A stretch of DNA of 64,000 nt, from NCBI GenBank assembly GCA_027449685.1, contig DAIDLC010000003.1, forward strand, positions 1-64,000, in the 5' to 3' direction. Shown here piece after piece: positions 1-64,000 of the stretch. The position numbers and the translations under genes were made by a program. The DNA is from Ferrovaceae bacterium (GTDB lineage: Bacteria > Pseudomonadota > Gammaproteobacteria > Burkholderiales > Ferrovaceae). Each line of letters begins with the position of its first letter. Within the stretch, counting starts at the first letter, position 1. The notes beneath the pieces are model-generated. The model was not told the DNA's origin. It saw only the letters and a program-made list of their open reading frames with translations, and made no database searches.

Positions 1-112
1 GACTCCAGGGGGGGTAGACGCCGGCCTGAGCGGATGGCGTCAACAATCCCAGGGTAGCTGTCCATAATACGGCCCCCAGGAGCCTTCCCAGAGCATTTTT
101 TTGTTTTTTCAT
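1..112 (-). CDS. Secreted protein, N-terminal fragment (runs off left edge)
   Basis: Reading the minus strand from an ATG at 112 gives about 37 residues before the window ends. They begin MKKQKNALGRLL, continue as a hydrophobic stretch and reach a signal-peptidase-like SAQA site followed by GVYPPWS. A clear ribosome site (AGGAAG) lies 8-12 bases upstream of the ATG. This is therefore the start of an exported protein whose body lies outside the window. It follows the Tat-exported DsrE-like gene in the same direction with a 94-base gap, so the two may be co-transcribed. The mature function cannot be told from what is visible. Confidence 0.6.
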   Translation of the reverse strand, partial: MKKQKNALGRLLGAVLWTATLGLLTPSAQAGVYPPWS

Positions 113-206
113 GATGCATTGCTTCCTGTGCGATAGGGATGGCACAGTTCACCCGGAGACTTGCGATGTTCGTCCACCGGAGAGAATGTGCCGACCTGAG
201 CCCGTT

Positions 207-1004
207 TCAACGGGCGTACTGATAACCATGAAACCCCAGTTCCGGGATCGTCCCCACGATACCCGGTGTCAACACAACTCCCGGAATGAGGTGATTGGTG
301 AGTTCGGCCACCAATTGAGGAACCGGGAGTTTGTCGGGATTGACGTCTTTCTCGTGCAACCGGTAGGCCAACTCGAAAATGGCATTGTGGCATCCCAAAA
401 ACACCACGCCTCGCGCCTGCAATACAGGAATGCTGTTGTCTCGTGGCGAGTAGACCCCCGCTTCATCCTGAATGTTGGCAGGGTCGGCATGTGCGGCTTC
501 ACCCACTTTGATGAAGGTGTTTTCCTTAAACTTGTCATTGGTGAGCTTGCTCAGCTGATACTTGTCCCACATGGCCTGGTCATAGAGCGCCAGATGAGCC
601 GGTCCGTGCGTGGCAGACAGTACCAGAAAGTCGGGGTGCTTGAACGCCCAGATCTGGGTATTGAGTGTGTTGCGCATCAAATTGAGCCAAGGGCCATCCA
701 AAGCCGTATGGTCCCACACCTGTTTGACCTTGCCGCGGTATTGCATCAGCAAACGCAGGGCGGCGTCATCCCACTGGTCAGGGCTGGTCAATACCATGGG
801 AACTTCCTTGAAATCCCGTCGCCGCGGAGTCCTGGCCAGCGCCGCCATCAATTCCTTGAGCGTTTTGGCCCCATCTTGCAGCAGAGCAGGAGCTTCACTA
901 CTGTCAGGCACCTGGGTGGAAGCAAAACTGCTTTGCCCGAGGGCCAGTGTGGCCAGACCTGTTTTGGCCACCAAACCCAGCATGTCCCGGCGCGAATAAT
1001 CCAT
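207..1004 (-). CDS. Tat-exported DsrE-like protein
   Basis: 265 aa. The start at 1004 (MDYSRRDML) follows a good AGGAGA site. The N-terminus has a twin-arginine pattern (SRRDMLGLV) and a hydrophobic stretch, so export of a folded protein to the periplasm is likely. The C-terminal half (from about residue 185, VFLGCHNAIFELAYRL, to the TPGIVGTIPELGFHGYQYAR end) resembles periplasmic DsrE/DsrF-like domains that often sit beside cytochrome or thiosulfate genes; this is recall of the family, not a search result. One cysteine (in FLGCHN) sits where such domains carry their conserved residue. It lies at the left end of the window beyond fmdB and cobA, in the same direction as the dsr genes but with a 152-base gap upstream. 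The substrate is unknown. Confidence 0.6.
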   Translation of the reverse strand: MDYSRRDMLGLVAKTGLATLALGQSSFASTQVPDSSEAPALLQDGAKTLKELMAALARTPRRRDFKEVPMVLTSPDQWDDAALRLLMQYRGKVKQVWDHTALDGPWLNLMRNTLNTQIWAFKHPDFLVLSATHGPAHLALYDQAMWDKYQLSKLTNDKFKENTFIKVGEAAHADPANIQDEAGVYSPRDNSIPVLQARGVVFLGCHNAIFELAYRLHEKDVNPDKLPVPQLVAELTNHLIPGVVLTPGIVGTIPELGFHGYQYAR

Positions 1005-1156
1005 CGTATATCTCCTGATGTGTTGTTTTGAGCGCAGCATAGCGACCCGCATGCGGCACGGATATAACCCTTTTGAGCTAGCCCGTTGCTGTCCAAGTGT
1101 TACCAAGCCACAGCGAACAGAAAACAGAAACGCTGAGGTGGGTAACGTTCAACCGG

Positions 1157-1372
1157 TTACTCGAAGGGACAAGCCCCTGATGCACAACTGGGCATGCAGC
1201 CACCCGGAGCACAGGAATCGGCTCCTGACGCATTCGGCGTGGGAGCAGGAACAGAAAGCAGTTTGTGCAATTGCGAACTGCCGCAGGCAGGACAAACGGG
1301 AACGTCGGAAGTACGCACCAAAAGATCGAAAACCTGCTCACAGTCGTTGCAACGATAATCGTAAATGGGCAT
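1157..1372 (-). CDS. FmdB family zinc-ribbon protein
   Basis: 71 aa. The start at 1372 gives MPIYDYRCNDC, the hallmark N-terminus of FmdB-type zinc ribbons, and has a GAGGT site upstream. Two CxxC knuckles (CNDC near residue 8 and CPAC near residue 33) would bind one zinc. The C-terminal tail is unusually cysteine-rich, with five further cysteines in the last 22 residues (GADSCAPGGC onward). Family members are predicted regulators or assembly factors with no firm biochemical role. The gene lies 144 bases downstream of cobA in the same direction and may be the tail of the dsr transcription unit or separate. Confidence 0.75.
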   Translation of the reverse strand: MPIYDYRCNDCEQVFDLLVRTSDVPVCPACGSSQLHKLLSVPAPTPNASGADSCAPGGCMPSCASGACPFE

Positions 1373-1516
1373 GTTGCACCTCGTACTAATAGTCAGGAAA
1401 TTGTAGCAAGATTTTATCCTGCCTTGCGCTCGGGTGCGCCAGCCGCGTAGGGCAACCGCAGCCCATCCGAAGGGCGCCGGCCAAACCCCGGCGAGGAGAG
1501 AGCAAAGCACCGTGCA

Positions 1517-2284
1517 TCAGGCGGGGGGACGCGGGTTAAACCAATGCAATACCTGATGCAGGGTGACCACCCCCCCCACGATGATCAACGTGGGTGCCTG
1601 GAGTTTTGCGGCCAGCGCACGCTCGGGCAAATTCTGCAAAGTGCCAATCACCACGTGCTGCTGGGGTCGGGTTCCCTGCTGAACGATGGCCGCGGGTGTG
1701 TGGGCGGGCAATCCGTGCCGGATCAGGTTGCTGCACAAGGCGCCAAGCCCCTGCAACCCCATGTAGACCACCACTGTCTGATGGGGCCGGGCCAGTGATT
1801 CCCAATCCAGGTCCATCGTATGATTTTTCAGATGGCCTGTGACAAACACGCAAGACTGGGCATGATCCCGATGCGTGAGAGGAATCCCCGCATAGGCGGC
1901 AACCCCCGAGGCCGCTGTAATCCCGGGGACCACTTCGAAGGCAATGCCCGAGGCCGCCAGCGTCTCGATTTCTTCTCCACCGCGGCCAAAGATGAAGGGG
2001 TCCCCTCCTTTCAGGCGCAATACCTGATGTCCCTCCCGCGCCAGTCGCACCAGCAAGTGGTTGATTTCTTCCTGGGGCAGGGTGTGGTTGCCGCGTTCTT
2101 TCCCCACATAGATGCGCTGCACGGAGGCGGGAATGAGCTCTACCACGGCCGGAGAGACCAGATTGTCGTACAGCGTGACGGTGGCACTCTGGATCAGTTT
2201 CAGGGCCCTTACAGTCAGCAGATCGGGATCGCCCGGTCCTGCTCCCACCAGATAGACCTTGCCAGTAGGGTTTTGAATCGTCAT
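1517..2284 (-). CDS. cobA: Uroporphyrinogen-III C-methyltransferase (SUMT)
   Basis: 255 aa, the usual length for a stand-alone SUMT. The enzyme uses two SAM to convert uroporphyrinogen III to precorrin-2, the first committed step to siroheme. Visible motifs are the N-terminal [11 protein letters not shown] loop (residues 14-24), [16 protein letters not shown] near residue 95 and VPGITAASG near residue 120, all diagnostic of the tetrapyrrole methylase family. It ends the minus-strand run that starts at dsrA, 16 bases after trpD2/ybiB. Siroheme is the catalytic cofactor of DsrAB, so the placement suggests a dedicated supply. The dehydrogenase/chelatase part (CysG-N/Met8) is not fused here and must be encoded elsewhere. 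Confidence 0.93.
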
Positions 2285-2300
2285 CGGCGTATCCCAAGAA

Positions 2301-3290
2301 TCATGGGGACAGGAAATTCAAAGGACGGGTCTGCCAAAGATGCGTTGCCCGCTGCAAACCTTCTTCCGGGCTTTGCGCCTGGCCCAAGGCCACCAGAGCA
2401 ATGGCTGCCGTAGCCCGCAAGGCGGCTTCGCCATATTCATGGCGTGCGTTACCTTCCCACACTTGACGCAATTGGGTGCAATCCATCTGCTCGTCGCGCA
2501 GATGCCGTTGCGCAAACTGGGGTGCCCATTCCTGATCGCGAACTTGTCCGTCAATCACCCCACGGACCATGCAAGGGCCGTCGGGATTGCATTCGGCTTC
2601 ACCGCCCTCCCCCTTGAAAACAGCCAGACGGGAATCCCCCAGCAATAGGGCTGCTTGCTGATGGGTGAGGTCGTAACCGGGGTGGAAGATTCCCAGGATA
2701 GAGGCCGGGGCCTGATAGGGATTGAGCATGCGCAGCACGGTATGCACGGGTGAACGCAGCCCCAAAATCGCTTTGAGCGCGATCAGATGCTGCAGCACAG
2801 GGCTTAAAACCGGCAAGGGGAGGTACGCCAGGCGGCGCGCGGCAATCTGCTGGTGCGCCTGTTGATGCGACTGTGCCTCCTGCATTCCCAGTGCCCGCAA
2901 AGCCTGGGGAACATACACACGATGATCTCCGGGCTGATTCAACCCATGCATCAAGACCTTGAATCCGTGACTTGCCAGCAACAAAGCGGCCAGCAAAAAC
3001 CAGGGGAGCTGACGCCGCTTGCCCGCATAGCACGCCCAGTCCAGATCGACCGTACCGGGTGCCACGGATGGCAGAGAGGCTCGAGCGGCCTCCACAAAAC
3101 CCGCCACCTCTGCCGGGGTTTCTTCCTTCACGCGCATCAGCATCAAAAAAGCCCCCAATTGCTCCGGGGTGACTTGTCCCGCCAATACCATCTCCATGGC
3201 CTGACGTGCCTCCAGTTGCGTCATATCACGCGCGCCGCGTTTACCCTTTCCCAGGATCTGGATGAACGACGCAAAGGGATGTTCATTCAT
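2301..3290 (-). CDS. ybiB: TrpD2/YbiB-type phosphoribosyltransferase-fold protein
   Basis: 329 aa. The N-terminal helical domain ([30 protein letters not shown]) and the alpha/beta domain match the anthranilate-phosphoribosyltransferase fold. The glycine-rich substrate loop of true TrpD is degenerate ([12 protein letters not shown]), as in the TrpD2/YbiB group, whose E. coli member binds nucleic acid rather than making tryptophan. It overlaps dsrN by 8 bases, so it is translationally coupled to the siroheme-amidating gene. This position is not part of the classical Allochromatium dsr operon as I know it. Its role in sulfur oxidation is unknown. Confidence 0.75.
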
Positions 3291-4779
3291 GCACGGGCTC
3301 TCCCATCATTGAATGTTGCATAGGCGCGACTGTACAGGAAGCATCCCTCTGTTGGCGAATGAAGGCTACAAAACGGTTGGCCCAGGTACAATCGCCGATG
3401 GTACGCAAATGGGTGTAGGAGGCCAGCAACTGATTGATCACAAGGCCATCCTGATTGCCGTTGATGCCATAGCCGCGGCATACCTGATAAGCAAAACGGC
3501 TGTCGGAAGGCAGCTCCTCCAGGCTGGAGTAATGGAATTCATGGGCGCGAATGTGTTGTGCTGGCCCCTTCGGCCGCGGCCAGGGATGATGGGCCTGCTC
3601 GGCCAGGTGGACGTAACCCCGCCCCACCGGGCGCTCGTGCATGACCACTGTACCGGGAATGCTACCCACCATGGGATATTCCTTGCCGTCTAGGGTGCGC
3701 AAGGAGCGCGCCAGATACATCAAGCCTCCACATTCGGCATAGGCGGGCAGACCTGCTGCAAGGACCCGGCGCAGGTGGGAGCGCAGGGCCTCATTGGCCG
3801 CCAGCGCACCGGCAAAAGCCTCCGGAAATCCCCCCCCGATGTAGAGCCCGTCAACTTCCGGAAACGCTCGATCCGTCAGCGTATTGAAGGGAATCAGGCG
3901 AGCACCCGCCGCCTCCAGGGCTTCCAGATCGTCCGCATAATAAAACCCGAAAGCCTGATCACGCGCAATGGCAATACGCAAGGGTTTTTTCCTTGCCACA
4001 GGAGGGGCGGGAGTTGGGAAGATTTCCTGCGCGAAGGGGTGTGCTCCGGAGCGTGCAAGCCCCTGTTGTGGCTCCTGCACAGGAACGCAGGCCGGCGTCG
4101 TGCGGGTGCGTTCCAGCAAGGCGGGCAGATCCACTTGCTGTTCGATGCGCTCGGACAATTGTTGAATCAGCGCCAGAGCTTGCGGAGTTTCGTTACCCGG
4201 AACCAAGCCCAAATGGCGTTCCGCCACAAACAGCTCGGAGTCGTGATGCACAGCCCCCAATACGGGTATGTCGGTATAGTGTTCGATGACACGACGCAGT
4301 TTGGATTCGTGCCGTGTGCCCCCCAACTGATTCAGGATGACCCCGGCGAAGCGAATGCCCGGGTCAAACGCCTGATAGCCCAGGATCAAGGGGGCTATCC
4401 CGCGTGTCATCCCGCGCGCATCAAGCACCAACACCACGGGCAGACCCAGCCCTTTGGCCAGAGCGGCGTTGCTGTTGCTGCCATCCAGAGCCAAGCCGTC
4501 GTAGAGCCCTTTATTTCCCTCCACCAGTGCTACTTCGGCTTGCCCGGCAAACCGCTGGAAGATAGAAGCCACTTCCTGCGTCGACATCAGGTACAGGTCG
4601 AGATTGCGACAGGCGCGCCCACTGGCCTGAGTCAACCAGATGGGATCGATGTAGTCCGGTCCTTTCTTGAACGGTTGAACGGTTATCTTTCGGGCCTGCA
4701 AGGCAGCGCAGAGGCCCACGCTCAAGGTCGTTTTTCCCGAAGACTTATGGGCGGCAGAAATCATGAAGCAGTGGTTCAT
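3283..4779 (-). CDS. dsrN: DsrN, siroheme amidase (cobyrinate a,c-diamide synthase family)
   Basis: 498 aa from the ATG at 4779 (MNHCFMISAAHKSSGKTT). An upstream in-frame start would overlap dsrP. The N-terminal ATP-binding domain has a P-loop-like SSGKTT at residues 13-18 and the CbiA signature KKGPDYIDP at 38-46. The C-terminal class-I glutaminase-like domain has the nucleophile Cys350 in YAECGG and a later HEFHYS histidine segment. In sulfur oxidisers DsrN amidates siroheme to the siro-amide used by DsrAB (established in Allochromatium). It sits 25 bases after dsrP and overlaps ybiB. CbiA/CobB for cobalamin would look alike, but the dsr context decides. Confidence 0.9.
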   Translation of the reverse strand: MNHCFMISAAHKSSGKTTLSVGLCAALQARKITVQPFKKGPDYIDPIWLTQASGRACRNLDLYLMSTQEVASIFQRFAGQAEVALVEGNKGLYDGLALDGSNSNAALAKGLGLPVVLVLDARGMTRGIAPLILGYQAFDPGIRFAGVILNQLGGTRHESKLRRVIEHYTDIPVLGAVHHDSELFVAERHLGLVPGNETPQALALIQQLSERIEQQVDLPALLERTRTTPACVPVQEPQQGLARSGAHPFAQEIFPTPAPPVARKKPLRIAIARDQAFGFYYADDLEALEAAGARLIPFNTLTDRAFPEVDGLYIGGGFPEAFAGALAANEALRSHLRRVLAAGLPAYAECGGLMYLARSLRTLDGKEYPMVGSIPGTVVMHERPVGRGYVHLAEQAHHPWPRPKGPAQHIRAHEFHYSSLEELPSDSRFAYQVCRGYGINGNQDGLVINQLLASYTHLRTIGDCTWANRFVAFIRQQRDASCTVAPMQHSMMGEPVHE

Positions 4780-4804
4780 ATCCCACCACTCAACTGAAGT
4801 CCCA

Positions 4805-6001
4805 TCAATTGCTTTCCAGCGGATAATGGGGATCATCATAGGGCAGGAAATTCAAGACCCGAACGCCCAATAGAGTCACCAGAAAAGCCACGCCCATGCC
4901 ACCGACACCCAGCATCCACTCATACGAACTGGGGTTGTACGAATTGATCTGTCCGTCGGCAAAACTGCTGTACACGTGATAGCCGGGAAAAATCTGCAGC
5001 GGATAGGCCTGCCCCCCAATGATGAACACATACAGCAGACTCAGAGCCCCTGTCAGTACGAATAACGAGGCGATCCACATATGTCGGCCTTGTCCCAGAC
5101 CAGGCAGAAAGATCAGCAGCAGCGGCACGGCCGACCCCAAGCCCACATACCCCCCCCAGAAAAGAAACGTGAGAATTCCGCCATCACGCAGAATGAAACG
5201 CTCAAAATCCACCTGACGTGCAAAATAGACATTGGTGAGATGGTAAGCCACCATCAGATACAGCAGGGTGACTATAAAAATTCCCAGCAGATTTTTTAGT
5301 CGCTTGAGAATCAAAGGGTTGAGTTCCTGTAAATTCCAGCGATACATGGCCGTTTGAACGATCAAAAAAATGGCCAGCCCCCAGGCCAGGGACATGACAA
5401 TGAATAGGGGCGGAAGCAAGGCCGATGCATAGGCCTGGCGCGCAACCAAAAAGGCAAAGATCAAACCCGTACCCGTGGTAAGGATAAAGCGCCAGCAAAA
5501 TACCAAAATCCCGGCCGGTCGCGACCAAGCCCCCATGGTCTTATCCATCATGGTCCAGAGATACAGTCCCACCGTAGCAAACAGGCCAGAGTACAGCAGC
5601 ACATTCCAGGCAAATACGGACGTCACATTGTACGTGGTGGCTGCCACGATTACCCGGTCCGGGCGCCCCAGATCCAGCATGAGCACCGTCAAGCCACCCG
5701 CCAGCAACCCCAGGGACAAGAGCCCCGACAAGGGGCCGCGGGCTTTGTAGATCTTGCGCCCAAAGACTGACCCCACGGAAGCCACATTGAGCACACCGGA
5801 GGCTGAAACGATCATGAATATGGCAAACACGTGAGGCAAGCCCCAGACGATCTGATTGTTCATTCCGGAGAGGATATGACCCTGCGACTCCATTTGATAG
5901 GCAGCCCATAACCCTCCCATCACCACCAACAGGCCAAGCAGAAGCAACAGAAAAAAATAGCGCGCTTCGATGCGGGAAAATGACGTGGCGCTCTGGCTCA
6001 T
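4805..6001 (-). CDS. dsrP: DsrP, NrfD-like membrane subunit of DsrMKJOP
   Basis: 398 aa, almost entirely hydrophobic, with about ten predicted membrane helices (first at roughly residues 15-35, YFFLLLLLGLLVVMGG). It belongs to the NrfD/PsrC quinone-interacting family and has no cofactor-binding cysteines. It is the integral partner of DsrO and DsrJ in the transmembrane complex that links cytoplasmic sulfur chemistry to the quinone pool. A GGGGAGGT site precedes the ATG. A 121-base gap separates it from dsrO, larger than most gaps in this run, and contains two copies of a 10-base TGCAGCCGTT repeat but no obvious promoter. Confidence 0.92.
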   Translation of the reverse strand: MSQSATSFSRIEARYFFLLLLLGLLVVMGGLWAAYQMESQGHILSGMNNQIVWGLPHVFAIFMIVSASGVLNVASVGSVFGRKIYKARGPLSGLLSLGLLAGGLTVLMLDLGRPDRVIVAATTYNVTSVFAWNVLLYSGLFATVGLYLWTMMDKTMGAWSRPAGILVFCWRFILTTGTGLIFAFLVARQAYASALLPPLFIVMSLAWGLAIFLIVQTAMYRWNLQELNPLILKRLKNLLGIFIVTLLYLMVAYHLTNVYFARQVDFERFILRDGGILTFLFWGGYVGLGSAVPLLLIFLPGLGQGRHMWIASLFVLTGALSLLYVFIIGGQAYPLQIFPGYHVYSSFADGQINSYNPSSYEWMLGVGGMGVAFLVTLLGVRVLNFLPYDDPHYPLESN

Positions 6002-6122
6002 TGCAACCTCCCCTTTACCGGGATCAAGACGCTCTGCAGTCTGCAGCCGTTTACCCCCCGTTTGCAGCCGTTCTGGTCAACCCTGTGTCCTGGACGCTTC
6101 ATCTCTTCATCGCTTGCACACA

Positions 6123-6857
6123 TCACAACCCCGCATAGGAAACCCCGGGGTCGAGGTTGAGATCAGGGCGTAAACTGATGGCGTTGAGTGCGCGCATGCG
6201 TTGCGAAATTTCACTCTGGGGATCATTGAGATCTCCAAACAACAGAGCTTGACGTCCTTCCTTGGCACAGGCTTGCACACAGGCCGGTTGTTCCCCTTGG
6301 TCCACCCGATGCACGCAGAGGGTACAACTTTCCACTGTTCCCTGGCCGCGGGGGGTTGCACCGGAATGGTCTTCCACAGGAGCATGGACAAAAGAGCGGG
6401 CTTTGTAAGGACAAGCCATCATGCAGTAGCGACAACCAATACAACGGTGTTTATCCACCAGAACGATGCCATCGGCCCTTTTGAAGGAAGCCCCGGTGGG
6501 GCATACATCCACACAGGGGGGTTGGGCACAATGCTGACACATCATGGGCAAGGAAACCTTGCGTCCTGTGGCGTTTTGCTCCAGCTGTACCTTACGCATC
6601 CATTGGGGATCGGTCGGCCGCGTGGGAGTGCCCAAAGCCTGCTCGCGATTGCACGCCTGCACGCACGCATCACAGCCGCTATCGCATTGCGAGACATCCA
6701 CCAACATCCCCCACCGAACTGCGCTGGAGGCTGGTTCTCCCGCTGGCCGTGCACGGGCCATGTCGTAGAGCAATACGCCTGGAGCGAGAGTTACGGCCGC
6801 CGTCCAGGCAGCGCCCCGGGTTAGAAACTGACGACGGTCTACAGGTGGCAGATTCAT
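6123..6857 (-). CDS. dsrO: DsrO, periplasmic iron-sulfur subunit
   Basis: 244 aa from the ATG at 6857, preceded by GGAGGGGAG. The N-terminus carries a twin-arginine signal (DRRQFLTRG, Arg8-Arg9) and hydrophobic core, as expected for periplasmic DsrO. Cysteine clusters follow: CDSGCDACVQAC (58-69), CQHCAQPPCVDVC (107-119), CIGCRYCMMAC (139-149), then CTLC (178-181) and CVQAC (193-197), enough for four [4Fe-4S] clusters of the DmsB/HybA type. Its start overlaps the dsrJ stop by four bases (ATGA), so translation is coupled. Confidence 0.93.
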   Translation of the reverse strand: MNLPPVDRRQFLTRGAAWTAAVTLAPGVLLYDMARARPAGEPASSAVRWGMLVDVSQCDSGCDACVQACNREQALGTPTRPTDPQWMRKVQLEQNATGRKVSLPMMCQHCAQPPCVDVCPTGASFKRADGIVLVDKHRCIGCRYCMMACPYKARSFVHAPVEDHSGATPRGQGTVESCTLCVHRVDQGEQPACVQACAKEGRQALLFGDLNDPQSEISQRMRALNAISLRPDLNLDPGVSYAGL

Positions 6858-7321
6858 GGGCTCCCCTCCCGGGAAGTGAGTCCCGTAAAATGGTTTCCAT
6901 TTCCGGATAGAGGGCCGGCATTCACTTCCCCCTTTTGTCCTGTAGTAGCAGCAGTCCCCATGGCAGGTTGCCGTGGTGAGCTTGAATGACACTCGAAGCA
7001 ATCTATTTTCACAGCCGCATACACATGACAGCCTTGGCAGAAGTTATGATTGGAGCCCAGCACGCTGTGATTGATCTTGCTGGCATGGCAGTCCACACAG
7101 CCCGCAAGGGAATATTTCCCGCCCCGAATCCCTTGGCGCATGGTTTGATCTCGTTGATGCAGCAACAGCTTCATGTGGTTGGAACGCATGAAGCGGGGAT
7201 CATCCACGCAATGCCCTCCCTGGCCAACATCCAGGTTGGGAACGGTCACTGCAGCCCACAAGGGAAAAGCCATCCCCCACAAGAGCATCAGCACATAGCG
7301 CTGTAATCCAAGCCAGGTCAT
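6854..7321 (-). CDS. dsrJ: DsrJ, triheme cytochrome c
   Basis: 155 aa from the ATG at 7321. An N-terminal hydrophobic segment (residues 9-25) acts as signal or membrane anchor. Exactly three CxxCH haem sites are present: CVDCH (75-79), CQGCH (95-99) and CFECH (108-112). One further cysteine, Cys38, lies between the signal and the first haem. In Allochromatium DsrJ a cysteine in this region is an unusual axial haem ligand, and Cys38 is the only candidate here. The last 45 residues are haem-free and Gly/Ser/Pro-rich. It follows dsrL by five bases. Confidence 0.92.
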   Translation of the reverse strand: MTWLGLQRYVLMLLWGMAFPLWAAVTVPNLDVGQGGHCVDDPRFMRSNHMKLLLHQRDQTMRQGIRGGKYSLAGCVDCHASKINHSVLGSNHNFCQGCHVYAAVKIDCFECHSSSPRQPAMGTAATTGQKGEVNAGPLSGNGNHFTGLTSREGSP

Positions 7322-7326
7322 GATGC

Positions 7327-9276
7327 TTACTCGCCCAGCCCCATTTGAATATAACCCGTAGGACAAACATCGTGACAGATATGGCAGCCAATACACTTGT
7401 TATAGTCCGTGTCTACATAGCGGCCCACCGTTGATTTGGATTTTGGCACACGAAAGACGGCAGTTTGCGGGCAATAGACCACGCAGTTGTCACATTGGAA
7501 GCACATTCCGCAACTCATGCAACGTTTGGCCTCGGCCACTGCGTCCGCTTCGGAGAGCACATGCAGACGTTCGTCGAAGTTGCCCAGAGCAGTCTCTTTG
7601 CTCAAGGTCGTAACCCCGCGACGACGTCGTGCCACATAACTGAAATGCCCCAAAAACAATTCCTTGTGCGTGATGACATAACGACTCGAGCGATTATCGA
7701 AGTTATGCACCACTGGAGCTTCATCAGTCCCCCTGATCGGTTCTGCCACTGGTTCGATCTTGAGGCCGGACTCCAGCATTTTGCGCATCAGGTCGAAAGT
7801 GTGCACATCGATTTTAGGGCGCTTTTCCAACTCCTCACCGGCCAGAAAACGATCGATTCCTTCGGCAGCAATAGCCCCATGACCGATGGCCGTCGTCAAA
7901 AGATGGGGTCGAATCACATCCCCTCCAGCAAAGACACCGGGTTTTCCCTGAATCTGGTAATTTTTATCGGTGGCGACATTGCCGCGACCACTATCAAATT
8001 CTTCCAGGCCCGAAAAATCCACGGCCTGTCCAATGGCCGATACGATCAAATCCGCAGGGATCTCCTCTTCTGTTCCAGCCACCTGGGTGATTTCCAGGCG
8101 TCCAGACACAAACCTGGCCTGGCATTGAATCACCCGGAGCGCGGTGGCGCGCCCGTCAGAACCGCGGACGATTCCAATGGGAGCCATCCCGCCACGAATG
8201 GCAATCCCTTCTGCCAGCGCCTGCTCGATTTCATGTTTGTTGGCCTGCATCTTGTCCACGGAAAATACCGAGGTCAGTGTGACTTCCGCGCCCTGACGCG
8301 CCGAGATTTCCGCCACATCGTGGGCCATACGCCCGGCAATGGCGCGCTCCGTGTCTACCGGCCGGGCATTTTCGATATGCCCCAGCCGGCGGGCCACAGT
8401 CGCCACATCGATGGAGGTATCGCCGCCTCCCACTACCACCACCCGTTGACCCACATATTTGAGGCGTCCATCATTAAACGCGCGCAAAAAGGCAGTGGCG
8501 GTCACCACGTTGGGTGCTTCTGCCTGTTCGATGGGCAAGGCGCGGCCGGATTGCGCCCCCATGCCGAGAAATACGGCATCGAATTGGGCGCGAATCTCCT
8601 GCAAGGTGATGTCTTTGCCCACGTGACAGTTCAATCGGGTTTGCACGCCCAAATCCAGAATGCGCTGGATTTCCGCATCCAGAACGGCACGCGGGGTACG
8701 AAATCCCGGAATGCCGTAGCGCATCATGCCGCCCAAATGTTCGTGCTCGTCAAAGATAGTGACTGCATGCCCCTTCAGGGCCAGTTGATAGGCGCAGGAT
8801 AATCCGGCAGGTCCGCCCCCCAGAATGGCGATCTTTTTTCCGGTGGATTTTGCTACGGGTTTATACCCAAGATGATTCGCAATGGCGTATTCACCCAGGA
8901 AATGCTCCACAGAGTTGATTCCCACATGGTCTTCCACCTCATTGCGATTGCATCCCGACTCGCAAGGCGCCGGGCACACCCGACCCATGACCGAAGGAAA
9001 CGGATTGGCCTCAGTCAGAACACGCCAGGCAAACTCCTGCCAGAGCATGCCTGCAGGAGGTTTTTCCATTCCCCGGGCTATTTGCAAATAACGCCGGATA
9101 TCTTCCCCAGCGGGACAACTGCCTTGACAGGGAGGGGTAGACTGAATGTAGGTGGGGCATTTGTGGGAGTAGCTGGCCTGAAAGATTTTTTCGCGCAGGG
9201 AATGCGGTTTACTGTCCCCTTCCTTGTAGCGACGGAATGTCAGTTTTTCTTCGCTCGGCGTCAATGTATCAGACAT
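7327..9276 (-). CDS. dsrL: DsrL, iron-sulfur flavoprotein NAD(P)H oxidoreductase
   Basis: 649 aa, close to the known DsrL length. It resembles the small subunit of glutamate synthase. The N-terminal Fe-S part has CQGSC (50-54) and CPAPCESGCN (about 101-110). A FAD-binding Rossmann motif follows (GGGPAGLSCAYQL, about 153), then an NAD(P) motif (VVVGGGDTSIDVA, about 281). A C-terminal two-cluster ferredoxin has CMSCGMCFQCDNC and CIGCHICHDVC. DsrL is the partner of reverse DsrAB in sulfur oxidisers and passes electrons from sulfane-sulfur oxidation to NAD+; its presence is strong evidence for the oxidative direction. A GGAGGAGG site lies upstream. Confidence 0.94.
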   Translation of the reverse strand: MSDTLTPSEEKLTFRRYKEGDSKPHSLREKIFQASYSHKCPTYIQSTPPCQGSCPAGEDIRRYLQIARGMEKPPAGMLWQEFAWRVLTEANPFPSVMGRVCPAPCESGCNRNEVEDHVGINSVEHFLGEYAIANHLGYKPVAKSTGKKIAILGGGPAGLSCAYQLALKGHAVTIFDEHEHLGGMMRYGIPGFRTPRAVLDAEIQRILDLGVQTRLNCHVGKDITLQEIRAQFDAVFLGMGAQSGRALPIEQAEAPNVVTATAFLRAFNDGRLKYVGQRVVVVGGGDTSIDVATVARRLGHIENARPVDTERAIAGRMAHDVAEISARQGAEVTLTSVFSVDKMQANKHEIEQALAEGIAIRGGMAPIGIVRGSDGRATALRVIQCQARFVSGRLEITQVAGTEEEIPADLIVSAIGQAVDFSGLEEFDSGRGNVATDKNYQIQGKPGVFAGGDVIRPHLLTTAIGHGAIAAEGIDRFLAGEELEKRPKIDVHTFDLMRKMLESGLKIEPVAEPIRGTDEAPVVHNFDNRSSRYVITHKELFLGHFSYVARRRRGVTTLSKETALGNFDERLHVLSEADAVAEAKRCMSCGMCFQCDNCVVYCPQTAVFRVPKSKSTVGRYVDTDYNKCIGCHICHDVCPTGYIQMGLGE

Positions 9277-9397
9277 GTAAAACCTCCTCCGGATTCCATT
9301 TTTTGATTGTTTGTGCCAACGTGATTGTGGCTATCAGTTTTGTTGCCGAAATTTCCCGGGTCATTCTTCTTCCAGCGCCAGCACCCGAACAGTCGCT

Positions 9398-10927
9398 CTA
9401 TTCCGGCCTCCCCAACACAATGGCGTTGCTCACCAATTGATGGACACCCCCAACTACCCGCCGGTCAAACTGGTAATAGGGTAATACCTTGCTGAACTGA
9501 GCCTTGCAAATGGCGCAAATCGTCGCCATGAAGTTGACCCCTTGTTCATCTGCCACCTGTTTGAGGGCCTCCATCCGGGGCAAAGCCCCCTTGACCCGCA
9601 GCTCGATGAGGTCATCCGTCAGCAGTCCGCCCCCACCCCCACAACAAAAGGTTTTTTCCCGAATCGTGGCCGCATCCATTTCCACAAATTTATTCGCTAC
9701 CGCACGAATGATGTGACGCGGGATATCGAATTGACCGCCCGCATAATCTCCCATACGGGATCCGCGCGCCACATTGCAGGAGTCATGAAAAGTCACCACA
9801 TACGCATCATTGGCTTCCCGATTGAATTGCAGCGCCTGACGCTGAATCAGGTCCCAGGTGAATTCGCAAATATGCGTGGGCTGCTTGTAACGTGCATCCA
9901 ATTGATGTTGTAACTGCAGGGCGTAGGGATCATGAGCCCCCGCTCCAATCCCCGTCAGCGTGTTCCAGAAGCTGTACGCCACACGCCAGGCATGGCCGCA
10001 TTCACCCACAATGATCCGTTTGACCCCCAGTTCCAGGGCGGCTTCGCGAATCCGCAGGGCAATTTTGCGCAATTGTTCGTAGTTTCCAATGAACATTCCA
10101 AAATTTCCGGCTTCAGAAGCTTTGGTGGAAAGCGTCCAGGAGATACCGGAAGCATGAAATACTTTGGCGTAACCAATCAGGCTATCGATGTGCGGTTCGG
10201 CAAAGAAGTCTGCCGAAGGGGTGATCAGCAACACTTCAGCGCCCTGAACATCGACCGGAAAGCGCACATCCACACCCGTGTCTTCTTTCACATCTTCTTC
10301 CAACCCCAGCAACGTATCTTCCAGAGCGGGGCCCGGCAAACCCAGATTGTTTCCGATGCTATGCACCTTGCCGATGATTTCGTTGGTGTACTTCTGGCCA
10401 TATCCCACGGAATCGAGAATTTCACGGGCAGCCATGGTGATTTCTGCCGTATCGATTCCGTAGGGACAGAACACGGAACAACGGCGACATTCCGAGCATT
10501 GATTGAAATAGGTATACCACTCATCCAGGACCTCTTTGGTCAGGTCCCGGGCGCCCACCAATTTTGGAAAATATTTGCCCGCCAGGGTGAAGTAGCGTCG
10601 ATACACACTGCGCAGGAGATCCTGGCGCGCCACCGGCATGTTTTTGGGATCTTGTGTACCGAGGAAGTAATGGCATTTGTCACTGCACGCCCCGCAATGC
10701 ACACAGGCATCCATGAAGACCCGCAGAGAACGATATTGGCCCAGTAACTGACCCATGCGTTCCAATGCTCTTTCTTTCCAGTCATCCACCAACCGGCCTG
10801 GAAATCCGATGTTGGTCTGGATTTTTTCATTGGCCACAAAGGAACGCACTTGCCCCATGGCTCCGGGTTTTAGCGCCGGAATGATGGGAATGACCCGGTA
10901 GGGTGGTGGTTGCAGGGTATCAGCCAT
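9398..10927 (-). CDS. dsrK: DsrK, HdrD-like catalytic subunit
   Basis: 509 aa from the ATG at 10927 (MADTLQPPP), overlapping the dsrM stop by 8 bases. Two classical [4Fe-4S] motifs are visible: CVHCGACSDKC (75-85) and CSECRRCSVFC (144-154). The C-terminal CCG-type domain includes ECGHAWR and FCCGGGGG, which in HdrB/HdrD relatives hold the non-cubane cluster that reduces disulfides. DsrK is thought to act on the DsrC trisulfide or disulfide on the cytoplasmic face, passing electrons to DsrM. A 121-base non-coding gap separates it from dsrL; I see no gene or clear hairpin there. Confidence 0.94.
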   Translation of the reverse strand: MADTLQPPPYRVIPIIPALKPGAMGQVRSFVANEKIQTNIGFPGRLVDDWKERALERMGQLLGQYRSLRVFMDACVHCGACSDKCHYFLGTQDPKNMPVARQDLLRSVYRRYFTLAGKYFPKLVGARDLTKEVLDEWYTYFNQCSECRRCSVFCPYGIDTAEITMAAREILDSVGYGQKYTNEIIGKVHSIGNNLGLPGPALEDTLLGLEEDVKEDTGVDVRFPVDVQGAEVLLITPSADFFAEPHIDSLIGYAKVFHASGISWTLSTKASEAGNFGMFIGNYEQLRKIALRIREAALELGVKRIIVGECGHAWRVAYSFWNTLTGIGAGAHDPYALQLQHQLDARYKQPTHICEFTWDLIQRQALQFNREANDAYVVTFHDSCNVARGSRMGDYAGGQFDIPRHIIRAVANKFVEMDAATIREKTFCCGGGGGLLTDDLIELRVKGALPRMEALKQVADEQGVNFMATICAICKAQFSKVLPYYQFDRRVVGGVHQLVSNAIVLGRPE

Positions 10928-11648
10928 GAGGAGGTTCCCCGTCCAGCGCTGCAGCCCAGGTCGAAAGATGTCGCGCTTCGCGCGGGTTGTCGATTTGGTT
11001 CCGGGTTGGGGAGAAGAACACTCCCGGAGCATGCAGCAGCTTGCTGAAGGGAAAAATGACGAGCAGCAAAGACGCCAGCGTCAGATGGAGCAGCAAGAGG
11101 CCATTACCAGGAAGCGGCTGCCAATTTCCCTGCAGCAACCCCAGACAAAATGCCTTGACTGCGATGATGTCGGGATGCAACAGAAACTTCAACCCTAGTC
11201 CCGAACCACCGATTGCGAGCAAGAAAAGCAGCATGAGATGGTCGGAGGGCGTGGAAATATAGCGGATGCGTTCAACCAGCAAGCGCCGCCCCCATAGTCC
11301 ACCCAATCCCAGCACCATGGCCATACCGCCGTAGATTCCAAAAGGTTGCATCACAGCTACCCAACCCCAGACGGGTTCTGTGAAATAGCGCAGGTGACGC
11401 ACGATGACCAATACCAAACCCAGGTGAAATAAAACACCAAAAGCCCAAATCCAGAGGTTGGCCTTGAACAGGCTCTCAAACAGCAACACCTCGCGTGCCA
11501 TGCGCAACCACACCCCCGCCAGAGTGACAGGTGCTGGTGTCGTAGGAATTTTCAGCGGCGCTGGCGTACGGGCATATCTGGCGATACGAAAAGCCAGTCC
11601 TCCCACAAACACCAACGCGCCTACACTGAATAACAGCGCAAAGGCCAT
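10920..11648 (-). CDS. dsrM: DsrM, NarI-like cytochrome b subunit
   Basis: 242 aa from the ATG at 11648; a TTG start ten codons upstream would overlap dsrC. Five or so hydrophobic helices are seen, the first at residues 1-20 (MAFALLFSVGALVFVGGLAF). Histidines in helices (for example FHLGLVLVIVRHL) are candidate haem b ligands, as in NarI. DsrM holds two haems b and exchanges electrons between quinone and DsrK. The ribosome site is weak (TCGGGG), and the gene may depend on coupling to dsrC, whose stop is 20 bases upstream. Confidence 0.9.
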   Translation of the reverse strand: MAFALLFSVGALVFVGGLAFRIARYARTPAPLKIPTTPAPVTLAGVWLRMAREVLLFESLFKANLWIWAFGVLFHLGLVLVIVRHLRYFTEPVWGWVAVMQPFGIYGGMAMVLGLGGLWGRRLLVERIRYISTPSDHLMLLFLLAIGGSGLGLKFLLHPDIIAVKAFCLGLLQGNWQPLPGNGLLLLHLTLASLLLVIFPFSKLLHAPGVFFSPTRNQIDNPREARHLSTWAAALDGEPPHG

Positions 11649-11668
11649 GAGAAACCCCGAGGATCGAA

Positions 11669-12004
11669 TCAAACACAACCGGTTGGTTTTGGCAGGCCGG
11701 CTATCTTGCAGGCCTGTTTGGCAGGGCCATAAGGGAACAATTCATACAGGTATTGGCTGTTGCCCTTTTCCGGACCCAGTTTCTTGCCAATGGCTTTGGT
11801 CAGAACACGAACTGCCGGAGCAATTTGATACTCGTCGTAATAGCCGCGCAGAAAATCCACCACTTCCCAATGCTGCTCCGACATGTTCACGTTTTCCGTT
11901 TTGGCGATATATTCCGCAACGTCTTTGTTCCAATCGGCCAGGTTTACCAGATAACCTTCTTCATCGGTTTCGTAGGTCTTTCCATTGACATCAATATTCG
12001 ACAT
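11669..12004 (-). CDS. dsrC: DsrC, sulfur carrier protein
   Basis: 111 aa. This is a bona fide DsrC: the C-terminal arm ends PKPTGCV with Cys110 as penultimate residue (CysA) and has Cys99 in KQACKIAG (CysB), 11 residues apart. Both are needed to form the protein trisulfide that links DsrAB to DsrMKJOP. The N-terminal NGKTYETDEEGYL pattern is also typical. It is placed between dsrH and dsrM as in the Allochromatium operon. Compare the cysteine-free paralogue at 16579-16908, which keeps the same fold pattern. Confidence 0.96.
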   Translation of the reverse strand: MSNIDVNGKTYETDEEGYLVNLADWNKDVAEYIAKTENVNMSEQHWEVVDFLRGYYDEYQIAPAVRVLTKAIGKKLGPEKGNSQYLYELFPYGPAKQACKIAGLPKPTGCV

Positions 12005-12040
12005 GCTGCTCTCTCCTCGTTTATAAACGTACTATTTGCA

Positions 12041-12337
12041 TTACAGCCAGGATTGACTCGTTGCGTTACGCGTGACCAGATCCACAAACCCCCCGTAATC
12101 CACCGCATGGACACCCTCGATAATCTCGGCTCCCACCCCCCGGGCGTCCAGATCCGGTTGCAGCACATGGATGTTGAACCGCTCCAGGGCCGCTTTGATC
12201 AGAGACTCCAGAGCCGTACCCGGGGTGGCCGCATACACCGCATCTTCGATCAGCAAAACGTCTCCGCCCTGAGCCATTCGAAAACAAGTTGCCAATGTTT
12301 CATGTCCAAAAGGAGATTTGTTGATGATATGTAACAT
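12041..12337 (-). CDS. dsrH: DsrH, subunit of the DsrEFH sulfurtransferase
   Basis: 98 aa, beginning MLHIINKSPF as TusB/DsrH proteins do. DsrH forms the alpha2-beta2-gamma2 hexamer with DsrE and DsrF that passes persulfide sulfur from TusA to DsrC. Its single cysteine, Cys18 (ATCFRMAQGGD), is near the position conserved in DsrH. It follows dsrF by 12 bases and precedes dsrC by 36 bases; a GAGGAA site lies upstream. Confidence 0.92.
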   Translation of the reverse strand: MLHIINKSPFGHETLATCFRMAQGGDVLLIEDAVYAATPGTALESLIKAALERFNIHVLQPDLDARGVGAEIIEGVHAVDYGGFVDLVTRNATSQSWL

Positions 12338-12349
12338 GTCCCGCGTTCC

Positions 12350-12721
12350 TCAAAAGCTCAGGATGACATCCTGTTCGTCCATCAAGGCCCCCATGGCCGC
12401 ACTATCCAACACCGTGACTTCCACCAGAAGATCTTCTTCTGTCAGTCCACGCCGCTGGAGAGACTCCTTTTCCACGTACAGCTTTTCGATGTCGTAGCCT
12501 TCCAAGGCCCGAAACGTGGGGGAAAAGTTTTTGGTCTCGATCCCCTTGGTTTGCTGTCCCTTACGCAACTGATACACCCCGTCGTCCACAAAAACCAACG
12601 ACACGTCCTGATCGAAAGCCGCAGTGATCAAAACCACCTCCAGTGCTTCCAGCGCGTAGACCGTTCCGTAGGGCGCCTTGCGGTTGACGAACATGAACTT
12701 CTTGATATTGTCTTCGCTCAT
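12350..12721 (-). CDS. dsrF: DsrF, subunit of the DsrEFH sulfurtransferase
   Basis: 123 aa. It matches the TusC/DsrF family in length and pattern (KKFMFVNRKAPYGTVYALEALEV near the N-terminus, then VFVDDGVYQL). It has no catalytic cysteine, which fits a structural subunit of the DsrEFH hexamer. It lies nine bases after dsrE and 12 bases before dsrH, so the three subunits are made from one message. Confidence 0.92.
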   Translation of the reverse strand: MSEDNIKKFMFVNRKAPYGTVYALEALEVVLITAAFDQDVSLVFVDDGVYQLRKGQQTKGIETKNFSPTFRALEGYDIEKLYVEKESLQRRGLTEEDLLVEVTVLDSAAMGALMDEQDVILSF

Positions 12722-12730
12722 GGGTGTTCC

Positions 12731-13090
12731 TCAATCCCCGAAAGTAACCAGACGATCGGCCTGAATTCCGGCTTCAACCAACTGCCCTAGCCCGGAAATC
12801 CGGAAACCAGGAGCCAGGTTTTCATCCTTGATGCCACGACGCAAAGCGGCCGCCACACAAACCACCAAATCCAGATGGTGTGTCTCTGCCAACTTGCTCC
12901 ACCGCAGCACGACATTACGGTCATCCTGCGGAGGTTCCGTCAGACGGGAAGCATTGTTGACGCCATCATGATAAAAAAACACCCGGAAGATCTCGTGTCC
13001 CTTTTCCAGTGCCGCCTTACAAAACAAATAGGCGCTGTCACTAGCCTGATGCTGGTAAGGCCCTTCATTGATAAGGATTCCCAATTTCAT
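12731..13090 (-). CDS. dsrE: DsrE, catalytic subunit of the DsrEFH sulfurtransferase
   Basis: 119 aa. Cys78 (LDLVVCVAAALRRGI) lies in the conserved TusD/DsrE active-site context; the equivalent Allochromatium residue, also Cys78, carries the persulfide. The presence of this cysteine plus DsrF and DsrH points to a working relay from TusA to DsrC. The only other cysteine is Cys24. It follows dsrB by 11 bases. Confidence 0.94.
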   Translation of the reverse strand: MKLGILINEGPYQHQASDSAYLFCKAALEKGHEIFRVFFYHDGVNNASRLTEPPQDDRNVVLRWSKLAETHHLDLVVCVAAALRRGIKDENLAPGFRISGLGQLVEAGIQADRLVTFGD

Positions 13091-13101
13091 GCTGCCCTCT
13101 G

Positions 13102-14178
13102 TCAGAAACGGATATGGGCCGAAGCGTTCAGGTTGGCACGTGAGCCACGCCAGTCATCGATCAGATACTTGGTGAAAGGTAGCTCGGTCAATTCGAAAAA
13201 CCGTGGCCAGCCAATACGCTCGATCCAGTCGGACAGGCGCTCCCAGCTGCGGGCATCATCCTTGTACACATGAAGAATTTTTTTCACCACAGCACCCACT
13301 TCCGTCCAGCGCGGTGGATTGTTGGGCAGTCCGGAGGCCACCATTTTCATGAAGGTCGGTTTGGCACGCGCATTGGAATTTTTCCCGCCCACCCAAATGG
13401 CGATCTTGGAATGCTCGGGATCATTGATCTGCATGGGAGGACACGGGGGATAGCAGGCCCCGCAGCACACACATTTCTCTTCATCCACTTCCAGAGAGGG
13501 CTTGCCGTTGACCATGGCCGGCCGGATGGCCGCCACAGGGCAACGCGCCACGACGGCAGGGCGCTCGCACACGTTAGCTACCAGATCGTGGTTGATTTTG
13601 GGGGGCTTGGTATGCTGAATGATGATGGCAATGTCCGCCTGACCCCCGCAATTGATTTCACAACAGGAGGTGGACAAATGCACTCGGTTGGGCATTTCTT
13701 CGCGGCGAAACTCGTGAATCAATTCGTCCATGAGGGATTTCACCACACCCGAGGCATCAGTGCCGGGAATATCGCAGTGCAGCCAGCCTTGCGTATGGGC
13801 AATCATGGAAATGGAATTACCTGTTCCACCCACCGGAAAGCCGTTGCTTTCCAACTCGTTGATCAGGGGGGCCACCTTGGCCTCGCTCGACACCATGAAT
13901 TCGATGTTGGAGCGAATGGTAAAGCGCACATGCCCTTCCGCAAAACGATCGGCGATATCACACAACTTGCGGATGGTATAAACATCCATTTGCCGTTGCG
14001 TTCCCGCACGCACCGACCAGACCTGATCACCTGTCCAGGAGACATGATGCAAGACCCCCGGTCTGGGCCGGTCGTGATACTTCCAGTTTCCATAATTTTT
14101 GAGCAGGGTCGGATGCAAATATTGCTTGTTATCCGGCACACCGGATTCCACAGGACGACGCATTTGGGGTTGGCTCAC
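13102..14178 (-). CDS. dsrB: DsrB, reverse dissimilatory sulfite reductase beta subunit
   Basis: 358 aa, with a GTG start at 14178 preceded by GGAGGAGAG; the start lies two bases after the dsrA stop, so translation is probably coupled. Siroheme-[4Fe-4S] type cysteines are seen at STSCCEINCGG (Cys172, 173, 177) with Cys135 upstream. A ferredoxin-like insert has VCERPAVVARC (204-213) and CVCCGACYPPC (236-246). With DsrA it forms the alpha2-beta2 enzyme that here works in the oxidising direction, persulfide to sulfite. Direction is inferred from dsrL and dsrEFH in the same cluster. Confidence 0.96.
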   Translation of the reverse strand: MSQPQMRRPVESGVPDNKQYLHPTLLKNYGNWKYHDRPRPGVLHHVSWTGDQVWSVRAGTQRQMDVYTIRKLCDIADRFAEGHVRFTIRSNIEFMVSSEAKVAPLINELESNGFPVGGTGNSISMIAHTQGWLHCDIPGTDASGVVKSLMDELIHEFRREEMPNRVHLSTSCCEINCGGQADIAIIIQHTKPPKINHDLVANVCERPAVVARCPVAAIRPAMVNGKPSLEVDEEKCVCCGACYPPCPPMQINDPEHSKIAIWVGGKNSNARAKPTFMKMVASGLPNNPPRWTEVGAVVKKILHVYKDDARSWERLSDWIERIGWPRFFELTELPFTKYLIDDWRGSRANLNASAHIRF

Positions 14179-14180
14179 TT

Positions 14181-15485
14181 TTACTCTCCTCCAGCAGCCC
14201 GTTTTTTGGCATTGATCTTGGCAACTTCTTCATCCCACCCATCGGTACGCACATAGGGATTCATGCGGGGTGAATTCACCATATTGGGATCCACATCCAG
14301 CTCCATGGCCTCCAGGAATGTTACCAGACCGATACGCTCGATCATTTCACCGGTGCGCTCATGTTCCAGGGCATTTTCCGCAAAGAAATCGATGATCTTC
14401 TGGGCCAGTTCCTTCAGCTTTTCGAAATCTTCATCCGTCTCCAGTTTCATGAAAGGTACTACCACGGTCCCCATGAGATCACCGATCTTGAGCGTGCGCT
14501 TACCACCCACCAGAATGGTGATCCCTTTGTCGGCTCCGGTAGCCAAGGCTCCGGTCATGACATTTATGCATTGCATACAGCGCACACAGCTTTTGTTGTC
14601 GATTTCCAGGCATTGCTGATCATTGAGCTCCACGGAAGAAAAGTGGCCGTCCGTTCGTCCCTGACCCGCGTCCCGGATGCGCAACGCGTTGGTGGGGCAA
14701 CGGGTCACCACAGAGTCCACCAGTTCATTCAGGCCGTGCTTTTGAAACCAGGCGCGTCCCATGGCGTGATCGGTGCGAATGTTGTCGCGCCAGGTTCCGA
14801 TGATGGACATATCTGCACGCTGTATGGAATTCATGCAGTCGTTGGGACAACCAGAAAACTTGAATTTGAACTTGTAGGGCAACGAGGGCCGATGAATGTC
14901 GTCCGTAAAGGTATTGACCACTTCACGATGCGCCCTGGCCTCATCAAAGCAGGATTGCTCACACCGGGCACTGCCCACGCACGACATGGCGGTGCGCACT
15001 GCCGGGCCTGCCCCCCCCAGATCGAAACCCAGCTCGTTGATCTCATCAAAAGCCTTTTGCACGTTTTCGGTCGTGGCCCCCTGAAACATGATATCGCCCG
15101 ACTGGCCATGAAAGGCAATCAAACCGGAGCCGTTGCGCTCCCAGATGTCGCACATCTTGCGCAAAATATCCGTGTTGTAATGCATGCCGGGTGGGGGCAT
15201 GACACGCAAGGTATGAAATTCGGCAGCGTCTTTGTACAGGGGCTCGCCATTTTCATCCTTGAGTTCGGTAAAGCGTGGAATGACTCCCCCGCCATAGCCA
15301 AACACACCCACGGTCCCGCCTTTCCAATAGCCCTTCTTGGTCTGGTAGGAAGTTTCGAGCTGCCCCAGCAAATCCACCATTTGGTCCTTGTCTTTTGCCA
15401 GGCGTTTGAGACCTGTCACAAAACTGGGCCAGGGTCCTGACTCCAGTTGATCCAGGTTGGGTGTGTCGTGCATTTTTTTGGCCAT
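14181..15485 (-). CDS. dsrA: DsrA, reverse dissimilatory sulfite reductase alpha subunit
   Basis: 434 aa from the ATG at 15485 (MAKKMHDTPN), which has a strong AAGGAGG site; the longer frame upstream lacks one. The siroheme-bound [4Fe-4S] ligands are readable as C169-x5-C175 (CVGSARC) and C213-x3-C217 (CPNDC). A ferredoxin domain has CVRCMQC (300-306) with Cys263 in RCPTNALRI. It is the first gene of the minus-strand dsr run, so the 213-base region upstream should hold the main promoter. Confidence 0.96.
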   Translation of the reverse strand: MAKKMHDTPNLDQLESGPWPSFVTGLKRLAKDKDQMVDLLGQLETSYQTKKGYWKGGTVGVFGYGGGVIPRFTELKDENGEPLYKDAAEFHTLRVMPPPGMHYNTDILRKMCDIWERNGSGLIAFHGQSGDIMFQGATTENVQKAFDEINELGFDLGGAGPAVRTAMSCVGSARCEQSCFDEARAHREVVNTFTDDIHRPSLPYKFKFKFSGCPNDCMNSIQRADMSIIGTWRDNIRTDHAMGRAWFQKHGLNELVDSVVTRCPTNALRIRDAGQGRTDGHFSSVELNDQQCLEIDNKSCVRCMQCINVMTGALATGADKGITILVGGKRTLKIGDLMGTVVVPFMKLETDEDFEKLKELAQKIIDFFAENALEHERTGEMIERIGLVTFLEAMELDVDPNMVNSPRMNPYVRTDGWDEEVAKINAKKRAAGGE

Positions 15486-15698
15486 TTTTCCTCCTTGCGA
15501 TGGGTACCACCCGCCCTGCGGGATGAGCATCCTGAATCTTTATGTGGAAATCGATTCGAATGATTTATAGTTGTATGCCATGATCACCGAACTTCGATGG
15601 ACTTTAAATAACCCCAATGGGGGGGGGAACCCTGCCCGATGGGTTACAAAATCTCTCCCCACGAGAGGCTATAGACGCATTTATCAGGAATCGTAAAC
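15486..15698. promoter_or_regulatory. Divergent control region between dsrA and the Cas6-like cluster
   Basis: 213 bases between two outward-facing runs. For dsrA, a possible sigma-70 pair on the minus strand is TTCGGT (15586-15591) and TATAAA (15564-15569) with a 16-base spacer. The leader contains a small hairpin CCCGC-CCT-GCGGG at 15511-15523, just upstream of the ribosome site. For the plus strand I see a CTCTC/GAGAG hairpin at 15653-15667 and a TATAGA box at 15670-15675 but no well-spaced -35. A run of nine G at about 15619-15627 is notable. No operator could be assigned with confidence. Confidence 0.45.
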
Positions 15699-15914
15699 AT
15701 GGCAGACATTCTGCAACTGGCAACATTGACCATTCCCTTGGGGCAACAGGAAATCCAGGTGCAACAAATTGAACATGTGGAGGGGGGCATGCCCTTGTTA
15801 CGGCTACGCATTCGTGAAGGAAAACGCTTCACCATCTTCGATATGGACGCAGTGAGCGCCAAGACTCTCGGTGCGGTGATGCAGCAATGGGCGCATGATC
15901 AAGGGCACGGATAG
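15699..15914 (+). CDS. Small conserved-looking protein of unknown function
   Basis: 71 aa, starting MADILQLATLTIPL after an AGGAAT site. It contains a strongly patterned segment (PLLRLRIREGKRFTIFDMD, residues 31-49) that looks like a beta-strand pair and is rich in Arg/Lys, followed by an amphipathic helix. It has no cysteine, no signal and no membrane segment. I do not recognise the family. It is the first gene facing away from dsrA, and its stop lies one base before the chosen start of the Cas6-like gene, so the two are surely co-translated. It may be a partner of the proteins in this cluster. Confidence 0.7.
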   Translation: MADILQLATLTIPLGQQEIQVQQIEHVEGGMPLLRLRIREGKRFTIFDMDAVSAKTLGAVMQQWAHDQGHG

Positions 15915-15915
15915 C

Positions 15916-16518
15916 ATGCACACTGCGCCCCCTCTCATGACCGACCTGGCTTTTTCCGTGGCCGGAAATTTTCTGCGCGCAGGTCATGAGCGTCCGCTCT
16001 GGAACGCCCTTGTGACTCATCTGTCGTGGTTGGAACAGTCTCCTCATAGTGGCGTGATCCCTCTGCGAGGACGTGAAAATCAGGATGGAATCTGGTTGCC
16101 GCGGCGCACCAAACTGATTTTACGCATTCCGGCCGCGCGGGTTTCCGAAACATTGGGTCTGTCCGGGAAAATCCTGGCATGGGACCAGACGACTCTGGAG
16201 ATTGGCCCAGGCAGCCTGCGTCCCTTGATACCCCATCCCGCTCTCCATGCCCATCTGGTGGTCAGTGCGGATGACGAACCCGGGTTTCTGGCCAGCGTTC
16301 AGATGGCCCTGGGTGCGCTGGAAATCCAGGCCCAGTGGATTTGTGGTCGGCGCCAGGTGCTGGATGCTTACGATCCGGCAATTTCCGGCTACAGTTTGGT
16401 CCTACATCATCTGGGCCCAGAACAATCCCTGCAGATCCAGAGTCTGGGTCTGGGCGAACATCGTTCTTTAGGCTGTGGCCTGTTCGTTCCCTACAAGGTC
16501 ATCCCTGATCTGGAATGA
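15916..16518 (+). CDS. Stand-alone Cas6/Cmx6-like RAMP-fold protein
   Basis: 200 aa from the ATG at 15916; starts at 15895 and 15937 are possible and none has a strong ribosome site. The C-terminus has the glycine-rich loop of Cas6 proteins, GLGEHRSLGCGLF at residues 178-190 (G-x-G-x2-R-x2-G-x-G). The pattern SGVIPLRGRENQDGIW, then TKLILRIP and LGLSGKIL, fits the type I-MYXAN Cas6/Cmx6 family as I recall it. His24 (RAGHERPLW) is where that family keeps a conserved N-terminal histidine. Cas6 proteins cut CRISPR precursor RNA, yet no other cas gene or array is in the window, and its neighbours are sulfur-carrier genes. It may bind or cut another RNA, or use the fold otherwise. The family call needs a profile search. 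Confidence 0.7.
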   Translation: MHTAPPLMTDLAFSVAGNFLRAGHERPLWNALVTHLSWLEQSPHSGVIPLRGRENQDGIWLPRRTKLILRIPAARVSETLGLSGKILAWDQTTLEIGPGSLRPLIPHPALHAHLVVSADDEPGFLASVQMALGALEIQAQWICGRRQVLDAYDPAISGYSLVLHHLGPEQSLQIQSLGLGEHRSLGCGLFVPYKVIPDLE

Positions 16519-16578
16519 CCCTCAGCGCCTTGCATTCACTCACGGCCCATTCACAAGCAAACCAAGGAGGAAAGTCTC

Positions 16579-16908
16579 ATGCCCTACATTGTCAATGACG
16601 TCGCACTGGAATGCGATGAGGAAGGGTATCTGCTGGAACCCAACTACGAAGATGACACCGTGGCGGTCATCGCGGCCGCAGAAAACGTTTCCCTGACGCC
16701 AACCCATTGGCTCATCATTCAATACCTGCGCGATGTGTTTCGCGAAGAGGGAAAAACCCCAAATTTTCGCAACATGCTCAAGGATATCCAGGAGTTCATG
16801 CCTGAGGCGGATAGCAAGTTTCTCTACGATCTGTTCCCCATTGGACCTGCGAAGCAGGCGGTGAAAATTGCCGGTTTACCCAAACCTTTTGGCAAAGGAG
16901 GTTACTGA
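16579..16908 (+). CDS. DsrC/TusE-like protein lacking both redox cysteines
   Basis: 109 aa with a strong AAGGAGGAAA site. It shares the DsrC layout with the true DsrC at 11669-12004: an N-terminal DEEGYL, a central HWxxIxYLR, then LYDLFPIGPAKQA-KIAGLPKP. CysB is replaced by Val95 (KQAVKIAG), and the C-terminal CysA arm is replaced by FGKGGY. The only cysteine, Cys12, is outside the arm. It therefore cannot carry sulfur as DsrC does. Similar cysteine-less members have been proposed to be regulatory (Rsp-type proteins, from memory). It is separated by 60 bases from the Cas6-like gene and by two bases from the tandem TusA gene. Confidence 0.88.
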   Translation: MPYIVNDVALECDEEGYLLEPNYEDDTVAVIAAAENVSLTPTHWLIIQYLRDVFREEGKTPNFRNMLKDIQEFMPEADSKFLYDLFPIGPAKQAVKIAGLPKPFGKGGY

Positions 16909-16910
16909 AC

Positions 16911-17396
16911 ATGAATCAAACAACCGCCACCCATCAGGTTTTTCTTGACCTGAAGGGATTGACCTGTCCTGGCCCTCTGCTCGGAGCCAAACGGATGGTG
17001 GACCTGCTAGAACCCGGCCAAATCCTGTTACTGGTTTCCGATTGCCCCGGAACCCACGATGATCTACTCTCCTGGGCACGCCAAACGGGCAACCAGTTGC
17101 TGCGCTCGGAAAAGCAACCTGATGGGGCCAATGGCTATTTCATCCAGAAGGGGGCGGCACAAGAGCCGCACGCCCATGTCACCCTGGACATTCGTGGTGT
17201 GAGCTGCCCGGGCCCCATTGTGGAAGCCAAGAAACTCCTCAATGGCATGAAACCGGGCGAGGTCTTGAAACTCATCAGCAATTGCCCCGGCATTCGCTCC
17301 GATCTGGGTGGTTGGGTTCAGGCCACTCACATGACGCTAGTCAACACCACTGAAATCGCTGCAGGTGAGTTTGCGTTCTTCATCCGCAAGGGGTGA
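16911..17396 (+). CDS. Tandem TusA-domain protein (two sulfurtransferase domains)
   Basis: 161 aa containing two TusA repeats: residues 8-79 with LTCPGP (Cys19) and residues 89-160 with VSCPGP (Cys99). Each also has a second conserved-looking cysteine in SDCPG (Cys45) and SNCPG (Cys125). TusA accepts persulfide sulfur on the CPxP cysteine and hands it to DsrEFH or other acceptors. Single-domain TusA proteins are about 75 aa (one is at 21141-21368), so this is an internal duplication or fusion. The ribosome site AAAGGAGGT is inside the end of the upstream cysteine-less DsrC gene, which suggests equal expression of the two. Confidence 0.9.
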   Translation: MNQTTATHQVFLDLKGLTCPGPLLGAKRMVDLLEPGQILLLVSDCPGTHDDLLSWARQTGNQLLRSEKQPDGANGYFIQKGAAQEPHAHVTLDIRGVSCPGPIVEAKKLLNGMKPGEVLKLISNCPGIRSDLGGWVQATHMTLVNTTEIAAGEFAFFIRKG

Positions 17397-17399
17397 TTC

Positions 17400-17999
17400 A
17401 TGCGTTTGAGAAGCCAATGGTTTCAGAATGCACAGCCCAGAACCCCCGAGGAACGGGCTGGCGCCGTGGCTGTCATGGCCTGGAAAATCGCCCAAAACGC
17501 CCTTAAAAACACACGCCGGGCCAATTTCCAACTGGAGGTTGGCGCGCCCTATTTGGCCTTTCTACAAGAGTTTCTGTTTTTCCTGATTCAAGTGGCCGAT
17601 CGACTGGTCTATGCACAAGCCCATTGGAACGTACGGGTTACGTTCACCAGCACCCTGGCCCACCGCCTGGCCGATTTGATGGCAGACAACCAAAGTACTT
17701 TGCTGGGCGCAGACCCTGTACGCATCAAGGCAGAATTCATTCGCTTGCTCAATGAACGAAGCGAGCATTACGCCGAATTCGAATTCGACCTGCAAAAGGG
17801 TCACTTTGGCTTCATTCGTTATCTGGGATCCACCCTGCAGCCCGTCATGCGCGGCTCGGATCAAGCCTGGATCATGGACTACATCATGCAACGTGAAGCG
17901 CCTGAAGCCATCGATCATCTGCAAAAAGCCGTCACGCGTCTGTTTGATGAGACGCCACGTCAACGTCGCGTGCGAGGCCCGGTCATCGGCCCCGAATGA
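17400..17999 (+). CDS. Helical protein of unknown function in the sulfur cluster
   Basis: 199 aa. The start lies three bases after the tandem TusA stop with an AAGGGGTG site. The sequence looks all-helical, with long amphipathic stretches (for example residues 50-70, YLAFLQEFLFFLIQVADRL) and paired acidic and histidine residues such as HWNV (75-78), SEHYAEFEFD (121-130) and KGHF (133-136) that could hold metal or simply stabilise a bundle. It has no cysteine, signal peptide or clear transmembrane segment; one hydrophobic helix could pack in a bundle. I do not recognise a family. Tight linkage makes it part of the same functional set as the Cas6-like, DsrC-like and TusA-TusA proteins. Confidence 0.75.
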   Translation: MRLRSQWFQNAQPRTPEERAGAVAVMAWKIAQNALKNTRRANFQLEVGAPYLAFLQEFLFFLIQVADRLVYAQAHWNVRVTFTSTLAHRLADLMADNQSTLLGADPVRIKAEFIRLLNERSEHYAEFEFDLQKGHFGFIRYLGSTLQPVMRGSDQAWIMDYIMQREAPEAIDHLQKAVTRLFDETPRQRRVRGPVIGPE

Positions 18000-18074
18000 T
18001 CGTCAAAAGCCCCGGCGTCAAGGCGCGCGCCTGCCCTGTGATGTGGATTGAAGCGTTTTACTGGAATTTTCCCA

Positions 18075-18995
18075 ATGGACAACCAGCCCCCAGATCCTGA
18101 TTCCCCCTTCCATTTACTCAATGACAAGACTTGGCGACGCTGGCGCGAGCAAAAACTGGACCTGCAACCTCGCTCGCAAGAGGAGTTGCTGGTCCCCATA
18201 CAGAACCCGCGGCAATTAACGCCCGCCGAACGGGCCGCAGTCCATGCACGGGTCGCGCGCTGTAACATGGCCGTTTATGTGAGCCCCCCATTGCAGGAAG
18301 ACCCGAATGTACTCACAGAACTGGGGGCCCAGTTTGGTCTGGTCCATCTGGATGCCAACTGGTTGGCCGAGGAAGACGGTATCTCCAGCATCCGGGTACA
18401 AGATCAGGGTACCCGCAAAGCCTACATTCCGTATACCAACCAACCCATCAAATGGCACACAGACGGTTATTACAATCCGCCAGAACGCAAGATTTGCGCC
18501 ATGATCCTGCATTGTGTGCAAAACGCCCGTCAGGGCGGACATAACCGCCTGATGGACCCTGAACTGGTCTATCTTCAATTACGCGAACAGAATCCGGACT
18601 ACATTCGCGCCCTCATGGCTGCGGATGCCTTGCTCATTCCCGAGCGGGTTGATGCGCTGGATGGCATTCGCCCCGCGCAAAGTGGGCCTGTTTTTTCAGT
18701 GCTGGACAACGGCCAGTTACACATGCGCTACACGGCACGCACCCGCAGCATCGCCTGGAAACAGGATCCCCTCACCCGAAGTGCCGTCGCTGCTCTGGAG
18801 GCCCTTCTGGCCAACCCCGCCCCGCTGGGATTCCAGCTACTACTGGAACCCGGTATGGGCCTGTTATGCAACAACGTCCTGCATGATCGCAGCGCCTTCA
18901 CCGATGATCCCTCCCACCCGCGGTTACTGTATCGTGCCCGTTACCTGGAGCGCATCCAGCCCGAAGCAAGTGCGCCACCAGCACCGCGGGCATAG
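18075..18995 (+). CDS. TauD/TfdA-like Fe(II)/2-oxoglutarate dioxygenase
   Basis: 306 aa from the ATG at 18075; a TTG nine codons upstream is possible. The facial triad is visible: His128 and Asp130 in KWHTDGYY, and His270 in NNVLHDRSAF, with arginines at 287 and 289 suited to bind 2-oxoglutarate. Such enzymes hydroxylate small molecules such as taurine or other sulfonates. The residues around HTDGYYNP are close to a subgroup that I cannot tie to a known substrate. It is 75 bases after the 199-aa gene, so it may be the last gene of that operon or have its own start. The terminator at 19001-19021 ends this direction and the convergent porin gene. Confidence 0.8.
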   Translation: MDNQPPDPDSPFHLLNDKTWRRWREQKLDLQPRSQEELLVPIQNPRQLTPAERAAVHARVARCNMAVYVSPPLQEDPNVLTELGAQFGLVHLDANWLAEEDGISSIRVQDQGTRKAYIPYTNQPIKWHTDGYYNPPERKICAMILHCVQNARQGGHNRLMDPELVYLQLREQNPDYIRALMAADALLIPERVDALDGIRPAQSGPVFSVLDNGQLHMRYTARTRSIAWKQDPLTRSAVAALEALLANPAPLGFQLLLEPGMGLLCNNVLHDRSAFTDDPSHPRLLYRARYLERIQPEASAPPAPRA

Positions 18996-19021
18996 AAAAA
19001 AGGCCACCCAGAAGGTGGCCT
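18995..19021. terminator. Hairpin between convergent dioxygenase and FadL genes
   Basis: AGGCCACC (19001-19008), loop CAGAA, GGTGGCCT (19014-19021): an 8-bp perfect stem. On the minus strand the stem is followed by a run of T (18996-19001), so it is a good intrinsic terminator for the FadL-type gene. It could also stop plus-strand transcripts leaving the dioxygenase gene. Confidence 0.8.
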
Positions 19022-19060
19022 CAAGCCGGAATTTCTTCCGGATCTGAAGATGGTTGAGCA

Positions 19061-20332
19061 TTAAAACCCGTAAGCAATGCCCAGGGAATCTTCATGCATG
19101 AAAAGGTTGGCGTTTCCCCCTCCAAACCCTGCGGGAATGGAACTGGATCCCATCACGGAGTTGGCAAAAGCATGCATGTACGACACCGTCAACTCGGCTT
19201 TGTTGGGCAAAATCCAGGTCGCCCCCAAGGTTGCATGGTCCTGCACGACCCCGGGTGCCAAAATATTGAAAAACGTCTGATTGGAAGGAATTTGCTGGTT
19301 GTTATGATTGTACCCAGCCCGCACTGTCAGGGTGGAATTGACCTTTTGGCTGACACCCAGTTTGAAGACGTTCATGTCCTGCCACCCGAACCCAGAGCCA
19401 TTCCCGCCACCTAGCATCGTGCTCGGCCCGGTGGGAGGAAACACCAGCGGGTTGGAGACCGCACCGACCCCACTGTAGATGATGCGTTCCACGTCGAAGG
19501 CCACCGTGGTAGCATCCGTGGCCTTGAAAGCCAGCCCGACGCCGTAGTTTGCCGGAATATCAAAGCTGCCGCTGGCTGCAAATAATCCGCTATAGCCACT
19601 GAGATGGCCCATTTGGGTTTTACTTTGGTAGGTGGCACCGAGTGTGAATCGAGGCGTCAGCTGACCGTTCCAACCCACCCGCACACCATAGCCCGTGGAA
19701 TTTTCGGTGCCATTGTTGGTGACGTTTCCAGGATTTCCGGAAATGCCTTGAAACGGCTGAATGCCCTGGGCCGCAAACTGTTGATAGGCCAAATTGAGCG
19801 ATAGTCCCACCGAATTGGTGGCATTGAGCTTCATGGACACGGTGGGCGAGATAAATAACTGTTCGAGGTTTACTCCCGCGTTGCCGCTGGCCCCAAAGTG
19901 AGCAAAGGGATTGTTGCTGGGGTTATAGTCCGTATTCATCCCCCCGTTGCCAAACACAGAAACCCCCAGGGACAGGGTATCGCTCACCATCCGGTTATAG
20001 CCAAACTCCGGAATATAGAAGTTTTTTGTTTCGTTCCCATCATAGGAACCATTATCCGACCCACCTGGTCCCAGGTTGTTTCCGGTAACGCTGCTGCTGC
20101 GCATGGGGCGAAACCATTCCATGCCGAAATCGGTGCGATCTCCCACCAGGACCATCCCGGCCGGATTTGCGGCGGCTGCCAATGCGTCCTGAGGAAGAGC
20201 AATACCCACCCCTCCCATCCCAACAGATTTTTGGCCATAACCGATGGCAAAATATCCATTCGTGGCCTGCGCCAACGGGGATACCAATCCGCAGGCCGCA
20301 ATCAATGCCCCCAGTCTCATTTTTCGATTCAT
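19061..20332 (-). CDS. FadL/TodX/OmpP1 family outer-membrane channel
   Basis: 423 aa from the ATG at 20332, which has an AGGAGAGGAGAGGG site. A signal peptide ends SPLAQA before TNGYF. The mature N-terminus (TNGYFAIGYGQKSVGMGGVGIALPQDALAAAANPAG) is the classical FadL pattern of a plug followed by a beta-barrel, and the chain ends with an aromatic residue (IAYGF). FadL proteins take up hydrophobic molecules such as fatty acids and aromatics. Located between two groups of sulfur-oxidation genes, it could serve hydrophobic sulfur compounds; this is inference only. It is 188 bases downstream of dsrE2 and in the same direction. Confidence 0.88.
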   Translation of the reverse strand: MNRKMRLGALIAACGLVSPLAQATNGYFAIGYGQKSVGMGGVGIALPQDALAAAANPAGMVLVGDRTDFGMEWFRPMRSSSVTGNNLGPGGSDNGSYDGNETKNFYIPEFGYNRMVSDTLSLGVSVFGNGGMNTDYNPSNNPFAHFGASGNAGVNLEQLFISPTVSMKLNATNSVGLSLNLAYQQFAAQGIQPFQGISGNPGNVTNNGTENSTGYGVRVGWNGQLTPRFTLGATYQSKTQMGHLSGYSGLFAASGSFDIPANYGVGLAFKATDATTVAFDVERIIYSGVGAVSNPLVFPPTGPSTMLGGGNGSGFGWQDMNVFKLGVSQKVNSTLTVRAGYNHNNQQIPSNQTFFNILAPGVVQDHATLGATWILPNKAELTVSYMHAFANSVMGSSSIPAGFGGGNANLFMHEDSLGIAYGF

Positions 20333-20520
20333 GCCCTCTCCTCTCCTGATTGGTTTATACATTATGTGTGGCGTTAGTCTTGGCCGTATACCGGGCCAGT
20401 CGGTTGGCATCCAAGATCGAGACAGCGCTTTACCTTACATAGAGCCCAACGAATAAGGAATAAGCAGATATTTCAATCAGGAGTTCACCTCGCAACGTGC
20501 AGGAAATTGAACCCTGCGCG

Positions 20521-20985
20521 TCAAACAAACAGGCAGATATCGGTATCGCCAGCAAACTCCATGAAAGTTGCCGCTCCTCCAAACTCGATTTGCTCGATGA
20601 AATCAGACTTGTCGAATTCGAACAGATCCACGGTCATTTGGCAGGCAATGAATTTCACATCCGCTTCCAGACAAAGCGCACGCAACTCTTCCAGGGAGGC
20701 AACGCCTTTCTTCTTCAGTTTGTCCTTCATCATCAGGGTGGCCATGGTTTCCATGCCGGGTAACATTTGCACCATCACCGGCATGGGGATGGGCATGGGC
20801 ATGGCCGGATTGGCTAAGGGGCTGATTTTGACGTCGGAAAGATCCTTGCGCAGCAGTTGCAACCCGTAAAATGTAAAAAACACCTGCACGTCATACCCGA
20901 GAGCGGCAGCAGTAGAAGCCAGGATAAACGGCGGGTAAGCCATATCCAGCGTCCCCTTGGTGGCGATGATGGCCATTTTTTTCAT
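20521..20985 (-). CDS. dsrE2: DsrE2-type sulfur-trafficking protein
   Basis: 154 aa. The DsrE/F-like fold is suggested by MKKMAIIATKGTLDMAYPPFILA at the start and a conserved cysteine, Cys115 in KFIACQMTVDLFEF. The central segment (60-86) is remarkably rich in Met and Pro (PAMPMPIPMP), a feature of DsrE2 proteins that may contact a membrane. Rhodanese, TusA and DsrE2 are encoded together in many sulfur oxidisers; in Allochromatium this trio passes sulfur toward DsrEFH. It is 155 bases downstream of tusA with its own GGGAGAG site. Confidence 0.88.
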   Translation of the reverse strand: MKKMAIIATKGTLDMAYPPFILASTAAALGYDVQVFFTFYGLQLLRKDLSDVKISPLANPAMPMPIPMPVMVQMLPGMETMATLMMKDKLKKKGVASLEELRALCLEADVKFIACQMTVDLFEFDKSDFIEQIEFGGAATFMEFAGDTDICLFV

Positions 20986-21140
20986 GCGGAACTCTCCCTC
21001 GAAATTAACACGTCAACAATATCCGGGATAACCATCGAAACGACCAATGATGTCGTCTCACGAGAAGCTACACAGATCATGCCACCGGGCCACTGCCCAG
21101 CCGTGCGTTGAAATCTGTTCGCAACCCCGTTAAAACGGGA

Positions 21141-21368
21141 TCATTTCTTTTGGAGGAAAAAGGTGTATTCGCCCCCCGCCTCCTGGGTAGAGAGCAATGT
21201 ATTTCCCGTTTGATTGGAAAACGCCTGCATATCCTTGACCGACCCGCAATCGGTGGAGACCACCCGCAGCACCTGACCAGAGGTCATGTCCGCCAGTGAT
21301 TTTTTCGTCTTCAAGATGGGCAAGGGGCAATTCAATCCTCGGGCATCGAGCTCTTTGTCAACCTGCAT
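21141..21368 (-). CDS. tusA: TusA sulfur-carrier protein
   Basis: 75 aa, the standard single-domain length. The CPLP active-site motif (Cys14 in RGLNCPLPILK) sits at the start of helix 1, and STDCGS near residue 40 matches the family. It is a central persulfide carrier that receives sulfur from rhodanese and passes it to DsrE2 or DsrEFH. The ribosome site AAGGAG is good. A weak hairpin (CCCGT/ACGGG, 21126-21139) follows the stop. Confidence 0.93.
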   Translation of the reverse strand: MQVDKELDARGLNCPLPILKTKKSLADMTSGQVLRVVSTDCGSVKDMQAFSNQTGNTLLSTQEAGGEYTFFLQKK

Positions 21369-21529
21369 AAAGTTTAACTCCTTGTTTTATATGTATTTTT
21401 ATAATATCGATGGGAACGAAGTCACGCCAACGGGCTCGTTCACCATTACGAATAATTATGAGCTTTCAGTCTATAGCACCCAAGAGTTATGAGAAATAAC
21501 CCATTGGAGTTAGCCCGATGCTTTGGCGA

Positions 21530-21916
21530 TTACGATTGCACCCAGGGAAGGCCCTCGTGACGCCACCCGTTGACGGCATTTCGATGATGCCGTGAGTCCA
21601 GATCGCCCTCAAAGCCGTGCAGAACGTTATAAACCTGTTCCAATCCTGCTGCCTTCAGGGCGTTTCCGGCGTCCACAGAACGGCTTCCGGAACGACAGAT
21701 CAACACCACTGGCCGATGCGCACTGGCCAGTTTGCGCACCTGCGCCACAAAATTAGGATTCAATTCCCAATCCGGGCCATCGATCCAGGGAATCCATACA
21801 GCTCCCTCCGGATGGCCCACAAACATGTACTCCATTTCGCTGCGGACATCCACAAATACGGCTTCCGGGTGCTCATCCAGAAAAACCTTGGCTTCCTTGG
21901 GGGAAAAATGCTGCAT
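21530..21916 (-). CDS. Rhodanese-domain sulfurtransferase
   Basis: 128 aa from the ATG at 21916 (MQHFSPKEAK), with GGAG upstream. It is a single rhodanese domain with VDVRSEMEY (22-30) and the active-site loop CRSGSRS, whose Cys74 is the only cysteine in the protein. It is likely to mobilise sulfane sulfur (thiosulfate, GSSH) onto TusA. The gene order rhd-tusA-dsrE2 is a known module of sulfur oxidisers. The 161 bases before tusA include an AT-rich segment (TATATGTATTTTTATAAT, 21389-21406) that may hold the tusA promoter. Confidence 0.9.
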   Translation of the reverse strand: MQHFSPKEAKVFLDEHPEAVFVDVRSEMEYMFVGHPEGAVWIPWIDGPDWELNPNFVAQVRKLASAHRPVVLICRSGSRSVDAGNALKAAGLEQVYNVLHGFEGDLDSRHHRNAVNGWRHEGLPWVQS

Positions 21917-22030
21917 CTCGATACTCCATACGCCGATTGAATGTGTGTGCCAGACGGACCCCACCCCTCACTACCAACCTTCGACGTGGGGATATTAGCC
22001 TGGGGCCATTTGGGTGTGTAGAGCAAATGT

Positions 22031-23383
22031 ATGCCTGACAAGACGTTTCCGCAAGCACAAAACCCGGTTGCGGGATGGCTGCGAGGAGACTACTCCGCAT
22101 GGGCAATGACTTGTGTTATTCTCGGCGAGACCGGAACGGAAAGATTTTCGTACTCCGTTGCGCTGGAATCTGCCCTTGGCAGATTCTCCAAGAACTCACA
22201 AGCCTGGGAGAGAATCCTGAACAACCCCCATGCCATGACCGTCGTGATCGATCCGCCCCAGCGCACGCTTGGGACCGAAGCGCCTTCCTTGGCGCCCGAG
22301 CAATCCCTCGCCAATTTGCTCAACGGATTTCTGGACACCATCGTCCGGATGACCGGGGCACGTGCGGGTGCCATTCGCTTTTTATCAGACAGCGCCCACA
22401 AGAACGAACTGGCCCTGGGAGCCAGTTATGCCCTCCCGCAAGAAATCATGCGCTGTGAGTCCTGCGTCCCTCTAACCTGTGGCGTGTGCGGACAAGCGGC
22501 CGTAACCGGGAAAATATCCGCCACTTCTAGCAGCTACTGCGCCCAGCGCAGTGGTGAAGACTTTTTTGCCGAAGATTGCCTGGGCGTAGTTGCCATCCCT
22601 TTGGACTTTGGCAACCATTGCCTGGGCGTGTTCACACTGTTTTTCGAAACCGAACGAGCGCTTGACGAAAGAACCCAACAACTCTTGACCGCCTATGCCG
22701 ACTTGATCGGGCAATCGTTAAACCATGCGCGACTGACTCAGGAAAATCAGCGCATCAACCTGATGGCGGAACGCCAGGCCATTGCCAATGAAATTCACGA
22801 TAGCCTGTCACAAACCCTCTTTTATGCCCGACTTCGCATGAGCGTTCTGAACGAAGCCCTGCATTCCGGCCAGTTGGAACAGGCCAATGACTGCGTCAGT
22901 GATCTGGGGGAGGCCCTGAACCAAGCCCAGAAATCGGTGCGTGATCTGATCACCCATTTCCGCAGCCCCATGGACCCATTGGGATTACACCACGCCTTGC
23001 AGATGCTCATCGAAGGCCTCAAGGTACGCTCCTCCATCACGTTCGACTTTCAGCATCCACGCCAGCAAGCCGAATTAACCCTGGAACAGGAATTGCAGGT
23101 CTTTCATATTTTACGGGAAGCACTTCATAATATCGCCACCCATTCCCAAGCCACCTGGGCGCACCTGGTCATTTCTCACGAACCCGGTAGCGTCCAGTTT
23201 CTGGTCACCGATAATGGGATCGGCATGGATCAACCTTTTTCGCCCATTGGACACTATGGGCTCACCATCATGCATGAACGGGCCCGACGCATCGGAGCCG
23301 TACTGGATATTCATACGGCTGCCGACGTGGGTACCCAAATTACCCTGACTTTGCCCATCTCCCGGTCCTCCATCCATGAATAA
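22031..23383 (+). CDS. Soluble NarX-type sensor histidine kinase with Cys-rich GAF domain
   Basis: 450 aa; the start is uncertain because the ribosome site is weak. Domain order: an N-terminal region of about 85 residues, a GAF domain at roughly 90-235, a HisKA_3 dimerisation domain with His256 in NEIHDSLSQ, and a HATPase domain with [12 protein letters not shown] (361-372) and TDNGIG (393-398). There are no membrane helices, so the signal is cytoplasmic. The GAF domain has C142-x2-C145-x4-C150-x2-C153 and Cys170, 183 and 197, suitable for an Fe-S cluster or thiol redox sensing. It overlaps the response-regulator gene by 8 bases. It lies back to back with the rhodanese gene, so it may control sulfur or redox genes. 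Confidence 0.88.
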
Positions 23384-24050
23384 CCTCCCTCCCCCTATCC
23401 GTGTCGCTTTGGTAGATGACCACGGCCTTTGCCGGCGCGGTCTGACCGAATTGCTCACCAACCGTTACGGCATTGAAGTGGTGGGAGCCACAGATAGCCC
23501 GGTAGAACTGGATGCCCTTCTGGTGGATCACCATCCCGACTTGGTCGTCATGGATTTGCGCATGGACCCGCTCAGCGGACTGCAGTTGCTGGATAAAATC
23601 CGCAAGGACGGGCATGACACACCCGTGGTCATCCTTACCATGAGCGATACCGAATCCGATCTGGCTTCAGCCCTGCGGGCTGGCGTGCGCGGATATCTGC
23701 TCAAAGACATGGCCCCGGATGATGTGGTGGACGGCATTCGGCGCGTTGCCGCCGGAGAAATGGTCGTGGCCCCCTCCATGACCATGAAGATGATTGGAAT
23801 ATTGCAAAAAGGGAACACCCGGGAAGATTATCAAAACTCCTTGCGCCAACTCACGGAACGAGAGCGGGAGATATTGGAATTGCTGGCCAACGGCAGTAGC
23901 AACAAAGCCATCGCACGCACCTTGGGCATCAGCAATGACACCGTCAAGCAACATGTACGCCACATTCTCAACAAGCTCAATCTCAGTTCCCGGGTAGAGG
24001 CTGCGGTATTGTTTGCGGTGGAACGCAACACCCAGAACCGAGGCAACTAA
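23376..24050 (+). CDS. NarL/FixJ-family response regulator
   Basis: 224 aa. The receiver domain has the acidic pair Asp14-Asp15 and phospho-acceptor Asp60 (VVMDLRMD). The C-terminal LuxR-type HTH starts [15 protein letters not shown] and ends with [16 protein letters not shown], a typical NarL DNA-binding helix. It is translationally coupled to the kinase gene, so they form one two-component system. Targets are not visible; candidates are the adjacent sulfur genes. Confidence 0.93.
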
Positions 24051-24126
24051 AGCCATCGGGATGGCCCCATCCGGGCCCTGACGGGATTACATCCCGGATG
24101 AAGACCCCGGGCCTGCATGCTTGCTG

Positions 24127-24170
24127 TAAAAAAATCCCCGATTGCTCCTGCGAGAGCGCAATCGGGGATT
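24127..24170 (-). terminator. Intrinsic terminator after yeiH
   Basis: A perfect 13-bp stem, AATCCCCGATTGC (24133-24145) with GCAATCGGGGATT (24158-24170), has a 12-base loop. On the minus strand it is followed by seven T (24128-24134), so it should end yeiH transcripts. A second, weaker pair CATCCGGG (24068-24075) and CCCGGATG (24093-24100) lies nearer the response-regulator stop and may serve the plus strand. Confidence 0.85.
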
Positions 24171-24234
24171 ACCGGGGAACAACACGGTCGGGCCATCCTG
24201 GAGAAACTCTTCCGGATGGCACCCTTGATCAGGT

Positions 24235-25344
24235 TTAATTCAGCATCAAACGGTTCAACCAGTAACCACCGACGCTCAGAAAAAGAAATATCAAGCCTGC
24301 CAACAACAGGGGTTTGAAACCGGCCTGCTTGATGGCCCCCACGGAGGTTCGCAGCCCCAGGGCAAACATGGCCATGGTGAGTAAAAACAGGTCCAGTTGC
24401 AGCACGGTAGTCAATGCCCACTTGGGAAGCAAACTCAACGTGTTGAAGCCACTGACAACCACAAACCACACGGCAAACCAGGGAATCGTGACCTTGGGTT
24501 TTTGCTGGTCTCCACTGGTCCCGTGCCCGGCGCCCAATTCATGCTGGCTTGAGTGGTGTACTGGGTGCTTGGCACTTAGACGACTCATGGCCACGGACAG
24601 CAAAATCAGAAAGGGGGAGAGCATCATCACCCGCAACATTTTTTCAATCACGGCATTACTTGCCGCCTGATCACTCACCGCTTTGGCGGCTGCCACCACT
24701 TGAGCCACTTCATGCACTGTGGACCCGACATAAAGCCCATAGGTCGATTCGTTAAACCCCAGGTAAGGATAAAGCACCGGATAGAGGAACATGGAAAGCG
24801 TTCCAAAGACCACGACCGTTGCCACGGCCACGGATACCTTGTGCGCATGGCTACGCACCACGGGTTCAGTAGCCAACACCGCAGCGGCGCCGCAAATGGA
24901 ACTCCCTGCACCGATCAGGATAACCGTGTCCCGGTCCATCTTGAGCCATTGGATGCCGATGAGAAGCGTGAAGCCAAAGGTCAGGGCAATCACCAGCACA
25001 TCCATGAGCGCACCACTCCAACCCACCCCAGCGATTTGCAGGAATGTAATGCGAAAACCATATAGGATGACACCTAGACGCAATAAGGTGCTGCGGGAAA
25101 AATCCACCCCTGGTGCGCAGACATGCGCCATTTTTGGAAAAACCGTATTGCCTAGCACCATACCCATGACGATGGCTATGGTCAGTGAACTTAAACCGGT
25201 GCGTTGCACGGAAGGAAGACTAGCCACCCACATGATCAGCGCACTGCCAATTCCCGCCAGCCACAGCCCCGGCAGCCGTCCCTTGAAGAGGGGTTGCGCA
25301 ACCAACCCCGGATGCACGTGGACATTGCTGTGATTGTGGGTCAT
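24235..25344 (-). CDS. yeiH: YeiH/UPF0324 family membrane protein (putative sulfate exporter family)
   Basis: 369 aa from the ATG at 25344, with an AAGGAAG site. About ten membrane helices are predicted. Motifs of the family include LGNTVFP near residue 70, GVDFSRSTLLRLGVILYGFRI near residue 85 and GAGSSICGAAAV near residue 155. The family is annotated as putative sulfate exporter, although transport is not well proven. The short N-terminus is His-rich (MTHNHSNVHVHPG), as is a loop near residue 270 (KHPVHHSSQHE), which may bind metal. A divergent LysR gene probably regulates it, as in E. coli yeiE-yeiH. Export of sulfate or sulfite would suit a sulfur oxidiser. Confidence 0.88.
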   Translation of the reverse strand: MTHNHSNVHVHPGLVAQPLFKGRLPGLWLAGIGSALIMWVASLPSVQRTGLSSLTIAIVMGMVLGNTVFPKMAHVCAPGVDFSRSTLLRLGVILYGFRITFLQIAGVGWSGALMDVLVIALTFGFTLLIGIQWLKMDRDTVILIGAGSSICGAAAVLATEPVVRSHAHKVSVAVATVVVFGTLSMFLYPVLYPYLGFNESTYGLYVGSTVHEVAQVVAAAKAVSDQAASNAVIEKMLRVMMLSPFLILLSVAMSRLSAKHPVHHSSQHELGAGHGTSGDQQKPKVTIPWFAVWFVVVSGFNTLSLLPKWALTTVLQLDLFLLTMAMFALGLRTSVGAIKQAGFKPLLLAGLIFLFLSVGGYWLNRLMLN

Positions 25345-25445
25345 ATTATGCTTCCTTGTTTTATGGATATAACCATTTGCCATAATAGACCCGTTTTATG
25401 GTATAACTCCAATTGATTATTTTCATGTTTTGATTACTATCGGAT
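25345..25445. promoter_or_regulatory. yeiH-lysR intergenic control region with repeated TTTTATGG boxes
   Basis: The 101-base divergent gap has two near-identical direct elements: TTTTATGGATATAAC at 25359-25373 and TTTTATGGTATAAC at 25393-25406. The first also contains the dyad ATGG-N6-CCAT (25363-25376). Spacing between them is 34 bases, about three helical turns. These are good candidates for the binding sites of the LysR protein encoded next door. The region is very AT-rich compared with its surroundings. Confidence 0.5.
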
Positions 25446-26330
25446 ATGAATATCAACTTTCAATATCTCCGTGCATTTGTGGAAGTTGCTCGCTGCCAAA
25501 GCTTCACCCAGGCCGCAGTGGCCTTGCACCTGACTCAACCAGCCATATCCAAGGCAGTGCGCGAATTGGAACTGGATCTGGAAATCCGCTTGCTGGAACG
25601 CACCTCACGACAAGTACGCCTGACCGAGGCAGGGCTGGCACTGTATGACCAAGCACGTTCCATTTTTGCGCTGGAACAGGTCATGCTGGAAGACATCAAG
25701 GCACGTCGCGGGTTACGTCGCGGACGTCTGGTCGTAGGCGCCAGCACGACGATTGCCGCGTACTGGTTACCCGCTTATCTGGCGCAATTTACGCAACGGC
25801 TTCCGGATATCGAGGTGAGTTTGGTGAGCGGCAATTCATTGACCATTCAGCACCAAGTGCTGGATTATCAGGTGGATATCGGATTGGTGGAAGGCCCTGT
25901 GACCGATGCGCGTTTACAGGGCCAAATGTGGCGCAAAGAGCGGTTGACGCTGATTGCATCCCCCACCCTGGAAGTCGATCCGACGGCTCTGGAGAATCAC
26001 TGCTGGATCGTTCGTGAAAGCGGGTCGGGCACCGGCGAGGTCGTCAACCAATTTTTTTCGGAACACCGCTTCCAGCCCAAACGCCGCATCGAGGTGGGTA
26101 GCAACATGGCGGCCATTCAAATGGTTTTGGCCGGCGGAGGTCTGTGTCTCATTCCCAGAATCATGGTGCACTCCACCATCGATCAAGGCCAGTTACGGGA
26201 GATTCCCTTGGCCTCCGGAGCCCTGGAGCGCCCCTTGAACTGGGTGAGCCTGAAAGGGCGGCCAGTCAGCTTGCCCCGTCAGGCCTTTGAGCAGCTCTGT
26301 CGTTCCTCTTCGACTATATCGTCAGGATAG
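25446..26330 (+). CDS. LysR-family transcriptional regulator (YeiE-like)
   Basis: 294 aa, standard LysR length. The N-terminal winged HTH covers residues 1-60 (FVEVARCQSFTQAAVALHLTQPAISKAVRELE), followed by a linker helix and a periplasmic-binding-protein-like effector domain. It is divergent from yeiH, the arrangement of E. coli yeiE/yeiH, so the adjacent transporter is its most likely target. CysB or CbbR relatives would look similar; the effector is unknown. Its 3' end overlaps the convergent quinone oxidoreductase gene by 17 bases. Confidence 0.9.
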   Translation: MNINFQYLRAFVEVARCQSFTQAAVALHLTQPAISKAVRELELDLEIRLLERTSRQVRLTEAGLALYDQARSIFALEQVMLEDIKARRGLRRGRLVVGASTTIAAYWLPAYLAQFTQRLPDIEVSLVSGNSLTIQHQVLDYQVDIGLVEGPVTDARLQGQMWRKERLTLIASPTLEVDPTALENHCWIVRESGSGTGEVVNQFFSEHRFQPKRRIEVGSNMAAIQMVLAGGGLCLIPRIMVHSTIDQGQLREIPLASGALERPLNWVSLKGRPVSLPRQAFEQLCRSSSTISSG

Positions 26331-27288
26331 TAGAGCCTGTCGTACGACGTGCTTCCAGATCACGATGGGCTTGCTGAGCATCCCGCAGCGGGTAACGCTG
26401 ATGAATTTCCACGCGCACATGACCCTTCAGGACTCGATCAAACAGTTCGGTGGCAGCGGACACCAGATCATGGCGCTCCGCAGTATAAGTAGCCAAGGTG
26501 GGCCGGGTAACGAACAGGGAGCCCTTGGTGGAGAGAAGCCCCAAATCAAAGGGTGGCACCGGCCCCGAGGACTGACCAAAAAGCACCAGCATCCCCAAAG
26601 GGGCCAAACAATCCAGTGAGCCCATGAAGGTATCTTTGCCTACGGAATCATAGACGACCTGTACCTTGCGGCCTTGGGTTAGCGTCAACACACGCTGGAC
26701 GAAGTCTTCCTGGGTATACAAAATGGGATGATCGCAGCCATGAGCCTTGGCCAGGGCTGCCTTTTCGGGCGTGCTCACCGTTCCAATGACCGTAGCCCCC
26801 AGGTACTTGGCCCATTGACACAACATCAAACCCACACCGCCGGCCGCCGCATGGACTAGAATGGTGTCCCCACTCTTGAGGGGATAGGTTCGACGCACCA
26901 GATACTGTACCGTCAACCCTTGCAACATCATGGCCGCAGCCTGGCCATCAGAAATTCCTTCAGGAATTTTCACCACGCGGTTGGCAGGCATCAGTCGAAC
27001 TTCGGCGTAGGCTCCCAAGGGGCCCGAGGCATAAGCAACCCGATCGCCCACAGCAAATTCGGTCACATCCGGGCCTACCGATTCAACGACTGCCGCTGCT
27101 TCCATGCCCGGAATAGCCGGTAACGCCATGGGATAAAGCCCTGTGCGATGATATACATCGATATAGTTCAATCCCACCGCCCGTTGTTGCAACCGCAACT
27201 GCCCGGGGCCCGGGGCCCCCACCTCCACTGACTCCCAGGTCAATACCTCAGGGCCGCCTGTGTGGTGCATTCGAATGGCATGACTCAT
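26314..27288 (-). CDS. NADPH:quinone oxidoreductase (QOR, MDR superfamily)
   Basis: 324 aa from the ATG at 27288, with GGAGG upstream. Typical QOR features are GLNYIDVYHRTGLYP near residue 40, the nucleotide-binding AAAGGVGLMLCQWAK near residue 150 and no zinc-binding cysteine set. It reduces quinones with NADPH, probably in a stress or detoxifying role, in the cytoplasm. It stands alone between lysR (convergent overlap) and sfsA. Confidence 0.9.
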   Translation of the reverse strand: MSHAIRMHHTGGPEVLTWESVEVGAPGPGQLRLQQRAVGLNYIDVYHRTGLYPMALPAIPGMEAAAVVESVGPDVTEFAVGDRVAYASGPLGAYAEVRLMPANRVVKIPEGISDGQAAAMMLQGLTVQYLVRRTYPLKSGDTILVHAAAGGVGLMLCQWAKYLGATVIGTVSTPEKAALAKAHGCDHPILYTQEDFVQRVLTLTQGRKVQVVYDSVGKDTFMGSLDCLAPLGMLVLFGQSSGPVPPFDLGLLSTKGSLFVTRPTLATYTAERHDLVSAATELFDRVLKGHVRVEIHQRYPLRDAQQAHRDLEARRTTGSTILTI

Positions 27289-27387
27289 TGCTGATGATCC
27301 TCCGATTAGTTTCATACACGCCTAACATGATCATTTTGTTGCTCCTGTATCCCGTCTCATGGGCCTCTGTCCGGCCAGAGGTCCAGG

Positions 27388-28092
27388 TTACAAGGAAACC
27401 GGCAATTGTCGAGTCAATGTCACGGCGACATTCGACAAGGCCGCCCCGGCACCAATCAACTCCACACCCGCCTTTTCGGCCTGACGCAGCAGCGCGGCGT
27501 AGGCCGGGTCAATCTCCTCGGCTGGTGCCACAGTCGTGACATCCTCACGCTGAACACAGAAGACCAGAACGCAGCGATATCCGGCGGCCACTTGCGCCAT
27601 CAACTCGCGCAAGTGCTTTTGGGCACGCAGGCTCACCGCATCCGGAAACAGTGCAATCCCTCCCTGCGCGGCCGCAGTCACGTTTTTTACTTCCAGAAAA
27701 CAAGGCTGCAAGTCTGCACCCGTCAAGTACCAGTCCACACGGCTACCTTCGCTCCCATAGGCCACTTCAGCGCGCCGTTGGGAGTAACCCCGCAAGGTGG
27801 GGAACAGGCCCAGATCCAGTGCCTCGCCCACCAAGGCATTGGCCAGGTGTGTGTTGATCCCTACTCGGCCCCCCCGAACCTGCACCTGCTCCCAGGTATA
27901 CCGATACCGTCGTCCAGCCTGACCAGCATCGCGAATCCACACAGGAGACCCGGGTTCCTGGCAACCTAGCAAGGATCCTGTATTGGGCACATGAACGGTG
28001 CATTCAGTCTGATCTGGCAGGCGCACATCTGCCAAAAAACGCTTATACCGCCGCAGCAACACGGCCTCGATCAGCGGCGAGGCATAATTCAT
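27388..28092 (-). CDS. sfsA: SfsA, sugar fermentation stimulation protein homologue
   Basis: 234 aa, the family length. Characteristic segments are RRYKRFLADVRL near residue 14, HVPNTGSLLGC near residue 34 and FLEVKNVT near residue 133. SfsA has an OB-like N-terminal part and a nuclease-like (D/E-x-K) core; the physiological role is unsettled. The ATG at 28092 is preceded by an AT-rich segment. It is followed by the qor gene in the same direction with a 99-base gap. Confidence 0.92.
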   Translation of the reverse strand: MNYASPLIEAVLLRRYKRFLADVRLPDQTECTVHVPNTGSLLGCQEPGSPVWIRDAGQAGRRYRYTWEQVQVRGGRVGINTHLANALVGEALDLGLFPTLRGYSQRRAEVAYGSEGSRVDWYLTGADLQPCFLEVKNVTAAAQGGIALFPDAVSLRAQKHLRELMAQVAAGYRCVLVFCVQREDVTTVAPAEEIDPAYAALLRQAEKAGVELIGAGAALSNVAVTLTRQLPVSL

Positions 28093-28143
28093 TGATTATG
28101 AATCAGGTTTTTAAAGCTTGGCACACCCGACCTCAGGGAACCG

Positions 28144-28842
28144 TCACGGCAGATCGAACAACAGAATTTCAGCGCGTTTGGGAGAGCCCAGTGCAATCCG
28201 CTCCTGCTGGCTAATCCGCACACCATCACCTGCACGCAGCAAATGCCCATCCAGAACCAAATCGCCCGTGGCTACCTGCAGATAACCCCGACGTCCGGGC
28301 ACAAACCGGTGCTCCAAGATATCATCTTCCTTTAAAACCGCAGCGTATACGCACACATCCTGATGGATTCTAAGACTGCCATCGCGTCCATCGGGAGATA
28401 CAATCAAACGAAAAGACGAAGGGCTGTCTTCTAAAGGAAACGGCTTTTGTTCATACTCCGGGGTCAATCCCCGGCGTTCGGGTTCGATCCAGATCTGTAG
28501 CAGATGGACAGGCTCGGTATCCGAGGCATTGAATTCGCTGTGGGTGAGGCCCGTACCGGCGGTCATGCGTTGCACCTCGCCCGTACGCAGAGCCTGGCGA
28601 TGCCCCATGCTGTCCTGATGCTCCAGAGTGCCTTCCAGCATGTAGGTGATGATTTCCATATCCCGATGGGGATGAGTGCCAAAGCCTTGTGCAGGGGCAA
28701 TCCGATCGTCATTGATGACCCGCAAGGCACCAAATCCCATCTGGGCTGGATCAAAATAATCCGCAAAGGAGAAAGTGTGCCAACTCTCCAACCAGCCGTG
28801 GTTTGCATATCCCCGGTCGCGAGCACGGCGTATGGCAAGCAT
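28144..28842 (-). CDS. Pirin-family protein (YhaK/YhhW type)
   Basis: 232 aa. It is a bicupin with the N-terminal metal site pattern GTHPHRDMEI (about 56-65), plus TGLTHSEFN near residue 98. The start MLAIRRARDRGYANHGWLES matches the pirin family beginning, which usually reads like this with GWL. Pirins bind iron and some have quercetin-dioxygenase activity; the bacterial function is mostly unknown. It sits 51 bases upstream of sfsA. Confidence 0.88.
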   Translation of the reverse strand: MLAIRRARDRGYANHGWLESWHTFSFADYFDPAQMGFGALRVINDDRIAPAQGFGTHPHRDMEIITYMLEGTLEHQDSMGHRQALRTGEVQRMTAGTGLTHSEFNASDTEPVHLLQIWIEPERRGLTPEYEQKPFPLEDSPSSFRLIVSPDGRDGSLRIHQDVCVYAAVLKEDDILEHRFVPGRRGYLQVATGDLVLDGHLLRAGDGVRISQQERIALGSPKRAEILLFDLP

Positions 28843-28939
28843 AATCGTTTCCTGAAAATGGAGTGTACGCTAGTGATTATGGGGTTTCTCCTTCCATAAT
28901 CAAGACGTGGATTGTAAAAAACCAATAAAACCAAAGCCC

Positions 28940-28960
28940 CCCGTTGGAACTTCCAACGGG
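28940..28960 (-). terminator. Terminator hairpin after ppk2
   Basis: CCCGTTGGA (28940-28948) and TCCAACGGG (28952-28960) form a 9-bp stem with a 3-base loop. Read on the minus strand it lies 18 bases after the ppk2 stop and is followed by GGGGCTTTGGTTTTATT, a moderately T-rich tail. Confidence 0.7.
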
Positions 28961-28978
28961 TATGTGCGAGTTAGCCGC

Positions 28979-29815
28979 TTACTCGGCCAATTCTGGCAAC
29001 GGGGCACCCCCAATGGGCCAATCATCGATGACCGAGTTATTCCAGAGCAAAAGGCCCGGCTTTTTTTCGGGGTAATCCTGATGAGACAAAAAGTGACGCA
29101 GCAAATTGAGGCGCGCTTTCTTTTTGTCATTGGAATGCACCACCGTCCAGGGAGCCGCCTGATGGTGGGTTCTGAGCAGCATGGCGTCACGCGCCATGCT
29201 GTAGGCTTTCCACTTACGCAGTGCCACCTTGTCGATGGGGCTGAGTTTCCATTGCTTGAGGGGATTACGTTGACGCTCTCGTAAGCGCCTGACCTGTTCC
29301 TCGCGGGTAATGTCCAAATAATACTTGAACAAACGGATGCCGGAGCGCACCAGCATGGATTCGAAGGTGGTGACCGTATTCATGAAATCTTCATATTGCT
29401 CGGGTGTGCAAAAACCCATGACCTGCTCTACCCCGGCCCGGTTATACCAACTGCGATTGAAAAGGACGAATTCGCCGCGACTGGGAAGATGATGCACATA
29501 ACGCTGAAAATACCATTGCCCCGCTTCGGTATCGGAAGGTTTTCCCAAAGCCACGACGCGCGTGTCGCGCGGGCTGAGATGCTCCACCAGGCGTTTGATG
29601 GTACCGTCCTTGCCTGCGCCGTCCCGCCCCTCCACCAACACCAGAATCCTTTCGCCCTGGCTGATACAATGACGCTGGAACTTGACCAGTTCGATTTGCA
29701 ATAAACGCAACTGGGCTTCGTAATCTTGTGCAGTCTTGATCACTGCCGTTTTGTCAGAACCCCTGGAACGCGCAGGAGACTTGCTTGCCGCACTGGGTTT
29801 ATTTTTTGTTTTCAT
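28979..29815 (-). CDS. ppk2: Polyphosphate kinase 2 (PPK2 family)
   Basis: 278 aa from the ATG at 29815; the ribosome site is poor, so the exact start is uncertain. The Walker A GRDGAGKDGT is at residues 63-72, and the family signature QWYFQRYVHHLP plus FNRSWYNRAGVE mark a one-domain PPK2. It moves phosphate between polyphosphate and nucleotides. The N-terminal 25 residues are Lys/Ser/Ala-rich and probably disordered. It is divergent from the methyltransferase gene and closed by the hairpin at 28940-28960. Confidence 0.93.
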   Translation of the reverse strand: MKTKNKPSAASKSPARSRGSDKTAVIKTAQDYEAQLRLLQIELVKFQRHCISQGERILVLVEGRDGAGKDGTIKRLVEHLSPRDTRVVALGKPSDTEAGQWYFQRYVHHLPSRGEFVLFNRSWYNRAGVEQVMGFCTPEQYEDFMNTVTTFESMLVRSGIRLFKYYLDITREEQVRRLRERQRNPLKQWKLSPIDKVALRKWKAYSMARDAMLLRTHHQAAPWTVVHSNDKKKARLNLLRHFLSHQDYPEKKPGLLLWNNSVIDDWPIGGAPLPELAE

Positions 29816-29967
29816 GGCGTAGTCAGGGTTAGAGAAGGAATTTTTTCGAAAATCGATGGTCTTGCAGATGCACACGCAAAGCCGTAAAGGCCACTTTGCG
29901 CTTGCACTAACATCACGCCAATAATGCACCGATGCCGGGTGTATTGCAAACTCGATAGGGGTTTACC

Positions 29968-31002
29968 ATGTCCGCAGAAGTACTGAAAAACCAAATTCGC
30001 CAACAGGCTCAAGGCGCCACCCGCTTGCACGTGGCCTACATCGGGATCACGGGAAAACTGTTTGCAACCCTGCAACGCCTGCAGCAAGCCACCCCTAGCG
30101 CCCTGGCCGAAGCCTCTCACAATGACCCGGGCTACGTCAGGGTTTGGTGTGATGCGGCCTTTGCCTTCGAATATCTCGAAGTGGACGGCGAAACCTTCAG
30201 ACTATCCGAAGTGGGCTTGCTGATGTGTCCAGACCATCCGGAAACTCTCATGCCCATGGTCATTCAAGCCATGGTCTCGGCGCACATGGCAGATCGTGCT
30301 GCAGAGTTACTTCCCAGTGGGGAGCGCCCTGGCGAAGCGGTTCTTGGAGAACGGGCCACGCTGCTACCCTGGTTTGGCCCCATGCTGGAACACGGCTTTG
30401 GAACCCTGTTCGAACAGACCATATGCCCCGCTTTATCCGTATTCACCGAGGTGGATACCCAAGGAGGACTGGCACTCGATCTGGGATGTGGCAATGGTTG
30501 GTATTTGCGCGCCTTGGCGCGCCGTTGCAAACACCTGCGGGGTATCGGCCTGGATGGCTTTGAAGAAAATATCCGGCAGGCTCGCACCAAGGCTTTAGCA
30601 GAGGGACTGGAGAATCGATTGCAGTTCCAGCAAGGCGATATTCATGATTTTGACCAGCAGGAAGCCGTGGATCTGATTGCCATGAACCGTGCCCTGCACC
30701 ACGTGTGGGAACGGGATCAAAAGGGAATCTTTCAGTGGCTCCATGACCATCTCAAGCCAGGAGGACATGCGGTCATTTGGGAACCAGCCTGGCCAGAACA
30801 GCGTGAAACCTTAAGACTTCCCGCACGCCGGGGGCTCGCCTTCCAAAACCTGAGCGAGTACATCCAGGGGAATCATCTGCTCCGACCGCAAGAAATCGTC
30901 GAGGCCTTTCATGCTCAGGGTATGACAACCCAAGTTCATGAATTCATGGAAGGAAATGAGGTTCTGGTGGTCGCACGACGGCCCCATGGCCCCACCCCAT
31001 GA
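29968..31002 (+). CDS. SAM-dependent methyltransferase, unknown substrate
   Basis: 344 aa. The catalytic domain is in the second half, with motif I LDLGCGNGWYLRALAR (about 171) and FQQGDIHDF near residue 225, then LHHVWERDQ. The N-terminal 130 residues are helical and resemble the winged-helix dimerisation part of O-methyltransferases or polyketide-type enzymes (LFATLQRLQQATPSALAEA, FRLSEVGLLM). The start has an AGGGG site. The stop overlaps the rmuC start by four bases (ATGA). Substrate cannot be inferred. Confidence 0.85.
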   Translation: MSAEVLKNQIRQQAQGATRLHVAYIGITGKLFATLQRLQQATPSALAEASHNDPGYVRVWCDAAFAFEYLEVDGETFRLSEVGLLMCPDHPETLMPMVIQAMVSAHMADRAAELLPSGERPGEAVLGERATLLPWFGPMLEHGFGTLFEQTICPALSVFTEVDTQGGLALDLGCGNGWYLRALARRCKHLRGIGLDGFEENIRQARTKALAEGLENRLQFQQGDIHDFDQQEAVDLIAMNRALHHVWERDQKGIFQWLHDHLKPGGHAVIWEPAWPEQRETLRLPARRGLAFQNLSEYIQGNHLLRPQEIVEAFHAQGMTTQVHEFMEGNEVLVVARRPHGPTP

Positions 31003-32303
31003 ACACCCAGGAACTGCTGCTATTCCTGTGCATGCTGTTGCTGCTGGGCGGTAACCTGTTTTATTTTTTGCGCGCGTCAAAATGGCGCTATCAACTGGAA
31101 CAACAGGAATTGTTGCGCAGCCTACTGGAAACCAGGCTCCTGACCCAGGAGCAAAGACTGGAAGACAAGGAAGGCCAGCTCAGAGAACTATCCGCCCAAC
31201 TCGCCCAGACCAATGGCCAATTGCTCCTGGAAAAAAGCCAGAACGAACAGCGGCTAACGGCGCTTCAAGAAGCCCGCGAATCCATGACGTATCAGTTCAA
31301 AGCGCTGGCCAGCGATTTGTTGGAAGAAAAATCCCGGCGCTTCACCGAGCTTAACCAATCCAGCCTGGGGCAGTTGCTGGAACCTCTCAAGTCCCGTCTG
31401 CATGAATTTCAGGGCAAGGTGGAAAGTCTTTACATGCAGGAGGGCAAAGACCGCTCTGCTCTGGCTCAACAAGTCCTTCAGTTGATGGAACTGAACCAAC
31501 ACCTGACCCAGGAAGCGCGAGATCTTACCTCAGCCCTCAAAGGCTCCAGCAAAGTGCAGGGAAATTGGGGGGAATTGATCCTGGAACGCGTTCTGGAAGG
31601 CTCGGGACTGCGTCGTGATCATGAATATCACGTGCAGGTGAGTCAGATGCGCTCCGATGGTTCACGCGCTCAACCCGATGTGGTCCTGCATCTGCCGCAA
31701 GAGCGGCATCTGGTCATCGACGCCAAAATGTCTTTGGTGGCCTATGAACAATCTGTCCATGCAACCGATCCCGAACAACAGGAACTGGCCCTGCGCCGTC
31801 ATCTGGAGTCAGTTCGCGGGCATATCAAGGAACTCTCCGAACGTCGTTATCAGGAGTTGTACGGCTTGAAATCCCTGGACTTCGTGATTCTGTTCATTCC
31901 GCTGGAACCAGCCTTCGTATTGGCAATGTCCCACGATCAAAGCCTCTTCATGCAGGCCTGGGAGAAAAATGTCCTGCTGGTCAGTCCTTCCACCCTGTTG
32001 TTTGTATTGCGAACCGTGGCTCACCTGTGGCGCCAGGAATCGCAAAACCGAAATGCCCAGGAAATTGCCAGCCGGGGCGCAGATCTTTACGATAAGTTGG
32101 TGGGCTTCGTCACTTGCCTGGATGAATTGGGGCAACGCCTCACTCAAGCCCAACGCAGTTTTGATGGTGCACGCCAACGTCTTTCAAGCGGACGAGGCAA
32201 CCTGATTCGCCAAGCCGAAATGCTCAAACAACTGGGCATTCACCCTTCCAAAGCCATTCCTGCAGATTGGGTTGACCAGGCACAATCCGACAACCCGGAC
32301 TGA
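30999..32303 (+). CDS. rmuC: RmuC family DNA recombination-limiting protein
   Basis: 434 aa. An N-terminal membrane anchor (residues 5-24, ELLLFLCMLLLLGGN) is followed by a long coiled coil (about 30-120) and the conserved RmuC core (KVQGNWGELILERVLEGSGLR, about 185; then VIDAKMSLVAYE and FVILFIPLEPAF). The core has a PD-(D/E)xK-like nuclease pattern (D-x10-D-A-K). RmuC limits inversions between short repeats in E. coli. It is coupled to the upstream methyltransferase. Confidence 0.93.
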   Translation: MNTQELLLFLCMLLLLGGNLFYFLRASKWRYQLEQQELLRSLLETRLLTQEQRLEDKEGQLRELSAQLAQTNGQLLLEKSQNEQRLTALQEARESMTYQFKALASDLLEEKSRRFTELNQSSLGQLLEPLKSRLHEFQGKVESLYMQEGKDRSALAQQVLQLMELNQHLTQEARDLTSALKGSSKVQGNWGELILERVLEGSGLRRDHEYHVQVSQMRSDGSRAQPDVVLHLPQERHLVIDAKMSLVAYEQSVHATDPEQQELALRRHLESVRGHIKELSERRYQELYGLKSLDFVILFIPLEPAFVLAMSHDQSLFMQAWEKNVLLVSPSTLLFVLRTVAHLWRQESQNRNAQEIASRGADLYDKLVGFVTCLDELGQRLTQAQRSFDGARQRLSSGRGNLIRQAEMLKQLGIHPSKAIPADWVDQAQSDNPD

Positions 32304-32304
32304 G

Positions 32305-32334
32305 CTGACATACACCCCTGATTTTTGGTAGAAT
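32305..32334 (+). promoter_or_regulatory. Putative sigma-70 promoter for the ICMT-family gene
   Basis: CTGACA (32305-32310) and TAGAAT (32329-32334) are separated by 18 bases, with an upstream TG typical of an extended -10. It begins just after the rmuC stop and 30 bases before the GTG start of the next gene. Confidence 0.4.
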
Positions 32335-32363
32335 CAAAACTCTGCCCAAAACGGTGAGGTTCT

Positions 32364-32807
32364 GTGGTGGGTATCCGATCTCAATCCCTGATCTGGGTGA
32401 GCGCCCAGTTTCTTTTGATAGCCCTCATCGTGCTTCAAGCGTGGCCGTGGACGTTGCGTGCCCTGCCACTGGCCATTCTTTCAATGGGGTCACTACTGGC
32501 TCTTTGGGTTTTACTTCACAATCACCCCGGCAACTTCAATATCCGTCCGGAACCAAAGGCAGGCGCTCGATTGGTCACCTCAGGGCCCTATCGCCACATC
32601 CGGCATCCCATGTACGTTGCCCTGCTCATGGTCATGGCAGGCGTCGCTCTGGGCGCCAAGAGACTTGATCCTGCCTTCCTGTGGCTGGCCTTATTGGGGG
32701 TCCTTAACTTCAAGGCCGCCCTGGAAGAGCGCCTCCTGCTCCAACAATGGTCGGGCTATGGAGAATACAGCCGCCATACCCACCGTTTCATCCCTTGGCT
32801 ATGGTAA
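32364..32807 (+). CDS. Isoprenylcysteine carboxyl methyltransferase-family membrane protein
   Basis: 147 aa, starting at GTG 32364. Four membrane segments are likely (for example 11-30 and 33-52). The conserved motif SGPYRHIRHPMYVALL (about 73-88) identifies the ICMT/PEMT-like methyltransferase family (DUF1295/Pfam PEMT group). Bacterial members methylate unknown small molecules or lipids in the membrane. A FliD-like gene follows after a 61-base gap. Confidence 0.85.
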   Translation: MVGIRSQSLIWVSAQFLLIALIVLQAWPWTLRALPLAILSMGSLLALWVLLHNHPGNFNIRPEPKAGARLVTSGPYRHIRHPMYVALLMVMAGVALGAKRLDPAFLWLALLGVLNFKAALEERLLLQQWSGYGEYSRHTHRFIPWLW

Positions 32808-32868
32808 CTTTTTCTTGCCTACAGGCATCACCCCTGCGGTGCGCCGGGCTCTTTCAACGGCCCCGGAC

Positions 32869-34179
32869 ATGATCAGTTCTTCTGCCGTCAATACGTTGGG
32901 AGTCTTGTACAATCCCTACACACAAACCCTCACGGCCGTATTGGTAAGCCCCTTGCAGCAAGGGTTTTCCAGTAGCCTTGGTGCGAACACCAGCAGCGTA
33001 CAAAGCCAGATTTCCAGTTACGGGCAACTCCAAAGTTCCCTCTCGGCACTCCAATCTGCCGCAGAAAGCCTGGCCACTAACGCGCCCTTTTCCTATGGCA
33101 ATGCCAGCGCCACACCCATGGGTATCTTGACGGGAAGTGCTCCGGCCAGTTCCACAGGCCTATACACCGTCACCGTGGCCCAATTAGCGCAAGGACAAAC
33201 GCTGCTTTCAGGAACCCAGTCCAGTGCGGGGCTTGCCATTGGTTCCGGTTCCAGCAGCACCGTCAGCTTTCAGTTTGGGAACGGCTCTGTCCAAAGCGTC
33301 ACCATTGGCAGCCCCAATAACACGTTAACGGGGATCGCCAATACCATCAACGCCGCCAACTTTGGGGTTTCCGCCTCGGTCGCTTCAAACGGAAGCACGT
33401 ATCAACTGGTTTTGACCGGGCCCACGGGGGCCGCCAACACCTTCAATGTGAGCGTCAGCGGCGATACCACCCTGGCCAGCTTTTTAAACTATCAAAGCGG
33501 CGGAACGGGCAACGGACTCACCCTTCAAGCCCCCGCCCAGAATGCTCTGGGGAACATCAACCAGGTCGTCTTCAATGCGCCGGGAAATACCCTGAGCAAC
33601 ATGAACAACGGCATTACCCTCAACCTCAACGCCGTCGGCACCGCCACCCTCAATGTAACCCCCAACCCGGCCCAAGCGAGTGTGGATGTGCAAGCCTTGG
33701 TCAACAGCTATAACAGCATGGTGGCGCTGATTCGCACGGACTTGCAAGGCAATCTGGCCACGGACAGCACCCTGCCGGCTCTTCAAGGACAAATGAATGC
33801 CATCGTCAACAACAATAATGCAACCAATGTGCAACCATATACCAGCCTGTCGCAAATTGGCATCGAAACCAATGGCGATGGAACCTTAAACTTCAATCAG
33901 GCGGCATTTCTGAGCGCCTACGCTGCCAACCCGGTGAGTGTCACTCAGCTCTTTTCCAACCCCACCAAGGGCGTTGCAACCCAATTGAGCAGTCTGGCAC
34001 AGAGCTATTTGCAACCCAACGGAATCCTGCAGGCCAGCACTCAACAGCTTCAGTTTCAAGCCCTGCTCAATCAGGAAACGCAGGCAGCCAATGGGATTTC
34101 TGCAGCCTTTGGCAATCTGGCCCTGTCAGGTTCTTCTGCCAACCTGACGGCACAATACTCTCTGGTCTCTCAGCTCTGA
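32869..34179 (+). CDS. Orphan FliD-like (flagellar hook-associated protein 2) protein
   Basis: 436 aa from the ATG at 32869; a GTG at 32839 is another possible start and neither has a good ribosome site. The N-terminal coil (SSVQSQISSYGQLQSSLSALQSAAESLA, about residues 43-70), the TGLYTVTVAQLAQ strand pair and the FliD_C region near the end (YNSMVALIRTDLQGNLATDSTLPALQGQM; then LSQIGIETNGDGTLNFN) fit FliD. The protein is rich in Ser, Asn, Thr and Gly with no cysteine, like exported filament proteins. The usual C-terminal coiled coil after LNFNQ is shortened, ending LTAQYSLVSQL. There is no flagellar gene nearby, so it may be a displaced flagellar cap gene or a filament-cap relative with another role. 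Confidence 0.7.
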   Translation: MISSSAVNTLGVLYNPYTQTLTAVLVSPLQQGFSSSLGANTSSVQSQISSYGQLQSSLSALQSAAESLATNAPFSYGNASATPMGILTGSAPASSTGLYTVTVAQLAQGQTLLSGTQSSAGLAIGSGSSSTVSFQFGNGSVQSVTIGSPNNTLTGIANTINAANFGVSASVASNGSTYQLVLTGPTGAANTFNVSVSGDTTLASFLNYQSGGTGNGLTLQAPAQNALGNINQVVFNAPGNTLSNMNNGITLNLNAVGTATLNVTPNPAQASVDVQALVNSYNSMVALIRTDLQGNLATDSTLPALQGQMNAIVNNNNATNVQPYTSLSQIGIETNGDGTLNFNQAAFLSAYAANPVSVTQLFSNPTKGVATQLSSLAQSYLQPNGILQASTQQLQFQALLNQETQAANGISAAFGNLALSGSSANLTAQYSLVSQL

Positions 34180-34212
34180 TGAGTCCTTGGCCTACGGGCC
34201 GAGCACCGCTGG

Positions 34213-34229
34213 GAGCGCCTTGGGCGCTC
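34213..34229. terminator. Hairpin between fliD-like gene and purA
   Basis: GAGCGCC (34213-34219), loop TTG, GGCGCTC (34223-34229): a 7-bp stem with no T-run on either strand. It sits between two convergent genes and ends three bases before the purA stop codon. It may be a weak bidirectional terminator. Confidence 0.4.
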
Positions 34230-34231
34230 AC

Positions 34232-35533
<1,302 letters not shown>

Positions 35534-35578
35534 TTACGCTCCAAAAACAAAACACCAGCAATAAATTAAGAAAGGCGA

Positions 35579-36541
35579 TCAAGCCAGTGAGGGCAGCAGT
35601 CCTCGCAAGTCCAGACTAAAGCCCGTTGCCGCCCGGGCTCGGCCAAACGCCCGACCCATGTGATCATAACGCCCACCGCGAGCCACTGCATCCGCATAAC
35701 CAGGAACGTACACCGCAAACACCAGACCACTATGATAATGATAGCCCTGAAGTGCTGCCAAATCGAAGGTCAAATCCACACAGTGCTGAAAATGCTGCGC
35801 GACCGCCTGCAACTGTTCCAGGGCCTGCGTCATGGCCGGGCTTTGCGGCAAAACTGCTGGTGCCCGATCCAGCATGGCAGCCGGTCCATTCAGTTCGGGT
35901 AAGGCCAACAAGGCCTGACGCCAGGGTTGTTGCAGGGTATCTGCCAGTTGTTGCAGCGTGGGAACATCTTTTTGCAGCATGGCTTCAAACCATTGGGTTT
36001 CCTGCTTTTCTCCCAACCCGGCTTGTTGCATCAGGGTGCGAAAAAAAGCCACATGGCCCACATCCAGCGTCATGTTGTGCAACCCAATGCGCTGCAAAGC
36101 CTCCAGCATCAGATGCAAGATATCCAGATCTGCCGAAAGATCAGAGACGCCATAGATTTCCGCGCCCATTTGATAGGGTTCACGCGATTGCCCATGACCC
36201 GCAGGACGGGTATGCAACACGCTGCCCGCATAACACAAGCGATTCACGCCCACGTGGCTCAAATCATGAGCATCCATGCGCGCCACCTGCAGGGTCATGT
36301 CGGCACGGATTCCCAACTGTCGACCATTGAGTTGATCCACCAGACGAAACGTCAATAAATCCATGTCGCGCCCGGTGCCCGTTTGGAGCGACTCCATATA
36401 TTCCATCAAGGGCGGGAAGACCAGATCGAAATGTCGCTCGCGAAACAAATCCAGGATGGCACGGCGCGCGGTTTCCAGACGCCAGGCATCGGGAGGTAAG
36501 AGATCTTCCACATATTCGGGCAATAGCCAGCGATTTGTCAT
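35579..36541 (-). CDS. hisZ: HisZ, regulatory subunit of ATP phosphoribosyltransferase (short form)
   Basis: 320 aa. It is a class II aminoacyl-tRNA synthetase-like fold without a functional catalytic site: WLLPEYVEDLLPPDAW at the start, then FPPLMEYMES and a GRYDHMGRAFG motif near the C-terminus. It activates the short HisG in histidine synthesis. Most HisZ proteins I know are about 380-390 aa; here the chain ends soon after the FSLDLRGLL segment, so about 60 residues are missing at the C-terminus. I see no frameshift. It overlaps the DUF2065 gene by four bases. Confidence 0.88.
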   Translation of the reverse strand: MTNRWLLPEYVEDLLPPDAWRLETARRAILDLFRERHFDLVFPPLMEYMESLQTGTGRDMDLLTFRLVDQLNGRQLGIRADMTLQVARMDAHDLSHVGVNRLCYAGSVLHTRPAGHGQSREPYQMGAEIYGVSDLSADLDILHLMLEALQRIGLHNMTLDVGHVAFFRTLMQQAGLGEKQETQWFEAMLQKDVPTLQQLADTLQQPWRQALLALPELNGPAAMLDRAPAVLPQSPAMTQALEQLQAVAQHFQHCVDLTFDLAALQGYHYHSGLVFAVYVPGYADAVARGGRYDHMGRAFGRARAATGFSLDLRGLLPSLA

Positions 36542-36720
36542 GAAAACACCTGAAACAGGATAAACCCCACCAGAATGGCGCCAAGGCCAAGAAAACGGAT
36601 CTGCCCATCGCTCAGTTGACCGATACGGGTAACCGTTTCACGCCAGCGTGCCGGAGCCAGGAAAGGCATGATTCCTTCCAGCACCAAAACCAGGGCAAAG
36701 GTCGTCAAGACTGTTTGCAT
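36538..36720 (-). CDS. DUF2065 family small membrane protein (YjeT-like)
   Basis: 60 aa with two hydrophobic helices (about 4-22 and 41-59) separated by a basic loop (ARWRETVTRIG). In proteobacteria this small gene is commonly found between hflC and hisZ or purA, as here, and its function is unknown. It starts at ATG 36720, 43 bases after hflC. Its position inside a long co-directional operon supports it being real. Confidence 0.85.
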   Translation of the reverse strand: MQTVLTTFALVLVLEGIMPFLAPARWRETVTRIGQLSDGQIRFLGLGAILVGFILFQVFS

Positions 36721-36763
36721 GCGACACGTGTTCCTTCAGCCTCCAGCATCGGCAGCCATGACC

Positions 36764-37648
36764 CTAACGTTTGACCGACCCGGCGGGAGCATTTTTGAAA
36801 TAGCGGAAGAACTCTGAATCGGGATCCAGAACCAGCACATCCCCTTTCCCTTTCAGTCCTTGTTCATAGGACTCCAGACTGCGATAAAAAGCATAGAACT
36901 CAGGATTACGTCCATAGGCTTCGGCATAGATGGCCGAAGCTTTGGCATCTCCGGCACCCTTGAGCCGCTGGGCATCGCGATAGGCTTCGGCCAAAATCAC
37001 TTCCCGTTGCCGATCGGCATCGGCACGAATGGTTTCGGCTTCTCCTGAACCCGTGGAACGCAATTCATTAGCCACGCGCTTACGCTCGGCCTCCATGCGG
37101 CGATATACGGATTCGGTCACCTCTGGCGTCAACTCCACCCGACGGATTCGCACATCCAGAACCTGCACGCCGATTTGTCGTGCATCTCGATCCGCCTGGG
37201 CGCGCATGGACTCCATGATACTTTCCCGCTCACCCGAAACCGCTTCGTGTACCGTGCGTTTGGCAAATTCAGCCCGCAAGTTATCATTCACGGTTTGGGT
37301 CAGGCGTACTTGTGCCCGACGCTCGTCACCGCCCACACTCACGTAAAACTGTTTGACGTCCACGATGCGCCACTTGACGAAGTAGTCCACGAGCAAGGGC
37401 TTTTTTTCCGAGGTAATGAAGCGCTCGGGATCGTTGTTATCCAGCGTTTGAATCCGGGTATCGAATACGCGCACGTTCTGGATTAATGGCGCCTTGAAAT
37501 ACAGGCCGGGATGGGTGCGCACGGCAATCACTTCCCCCAGCTGGAATACCAGCGCATTTTGGGTTTGCATCACGGTATACATACTCAGCGCGGCTGTCAC
37601 CACCACCACGGCCAACCCGATCAATAAGCCTCCCAGATGACGTGTCAT
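36764..37648 (-). CDS. hflC: HflC, membrane protease modulator
   Basis: 294 aa. An N-terminal membrane segment (8-26) precedes a prohibitin/SPFH domain (QTQNALVFQLGEVIAVRTHPGLYFKAPL) and a long coiled coil near residues 150-250. With HflK it forms the large periplasmic-facing cage around FtsH that restrains proteolysis. Its start overlaps the hflK stop by four bases, so the two partners are made in equal amounts. Confidence 0.94.
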   Translation of the reverse strand: MTRHLGGLLIGLAVVVVTAALSMYTVMQTQNALVFQLGEVIAVRTHPGLYFKAPLIQNVRVFDTRIQTLDNNDPERFITSEKKPLLVDYFVKWRIVDVKQFYVSVGGDERRAQVRLTQTVNDNLRAEFAKRTVHEAVSGERESIMESMRAQADRDARQIGVQVLDVRIRRVELTPEVTESVYRRMEAERKRVANELRSTGSGEAETIRADADRQREVILAEAYRDAQRLKGAGDAKASAIYAEAYGRNPEFYAFYRSLESYEQGLKGKGDVLVLDPDSEFFRYFKNAPAGSVKR

Positions 37649-38907
37649 TGCCGTGACTCCCGATCTCTGGAACGAAAGGCATCGCGCGAGCGACTATCCG
37701 GAACCCCATCGGCGGTAGCCGGAGGCACCGGCACTGGCGCGCTGGAGGGCGCAGGCACCGTACCCACAGGCGCCGTGGTTACGGGTGCTGAAGCCACCTC
37801 GGACGTGGGTTCCGGAGGAGAACCCGCGCTGGCCCGAATCAGTTTATCCAGAGGCAGGTACAGCAAGGTGGAACCGGCTTTTTGATTGGCCACGACCTTG
37901 GTGGTGTTATTCAACACCAACTGCATCATGTCCTGATACAGTCGTTGCCGAGTGACTTCTGGAGCCTTGGCATACTCGTTCAGGACCTGCTTGAAGCGGC
38001 TGGCATCCCCTTCGGCGCGCACCACTACCCGTTGCTGATACGCCTGTGCTTCTTCCATCAACCGCGATGCAGTACCACGGGCCTTGGGAATGATGTCATT
38101 GGCGTAAGCCTGGCCCTCGTTATTTTGACGCTCCCGATCCTGCCCAGCCTTCACCGCATCGTCAAAGGCAGCCTGGACCTGTTCCGGCGGCTGAGCATTT
38201 TGCATGTTGACCTTGCTGATGGAAATGCCAGTTTGGTAGCGATCCAGAATTTGCTGCATCAGATGCTGAGCTTCGTCCGCAATCTGGGAACGCCCTTCAT
38301 ACAAGACGAAATCCATCTTGTTGCGGCCCACGACTTCACGAATCGCCGTTTCTGCCACCTGCATGACCGCATCATCCGGATCCCGGTTGTTGAACAGAAA
38401 CGCCTGTGGATCCTTGATGGTGTACTGAATGGCGTACTGGTTGTCAATGATGTTTTCGTCATCGGTCAGCATGAGCGATTCGTGCAACACTTTGGATTTG
38501 AGATTGGTACGGTAGCCCAACTCCACCGTGCGGACTTGGGACACATTGAGCGGACTTCCCGGAGATTGCGCCTCGATGGGAAAGGGCCAATGCCAATGGG
38601 GTCCGGGACCAGTGGTTTCCTGAAATTTTCCGAAGCGCAAAATGACCCCGATACGCCCGGCATCAACGATATAGAAACCAGAGAGCAGCCAAACCAGAAG
38701 GAGCCCCCCCAGACCCAGCAAAATCACTTGCCGGGTTCCTGGTATGGACCACACAGGGCGCGGACGATTATTGGGTGTTCGGGGAGGCTGAGTGCCCGGA
38801 GGGGCTCCGTTTCCCTTGATTTTTTGGATCAGTCGGCGCCAGATCTCGTCCAGATCGGGCGGCCCTTCATTGTTTTTTTTTCCCCATTGGGGATCATTCT
38901 GTGCCAT
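37645..38907 (-). CDS. hflK: HflK, membrane protease modulator
   Basis: 420 aa from the ATG at 38907 (MAQNDPQWGKK), the start that matches the family; an ATG nine codons upstream is also in frame. The Gly/Pro-rich cytoplasmic N-terminus includes GPPDLDEIW, then a membrane helix (about 63-83, VILLGLGGLLLVWLLSG) and SPFH domain. The C-terminus is rich in Pro, Ala, Ser and Thr. It overlaps hflX by 14 bases and hflC by four. Confidence 0.93.
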   Translation of the reverse strand: MAQNDPQWGKKNNEGPPDLDEIWRRLIQKIKGNGAPPGTQPPRTPNNRPRPVWSIPGTRQVILLGLGGLLLVWLLSGFYIVDAGRIGVILRFGKFQETTGPGPHWHWPFPIEAQSPGSPLNVSQVRTVELGYRTNLKSKVLHESLMLTDDENIIDNQYAIQYTIKDPQAFLFNNRDPDDAVMQVAETAIREVVGRNKMDFVLYEGRSQIADEAQHLMQQILDRYQTGISISKVNMQNAQPPEQVQAAFDDAVKAGQDRERQNNEGQAYANDIIPKARGTASRLMEEAQAYQQRVVVRAEGDASRFKQVLNEYAKAPEVTRQRLYQDMMQLVLNNTTKVVANQKAGSTLLYLPLDKLIRASAGSPPEPTSEVASAPVTTAPVGTVPAPSSAPVPVPPATADGVPDSRSRDAFRSRDRESRQ

Positions 38908-40126
38908 CGGAATCATTTGCTCGCGTGTCAGCATGGGTATCGTTTGAATGTGGAGATTGGCACAGTTCGACCAGGGCTTGACGAATAAATTCCAATCCTG
39001 CCCCAGTCATCGCACTGATCCAAACGCGTGAAATTGTACCATAGGCATTACGTTCCAAACCGGCCTGCCCGTCCGGCCAACAGTCCATCTTGTTGAATAC
39101 CACCAACTGAGGAACCTGGTCTGCGCCAATTTCTGCCAACACGGCATCCACTGCTTCCAACTGAATTTCCCGTTCGGGGTCTGCGCCATCCACCACATGC
39201 AACAACAAATCAGCGTCGCGGGTTTCTTCCAAGGTGGCTCGAAAAGCATCCACCAGCGTGTGGGGTAAATGGCGAATGAAACCCACGGTATCAGACAGCA
39301 CGACTTGGGCTTCTGGCCCTAAAAACAAGCGTCGGGAAGTGGTGTCAAGGGTGGCAAACAGCTGATCGGCCGTGTAAGCGTTGGAATGTGTCAGTCGATT
39401 GAACAAGGTGGACTTGCCCGCATTGGTATATCCCACCAAACTGACCCGCAATACGCCGGCCCGGGTGCGCGCCAGACGCTGGGTTTGATGACTGCGCCGC
39501 ACCTTTTCCAGGCGCGCTTTCAGCGCCTTGACGCGTTTCCCCAACAAACGGCGGTCGGTCTCCAGTTGGGTTTCACCCGGGCCACGCAACCCGATTCCTC
39601 CCTTTTGCCGCTCCAGATGAGACCACCCTCGGACCAAACGCGTGGACAGGCGCTCCAGTTGTGCCAACTCCACCTGTAACTGACCCTCATGACTGCGAGC
39701 GCGCTGAGCAAAAATATCCAGAATCAGGCTGGTTCGGTCAATCACCCGACAAGACAGGGCGCGCTCCAGATTGCGCTCCTGTGCGGGAGATAATTCGTGG
39801 TTGATGATCACCAACCCCGCCTGGGTCTGGTGAATGCGGGATTGCAATTCCTGTAGTTTTCCACGACCCAAAAAAGTGGAAGGGTCCGGCTTGGAACGCT
39901 TGCTCTGCAAGCAGTCCACCACCTGCAACCCGGCACTTTTGGCTAACAAGGATAATTCCTGCAGGGTATCGGCCTGGCCCCGATTCGCTTCAAATTCCAG
40001 ATGCACCAGAAGCGCATGATCCAACCGACCGAGTATCTGGTCTGTCCCCTCCAGACGCCCAGCCTCGAGCCGCGGTTCAGTGCGAGAACGACGACCTCGG
40101 CCCAACAGGGGGCCAGCATCTGTCAT
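38894..40126 (-). CDS. hflX: HflX, ribosome-associated GTPase
   Basis: 410 aa. The N-terminal HflX domain (KPDPSTFLGRGKLQELQ; RNLERAL) and coiled coil are followed by a G domain with GYTNAGKSTLFN (about 208), DTVGFIRHLPHTLV and NKMD (about 337). HflX splits stalled ribosomes, notably after heat. It starts 13 bases after hfq. The last 20 residues are acidic and low complexity. Confidence 0.95.
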   Translation of the reverse strand: MTDAGPLLGRGRRSRTEPRLEAGRLEGTDQILGRLDHALLVHLEFEANRGQADTLQELSLLAKSAGLQVVDCLQSKRSKPDPSTFLGRGKLQELQSRIHQTQAGLVIINHELSPAQERNLERALSCRVIDRTSLILDIFAQRARSHEGQLQVELAQLERLSTRLVRGWSHLERQKGGIGLRGPGETQLETDRRLLGKRVKALKARLEKVRRSHQTQRLARTRAGVLRVSLVGYTNAGKSTLFNRLTHSNAYTADQLFATLDTTSRRLFLGPEAQVVLSDTVGFIRHLPHTLVDAFRATLEETRDADLLLHVVDGADPEREIQLEAVDAVLAEIGADQVPQLVVFNKMDCWPDGQAGLERNAYGTISRVWISAMTGAGLEFIRQALVELCQSPHSNDTHADTRANDSDGTE

Positions 40127-40139
40127 CGCCGCAAACGCA

Positions 40140-40379
40140 TCAGGATTCCGACGGACTATCCAGGTTCATGGAAACGGAGCGAGCGGGAACCACAGTGGAA
40201 ATGGCGTGCTTGTACACCATTTGGGTGGTGGTATTCTTGAGCAGGACCACATACTGATCGAAGGATTCCACCTGACCCTGTAACTTGATTCCGTTGACCA
40301 GATAAATCGAGACAGGGATATGTTCTTTGCGTAACGCGTTTAGGAACGGGTCTTGTAACATTTGCCCTTTTGTACTCAT
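40140..40379 (-). CDS. hfq: Hfq RNA chaperone
   Basis: 79 aa. The Sm1 motif ([20 protein letters not shown], 8-27) and Sm2 segment ([10 protein letters not shown]) are intact, and the C-terminal tail is short, as in many betaproteobacteria. It pairs small RNAs with mRNAs. The gene lies 78 bases after der in the same direction; the AT-rich gap may hold an extra promoter. Confidence 0.97.
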
Positions 40380-40457
40380 GTGTTGCGCCCCCGAGTGGTT
40401 TTAGTTGTCAGTTGATTTTGGCAGGGGGTTGATTCTACATGATTTAAAACATACCGG

Positions 40458-41864
40458 CTATTTCTTTCCAAATAATTTGCGGCCACGTCGACGCTGGCGG
40501 CGCAAGCTGTTCTCCTCTGATTCCGTCAACGGCTTGGGCTTGCGATCCGCAAAGGGATTATGCCCCTGGCGAAATTCTACCCGTAACGGGGTGCCCCGTA
40601 ACTCAAAGGCTTTGCGGAAGGTATTTTCCAGGTAGCGACGGTAGGTTTCGGAAATATGTGCCACGGCAGAACCGTGGATCACCACGATGGGGGGGTTATG
40701 CCCGCCCTGGTGGGCATAGCGTAGTTTGGGACGAAACGGGCCGGCCTTGGGAGGTTGATGCTGGGTCACTGCCTCGTGCAATACGCGCGTTAGACGGGGG
40801 GTTGGTAAGCGCGCCATGGCGGCATCGTAGGCCGCATTGACAGCTGGTAGAACGCCCTTGACTCCCGAGCCACGCAACGCCGAAATGAAAAGGATGTTAG
40901 CGAAATCCAGAAAGCCCAATTTACGTGCAAGCTCGTTTTTGACCAGGTCTCGTCGCGAAGATTCCAGGCCGTCCCATTTGTTGACCGCCAGCACCAAAGC
41001 GCGGCCAGCGTCGAGAATGAAACCGGCAATATGCGCATCCTGATCCGATACCTCCTGCTGCGCATCGAGCGTCAATACCACCACATTGGCCTGCTCAATG
41101 GCTTGCATGGTCTTGATGACGGAAAATTTCTCCACCGACTCGAATACTTTGCCCTGGCGACGCAACCCGGCCGTGTCCACCAGGACATAGGACTGTCCGT
41201 GATGCTCGAACGCCACCTCGATACTGTCCCGGGTCGTTCCTGGCTGATCAAAAGCGATCATGCGCTCTTCGCCCAACAGCTGATTGACGAGGGTGGATTT
41301 ACCCACATTGGGACGTCCCACGATGGCCACACGAGGGACCTTGGTTTCGACGGATGGCTCCGGTTGTTCGCCAACAAACCCGTTGAGGGCCAGTTCCAGT
41401 AGCGCAGAGATCCCTTCACCATGCGCCGAAGAGATGGGTATCGGCTCTCCCAGACCCAGTTCGTAAAACTCGGCCGTCACCACATCGGTACGCATGCCCT
41501 CTACCTTGTTGACAGCCAGCACCACCTGCTTGCCGCGTTGACGCAGCGTAGTGGCGATAGTGCGGTCACCGGGGGTCAAGCCAGTGCGCCCGTCGGTCAA
41601 AAAAATCACCCGATCGGCCTCGTCGATCGCCTGTAAGGTCTGGCGCGCCATCTCCCATAAAATCCCTTCACGCGCAACGGGTTCGAATCCTCCCGTGTCC
41701 ACCACCAGAAAATTGAAGGCCTCAAAACGGGCGCGGCCATAATGGCGATCCCGGGTCAGGCCGGGCAAATCCGCCACCAGCGCATCTCTGGAACGCGTGA
41801 GGCGATTGAATAATGTGGATTTGCCAACGTTGGGGCGACCCACGATGGCAAGGGTAGGCAGCAT
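40458..41864 (-). CDS. der: Der (EngA), double-domain ribosome-assembly GTPase
   Basis: 468 aa. Two G domains are visible, with [12 protein letters not shown] (8-19) and [12 protein letters not shown] (about 184), and a C-terminal KH-like domain, followed by a basic tail ([14 protein letters not shown]). It is essential for maturing the 50S subunit. It is 40 bases downstream of bamB. Confidence 0.97.
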
Positions 41865-41904
41865 GGAAGGTTACTCGGTCAAGGATAGAAAAACACAACA
41901 GGCT

Positions 41905-43083
41905 TCATCGGAACCAGGAGGGGAGCCAATGAGAGGAGGTCCCATGAGGCGCCAGCACGTAGAGCTTGCCATCCCGATTGGTGAGCAGGATCAAATTGTC
42001 ATCCAGTACTTGTGGCTGTTGAATGATGGCCACGTCCTCCGTTTTGAGGCGTCCCATTTCAGTGCCATCGGCACGCGACAAAAAGTGCACCACGCCCTGG
42101 GCATCGCCCACCACCACATAATCGTTAAACGCCTGGGGTGCCGAAGGATAACGACCTTCCAGCGTCTCCTGCTTCCAGACCACGGTTCCGCTGGTTCGAT
42201 TCAAGGCCACCACATCCCCTTTTTCAGTGGTGGCAAACAACTTGTTTCCTTCTGCGCTCAAGGCCCCCGTCACGGAAAGATCCGTCGACCAGATGGTTTC
42301 GCCCTTGGCCACATCCAGACAGGCCACCTTCCCTTGATAAGAGGCCGTACACACGTCCCGGAATCCAAACAAGGGGGTACCCACGACATCGTTGATGCGC
42401 TCCAGCTCTGTAGCCCCTCTGGGAATCGAGATGGTGGCCTCCCAGCCAACATTGCCATCTGCAAGGTTCAGCGCCATTAGTTTGCCGCCGGGCAAACCCA
42501 CCAGCACGGCACCACGTTCCATGGCAATCTGGCTGATGCCGCGCAGTACCAGTGCAGGCATGGGGCGCTGTACCGACCAGCGGTGTTTTCCATCGGCACC
42601 GGCAAGTCCCGAAATGCGTCCATCGGCGGTTCGCGTCACCACCACGCCCTCAGCGGCCTGAGGAGCCACCATCAGTTCGCTGCTCAATTGGGAACGCCAC
42701 AATAAATCCCCCTTGAGCGTGTACGCTAACACCTCGCCCTTCTTGTTCCCCAAAAGCAGCATCTGATCGCCACTGCCGATTCCCGCGGAAAAAGGCTCGA
42801 GCGTTTTGACGCGCCAGAGTTCCTTGCCAGTGGCTGGCTCGAAAGCGCGCAGTTCGCCCGCCTCATTCGCTACATACAGGACACCTTGAACCATTACCGG
42901 GCGAAGAATGGCTTGTTCCACCGAGCCAACCCCTTGCTTCCACACGACCTCTGCTTCCATGGTCGGTTTGAGGGGGGCCAGGGGTGTGACGGGCAGCGTA
43001 TCCGCACAACTGGCCAGCAATAAGGCGCCCACGATCCAGAAAACCCATGCGGTCGATCGAATTCGTGGAGATAACGACGTCAT
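41905..43083 (-). CDS. bamB: BamB, outer-membrane assembly lipoprotein
   Basis: 392 aa. The signal peptide ends in a lipobox (LLLASC, lipidated Cys26). The mature chain is an eight-bladed beta-propeller of PQQ-like repeats, such as GKELWRVKT and LLWRSQLSSE. BamB scaffolds BamA for insertion of outer-membrane barrels. It overlaps the yfgM stop by four bases. Confidence 0.94.
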   Translation of the reverse strand: MTSLSPRIRSTAWVFWIVGALLLASCADTLPVTPLAPLKPTMEAEVVWKQGVGSVEQAILRPVMVQGVLYVANEAGELRAFEPATGKELWRVKTLEPFSAGIGSGDQMLLLGNKKGEVLAYTLKGDLLWRSQLSSELMVAPQAAEGVVVTRTADGRISGLAGADGKHRWSVQRPMPALVLRGISQIAMERGAVLVGLPGGKLMALNLADGNVGWEATISIPRGATELERINDVVGTPLFGFRDVCTASYQGKVACLDVAKGETIWSTDLSVTGALSAEGNKLFATTEKGDVVALNRTSGTVVWKQETLEGRYPSAPQAFNDYVVVGDAQGVVHFLSRADGTEMGRLKTEDVAIIQQPQVLDDNLILLTNRDGKLYVLAPHGTSSHWLPSWFR

Positions 43084-43712
43084 TTGGAACCTCCCAGAGC
43101 GTCCAGTTTGCCCTGGACGATTTGATGCACCACATCCACGGGTTGCGTTTTTTCCAGAGCCTGACGCCAGGCCAGACGCGCCTCGTCAGGTTTGTTCTGG
43201 GCCAGGAGGATATCTCCGCGCAAATCTGCACTCATGGCCAGATACTCCGGCGCATGATTATCCTGCAACAGACGCAGCGCTTCATCATATTTTTTTTCGT
43301 CAGCCAGCACACCCGCTTCACGCAAACGTGCCAGATCCACCAGTGCAGGTTCCTTGCCATGCAGGACAACCCATTGCAACGTTTGACGGGCATTGGCCCC
43401 ATCGCTCTTTTCATGGGCCAGTGCGGCTACCAGAAAAGCGGCTCGTGTCGTTAGCGGGCTTTGCGGTTGCGCGGCCTCGAGGGCTTGAACGGCTTGCAAA
43501 GATTTGGTGAGGTCCCGCTGGAGTATGGCGCCCTGAACTGTCTCAAACAGCACTCCGGCATTCTGGGCCTGATGATTCTGCCATGCACGCCAACCCTGGA
43601 TGGCGCCAACCACGAGCATCAGCAGCAACCCTCCCGACCAGACCCAGCGTCCATACTGAGCCCACCAGGCTTTGAGCGCGTCGATTTGTTCCTGCTCTTC
43701 AAGATCGTACAT
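43080..43712 (-). CDS. yfgM: YfgM-like TPR protein, periplasmic chaperone partner
   Basis: 210 aa from the ATG at 43712 (MYDLEEQEQIDALKAWW), the conserved beginning of the family. It has one membrane helix (about 22-42) with the rest in the periplasm, forming TPR-type helices. YfgM binds the Sec translocon and PpiD in E. coli. It overlaps hisS by 14 bases and bamB by four. Confidence 0.92.
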   Translation of the reverse strand: MYDLEEQEQIDALKAWWAQYGRWVWSGGLLLMLVVGAIQGWRAWQNHQAQNAGVLFETVQGAILQRDLTKSLQAVQALEAAQPQSPLTTRAAFLVAALAHEKSDGANARQTLQWVVLHGKEPALVDLARLREAGVLADEKKYDEALRLLQDNHAPEYLAMSADLRGDILLAQNKPDEARLAWRQALEKTQPVDVVHQIVQGKLDALGGSK

Positions 43713-45018
43713 GAGTGTCTTCCGGATTTCCAAAGAACTGAGGACTGTGTTGCCCTTGCCGGATGAGCGCAAGGGCCTGTTGCATGGTCACGGTACTTTG
43801 CGGGCCTTGGCCGCGAAGTGGCTTGAGGGTTACCCGCTGCAAACCGAGTTCCTCTTCACCCACGATCAACGCCCAAGCCGCACGACAAGCATCGGCCCGT
43901 TTGAATTGTTGTTTGAATGCCCCGCCGCCACAGTGGAACACTACATTCAACCCACTCTGACGTAAAACATCCGCATACACGAAGGCCTCGGTGGCAGCCT
44001 GTTCCCCCTGATGAATCACGTAGACATCAGGGCCAGTGAGGTCGGCCGTTTGCTTCTGGCCAACCTCCATCAAGGCCAGCAAACGTTCCATTCCCATGGC
44101 AAAACCGCAGGCCGGGGTTGGTTTACCTCCCAACTGCGCAATCAAGGTATCGTAGCGCCCACCCCCACAGATCGTGCTTTGTGCACCCAATAACGCGGTC
44201 GTCCACTCGAATACGGTGGCGTTGTAATAATCCAGACCACGCACCAAGCGGGGATTGATGTGAAAGCTCAAACCTGCCACCTTCAGCAGCCTCTGCAAGG
44301 CATCGAAATGCTTCAGGGAGTCCTCGTCCAAATCATCCAGCAAACGGGGTGCATCTTCCACAAGCGCTGCCATCTGCGGATTTTTACTATCCAAAATGCG
44401 CAGGGGATTGGTATGCAAGCGGCGGCGTGAGTCGTCGTCCAGTTGCTCCTGGTACTTTTGGAAATAGGCTACCAGCCGCTGGCGATGGCGTTGACGCGCA
44501 GCCTGGTCCCCAATCGTGTTGAGCTCCAAGCGGACATCCGTCAAGCCCAGGCGCTCCCATAAGCGGGCTGTCATCAAAATCATTTCGGCATCCACATCCG
44601 GGCCAGAAAATCCCAACGCCTCGGCACCGCATTGATGAAATTGGCGATAGCGTCCTTTTTGGGGGCGCTCGTGACGGAACATGGGGCCCATGTACCACAG
44701 TCGCTGAGGGCCGTTGTAGAGCAGATGATGTTGAATGGCCAGACGCACACAGGCGGCAGTTGCTTCAGGACGGAGTGTCAGGCTTTCCCCATTGAGACTA
44801 TCCACAAAGGTGTACATTTCCTTTTCCACGATGTCCGTCACTTCACCGATGGAACGAATGAACAGGTCTGTGGATTCCAGAATAGGGGTACGAATCTCCT
44901 GATAGCCGTACTGTTGCATCCCCTGTTTCAAGAGATTTTCCAGTCGTGCCCAACTAGCCGATTGGTCTGGCAGCACATCATTCATGCCGCGCACTGCTTG
45001 GAATTTTTGCCTATTCAT
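43699..45018 (-). CDS. hisS: Histidyl-tRNA synthetase
   Basis: 439 aa. Class II motifs are visible: the N-terminal RGMNDVLPD, motif 2 in FRHERPQKGRYRQFHQ, the HisA region GLDYYNATVFEW, and motif 3 GFAMGMERLL. It charges tRNA-His. It is 15 bases after ispG. Confidence 0.97.
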   Translation of the reverse strand: MNRQKFQAVRGMNDVLPDQSASWARLENLLKQGMQQYGYQEIRTPILESTDLFIRSIGEVTDIVEKEMYTFVDSLNGESLTLRPEATAACVRLAIQHHLLYNGPQRLWYMGPMFRHERPQKGRYRQFHQCGAEALGFSGPDVDAEMILMTARLWERLGLTDVRLELNTIGDQAARQRHRQRLVAYFQKYQEQLDDDSRRRLHTNPLRILDSKNPQMAALVEDAPRLLDDLDEDSLKHFDALQRLLKVAGLSFHINPRLVRGLDYYNATVFEWTTALLGAQSTICGGGRYDTLIAQLGGKPTPACGFAMGMERLLALMEVGQKQTADLTGPDVYVIHQGEQAATEAFVYADVLRQSGLNVVFHCGGGAFKQQFKRADACRAAWALIVGEEELGLQRVTLKPLRGQGPQSTVTMQQALALIRQGQHSPQFFGNPEDTHVRS

Positions 45019-45033
45019 GGTCTTTGGAGCACC

Positions 45034-46278
45034 TCAGTCCTGTCTGGCACCGTATCGGTTCTGCACATAGGATTGCACCAATGCCTGAAATTCCTGAGCA
45101 ATGTTTTCCCCTTTGAGCGTGACCGTCTTTTCGCCATCCACGTACACCGGGGCCACCGGATATTCTCCAGAACCCGGCAAACTGATGCCGATGTCAGCCA
45201 GACGGCTTTCACCAGGGCCATTGACCACGCAACCCATCACGGCCACATGGAGATGTTCCACCCCCGGAAACTGGCCCCGCCAAACAGGCATTTGGGCGCG
45301 CAACCAGTTCTGGATGCTACCCGCCAGTTCTTGAAAATAGGTGCTGGTGGTGCGGCCACAACCCGGGCATGCCGTCACCATGGGGTTGAAGGCACGCAAT
45401 CCCATGGACTGGAGTAATTCCTGTGCCACGCTTACTTCCCGGGTGCGGTCTCCTCCTGGTTCCGGAGTGAGAGAAACGCGGATGGTATCCCCAATTCCCT
45501 CCTGCAGCAAAATCCCCATGGCCGCACTGGAAGCCACGATTCCTTTGCTCCCCATGCCGGCCTCGGTTAATCCAAGATGCAGTGGATAATGACAGCGACG
45601 AGCCAAATCCCGATACACCAGAATCAGATCCTGAACCCCACTCACCTTGCAGGAGAGCACGATCTGCTGGGGAGATAATCCCAGCTGTTCAGCCAAAGCC
45701 GCACTTTCCAATGCCGAAGCCACCAAGGCCGCCCGAGTTACTGTAGCCACTGGAGCCGGCACGGGAAGACGGGCGTTTTCATCCATGCAGCGCGCCAGCA
45801 TGAGGGGATCAAGACTACCCCAGTTGACACCGATACGAACGGGTTTAGCGTACAAACAAGCCAGTTCGATGAGACGTGCATACTGCTCATCGCGCTTGGC
45901 ACCTCGCCCCACGTTGCCGGGATTGATCCGGTATTTATCCAGAGCCTGAGCACAATCCGGAAAATCGCTGAGGAGTTTGTGCCCGTTGTAGTGAAAATCC
46001 CCCACCAAAGGGACATTCACGCCCTGACGCACCAGAGACTCACGAATGCGAGGCACCGCCGCTGCCGCCTCGGCCGTGTTGACGGTCAGACGCACGAGCT
46101 CTGAACCAGCACGCGCCAATTGGATGATTTGCTCCACTGTGGCAGCAACCTGGGCCGTATCGGTGTTGGTCATGGATTGCACCACGATGGGCGCAGTCCC
46201 CCCAATCAGTACGGAACCAACCCGAACCTGAAGGCTGGAACGACGTACAGGACCTTGAGAATTGTGTGGCCCATTCAT
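45034..46278 (-). CDS. ispG: IspG (GcpE), 4-hydroxy-3-methylbut-2-enyl diphosphate synthase
   Basis: 414 aa. A TIM-barrel N-terminal part ([23 protein letters not shown]) is followed by a [4Fe-4S] domain with ACPGCGRTT and [10 protein letters not shown]. It performs the reductive step of the MEP isoprenoid pathway. Its start overlaps the rodZ stop by four bases, so it is translationally coupled. Confidence 0.96.
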
Positions 46279-47255
46279 GGCGTTGGGGCACCAGTAGACG
46301 GGGCATGATCCAGCGGCAGTGGTGCATTGGCCCCACTTTGTCTGGCATCGGGATCGTCCCCAGGTTTGCCGCCAGAAGGAAATGAACCCGGGGCAGACCG
46401 AGCGTCGCCCGGAGGGATCGCAGAGGCGGCGGGGTCAGGATGGGACAGGAAATTGCCTGTTCCCGAACCATGTCTGGGTCGGGTTGATGCGGGCGGTTTT
46501 GGGCTTGAGGAAAGAGCGTCCGGGGCATGAACAGCCGAAATATGCTCATTGCCGCCTGGAGGGCTGCTTTTGACACTGCCGTCAGCAGTATCAGACTTCA
46601 CTGGGGGCTGTTCCTTATTGACGGTGGCTGGCGCGGGAATGGCGGTGGCTGGCGTCACTGGAGGCAGTTCGTTGTTGGCGGTGGCTGGCGTCACTGGAGG
46701 CTGGTCCTTGTTGGCGGTGGCTGGCGTCACTGGAGGCTGGTCCTTGTTGGCGGTGGCCGGCGCGGAAATGGCGGTATCTGGTGCAGGAACGACGGTGGTT
46801 GGCACCGGCAAATCACCAACCGGCTGTGGTACTTCGGCGCCACGCCAGAACAAGGCCACCAAAGCAGCCAGAAACAATACCAGGAGCGCCGCAAGCACCC
46901 AGTGCCGCGTGGGAGAAAGATTCGGAGTAAAGGAAGCCACGCCCTGGGGAACCACCGAAACCGTGCTGGCATTGATAGCCAGCCGTTGGGCATCGGGCCG
47001 CTCCAATTCCAGTTGCCGAATCAGCACCGGGACATCCGCTTCGAGTAACCGCGCGTAGGCACGGGTCATGGCGCGGACCACAGCCATATCCGGCAAGGCA
47101 TCAAATTCACCAGACTCGAGCAAGTGTATCTGGCGCACAGAAAAACGCAGACGTTGGGAGACCTCCTCCAGAGTCAGACCACGGGCCTGACGCAGACTAA
47201 TGAGCAGAGCCCCCAGGGAGGGCTGGGACTGTGGCGATGTCAAGGTTTCGGTCAT
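46275..47255 (-). CDS. rodZ: RodZ-like HTH membrane protein without the DUF4115 domain
   Basis: 326 aa from the ATG at 47255. The N-terminal HTH of the RodZ type covers residues about 14-80 ([26 protein letters not shown]), and one membrane helix lies at 118-137. Downstream the usual periplasmic beta domain (DUF4115) is not recognisable: residues 140-326 are Pro/Ala/Thr/Ser/Gly-rich and contain three tandem 12-residue repeats (168-203). The cytoplasmic HTH, which binds MreB, is intact. I read neighbouring frames and found no frameshifted DUF4115. The common pilF/pilW gene between rlmN and rodZ is also absent. It overlaps rlmN and ispG by four bases each. Confidence 0.85.
46645..46752. repeat. 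Three tandem 36-bp repeats inside rodZ
   Basis: Three copies of a 36-bp unit begin GTGGCTGGCGTCACTGGAGG at 46645, 46681 and 46717; the second and third are identical and the first differs at a few bases. Each encodes one 12-residue Pro/Thr/Ala-rich unit of the periplasmic part ([12 protein letters not shown]). Partly related units flank them (46621-46644, 46753-46770). The repeat number may vary among strains. Confidence 0.9.
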
Positions 47256-48331
47256 GGGGCACCTGCCATACGAAGATGACGCCGACTCCGATCCACCACT
47301 TGCCCTGCCAACTGACCGCAAGCCGCATCGATATCATCCCCACGCGTTTTACGCAGCGTAGTGACCAGACCCGCCTGCTGCAAGCGCTGGCGAAAGGCCT
47401 GAATGGTTTGTGAAGAAGAGCGCCGATAGCCAGAATCCGGAAACGGATTGAAGGGGATCAAATTGATTTTACAAGGCACAGTGCGAACCAATTCGATCAA
47501 TTCCTGGGCATGGACGGCCTGATCATTGACCCCGTCCAGTAACACATACTCGAAGGTGATGAAGTCACGAGGCGCGTATTCCAGGTAACGCAGGCAAGCA
47601 GCCATCAAAGCCTGCAAGGGGTATTTCTGGTTGAGCGGAACCAATGCATTACGCAAGGAATCGTTGGGAGCATGCAGAGAGACCGCCAGAGCCACGGGTG
47701 CCCGCTCGCGAAGACGCTCCAGCGCAGGCAACACGCCCGAGGTGGAAAGCGTGACCCGACGGCGGGACAATCCGTAACCGAAATCATCCAGCAAAATATC
47801 CAACGCCTGAACCACCGCATCGTAATTCAGCAAGGGTTCGCCCATCCCCATGAGGACTACGTTACTGATGATTCGCTCACCCTGAGGGTCATGCCCCAGC
47901 GCTTGATTGGCCCACCACACCTGAGCAATGATTTCTGCCGTGGTGAGATTGCGATTGAAACCCTGACGTCCGGTGGCACAAAACGAACAGGCCAGCGCGC
48001 AGCCAATCTGAGTAGAAACACACAGTGTGCCCCGGTCTTCTTCGGGGATGAACACGGTTTCGATGGCATTTCCCGGGGCCAAGGCCAACAACCATTTGCG
48101 CGTGCCATCCGCAGAACACTGTTCGGACAACAAACGCGGGACTTCTACCTCGGCCTGAGCCTCCAGCAACGACCGAAAGGGTTTGGCCAGATCCGTCATG
48201 CGCGAAAAATCAGATTCTCCCCGTTGATGCATCCATTGCATCAATTGCCGGGCACGAAAGGGCTTCTGCCCTTGCTCTTCCAGCCATTGCGTCAAGGCTG
48301 GACGATTGAGACCCAACAGATTGGTGCGCAT
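47252..48331 (-). CDS. rlmN: RlmN, dual-specificity 23S rRNA/tRNA adenine-C2 methyltransferase
   Basis: 359 aa from the ATG at 48331, with a GGAGC site. The radical-SAM cysteines are in [11 protein letters not shown] (near residue 110), and a second conserved cysteine ([14 protein letters not shown] near the C-terminus) matches the methyl-carrying Cys of the family. It methylates A2503 of 23S rRNA and A37 of tRNAs. It is 33 bases after ndk. Confidence 0.96.
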
Positions 48332-48364
48332 AAGTGCTCCGGTCAAATCGATCCGCAACCCGTT

Positions 48365-48790
48365 TCAGCGGGGAAACAGGTTCAAGGCCGGGAAAAAGTA
48401 GGCAATTTCCACGGCAGCAGTTTCGGCGGCATCCGAGCCATGCACGGCATTGGCGTCGATACTATCCGCAAAGTCGGCCCGAATCGTTCCGGGTGCCGCT
48501 TTTTTGGGATCAGTCGCCCCCATCAGATCGCGATGCTTGAGAATCGCTCCTTCACCCTGCAACACCTGAATCATCACCGGGCCCGATGTCATGAAGCGCA
48601 CCAGGTCATTGAAAAACGGGCGCTCGCGATGCACTGCATAAAATCCCTCGGCCTGCGTCTGCGACAGATGCATCATGCGCGCAGCGATGATTTTGAGCCC
48701 GGCCTTTTCAAAGCGGGAGTAGATCTCACCAATGACATTTTTAGCCACGGCATCCGGTTTGATGATGGAAAGTGTACGCTCGATCGACAT
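48365..48790 (-). CDS. ndk: Nucleoside diphosphate kinase
   Basis: 141 aa. The start [15 protein letters not shown] and the active-site segment with the catalytic histidine ([11 protein letters not shown], about 116) are intact. It keeps NTP pools balanced. It is the first gene of the 15-gene minus-strand run ending at purA, with its own leader of about 45 bases. Confidence 0.97.
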
Positions 48791-48829
48791 GGAAGGTGCT
48801 CCGCTAAGATGATGTTTGTTAAACGAAAC

Positions 48830-48835
48830 ATTCTA
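48830..48835 (-). promoter_or_regulatory. Candidate -10 box upstream of ndk
   Basis: On the minus strand TAGAAT occurs 39 bases before the ndk start, within the sequence GTGCTAGAATGTTT. The -35 is poor, so this is a tentative promoter for the ndk-to-purA run. Confidence 0.3.
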
Positions 48836-48980
48836 GCACGAGAGTCAGGAGCTTGGACAGAAAGAACCGCAGGCATTTTCCAAAGCCGAAAGCGTCGGAT
48901 CCCCTCATGAAGTCTCCCACTGCCAAGACCCCAAAGGTCTTTTGGAACTCACTTGGCATGGAACATGCGCGGGCAAGCGC

Positions 48981-50519
48981 TCAACGTTCTGACAAACAGG
49001 GGTGCGCATGCGGTTGCCAGATCAATTCCACCGCAGGTTGATCCGGCTGGGCACGATAACTTGCCGCCACCGCCAAGCCAGGCACGGCAACCAGCTGTGC
49101 CCCGCTATACAGCAAGGGTACACTGTTGCGCCACCACACCGGTAAGGCGGCCTCCTGAAACAGATTGCGCAAGGAACGCGTCGGTCCTCTGGCGTATACA
49201 CGCAGGACTTCCCCCCCTGAGCGACGACGCAAACTCCAGGGCCCCGCATCCAGAACATCCCTGCGCAAGCGCGTCAATTCCTGGCCCTGCGGCAAGGCGG
49301 CATACTCGCCTTGCCGCAGGGCCAGGGCTAAAGGATGAAGCTGCAGCGCAGCATTTGCGGGCCTCATGGGCCGACACTTTTGTTCCCTGCTGGGGGTTGC
49401 CTTGTGCAACGACACAGCAGCGGAAGGACAAGCCCGCAGGTGGAGTGTTCCCGCACCGGCAATTGGCACCGAGGCAGCCCCAGGCCAGTGGTCGAAACCT
49501 TGGGTCGGCCACGTGGTACTGACGAGGGGATGCAGCATCCACTGATCCTGATGCCGCACCAGTTCCCAAGTCCCCCAGCGGAGCATGGGCAAGCGTCCTG
49601 CCCGTGCCTGTGCCTGACGAAACCAGGCTTCCAGTTGCGCCGCATGACAGGTAGGCGCGCCCATGCCACGGAACCATGTGCGCAGGAGATTGATGGCTCG
49701 GGGGCGGCTCAGGGCCAGAACACGTTCGATGATCAGACCCCAAGGTCCGGCACAGGCGGACAAATCTTCCAATGCCAGTTCTTCCAGCAAATCAGCGGCC
49801 TGGGCCAGGTGATCGGCGGAACGGGACAAGGTGCTGGCCCAGGCCGGAAAACGTTGTTCCAAAAGCGGGGCTACCGTATGGCGCAGGAAATTGCGCACGT
49901 GCTGACACTGCGCGTTGGAGGGATCATCCACCCAGGCAAGATTCCATTGGAGCGCAAGCTGCTTCAATGCGGTCCGTGGGGTATGCAATAAAGGACGCAG
50001 CAAGGGGGGGCCAGAGTACCCTGCTCCTGCGTGCGTGCGCAGCGTTGCCATGGCGCTCAAACCGGCTACTCCTGCCCCACGCAACAACTGGATGAGCAGG
50101 GTTTCAGCCTGATCCTGTTGATGGTGTGCCAGCACGACAAAGTCACAGGATTGGCGGGCAAGGGCCTGATAGCGCGCCATGCGCGCCAGGTTTTCCAGGC
50201 TTTCTCCTGCCTGGGGTTGGGGAAAGACGTCCTCGACCACGAATCGAACGCCGAGCGCGGCGCATTGAGCGGCGCAAAATCGTTGCCAACGCAGGGCTTC
50301 CGGATGCAGATGATGATTCACGTGAAGGGCACTGAGACGAAAGGCCAGCGGTCGGGAAAGGTGATGCAGCAAGTGCAACAGGACCGTGGAATCCAGCCCC
50401 CCGCTATATCCCAGACAAAGATGCGCGTCGCGGGTCAGCAGGGATTGCAAGACCTGCTGGAGCGCCTCAAGCAGCGCACCAGATACTTCAGCCCTTTCGG
50501 GATTCCTTGAATTTTCCAT
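48981..50519 (-). CDS. tilS: TilS, tRNA(Ile)-lysidine synthase
   Basis: 512 aa. The N-type ATP pyrophosphatase P-loop SGGLDST lies at about 39-45, with HVNHHL near residue 71 and [10 protein letters not shown] near residue 131 binding the zinc or substrate. The C-terminal half carries the tRNA-binding domain and [11 protein letters not shown]-type motif. It changes C34 of tRNA-Ile to lysidine. The chain is longer than E. coli TilS (about 430 aa). Its start overlaps the accA 3' end by 32 bases. Confidence 0.93.
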
Positions 50520-51459
50520 ACCCCATCAAACGTTCGTACCGACGATCCAACAGCTCATCCATGGTTGCGATGGAATCCACCTGCTTTAACGCATCCTGTA
50601 GCGCACGCTTAAGATTTTGAGCCATCATGGCAGAGTCGCGGTGCGCTCCACCCAAAGGTTCTGGCACGATTTTATCCACCAACCCCAAGGATTTCAGCCG
50701 TGTCGAGGTGATTCCCAGGGCTTCTGCAGCCTCGCTGGTTTTTTCTGGAGTTTTCCAGAGGATTGCCGCACAGCCCTCGGGTGAAATGACGGAATAGATC
50801 GAATACTGCAACATCAGCATCTGATCTCCCACCCCGATGGCCAAAGCGCCGCCCGAACCACCTTCCCCAATCACGGTACAGATGATGGGCGTTTTGAGCG
50901 CGGCCATTTCATACAGGTTGCGCCCAATGGCCTCGGACTGACCGCGTTCCTCGGCGCCAATGCCGGGGTAAGCCCCCGGTGTGTCGATGAAGGTGAGTAT
51001 GGGAAGGGAAAATTTTTCGGCTAGTCGCATCAGGCGTAACGCCTTGCGGTAACCCTCGGGACGCGCCTGACCAAAATTGCGATAAATGCGATCCTTGGTG
51101 TCGCGTCCTTTTTGGTGCCCGATGATCATGACTGGACGATCACCAAAACGAGCGATTCCACCCACGATGGCAGGATCGTCCGAAAAAGCCCGGTCCCCAT
51201 GCAGTTCATCGAAATCAGAAAAGAGCGCCTCGATGTAATCCAGCGTGTAAGGACGCTGACTGTGTCGTGCCACTTGGGCAATTTGCCAGGATTTCAAACC
51301 CGCATAGATCTCTTTGGTGAGGGACTGGCTTTTCTTTTGCAAGCGCTCGATCTCCTGCGAAATATCCACGGCAGAATCTTCCTGCACGAATCGCAGTTCT
51401 TCGATCTTGGCCTCGAGCTCCCCGATGGGTTGCTCAAATTCGAGAAAAACTGTTTTCAT
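50488..51459 (-). CDS. accA: Acetyl-CoA carboxylase carboxyltransferase alpha subunit
   Basis: 323 aa, the family length. The family N-terminus ([18 protein letters not shown]), then the biotin-carboxyl transfer region ([31 protein letters not shown]) are intact. With AccD it makes malonyl-CoA. It is 76 bases after the DUF4337 gene and overlaps tilS. Confidence 0.96.
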
Positions 51460-51535
51460 CGATCCTGTTCCTCAAGAGCCGACCGGTTTGAAGCATCGCG
51501 TTGTGGGCAGGGCACCACCAGAATATTCGAAGACA

Positions 51536-52120
51536 TCACAGATAAGCAAAAACGGCCATGGCACAACCCACCAAGGCCCCAAGGCCAGCGGGAACAAGGA
51601 GCCAGCGCCGATTGGTGAGGGCTGTGACAGAGGCCAGGGCTATGGCAATCTGAATGAATGTCATGGCCAAGGCGAGTATGTGATGCGGGTGAAAGGCTTT
51701 TTCCGCCAACTCGCTTTCATGTCGCGACTTTTCTTCAAATTCCTCGGCCTTGAGCTTGATTTCCTTTTTTTCCTGCTCATAGCGTTCCAACTCGGCCTTG
51801 TAATGCTCGCGCCGCTCAGGTGGCGATAACTCCATGGCCAAGGTCATGAGATGTCCCTTGGCACTCTTGGCCTGGTAAAAACTCCATTGGTCACTGGCAT
51901 GCGCCTTGAACAAAACGGCATCATTCTTGTGAATCAGGGCCTCGTTTTGCGTGTTACCGCCAAGATAACTGACTACCGCACCCAATGCGGCCAGAACGGC
52001 AGTAAAAATGGCCACCTGCTGGGCCAATGTGACCCCGTGGTGACCTGAACTCTCATGACCGGTGGCCGCATGCTCCAATTCATGTTCATGGGCACCGTGG
52101 ACATGAAAATGCTCTTCCAT
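51536..52120 (-). CDS. DUF4337 family membrane protein
   Basis: 194 aa. The N-terminus is His-rich (HFHVHGAHEHELEH); a membrane helix lies at about 33-53, a highly charged coiled coil at 95-140, and two C-terminal helices at about 146-166 and 173-193. The layout matches the DUF4337 family, which has no known function. It starts three bases after the aroG stop, so its ribosome site is inside aroG. The pairing with accA is probably just operon sharing. Confidence 0.82.
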   Translation of the reverse strand: MEEHFHVHGAHEHELEHAATGHESSGHHGVTLAQQVAIFTAVLAALGAVVSYLGGNTQNEALIHKNDAVLFKAHASDQWSFYQAKSAKGHLMTLAMELSPPERREHYKAELERYEQEKKEIKLKAEEFEEKSRHESELAEKAFHPHHILALAMTFIQIAIALASVTALTNRRWLLVPAGLGALVGCAMAVFAYL

Positions 52121-52123
52121 ACC

Positions 52124-53209
52124 TCAATTCTCCACAGCGAGTGAACGAAACCGACGCGCACGGACCGCCTCTCCCAGTCGTTGCAAGACGGGAAGCGTGT
52201 CTTCGATGGAAATGCAGGCGTCAGTAATACTTTTCCCATATTCCAGGGGTTGACCGGCGACAAGATCCTGACGCCCTCCCAGAAGATTGCTTTCGATCAT
52301 GACCCCCATGATGCGTTGCTCGCCCTGTTGCAGCTGGGTTGCAATGTTGTCGGCAACCTGCAATTGTTTGAGAGGATCCTTTTGGCTATTGGCATGACTG
52401 GCATCTATCATGACACGGGCCGCCAGTGCCGCAGCGGAGAGTTCGCGTGCTGCCAGGTCCACATGGCTGGCATCGAAATTGGGGTGTTTACCGCCCCGCA
52501 GAATCACGTGGCAATCTTCGTTGCCATTGGTAGCCACAATCGCCGAATGGCCCGCTTTGGTGACCGATAGAAAGTGGTGCGGCTGTTGCGCCGCTCGAAT
52601 GGCGTCCACTGCAATGCGCAAATTACCATCCGTCCCGTTTTTGAAACCTACGGGGCAGGAAAGCCCGGAAGCCAGTTCACGATGCACCTGACTTTCGGTG
52701 GTGCGCGCTCCAATGGCTCCCCAACTGATCAGATCAGCAAAGTATTGGGGGGTGATGAGATCCAGAAACTCGGTACCCGCCGGAACCCCAAGCGCATTGA
52801 TATCCAGCAGCAAACCCCGGGCCAAACGCAGTCCTTCGTTGATCTGGAAACTTCCATCCAGGAATGGGTCGTTGATCAAACCTTTCCAGCCCACCGTGGT
52901 ACGCGGTTTTTCAAAATAGACCCGCATCACGATCACCAATTCCGAGGCCCATTGTGCTTTCACCTGCTTGAGATGGCGTGCGTATTCCAACGCAGCTTTG
53001 GCGTCATGGATGGAACAGGGCCCTACGATAACCAGCAAGCGGTCATCCGCGCCATGCAGGATCTGATGAATGCCTTGGCGGGTGTCATGCACCACGGTTG
53101 AAGCGGGCGGGGTCAGGGGAAATTCGCGCAGCAAATGGATGGGTGGCAGGAGTTCCTTGATTTCGCGAATGCGCAAATCATCCGTGCGCTGAAGGGAGGA
53201 TGGAGTCAT
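52124..53209 (-). CDS. aroG: DAHP synthase, class I (AroG/AroF type)
   Basis: 361 aa from the ATG at 53209; the ribosome site is weak and a TTG nine codons upstream is possible. Motifs include RIREIKELLPP, VGPCSIHD (about 80), GARTTESQVHR and IDASHAN, typical of the feedback-regulated class I enzymes. It joins PEP and erythrose-4-phosphate, the first step of aromatic synthesis. Confidence 0.95.
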   Translation of the reverse strand: MTPSSLQRTDDLRIREIKELLPPIHLLREFPLTPPASTVVHDTRQGIHQILHGADDRLLVIVGPCSIHDAKAALEYARHLKQVKAQWASELVIVMRVYFEKPRTTVGWKGLINDPFLDGSFQINEGLRLARGLLLDINALGVPAGTEFLDLITPQYFADLISWGAIGARTTESQVHRELASGLSCPVGFKNGTDGNLRIAVDAIRAAQQPHHFLSVTKAGHSAIVATNGNEDCHVILRGGKHPNFDASHVDLAARELSAAALAARVMIDASHANSQKDPLKQLQVADNIATQLQQGEQRIMGVMIESNLLGGRQDLVAGQPLEYGKSITDACISIEDTLPVLQRLGEAVRARRFRSLAVEN

Positions 53210-53293
53210 GGTATCGACGCCCTGATTGGGGAGCAAAAATTCATCATAAAGCCCACCATTCTAACAAAAGCCGGGGTTTATTGCTTAACCGCT

Positions 53294-54736
53294 TCAGGCC
53301 GTACCCCCCACGGTCAGGCCATCGATACGCAAAGTGGGCTGGCCAACGCCCACGGGAACACTCTGCCCTTCCTTGCCACAGGTTCCAACACCGGAATCCA
53401 GTTTCATATCGTTACCGATCATGGAGACCCGGGTCAGCACATCCGGTCCGTTGCCCACCAGTGTGGCGCCTTTCACAGGGCAAACCAGTTTACCCTTTTC
53501 GATCAACCAGGCTTCCGCAGCAGAAAATACAAATTTACCACTCGTGATATCCACTTGCCCTCCCCCAAAATTGAGGGCATAGATGCCGTGCTCCACCGAA
53601 GCCAGGATTTCCTGAGGGTCCCGATTGCCCGCCAGCATATATGTATTGGTCATGCGCGGTAACGGAATATGGGCAAAAGACTCGCGGCGACCGTTTCCTG
53701 TCAGTTGCATGCCCATCAAGCGGGCGTTGAGACTATCCTGCAAATAGCCCTTGAGGATTCCATCCTCGATCAAAACGGTCCGCTGAGTAGGATTACCCTC
53801 ATCATCCAGCGTCAGGGATCCGCGCCGGTCAGGAATGGTTCCATCATCCAGCACCGTCACACCGGCTGCCGCCACCCGCTCTCCCAAACGCCCGGCAAAG
53901 GCAGAAGAGCCCTTCCGGTTGAAATCCCCTTCCAGACCATGTCCAATGGCCTCGTGAAGCAAAATACCCGGCCACCCACTACCCAGAACCACCGTCATCG
54001 GACCAGCCGGAGCAGGTTTTGCCTCCAGATTGGTCAAGGCCTGGTGAACCGCCTGATGGGCATATTCCTGCAAAACCGCCTCGGTAAAGTAGTCATACCC
54101 AAAACGTCCGCCACCACCCGAGGAGCCCTGTTCCCGCACGCCATTCTGCTCGGCAATGACCTGGACGGAAACCCGCACCAGAGGCCGTATATCTGCGCTC
54201 AACCGGCCATCGCTGCGGGCCACGAGAACGATTTCATACTCGCCGGCCAGAGAAGCCATCACCTGGGTAATCCGCGAGTCCAGAGCGCGGGCATAATGCT
54301 CCAACTGTTCCAACAAACGAACCTTGCTGGAATCTTCCAGAGTGTTCAAAGGGTCCCGGGCCAGATACAGTGGTTTGGGCTGCGGTACCGACCCCAACAG
54401 GGACTGGCGCCCCTCTTGTCCACTGCGAGCAATGGCGCGCGTTGCCCATGCGGCCTGCTGCAAGGAAGACCACTGGATGTCATCGGAATAGGCAAAAGCC
54501 GTTTTTTCTCCGCTGATTGCACGCACTCCCACCCCTTGTTCGATGTGAAAAGAACCCGACTTGACCACGCCTTCCTCCAGATTCCACCCTTCTGCGCGGC
54601 AGTACTGAAAATATAAATCGGCGTAATCCACCTGATGGGTCATGATCTGGCCAAAGGTCCGTTCCAATGCGCCCTGGTCCAGCGCATAAGGCGTTAATAG
54701 TGTGGCTTCTGCCACTGAGAGAGACGAAGAGGTCAT
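53294..54736 (-). CDS. tldD: TldD, metalloprotease subunit
   Basis: 480 aa from the ATG at 54736. The zinc site HEAIGHGLEGD (HExxxH, near residue 260) is present, with the C-terminal glycine-rich RIDGLTVGGTA end. TldD acts with TldE (PmbA) to degrade and mature peptides such as antibiotic precursors. TldE is not in the window. It follows the nitrilase-family gene by 45 bases. Confidence 0.95.
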   Translation of the reverse strand: MTSSSLSVAEATLLTPYALDQGALERTFGQIMTHQVDYADLYFQYCRAEGWNLEEGVVKSGSFHIEQGVGVRAISGEKTAFAYSDDIQWSSLQQAAWATRAIARSGQEGRQSLLGSVPQPKPLYLARDPLNTLEDSSKVRLLEQLEHYARALDSRITQVMASLAGEYEIVLVARSDGRLSADIRPLVRVSVQVIAEQNGVREQGSSGGGGRFGYDYFTEAVLQEYAHQAVHQALTNLEAKPAPAGPMTVVLGSGWPGILLHEAIGHGLEGDFNRKGSSAFAGRLGERVAAAGVTVLDDGTIPDRRGSLTLDDEGNPTQRTVLIEDGILKGYLQDSLNARLMGMQLTGNGRRESFAHIPLPRMTNTYMLAGNRDPQEILASVEHGIYALNFGGGQVDITSGKFVFSAAEAWLIEKGKLVCPVKGATLVGNGPDVLTRVSMIGNDMKLDSGVGTCGKEGQSVPVGVGQPTLRIDGLTVGGTA

Positions 54737-54781
54737 CGTCAAGTTCCTGAAAGAATGTGATGAGACGTCGAAATCGAATGC

Positions 54782-55693
54782 TCAGGCCAGTTTGCCCGCG
54801 CGGTTTTTTTTGGGATCCGGAAGTCCCAATGTGCGATGGCTCAGGGCCGGAAGACTGGCCCGTAATTCCGCCTGATGAATCGGATTGACACCCGCAATGA
54901 CCATCCCGGAACCTCGAGGCAACTGATCCAGGATGACCCCCCACGGGTCGACGATCATGGATGCGCCATGGGTTTCGCGTCCATTCATATGGTACCCACC
55001 TTGAGCAGGAGCAACCACATAGGCCAGATTTTCGATTGCGCGGGCACGAATCAAGGTTTCCCAATGGGCACGCCCGGTGGTTTCGGTAAAGGCCGAGGGC
55101 ACGAAGATCAGGTCCACTTCACCCATCGCGCGGTACAATTCCGGAAACCGCAGATCATAACAGATGGACAAACCAATGCGTCCAAACGGCGTATCCAGGG
55201 TAACGACTTCCGAACCCGGCACGATGGAACGAGACTCCTCATAGCGCTCGCTGCCCCGTTGAAAACTGAACAAATGAATTTTGTCGTACCGGGCCACACA
55301 ATGACCCTCTCGATCGATGACCAAGGTGCTGTTCAATATTTTCTGGGGATCGTTGCTTTTGAGAGGAATGGAGCCTCCCACGATCCATAATCCGAAACGC
55401 CGCGCCATGCGGGACAAAAACTCCTGGATTGGTCCCTTGCCAAAAGATTCGGCCACCTTGACCTTGTCGCCCTCCTGCAATCCCATGATGGGAAAGTACT
55501 CCGGCAAACCCACAAGGGAAGCCCCCTGATCGGCCGCCATGCGTAGCAGGCGTTCGGCTTCCGCCAGATTGGAACTGACTTGCGGCCCAGAAGCCATCTG
55601 AATGGCCGCCACCCGGAAACTGCCGGGCAAGGGCCTGGCTTTCCCAAAACCGGAGTCCATTTTACGCGCTGATTTGGTCACTGGTGACGCCAT
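54782..55693 (-). CDS. Carbon-nitrogen hydrolase (Nit1/deaminated-glutathione amidase type)
   Basis: 303 aa. The catalytic triad is Glu65 (LPEYFP), Lys138 (YDKIHLF) and Cys178 (SICYDLRFPELYR). The pattern RFPELYR and the HRTLGL C-terminus fit the Nit1 subgroup, which removes the amide of deaminated glutathione. About 25 residues precede the first beta-strand. It is 20 bases after yhdP and precedes tldD, a common order in betaproteobacteria. Confidence 0.9.
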   Translation of the reverse strand: MASPVTKSARKMDSGFGKARPLPGSFRVAAIQMASGPQVSSNLAEAERLLRMAADQGASLVGLPEYFPIMGLQEGDKVKVAESFGKGPIQEFLSRMARRFGLWIVGGSIPLKSNDPQKILNSTLVIDREGHCVARYDKIHLFSFQRGSERYEESRSIVPGSEVVTLDTPFGRIGLSICYDLRFPELYRAMGEVDLIFVPSAFTETTGRAHWETLIRARAIENLAYVVAPAQGGYHMNGRETHGASMIVDPWGVILDQLPRGSGMVIAGVNPIHQAELRASLPALSHRTLGLPDPKKNRAGKLA

Positions 55694-55713
55694 GCCGATA
55701 TCCTTCCAAAACC

Positions 55714-58700
55714 TTAAGGGGCCCCTTCATCCCCACGACGAGAGGGTTTGATTTGTGGATCATCCCAACTTCCCTCGATACGATACTCATGGGAAAGTGC
55801 ACTATCCAACGGATTTTTCAGTAATTTCTGGACCAGATACGTGGCAGCACCCGCAACCGGTCCGCCCACCAGCGTGGTGGCCAAAGAGAGGCTGTCGCCC
55901 ACTGCGGGATCCACACGCGCCAGTAAATCAGAAGTTTCTCGAGCCAAATCGATGGTCCCGGTCAAACCGACTCGTGCGGCCGGTCCGGTCATGTCGAAAT
56001 GGTGCAAGGTCATCATACCGCGATCCATTTCTGCCTTGCTACTGAGCGTATCAAAGGCAAACCCATCAGAAAAGATATCATGAAAGTCAAGCGTGACTCT
56101 TCGCGGCAGACTTTGCAAACTCAGCAACCCGATCAAACGCCCCGCTCCACCCGGTTCGATTTTCGAGAATTGCCCGTCATGCAACTGCAAGTCCAGCATG
56201 CCACTGAGCCTGGCCCAGGTAAAGTCCTCCGGATTGCCACGCCAGTGCACTTGTCCTTGCATGGTGCCACGCCCCCTGGCCACCAGATGAGGATACCCCG
56301 AGTCAGCAAACAGTTTGCCCAGATCACTTGAGTCCAGTTTAAAATTCAACTGCGTTTCCAGTTGTGGTTGGGCCAACCAGCGCCCCTCTGCCACCAGGTG
56401 CCCCGAGTCCCGAGACAATTCCAGATGTTGAATATGCCAGAGCGCTCCTTCCCTGAATCCGGTCAGGATCAATTGGCCCCAATAGCGTCCATGGATGGAA
56501 AAATTATCCAGCACCACATCCAGCGAGGGCATCCGTGACTCTTCGTCAAGGTCAATAGCTGCCTGATCGGGCTGCTGCGAATGCTGCCCTTCACCGGGAA
56601 TAAACAGCTTGCTCAAATGACCTTGCAATAACCCCACTCCCTCCGGGACCCAAGTGATATCGCCCGCCGCTTCCGGTCCTTCCACATGGGCCTGCCAACG
56701 CCCCTCCTGAGCCGTCGCAACCACGGCATGCCGGCCCCAGACATGCCCCCCCAGACGCACGTCCTCCAGCACCAGATTCAATCGGGTCAAGGGACCAAAA
56801 TCAGCGTTCCCGGCATCTGCTGTCGCATTACCTTCCCCCAGTACCGTGCGCCATTGGTCCAAGTCGGCATGACGGAGCATGCCCGTCAGAGAAAAGCCCT
56901 CGGATTGGGTCCCGGAACTGCGCTCTCCCAAATAGATTTCACCGTGCCTGGCCTGGATTCCCCCCTTGGGAAGCAGCGTATACAGCACATGCCCCCCCAT
57001 CCATTCGCCAAGTTTTGCCTCTACGGTCAGATCGCTCCCATGTAACCATGCCCTACCTTGCAATGCCAGGGCATCGCGGCGTGTTTTTTCGAAGGGGCGT
57101 GGATAATTGACGGCCAATCCCAGCAAGTCGGAGGTCAGGGTTACAGCCGCGTCGTGCCCCAGTTGTTCCAGATGCAGTCGATAGGCTGTCTGCCCCTGCA
57201 GACGTCGAGCCCAATTGGGCCCTATCAAACGCCCCAGGGACCCGGCAGCCACATGCCCCGTCAAATCGGCCCGCAATGTTCCCTGAGAGTCGACAACCTG
57301 CAACAGCACGGGTTCCTGTAGCACCTGCCCTTTACCCTGCAGTTTGGCCTCTGTCTGTCCAGCGTGCCAACGCACATGCCCATTCCAGTCCAGGGGCCCA
57401 TCCATCAGCTTGGCCAACCCGTAAGGATAACGGCGCTGAATAGCCGCCGGCGAAGTTTTTCCCGCCAGCATCAGATCCAGCCCCCCATCCGCACCCCGGG
57501 TCAACTGCAGACTGACTGGCTCCCCTAAAAAATTGAGTGAAGAATCCAGCTGCAGATCCGTGTGCTGCCGGGAAAAGAGTAATGCGCCCTGCCAGTGGGC
57601 AGTTCCGGAAACCTCGTTGAGAACGGCATGATGGTAGACCTTGCGCAATTCGGCCGCGTTGGCGGTCCCTTGCAACAACAGATGAATGCCTTGATCGTCA
57701 CTGGTAAACCATTGCAGATTGGCTGGTCCACCCAGTATCGTAGCGCTCAATGCCTGGGAGTTGACACGCTGATCGGTAAATACCAGATGCCCCTTCAGTT
57801 GGGTCATGGGGGGAATTCCAAGCGCCATTCCGTTCAGTTCAGCATTCAGAAATTCGTAATCACCGGTCACCTGGGTTGCCTGCGCATGGCTCAAAGGAAT
57901 CTGCATCGCCAGAGCCAAACGTCCGTTGCCCGAACCCTTGAACTCGTCCAACCCATGACTCAAATAGCCCGCCACTGGGCTATGGGCAATAAAGTTCAGG
58001 CTTTCGTGCAACGGGGCATCCACCTCCCCCACAATTTCCAGGTGGGAGTCATCGGCTTGCAGATCCTCGATTCGGGCCTGCGCGGTTCTGATTTGAACAC
58101 CGTAGGACTGAGCAGCCGTAGCATTCACCGTCAGCGCTGCCCCATTTACCAGCAGTTGGCATTGGACCCCGGTGAGTACAGGCCAGTCCGGATCATATCG
58201 CAATTGAGCATCCGCAATCTGGGCCCGCACCCGAAAAAAACCGCCTCGATCCTGGGGAAAGGGAAACCGTTGCAGATCCCCCTGCACCTCAAAGCGAACC
58301 TGTGCCCCCCTGCCGCCAATCACGGCCTGTTTGAGCCAATCACGGGTGGACTGCGGCACAGTCAGCGGAACGTAGCGCCAGATGGCCATGGGGGATGCGC
58401 GCTCCAACTCGCCAGTCAGGTGAGCCGCGCCTGGTCCCGCTGGCCCCAGGGTCAATTCTCCGCCCACCTGCCCGGCCAAGTCTTCATTGGAGAAGGTCAG
58501 TTGATTGAACTGGACACGGGTTTGAGCATGCCGATTCTTCCAGGTGATATCTGCTGCAAAGGTTCGTACCCATAGGGGTTCAGCAAAAACCTGTGCCAGA
58601 CCCAGTAGCAGATCCTTGCCCTGCCCTTTGAGTTGCCCACCCTCCGAGTCGGCCTGCAAGTGACCGGTAAAGCCTTGTATAGCGCTCGTGGAGGATGCAT

Positions 58701-59937
58701 GACGCCCTTGAAAGTGATCAAAATCGGCCTTGAACTGGTAATTTTCTGGCTTCTCCAGAGAACCATTCCAGTTGGCTTCCAGCGCGGAAACGTTGCCCTT
58801 CAAATCGGCCCGAACTACCTGTTGACGCAAGGATTCTGGTACCGGTAGGGCGCCCAGCAGTTCGGCCAGATGATCCAGATGGAGTTGGTTCAAGGACAAG
58901 AGACCGCCCGTATCCTCGGCAATGAGGTGCAAATCCAGCGGGGGAGTCAGGAGGGAATGGTCCTCAGTCTCCAGGGTCAATTGCCCAGTGCTCACCTCTA
59001 CCCCGGAATCCAGCGTACGCGCTGCAATCATCCCCCGCACATGTTCCAGATGCAGAGGACTCAATGCCGGGTCCAGTCGCCCTTGAACATGATGCAAGTC
59101 CAGATCTGCCTGCCCGCCCCAATGTTGACCGGGCTCCAATGTGGCGGTCAATTTAAGGTGTCCGTAGGCCTGTTCTAGTTGATTCAGGGCAGGAACCCAC
59201 TGCTTGAGAGCAGCCAAATCTGCCTGGTAGGCCTCAGCGCTCACTTTTCCGGTCCACTGCCGGATCTGGCCCAGATCGGAACCATACAGATCGGCCTGCA
59301 AACTCACCGGTGCCGCCAGTCTTTGCGGTGGAGAAAAAGTGAGCGCAAGCGCGTGATGCCTGCCTCGATTGCGCAACAACAGCTCGCCTTGATCCAGCTT
59401 CAACAAGGAGGCGGGCAGCGTGTCGTCCTGCCAGTACAGGGTGGCATGGGTGATGTGGATCGTTCCCTGATGCAGCAGCCAATCCAAAAAGGGGCTGGGA
59501 CCGGACTGGGGTTGCGGCAGAGGGATTCCCGACAAAAAAAACTGCCCTTGGGTATTGCGTCCGAGCGTCAGGGTGGGTCCGTCGATGAGCAAGGCCTGAA
59601 GATCGACCCGCCCCTGAAATAGACCCAGCAAGGATAGGCGTCCTTCCACCCGATCCAGATGCAAACCAGGCTTGCCTTGCGGATCAGCGATCGTTACCTG
59701 ATCCAGGACAACCGTTGGCAGCCAGCGAAACCCCACAGAATGCAGAGCGCCTACCTCGATTTGCAGGCCGGTTTCCTGCTGGAAAACGGTCATCAGTTGG
59801 GCTCGATATTGATCCACATGATGCAGAATGATCCATTGCAACCCTCCCCAACTCAACGCCATGAGCAAGACTGCGGCGGTCCCCCCCCAAAGCAACGCAT
59901 GTCGCGAAAAATGCAGAATATGCCGATAGATCATCAT
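55714..59937 (-). CDS. yhdP: YhdP, AsmA-like envelope lipid-transport protein
   Basis: 1407 aa from the ATG at 59937; a second ATG follows immediately. An N-terminal membrane helix (about 15-35) anchors a very long periplasmic domain of repeated beta-strands with the AsmA/YhdP pattern, for example LHLDRVEGRLSLLGLFQGRVDLQALLIDGP near the N-terminus. The C-terminal part has the conserved VGDSLSLATTLVGGPVAGAA segment of DUF3971/AsmA2 proteins. Together with TamB and YdbH it moves phospholipids to the outer membrane. No good ribosome site is seen. It starts the run yhdP-nit-tldD. Confidence 0.92.
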   Translation of the reverse strand: MMIYRHILHFSRHALLWGGTAAVLLMALSWGGLQWIILHHVDQYRAQLMTVFQQETGLQIEVGALHSVGFRWLPTVVLDQVTIADPQGKPGLHLDRVEGRLSLLGLFQGRVDLQALLIDGPTLTLGRNTQGQFFLSGIPLPQPQSGPSPFLDWLLHQGTIHITHATLYWQDDTLPASLLKLDQGELLLRNRGRHHALALTFSPPQRLAAPVSLQADLYGSDLGQIRQWTGKVSAEAYQADLAALKQWVPALNQLEQAYGHLKLTATLEPGQHWGGQADLDLHHVQGRLDPALSPLHLEHVRGMIAARTLDSGVEVSTGQLTLETEDHSLLTPPLDLHLIAEDTGGLLSLNQLHLDHLAELLGALPVPESLRQQVVRADLKGNVSALEANWNGSLEKPENYQFKADFDHFQGRHASSTSAIQGFTGHLQADSEGGQLKGQGKDLLLGLAQVFAEPLWVRTFAADITWKNRHAQTRVQFNQLTFSNEDLAGQVGGELTLGPAGPGAAHLTGELERASPMAIWRYVPLTVPQSTRDWLKQAVIGGRGAQVRFEVQGDLQRFPFPQDRGGFFRVRAQIADAQLRYDPDWPVLTGVQCQLLVNGAALTVNATAAQSYGVQIRTAQARIEDLQADDSHLEIVGEVDAPLHESLNFIAHSPVAGYLSHGLDEFKGSGNGRLALAMQIPLSHAQATQVTGDYEFLNAELNGMALGIPPMTQLKGHLVFTDQRVNSQALSATILGGPANLQWFTSDDQGIHLLLQGTANAAELRKVYHHAVLNEVSGTAHWQGALLFSRQHTDLQLDSSLNFLGEPVSLQLTRGADGGLDLMLAGKTSPAAIQRRYPYGLAKLMDGPLDWNGHVRWHAGQTEAKLQGKGQVLQEPVLLQVVDSQGTLRADLTGHVAAGSLGRLIGPNWARRLQGQTAYRLHLEQLGHDAAVTLTSDLLGLAVNYPRPFEKTRRDALALQGRAWLHGSDLTVEAKLGEWMGGHVLYTLLPKGGIQARHGEIYLGERSSGTQSEGFSLTGMLRHADLDQWRTVLGEGNATADAGNADFGPLTRLNLVLEDVRLGGHVWGRHAVVATAQEGRWQAHVEGPEAAGDITWVPEGVGLLQGHLSKLFIPGEGQHSQQPDQAAIDLDEESRMPSLDVVLDNFSIHGRYWGQLILTGFREGALWHIQHLELSRDSGHLVAEGRWLAQPQLETQLNFKLDSSDLGKLFADSGYPHLVARGRGTMQGQVHWRGNPEDFTWARLSGMLDLQLHDGQFSKIEPGGAGRLIGLLSLQSLPRRVTLDFHDIFSDGFAFDTLSSKAEMDRGMMTLHHFDMTGPAARVGLTGTIDLARETSDLLARVDPAVGDSLSLATTLVGGPVAGAATYLVQKLLKNPLDSALSHEYRIEGSWDDPQIKPSRRGDEGAP

Positions 59938-60167
59938 AAGCTGCGGATTATACGGGTTTGTCCTAGTCGTCACATCACCGGCAGGCAGACTGCGCCCTGG
60001 TCATTGCCGAAAGACACGTCCTGTCTGGAGCAAACTGCCGGATCCGGGTCTCTTCACATCATTTCTGCGATTGACCCTGGTTGTTTGTCGATCATGGGCT
60101 CCTGTCCTCATCTGGTGAGGAACTCCGACTTCCGTTAGAATAGAAGTTTTTGGTGGGGTAATTGACG
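59938..60167. promoter_or_regulatory. Divergent intergenic region between yhdP and ilvE
   Basis: About 230 bases with no gene. On the plus strand a TAGAAT box (60136-60141) lies 27 bases before the ilvE start, with a weak TGGTGA 17 bases upstream as -35. On the minus strand a TATAAT (59950-59955) lies close to the yhdP ATG, too near to be a normal promoter unless the message is nearly leaderless. No hairpin or operator was seen. Confidence 0.35.
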
Positions 60168-61094
60168 ATGTCCATGTCTGACCGCGATGGGGTGATCTGG
60201 CTTGATGGTCACCTGGTGGATTGGCGTAGTGCCAATACCCATCTCCTGACCCATTCCCTGCACTATGGCCTGGCGGTATTCGAAGGGGTGCGCGCTTACG
60301 AGACCCCCACAGGTACAGCCATTTTCAGGCTCAAGGAGCATACCGAGCGCCTTCTGCGATCGGCCCATATCCTGCAAATCCCGGTTCCCTTTTCGCTTGA
60401 CGTTCTGATGCGCGCCCAGCAGGAAGCCGTGGCGGGCAATGCCCTGAAGTCTTGCTATATCCGCCCCATCATTTACCTGGGTTCAGAAAAGATGGGCGTA
60501 TCCCCCAAGGGAGCCAAGACCCATGTGGGCATTGCCGCCTGGCCGTGGGGGGCCTATTTGGGAGAGGCCGCTTTGGAACAAGGCATTCGGGTCAAGACCT
60601 CCTCTTACACCCGACACCACCCCAATATCACGCTGTGCAAGGCCAAAGCCAGCGGCAACTACATGAACTCCATTCTGGCCAATAACGAAGCCACTGCCGA
60701 TGGGTATGACGAGGCCCTGTTGTTGGACCCGGACGGCTTTGTGGCAGAAGGCTCGGGCGAGAATATTTTTATCGTCAAACGGGGCGTACTGCATACGCCA
60801 GATCTTTCCAGCGCACTCGAAGGAATCACCCGAGACAGCATCATGCAACTGGCCCAGGAGCAAGGACTGGCTATTCACGAACGGCGCATATCACGGGATG
60901 AACTCTACAGCGCCGATGAAGCTTTTTTTACGGGAACCGCCGCAGAAGTCACCCCCATCCGCGAAGTGGATCGGCGCATCATCGGCACCGGACAACGTGG
61001 CCCCATCACTGCGCGCTTGCAGTCCGCTTATTTTGACTGTGTTCTGGGGAAATCTGCTACCCATAGAGACTGGTTGACTTTTGTGACCCACTAA
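60168..61094 (+). CDS. ilvE: Branched-chain amino-acid aminotransferase
   Basis: 308 aa from the ATG at 60168, with a GGTGGGG site. Fold-type IV PLP enzyme: LTHSLHYGLAVFEGVRAY near residue 30, KASGNYMNSILAN with the PLP lysine near residue 161, and EGSGENIFIV and GTAAEVTPI. It makes Leu, Ile and Val. It is followed by a small zinc-finger gene after 77 bases. Confidence 0.96.
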   Translation: MSMSDRDGVIWLDGHLVDWRSANTHLLTHSLHYGLAVFEGVRAYETPTGTAIFRLKEHTERLLRSAHILQIPVPFSLDVLMRAQQEAVAGNALKSCYIRPIIYLGSEKMGVSPKGAKTHVGIAAWPWGAYLGEAALEQGIRVKTSSYTRHHPNITLCKAKASGNYMNSILANNEATADGYDEALLLDPDGFVAEGSGENIFIVKRGVLHTPDLSSALEGITRDSIMQLAQEQGLAIHERRISRDELYSADEAFFTGTAAEVTPIREVDRRIIGTGQRGPITARLQSAYFDCVLGKSATHRDWLTFVTH

Positions 61095-61171
61095 ACCGAG
61101 AATGAAGGCTTGAACCGGCTTGCCTGGTGCCTACAGGCAGGATTTATTGCACATGACGTTTGGGATCGCCC

Positions 61172-61375
61172 ATGACAACTTCCACCGCCCTGAATCAGAA
61201 AGTCGTTGAGGTCACTGCGCAGGACCTGCCCTTGCATTGCCCTATGCCGAGCGTGAAACTGTGGGACACGCATCCGCGTGTATTTCTGGATGTGGCCCGC
61301 ACGGGTTCTGCGCAATGTCCGTATTGTGGAACGCACTACACGCTGGCCGGCGGTGCCAGCGTGTCGGGTCACTGA
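61172..61375 (+). CDS. Small CHCC zinc-finger protein
   Basis: 67 aa from the ATG at 61172. A single zinc site is formed by Cys and His (LHCPMPSVKLWDTHPRVFL) plus CPYCGTHY, with a Gly-rich end. The pattern matches the zf-CHCC domain found as small proteins in proteobacteria and in the NDUFS6 subunit of complex I. It lies between ilvE and waaF, its usual place in betaproteobacteria; the function is unknown. Confidence 0.85.
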   Translation: MTTSTALNQKVVEVTAQDLPLHCPMPSVKLWDTHPRVFLDVARTGSAQCPYCGTHYTLAGGASVSGH

Positions 61376-61471
61376 TTCGCTCCCCATACCCCAGCGGCAA
61401 CCTCATAGCCCCCTATCCCCCCGCAAGGCGTTTGGCCTGATGTTTGTCTTTTTGCAGCGGATGGAGCCCCA

Positions 61472-62470
61472 ATGCCCCTTCATCAGGCACTCGTAATCGG
61501 TCCTGCCTGGGTGGGGGATGCCGTCCTGGCTCAGCCCATGCTGGCCGCCTTGCAACATAATCACCCCGATGAAGCCTTGCATGTACTGGCCCCACATTGG
61601 ATCCATGGGGTATTGGCCCGTATGCCCCAAGTGGCCCAAATTCTGACCAATCCCTTTGCCCATGGACAATTGGCCCTGGGTAAACGACGGGATCTGGGTC
61701 GGCAACTGGCACAGGCAGGGTACACACGGGCCCTGGTGCTGCCAAATTCTTTCAAATCCGCGCTAGTGCCCTGGATGGCGCGAATTCCCATCCGCACAGG
61801 GTATGTGGGAGAAATGCGCAGCCTGCTACTCACGGATGCGCGCATTCTGGATAAAACGACCCATCCCCTGATGGTAGAACGCTTTGCCGCACTGGCTTAT
61901 CCCGCCACGACCCCCCTACCCAAACCGTTGCCCCAGCCCCGTCTGGTGCCCAATCTGGTGGAACAGGGTCATTCTCTGAGGCGACTGGAACTGGACCCGG
62001 GGCAGCCCATCCTGGTGCTTTGCCCTGGGGCGGAATATGGCCCGGCCAAACAATGGCCCGCAAGACATTTCGCGGTATTGGCTCAGCACTGGGTGGATCT
62101 GGGGCATCAAGTCTGGATCCTGGGATCGGCCAAAGATCACTCGGTTGGCGAGTCCATTCGAGCGCTGGCATCCGGTGCAATCAGAAATCTATGCGGAAAA
62201 ACCCGGTTATCGGAAGCAGTGGATTTGATGGCATTGGCGCACCAGGTGGTGAGCAACGACTCGGGACTGATGCATGTGGCTGCCGCCTTGGAGCGTCCTT
62301 TGAAAGCGCTGTTTGGCTCCTCCAGCCCGCATTTTACTCCGCCACTCTCTGCGCAAGCGCGGGTGTACTGCCTGAATTTGCCTTGCAGTCCCTGTTTCCA
62401 GCGCACATGCCCCTTGGGGCACACGAATTGTCTGGAAAAGCTGGTACCGGAACAACTATTGGCCGATTGA
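61472..62470 (+). CDS. waaF: Lipopolysaccharide heptosyltransferase II
   Basis: 332 aa with GGAG before the ATG. Glycosyltransferase family 9 features are LVIGPAWVGDAVLAQPML at the start, CPGAEYGPAKQWP near residue 189 and SNDSGLMHVAAAL near residue 262. It adds the second heptose to the LPS inner core in the cytoplasm. Cysteines near the end (LPCSPCFQRTCPLGHTNC) match many family members. Confidence 0.94.
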   Translation: MPLHQALVIGPAWVGDAVLAQPMLAALQHNHPDEALHVLAPHWIHGVLARMPQVAQILTNPFAHGQLALGKRRDLGRQLAQAGYTRALVLPNSFKSALVPWMARIPIRTGYVGEMRSLLLTDARILDKTTHPLMVERFAALAYPATTPLPKPLPQPRLVPNLVEQGHSLRRLELDPGQPILVLCPGAEYGPAKQWPARHFAVLAQHWVDLGHQVWILGSAKDHSVGESIRALASGAIRNLCGKTRLSEAVDLMALAHQVVSNDSGLMHVAAALERPLKALFGSSSPHFTPPLSAQARVYCLNLPCSPCFQRTCPLGHTNCLEKLVPEQLLAD

Positions 62471-62471
62471 A

Positions 62472-63212
62472 TCACTCGTTGTGCAATGCCAGCCAGCGCT
62501 GCCAGTCCGCTGGAGTGTCGACGTCAAACAGGATTCCCGGATCGTCAACGTCCAACCAGTGAATCGAGTCACTGTGCTGCTGCAACAGGGTACGGGCGCC
62601 CTGATCCCCCGTCAAATTCATCAGTGCCGGACCAAAGAAATGAGAAAACCCCACCGGATTGCCCCGCTGACCGCGATAGCGACAAGCCACGAGAGGCGCT
62701 CCCATTTCCAGGGCAGCGGCGATCTGCAAGACGGTCTGTGGAGAAACCCCAGGCATATCTGCCAGAGCGATGATCCAGCCGTGAGCCTGCATACAAGCCG
62801 CAATGCCACAACGCAGGGATAAGGACAGGCCTTCTTGCGTTTGCATTGGCCCTTGGACACAGGTGGACGTGGATGTGCCTTCTGGCGAGAGCGCAATGGG
62901 CAAAACGCCACCCTCCCGCAGGCTCCCTACATCCTGCAGCGCTGAACCGATCTGGCTGGCCCTGGCAAAACCTTCTGGTGCGCTCGGGCTTTTAGACCCT
63001 GAAGGGACCTGCACGATCTGAAATCCCGCAAACCGATAAAGCGCATTTAGCGGCCGTGCCTCCTCGGGGACGACCGCCACTTTGCAGGACATGCCTTGCA
63101 AGGCCCGCGCCGACAAGGCCGCCAAAGAAAAACCTGCCGCGTTTTTCTGCAGTAGTTTGTTGGCGCCAAAGCGCAAACCATGTCCCGCCGCCAGTACAAT
63201 GGCACAAATCAC
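62472..63212 (-). CDS. MocA/MobA-like nucleotidyltransferase with internal insertion
   Basis: 246 aa with a GTG start that overlaps the xdhC stop (GTGA). The nucleotide-binding N-terminus VLAAGHGLRFGANKLL and the ADMPGV loop (151-156), plus FDVDTPAD (229-236), fit MocA/MobA-type molybdopterin cytidylyl- or guanylyl-transferases. About 59 residues (69-127; DNA 62832-63008), rich in Ser, Gly and Pro, interrupt the core between the second strand and the LSLSLRCGIA helix. Family members are usually about 190-200 aa. A normal gene would therefore carry this extra piece in frame. With XdhC it probably prepares cofactor for a molybdenum hydroxylase not in the window. Confidence 0.83.
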   Translation of the reverse strand: MICAIVLAAGHGLRFGANKLLQKNAAGFSLAALSARALQGMSCKVAVVPEEARPLNALYRFAGFQIVQVPSGSKSPSAPEGFARASQIGSALQDVGSLREGGVLPIALSPEGTSTSTCVQGPMQTQEGLSLSLRCGIAACMQAHGWIIALADMPGVSPQTVLQIAAALEMGAPLVACRYRGQRGNPVGFSHFFGPALMNLTGDQGARTLLQQHSDSIHWLDVDDPGILFDVDTPADWQRWLALHNE

Positions 63213-64000
63213 GAGAAACCACTCCAGGGCCGATCATGACGCAGCGCAATCAATTCCGCCACAATGGCGATGGCGATTTCCGGTGGAGTTCGGCTCCCAA
63301 TGGGAAGCCCCACAGGACCTCGCAAGCGCCCGATCTGTGCGGGTGTGAGGTCAAACAAGGCCAGGCGCTCACGACGTTTGGCTTGCGTCTGTTTTGATCC
63401 GATGGCCCCCACATAAAATGCTTCCGACTTAAGCGCTTCCAGCAAGGCCAAATCATCCTGTTTGAGGTCATGCGCCACTGCTACGATTGCCGTGCGTGCA
63501 TCGGGGCGATGCTGAATGATAAAATCGTCGGGCATGTCAGGGCTCAGTTGCAGCCCTTCCACTCTCCAGGAGCGCTGAAAGTCGGCGCGAGGTTCGCACA
63601 CACTGATCTCATAATCCAGGCTTTTTGCCAGCTCTACCAGATAGCGGGTGATTTCCCCGGCACCAATGATCAAGAGGCGCCAGCGCGGGCCAAACTGCAT
63701 GCACAAGCGCCCTTGCGCGTAATGCAACGGGCCGGAAAATTTGGCACCACCCTCCACGGGTGTGGCCGCCCTCTCCAGACTGACTTGTCCGGTGGCCAAA
63801 TCCAGGGTGCGCAGCACGCATTGTCCCCGATGCAAAAAATCCAGCAGCGTCTGCAAAGGCCCGGACGCATGAAGCGGCTCGAGAACCAACGCCATCCGCC
63901 CTCCGCAAGGCAGCCCAAACTGCCGAGCCTGATCAGCGCTCACACCATATTCGAGAATTTCCGGTTGGCACGGAAATTTTTTGCGTATCTGCTCCAACAA
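63209..64000 (-). CDS. XdhC/CoxI family protein, N-terminus outside the window
   Basis: 263 residues are visible and the frame runs open to the right edge. It matches XdhC from the GLPCGGRMALVLEPL segment onward; about 50 N-terminal residues, including the GSVSGGC-type motif, are missing. The Rossmann part LLIIGAGEITRYLVELAK and the C-terminal YVGAIGSKQTQAKRRERL and GLPIGSRTPPEIAIAIVAE are diagnostic. XdhC inserts matured molybdenum cofactor into xanthine-dehydrogenase-type or CO-dehydrogenase-type enzymes. It overlaps the MocA-like gene, so the two are coupled. Confidence 0.9.
   Translation of the reverse strand: MLEQIRKKFPCQPEILEYGVSADQARQFGLPCGGRMALVLEPLHASGPLQTLLDFLHRGQCVLRTLDLATGQVSLERAATPVEGGAKFSGPLHYAQGRLCMQFGPRWRLLIIGAGEITRYLVELAKSLDYEISVCEPRADFQRSWRVEGLQLSPDMPDDFIIQHRPDARTAIVAVAHDLKQDDLALLEALKSEAFYVGAIGSKQTQAKRRERLALFDLTPAQIGRLRGPVGLPIGSRTPPEIAIAIVAELIALRHDRPWSGFS

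Follow-up and report, generated by a model that had tools for sequence, protein, structure and literature searches.

The window, a stretch of 64,000 nucleotides from a Ferrovaceae bacterium, carries a reverse Dsr operon transcribed leftwards and, diverging from it, a run of rightwards-transcribed genes that we designate A to F. The features of this locus are as follows:

7327–14178, minus strand: dsrB, dsrE, dsrF, dsrH, dsrC, dsrM, dsrK and dsrL, the remaining dsr operon genes visible in the window
14181–15530, minus strand: dsrA, heading the divergent dsr operon
15609–15622, no strand: degenerate copy of an ACCC-N4-GGGT palindrome (TAACCCCAATGGGG), candidate operator
15699–15914, plus strand: gene A, a DUF6967 protein (PF22295) of 71 residues, found mostly in the window's order (Burkholderiales)
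15916–16518, plus strand: gene B, a non-CRISPR Cas6/Cmx6-family protein (PF09559, TIGR02807) whose conserved domain starts at 15937, with AGH at the presumed catalytic His site and a glycine-rich loop (GLGEHRSLGCGLFVPYK)
16579–16908, plus strand: gene C, a DsrC-family paralogue with the arm cysteines missing and the C-terminus GLPKPFGKGGY
16911–17396, plus strand: gene D, a double TusA; a two-domain rhodanese occupies this slot in many other genomes
17400–17999, plus strand: gene E, a six-helix protein of 199 residues, linked to dsr throughout the class, that has neither a family nor a solved relative
18048–18995, plus strand: gene F, a TauD/gamma-butyrobetaine-type Fe(II)/2-oxoglutarate oxygenase with intact HxD...H ligands, in the conserved cluster

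An earlier sequence-only reading described A to E as five tightly packed plus-strand genes diverging from the minus-strand dsrA, and the open reading frame positions and the gaps of 1, 60, 2 and 3 bases are confirmed. The cluster should extend to F, which begins 48 bases after E, is conserved together with A–E and belongs with them as a sixth gene. The open reading frame of A lies where that reading placed it, but its product, taken there for an unknown, belongs to a known family, DUF6967 (Pfam, E 1.1e-26). Pfam finds two TusA domains in D, as had been proposed, and the description of E as a helical protein of 199 residues also holds, with a confident six-helix model (pLDDT 91.8), no family matched in Pfam, NCBIfam or further searches, and no structural relatives among solved or viral structures. 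The HxD...H iron ligands are intact in F, which is probably an active oxygenase.

The central protein of the cluster, B, is labelled Cas6/Cmx6 in databases, and its Cas6-like character, previously suggested from the sequence, is borne out by profile and structure. B matches PF09559 with an E-value of 1.2e-48 (166 bits, cut-off 26.7) and scores 133.8 bits to TIGR02807 against a cut-off of 98.85, which places it by curated cut-off in the same family as type I-MYXAN Cas6/Cmx6. The AlphaFold model (pLDDT 94.5) has the same double ferredoxin-like fold as the Cas6 of a type I-B CAST (PDB 8fcj/8fcu), with 8fcu_B as the best PDB match (TM 0.88). Scored against both Cas6 models and unrelated ferredoxin-like folds, a comparison proposed by that earlier reading, B fits Cas6 far better (4e-15), and non-Cas6 ferredoxin folds (RRM) match the model only at about 1e-3.

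Seven CRISPR-linked Cmx6 proteins (from cyanobacterial plasmids, six of them encoded beside cas3) share 27–35% identity with B, and CRISPR-linked relatives of B adjoin cas3 and cmx8. The dsr-linked B proteins are monophyletic and split from these seven with a branch support of 100/99, the outgroup being small. The glycine-rich loop is shared with CRISPR Cas6/Cmx6 and, together with R63, is kept in 98–100% of the dsr-linked B proteins. The His site is shared by most members: the residue aligned with the His of LxADHxxxL in CRISPR Cmx6, which we take to be catalytic from general Cas6 biochemistry, is His in 62 of 75 B proteins, and has been lost in one clade of dsr-linked B, the sister clade of the window, in which it is Tyr or Asn; the loop and, outside this clade, the DH active-site motif are 83–100% kept. 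In contrast to CRISPR Cmx6, B is neutral rather than basic (median pI 6.4, versus 9.3–9.6), is present as a single copy, is usually located at dsr, and has new invariant residues; nine of 13 conserved basic columns have been lost and six others gained, and E114, R57 and K187 are clade-specific invariant gains. Because the active-site elements are kept and the basic columns replaced, the active-site geometry appears to be under selection and the outer surface rebuilt, and B may now bind either RNA, by a different mode of recognition, or a protein. That B is a genuine Cas6-family protein, domesticated, non-CRISPR and single-copy, is well supported.

Co-occurrence of the five genes in other genomes had been set in advance as the point on which the sequence-only reading could fall, and it is strong in the order, in the class and among GTDB contigs. 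PF09559 is present in 36 of 200 genomes of the order, at one copy each, and its neighbours in every one of the 36 are dsrA and the other cluster genes, so that chance does not account for the arrangement. With weak matches (E near 1e-4) left out, dsrB is found in 40 of the same 200 genomes, and B is present in 36 of these 40 and in none of the other 160. Across the class sample (n=369) PF09559 occurs in 118 genomes, dsrB in 120 and both in 111 (Fisher p 9e-74), with seven genomes having B only, nine dsr only and 242 neither. A profile built for E detects it in 116 genomes of this sample, 110 with dsrB and six without, and B or E is found in 115 of the 120 genomes with dsr. The phylum sample (n=349), used to gauge spread beyond the class, added three further genomes, all from the window's own order. 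Among 80 GTDB contigs retrieved via B, mostly from Gallionella, Sideroxydans, Sulfuricella and relatives, dsr adjoins B in 78, and the remaining two are short contigs.

In 33 of 39 class-level B loci dsrA lies inside the 13–14 kb stretch; the exceptions are L109, L124–L126, L133 and L138, of which L133, from an apparent B-only genome, is cut by the contig end beside F. In genomes from outside the order, F, B, C and E, divergent from dsrAB, are the genes kept most constantly, and A is largely limited to the window's order. The module is also kept in five genomes of only 1.0–1.1 Mb. Eight dsr loci without B were retrieved, six of them on contigs ending at or near dsrA, where the module may merely be unassembled. 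The other two, L232 (genome G083) and L233 (genome G132), are intact dsr loci that lack B yet have A, D and E, and B is thus not always needed; the two represent natural B-deletion lineages. It is well supported that the module is an accessory to the oxidative (reverse) Dsr pathway and was passed on together with dsr across the Gammaproteobacteria including Burkholderiales. That it belongs to this pathway, with B operating outside CRISPR, can hardly be doubted.

C belongs to the DsrC family (Pfam E 4.6e-29; TIGR03342 94.2 bits versus 53.5), shares 45% identity with the dsrC product of the same locus, and retains the DsrC/TusE body and GLPKP arm. Where DsrC ends in G-C-V or G-C-I, C ends in K-G-G-Y, a terminus two residues longer and near invariant across the class. 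Loss of both redox cysteines, as first read from the window, is correct there and holds only in part class-wide: none of the 67 C proteins has the C-terminal (penultimate) Cys, and the second arm Cys is lacking in 62 of 67, with Cys retained in L042, L052, L053, L058 and L059. Cysteine-free DsrC paralogues have been noted before, under the name RspA, and C, which lacks the arm cysteines in an organism with dsrAB, may be one of them. In Allochromatium vinosum the penultimate Cys of DsrC is the sulfur-binding site and is needed for DsrEFH binding (PMC3397948). Lacking this residue, C cannot carry sulfur at its tail, and its sequence points most naturally to a part in docking or sensing. C also matches a phage DsrC-like family, but by tblastn only two phage records match.

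D shares the CPxP site of TusA, and differs from it in having two fused domains, both of which carry an additional invariant Cys (CPGP...CPG); the pair of CPGP motifs and the two further cysteines, one per domain, are present in 14 of 14 relatives. The single TusA elsewhere in the window differs from D. It belongs to a group of minus-strand genes at 20521–21964 (DsrE2, single TusA and rhodanese) that continue the sulfur locus, and close relatives share a syntenic TusA-DsrE2-porin block. In many genomes the place of D is taken by a two-domain rhodanese (SseA-like, with rhodanese domains and a cysteine loop), which is unrelated to TusA yet swapped with it at the same locus, and the slot is empty in a few. 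Since D is exchangeable for a rhodanese, the slot requires a sulfurtransferase but no particular one. The double carrier, previously proposed as part of the design, is therefore non-essential.

The intergenic region between dsrA and the module contains an ACCC-N4-GGGT palindrome in 62 of 141 loci, compared with 0.6 in shuffled sequences, and it is the best of 3328 palindromes, although the palindrome-bearing loci are related by descent and the count overstates their independence. Nearly all of these loci are of the A type. The 4-base spacer resembles that of CRP/FNR-type sites. The palindrome suggests that the divergent dsr and Cas6-module operons are jointly controlled by some DNA-binding protein. 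No conserved RNA element was seen in the divergent intergenic region, an Rfam scan of the locus gave no match, and the palindrome looks like a DNA operator; the reading of the promoter as an RNA element was set aside.

Within the dsr operons the dsrC-dsrM junction has a strong stem-loop in most cases (mean z -1.53, n=119), and is the only clearly structured dsr junction among those tested in quantity; the stem-loop could make the dsrC transcript more stable or cause its partial termination. It was seen in L032–L065 and L099–L137, with no common sequence noticed, and is absent where the gap is short, as the gap is in the window (about 11650–11669). Loci with the hairpin tend to have the catalytic His in B (odds ratio 14). 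Cleavage of this hairpin by B was nevertheless rejected: on the dsrA tree the His-hairpin pattern is largely that of one clade, the genomes of ~1 Mb have the His without the hairpin, and L233, without B, has the hairpin.

We tentatively favour, at somewhat less than even confidence, a mechanism in which the module would be a regulatory device for dsr that acts on RNA and stands outside catalysis proper. C, with the DsrC body and arm but K-G-G-Y in place of the sulfur-bearing Cys, would dock without turning over, and so could fill the positions on DsrAB, DsrEFH or DsrK at which DsrC docks. The sulfurtransferase, whether double TusA or rhodanese, would report the supply of sulfane sulfur, and B would act on RNA, most likely the transcripts of both divergent operons, tuning dsr expression to sulfur flux. 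The earlier proposal of a sensor or regulator of sulfur flux, acting for instance on dsr transcripts, withstood both comparisons by which it could have fallen and is partly supported. The linkage to dsr, divergence parallel to that of dsrA, retention in the ~1 Mb genomes without Cas1, the Cas6 fold of B with its kept loop, R63 and His, the KGGY end of C, the interchange of sulfurtransferases and the shared palindrome promoter count for a regulator. Against action on RNA count the lost basic character of B, the Tyr or Asn of the sister clade, the lack of an RNA element or Rfam match, the dsrC-dsrM hairpin that stands in a locus without B, and the two dsr loci that have A, D and E but no B. What tips the balance towards an RNA-acting regulator is the conservation of the Cas6 active-site elements. 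The fuller evolutionary proposal, in which a single domestication of a CRISPR RNA-processing protein, in the ancestor of the gammaproteobacterial sulfur oxidisers, gave rise to an RNA-acting dsr regulator that takes its cues from a cysteine-free DsrC and a sulfurtransferase, is more speculative, and we regard it as rather less likely than not.

Ranked close behind, because the basic surface of B is lost, is a gate or assembly factor working at the level of protein and without RNA, in which the Cas6 fold would serve as an adaptor for C and E, and the resulting complex would regulate DsrAB or the DsrEFH-DsrC relay or help to assemble them. The clade-specific gains of E114, R57 and K187, the GLPKP arm retained in C, and a strict tie to dsr and not to any RNA gene all speak for such a gate. 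A mere scaffold, however, would not need the kept glycine-rich loop, or the DH motif kept outside the one clade, and we consider the gate possible, with a little less confidence than the RNA-acting regulator.

That the genes form a loose neighbourhood without joint function, comprising a sulfonate oxygenase (F), a sulfurtransferase (D) and a spare DsrC, is improbable. F, A and D do vary or move among lineages, and E sometimes sits some genes away from B. Against this, B, C and E are found together beside dsr class-wide, and their pairwise divergence tracks that of dsrA (Mantel r 0.67 for B, 0.81 for C and 0.73 for E; 0 of 999 permutations as high). The tight, operon-like packing of the genes also argues against unconnected genes.

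The homology of DsrC, DsrEFH and TusA to TusE, TusBCD and TusA of the tRNA 2-thiouridine relay (PMC3397948), and the position of the sulfurtransferase slot next to an RNA-protein family, would fit a Tus-like branch for RNA thiolation, with TusA or rhodanese as sulfur donor and B as RNA binder. Most C proteins have no Cys with which to hand on sulfur, however, the conserved cluster showed neither a thiouridylase nor any other nucleotide-activating enzyme, and the module is tied strictly to dissimilatory dsr and not found in all bacteria, which makes this account very improbable.

A CRISPR Cas6 acting in trans, and beside dsr by chance, is scarcely credible, even though B passes the curated Cmx6 cut-off and Cas1 is present somewhere in 33 of 76 tested B-bearing genomes. 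Cas1 is absent from the other 43, including all five genomes of ~1 Mb and the window's own genome (83% complete). Unlike a type I-MYXAN CRISPR-Cas system, B has no cas family among the identified conserved neighbours and no CRISPR array in the window. The absence of Cas1, the separate branch and the co-occurrence with dsr together refute action in trans as the general explanation. That the module is a viral set of auxiliary genes was also rejected, as no relative of B was found on a viral contig.

Much of the microbial oxidation of sulfur in sediments, oxygen-minimum zones and animal symbioses runs through the reverse Dsr pathway, whose genes are generally regarded as known. The module's divergent neighbour is the operon described as dsrABEFHCMKLJOPNRS in A. 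vinosum; the module is absent from the dsr genes described for that organism, which is reported to have four further DsrC-family genes without an assigned role (PMC3368242). No known system joins the parts found here, and every part except E is in a known family. A literature search for dsr-linked or orphan Cas6 proteins returned no description, subscription papers lying outside the search and a mention elsewhere being possible. The module is as constant as the pathway itself, is retained even at a genome size of about 1 Mb, and has seemingly been hidden behind a CRISPR label. The near-universal presence of this cluster beside dsr suggests that a major step of the sulfur cycle has a control or accessory component so far unrecognised. 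If the account given here is true, sulfur oxidation gains parts that had been missing, there is a clear case of Cas6 outside CRISPR, and Cas6 calls in organisms with dsr should not be counted as CRISPR.

Other genes are found repeatedly around the module. Across the wider class its surroundings include additional 2-oxoglutarate Fe(II) oxygenases (PF13640, one PKHD-type) and DUF6866 proteins (L103:7553–8422, L105:9354–9965 and relatives), together with a module-associated family of about 200 residues downstream of C (L103:8292–8912) and another of about 290 residues directly upstream of B (L135:4399–5274). In the window the DsrE2, TusA and rhodanese block is followed on the plus strand by a sensor kinase and a response regulator (22031–24050), and a tandem repeat with a 36-base spacing lies within apparent coding sequence at 46583–46762.
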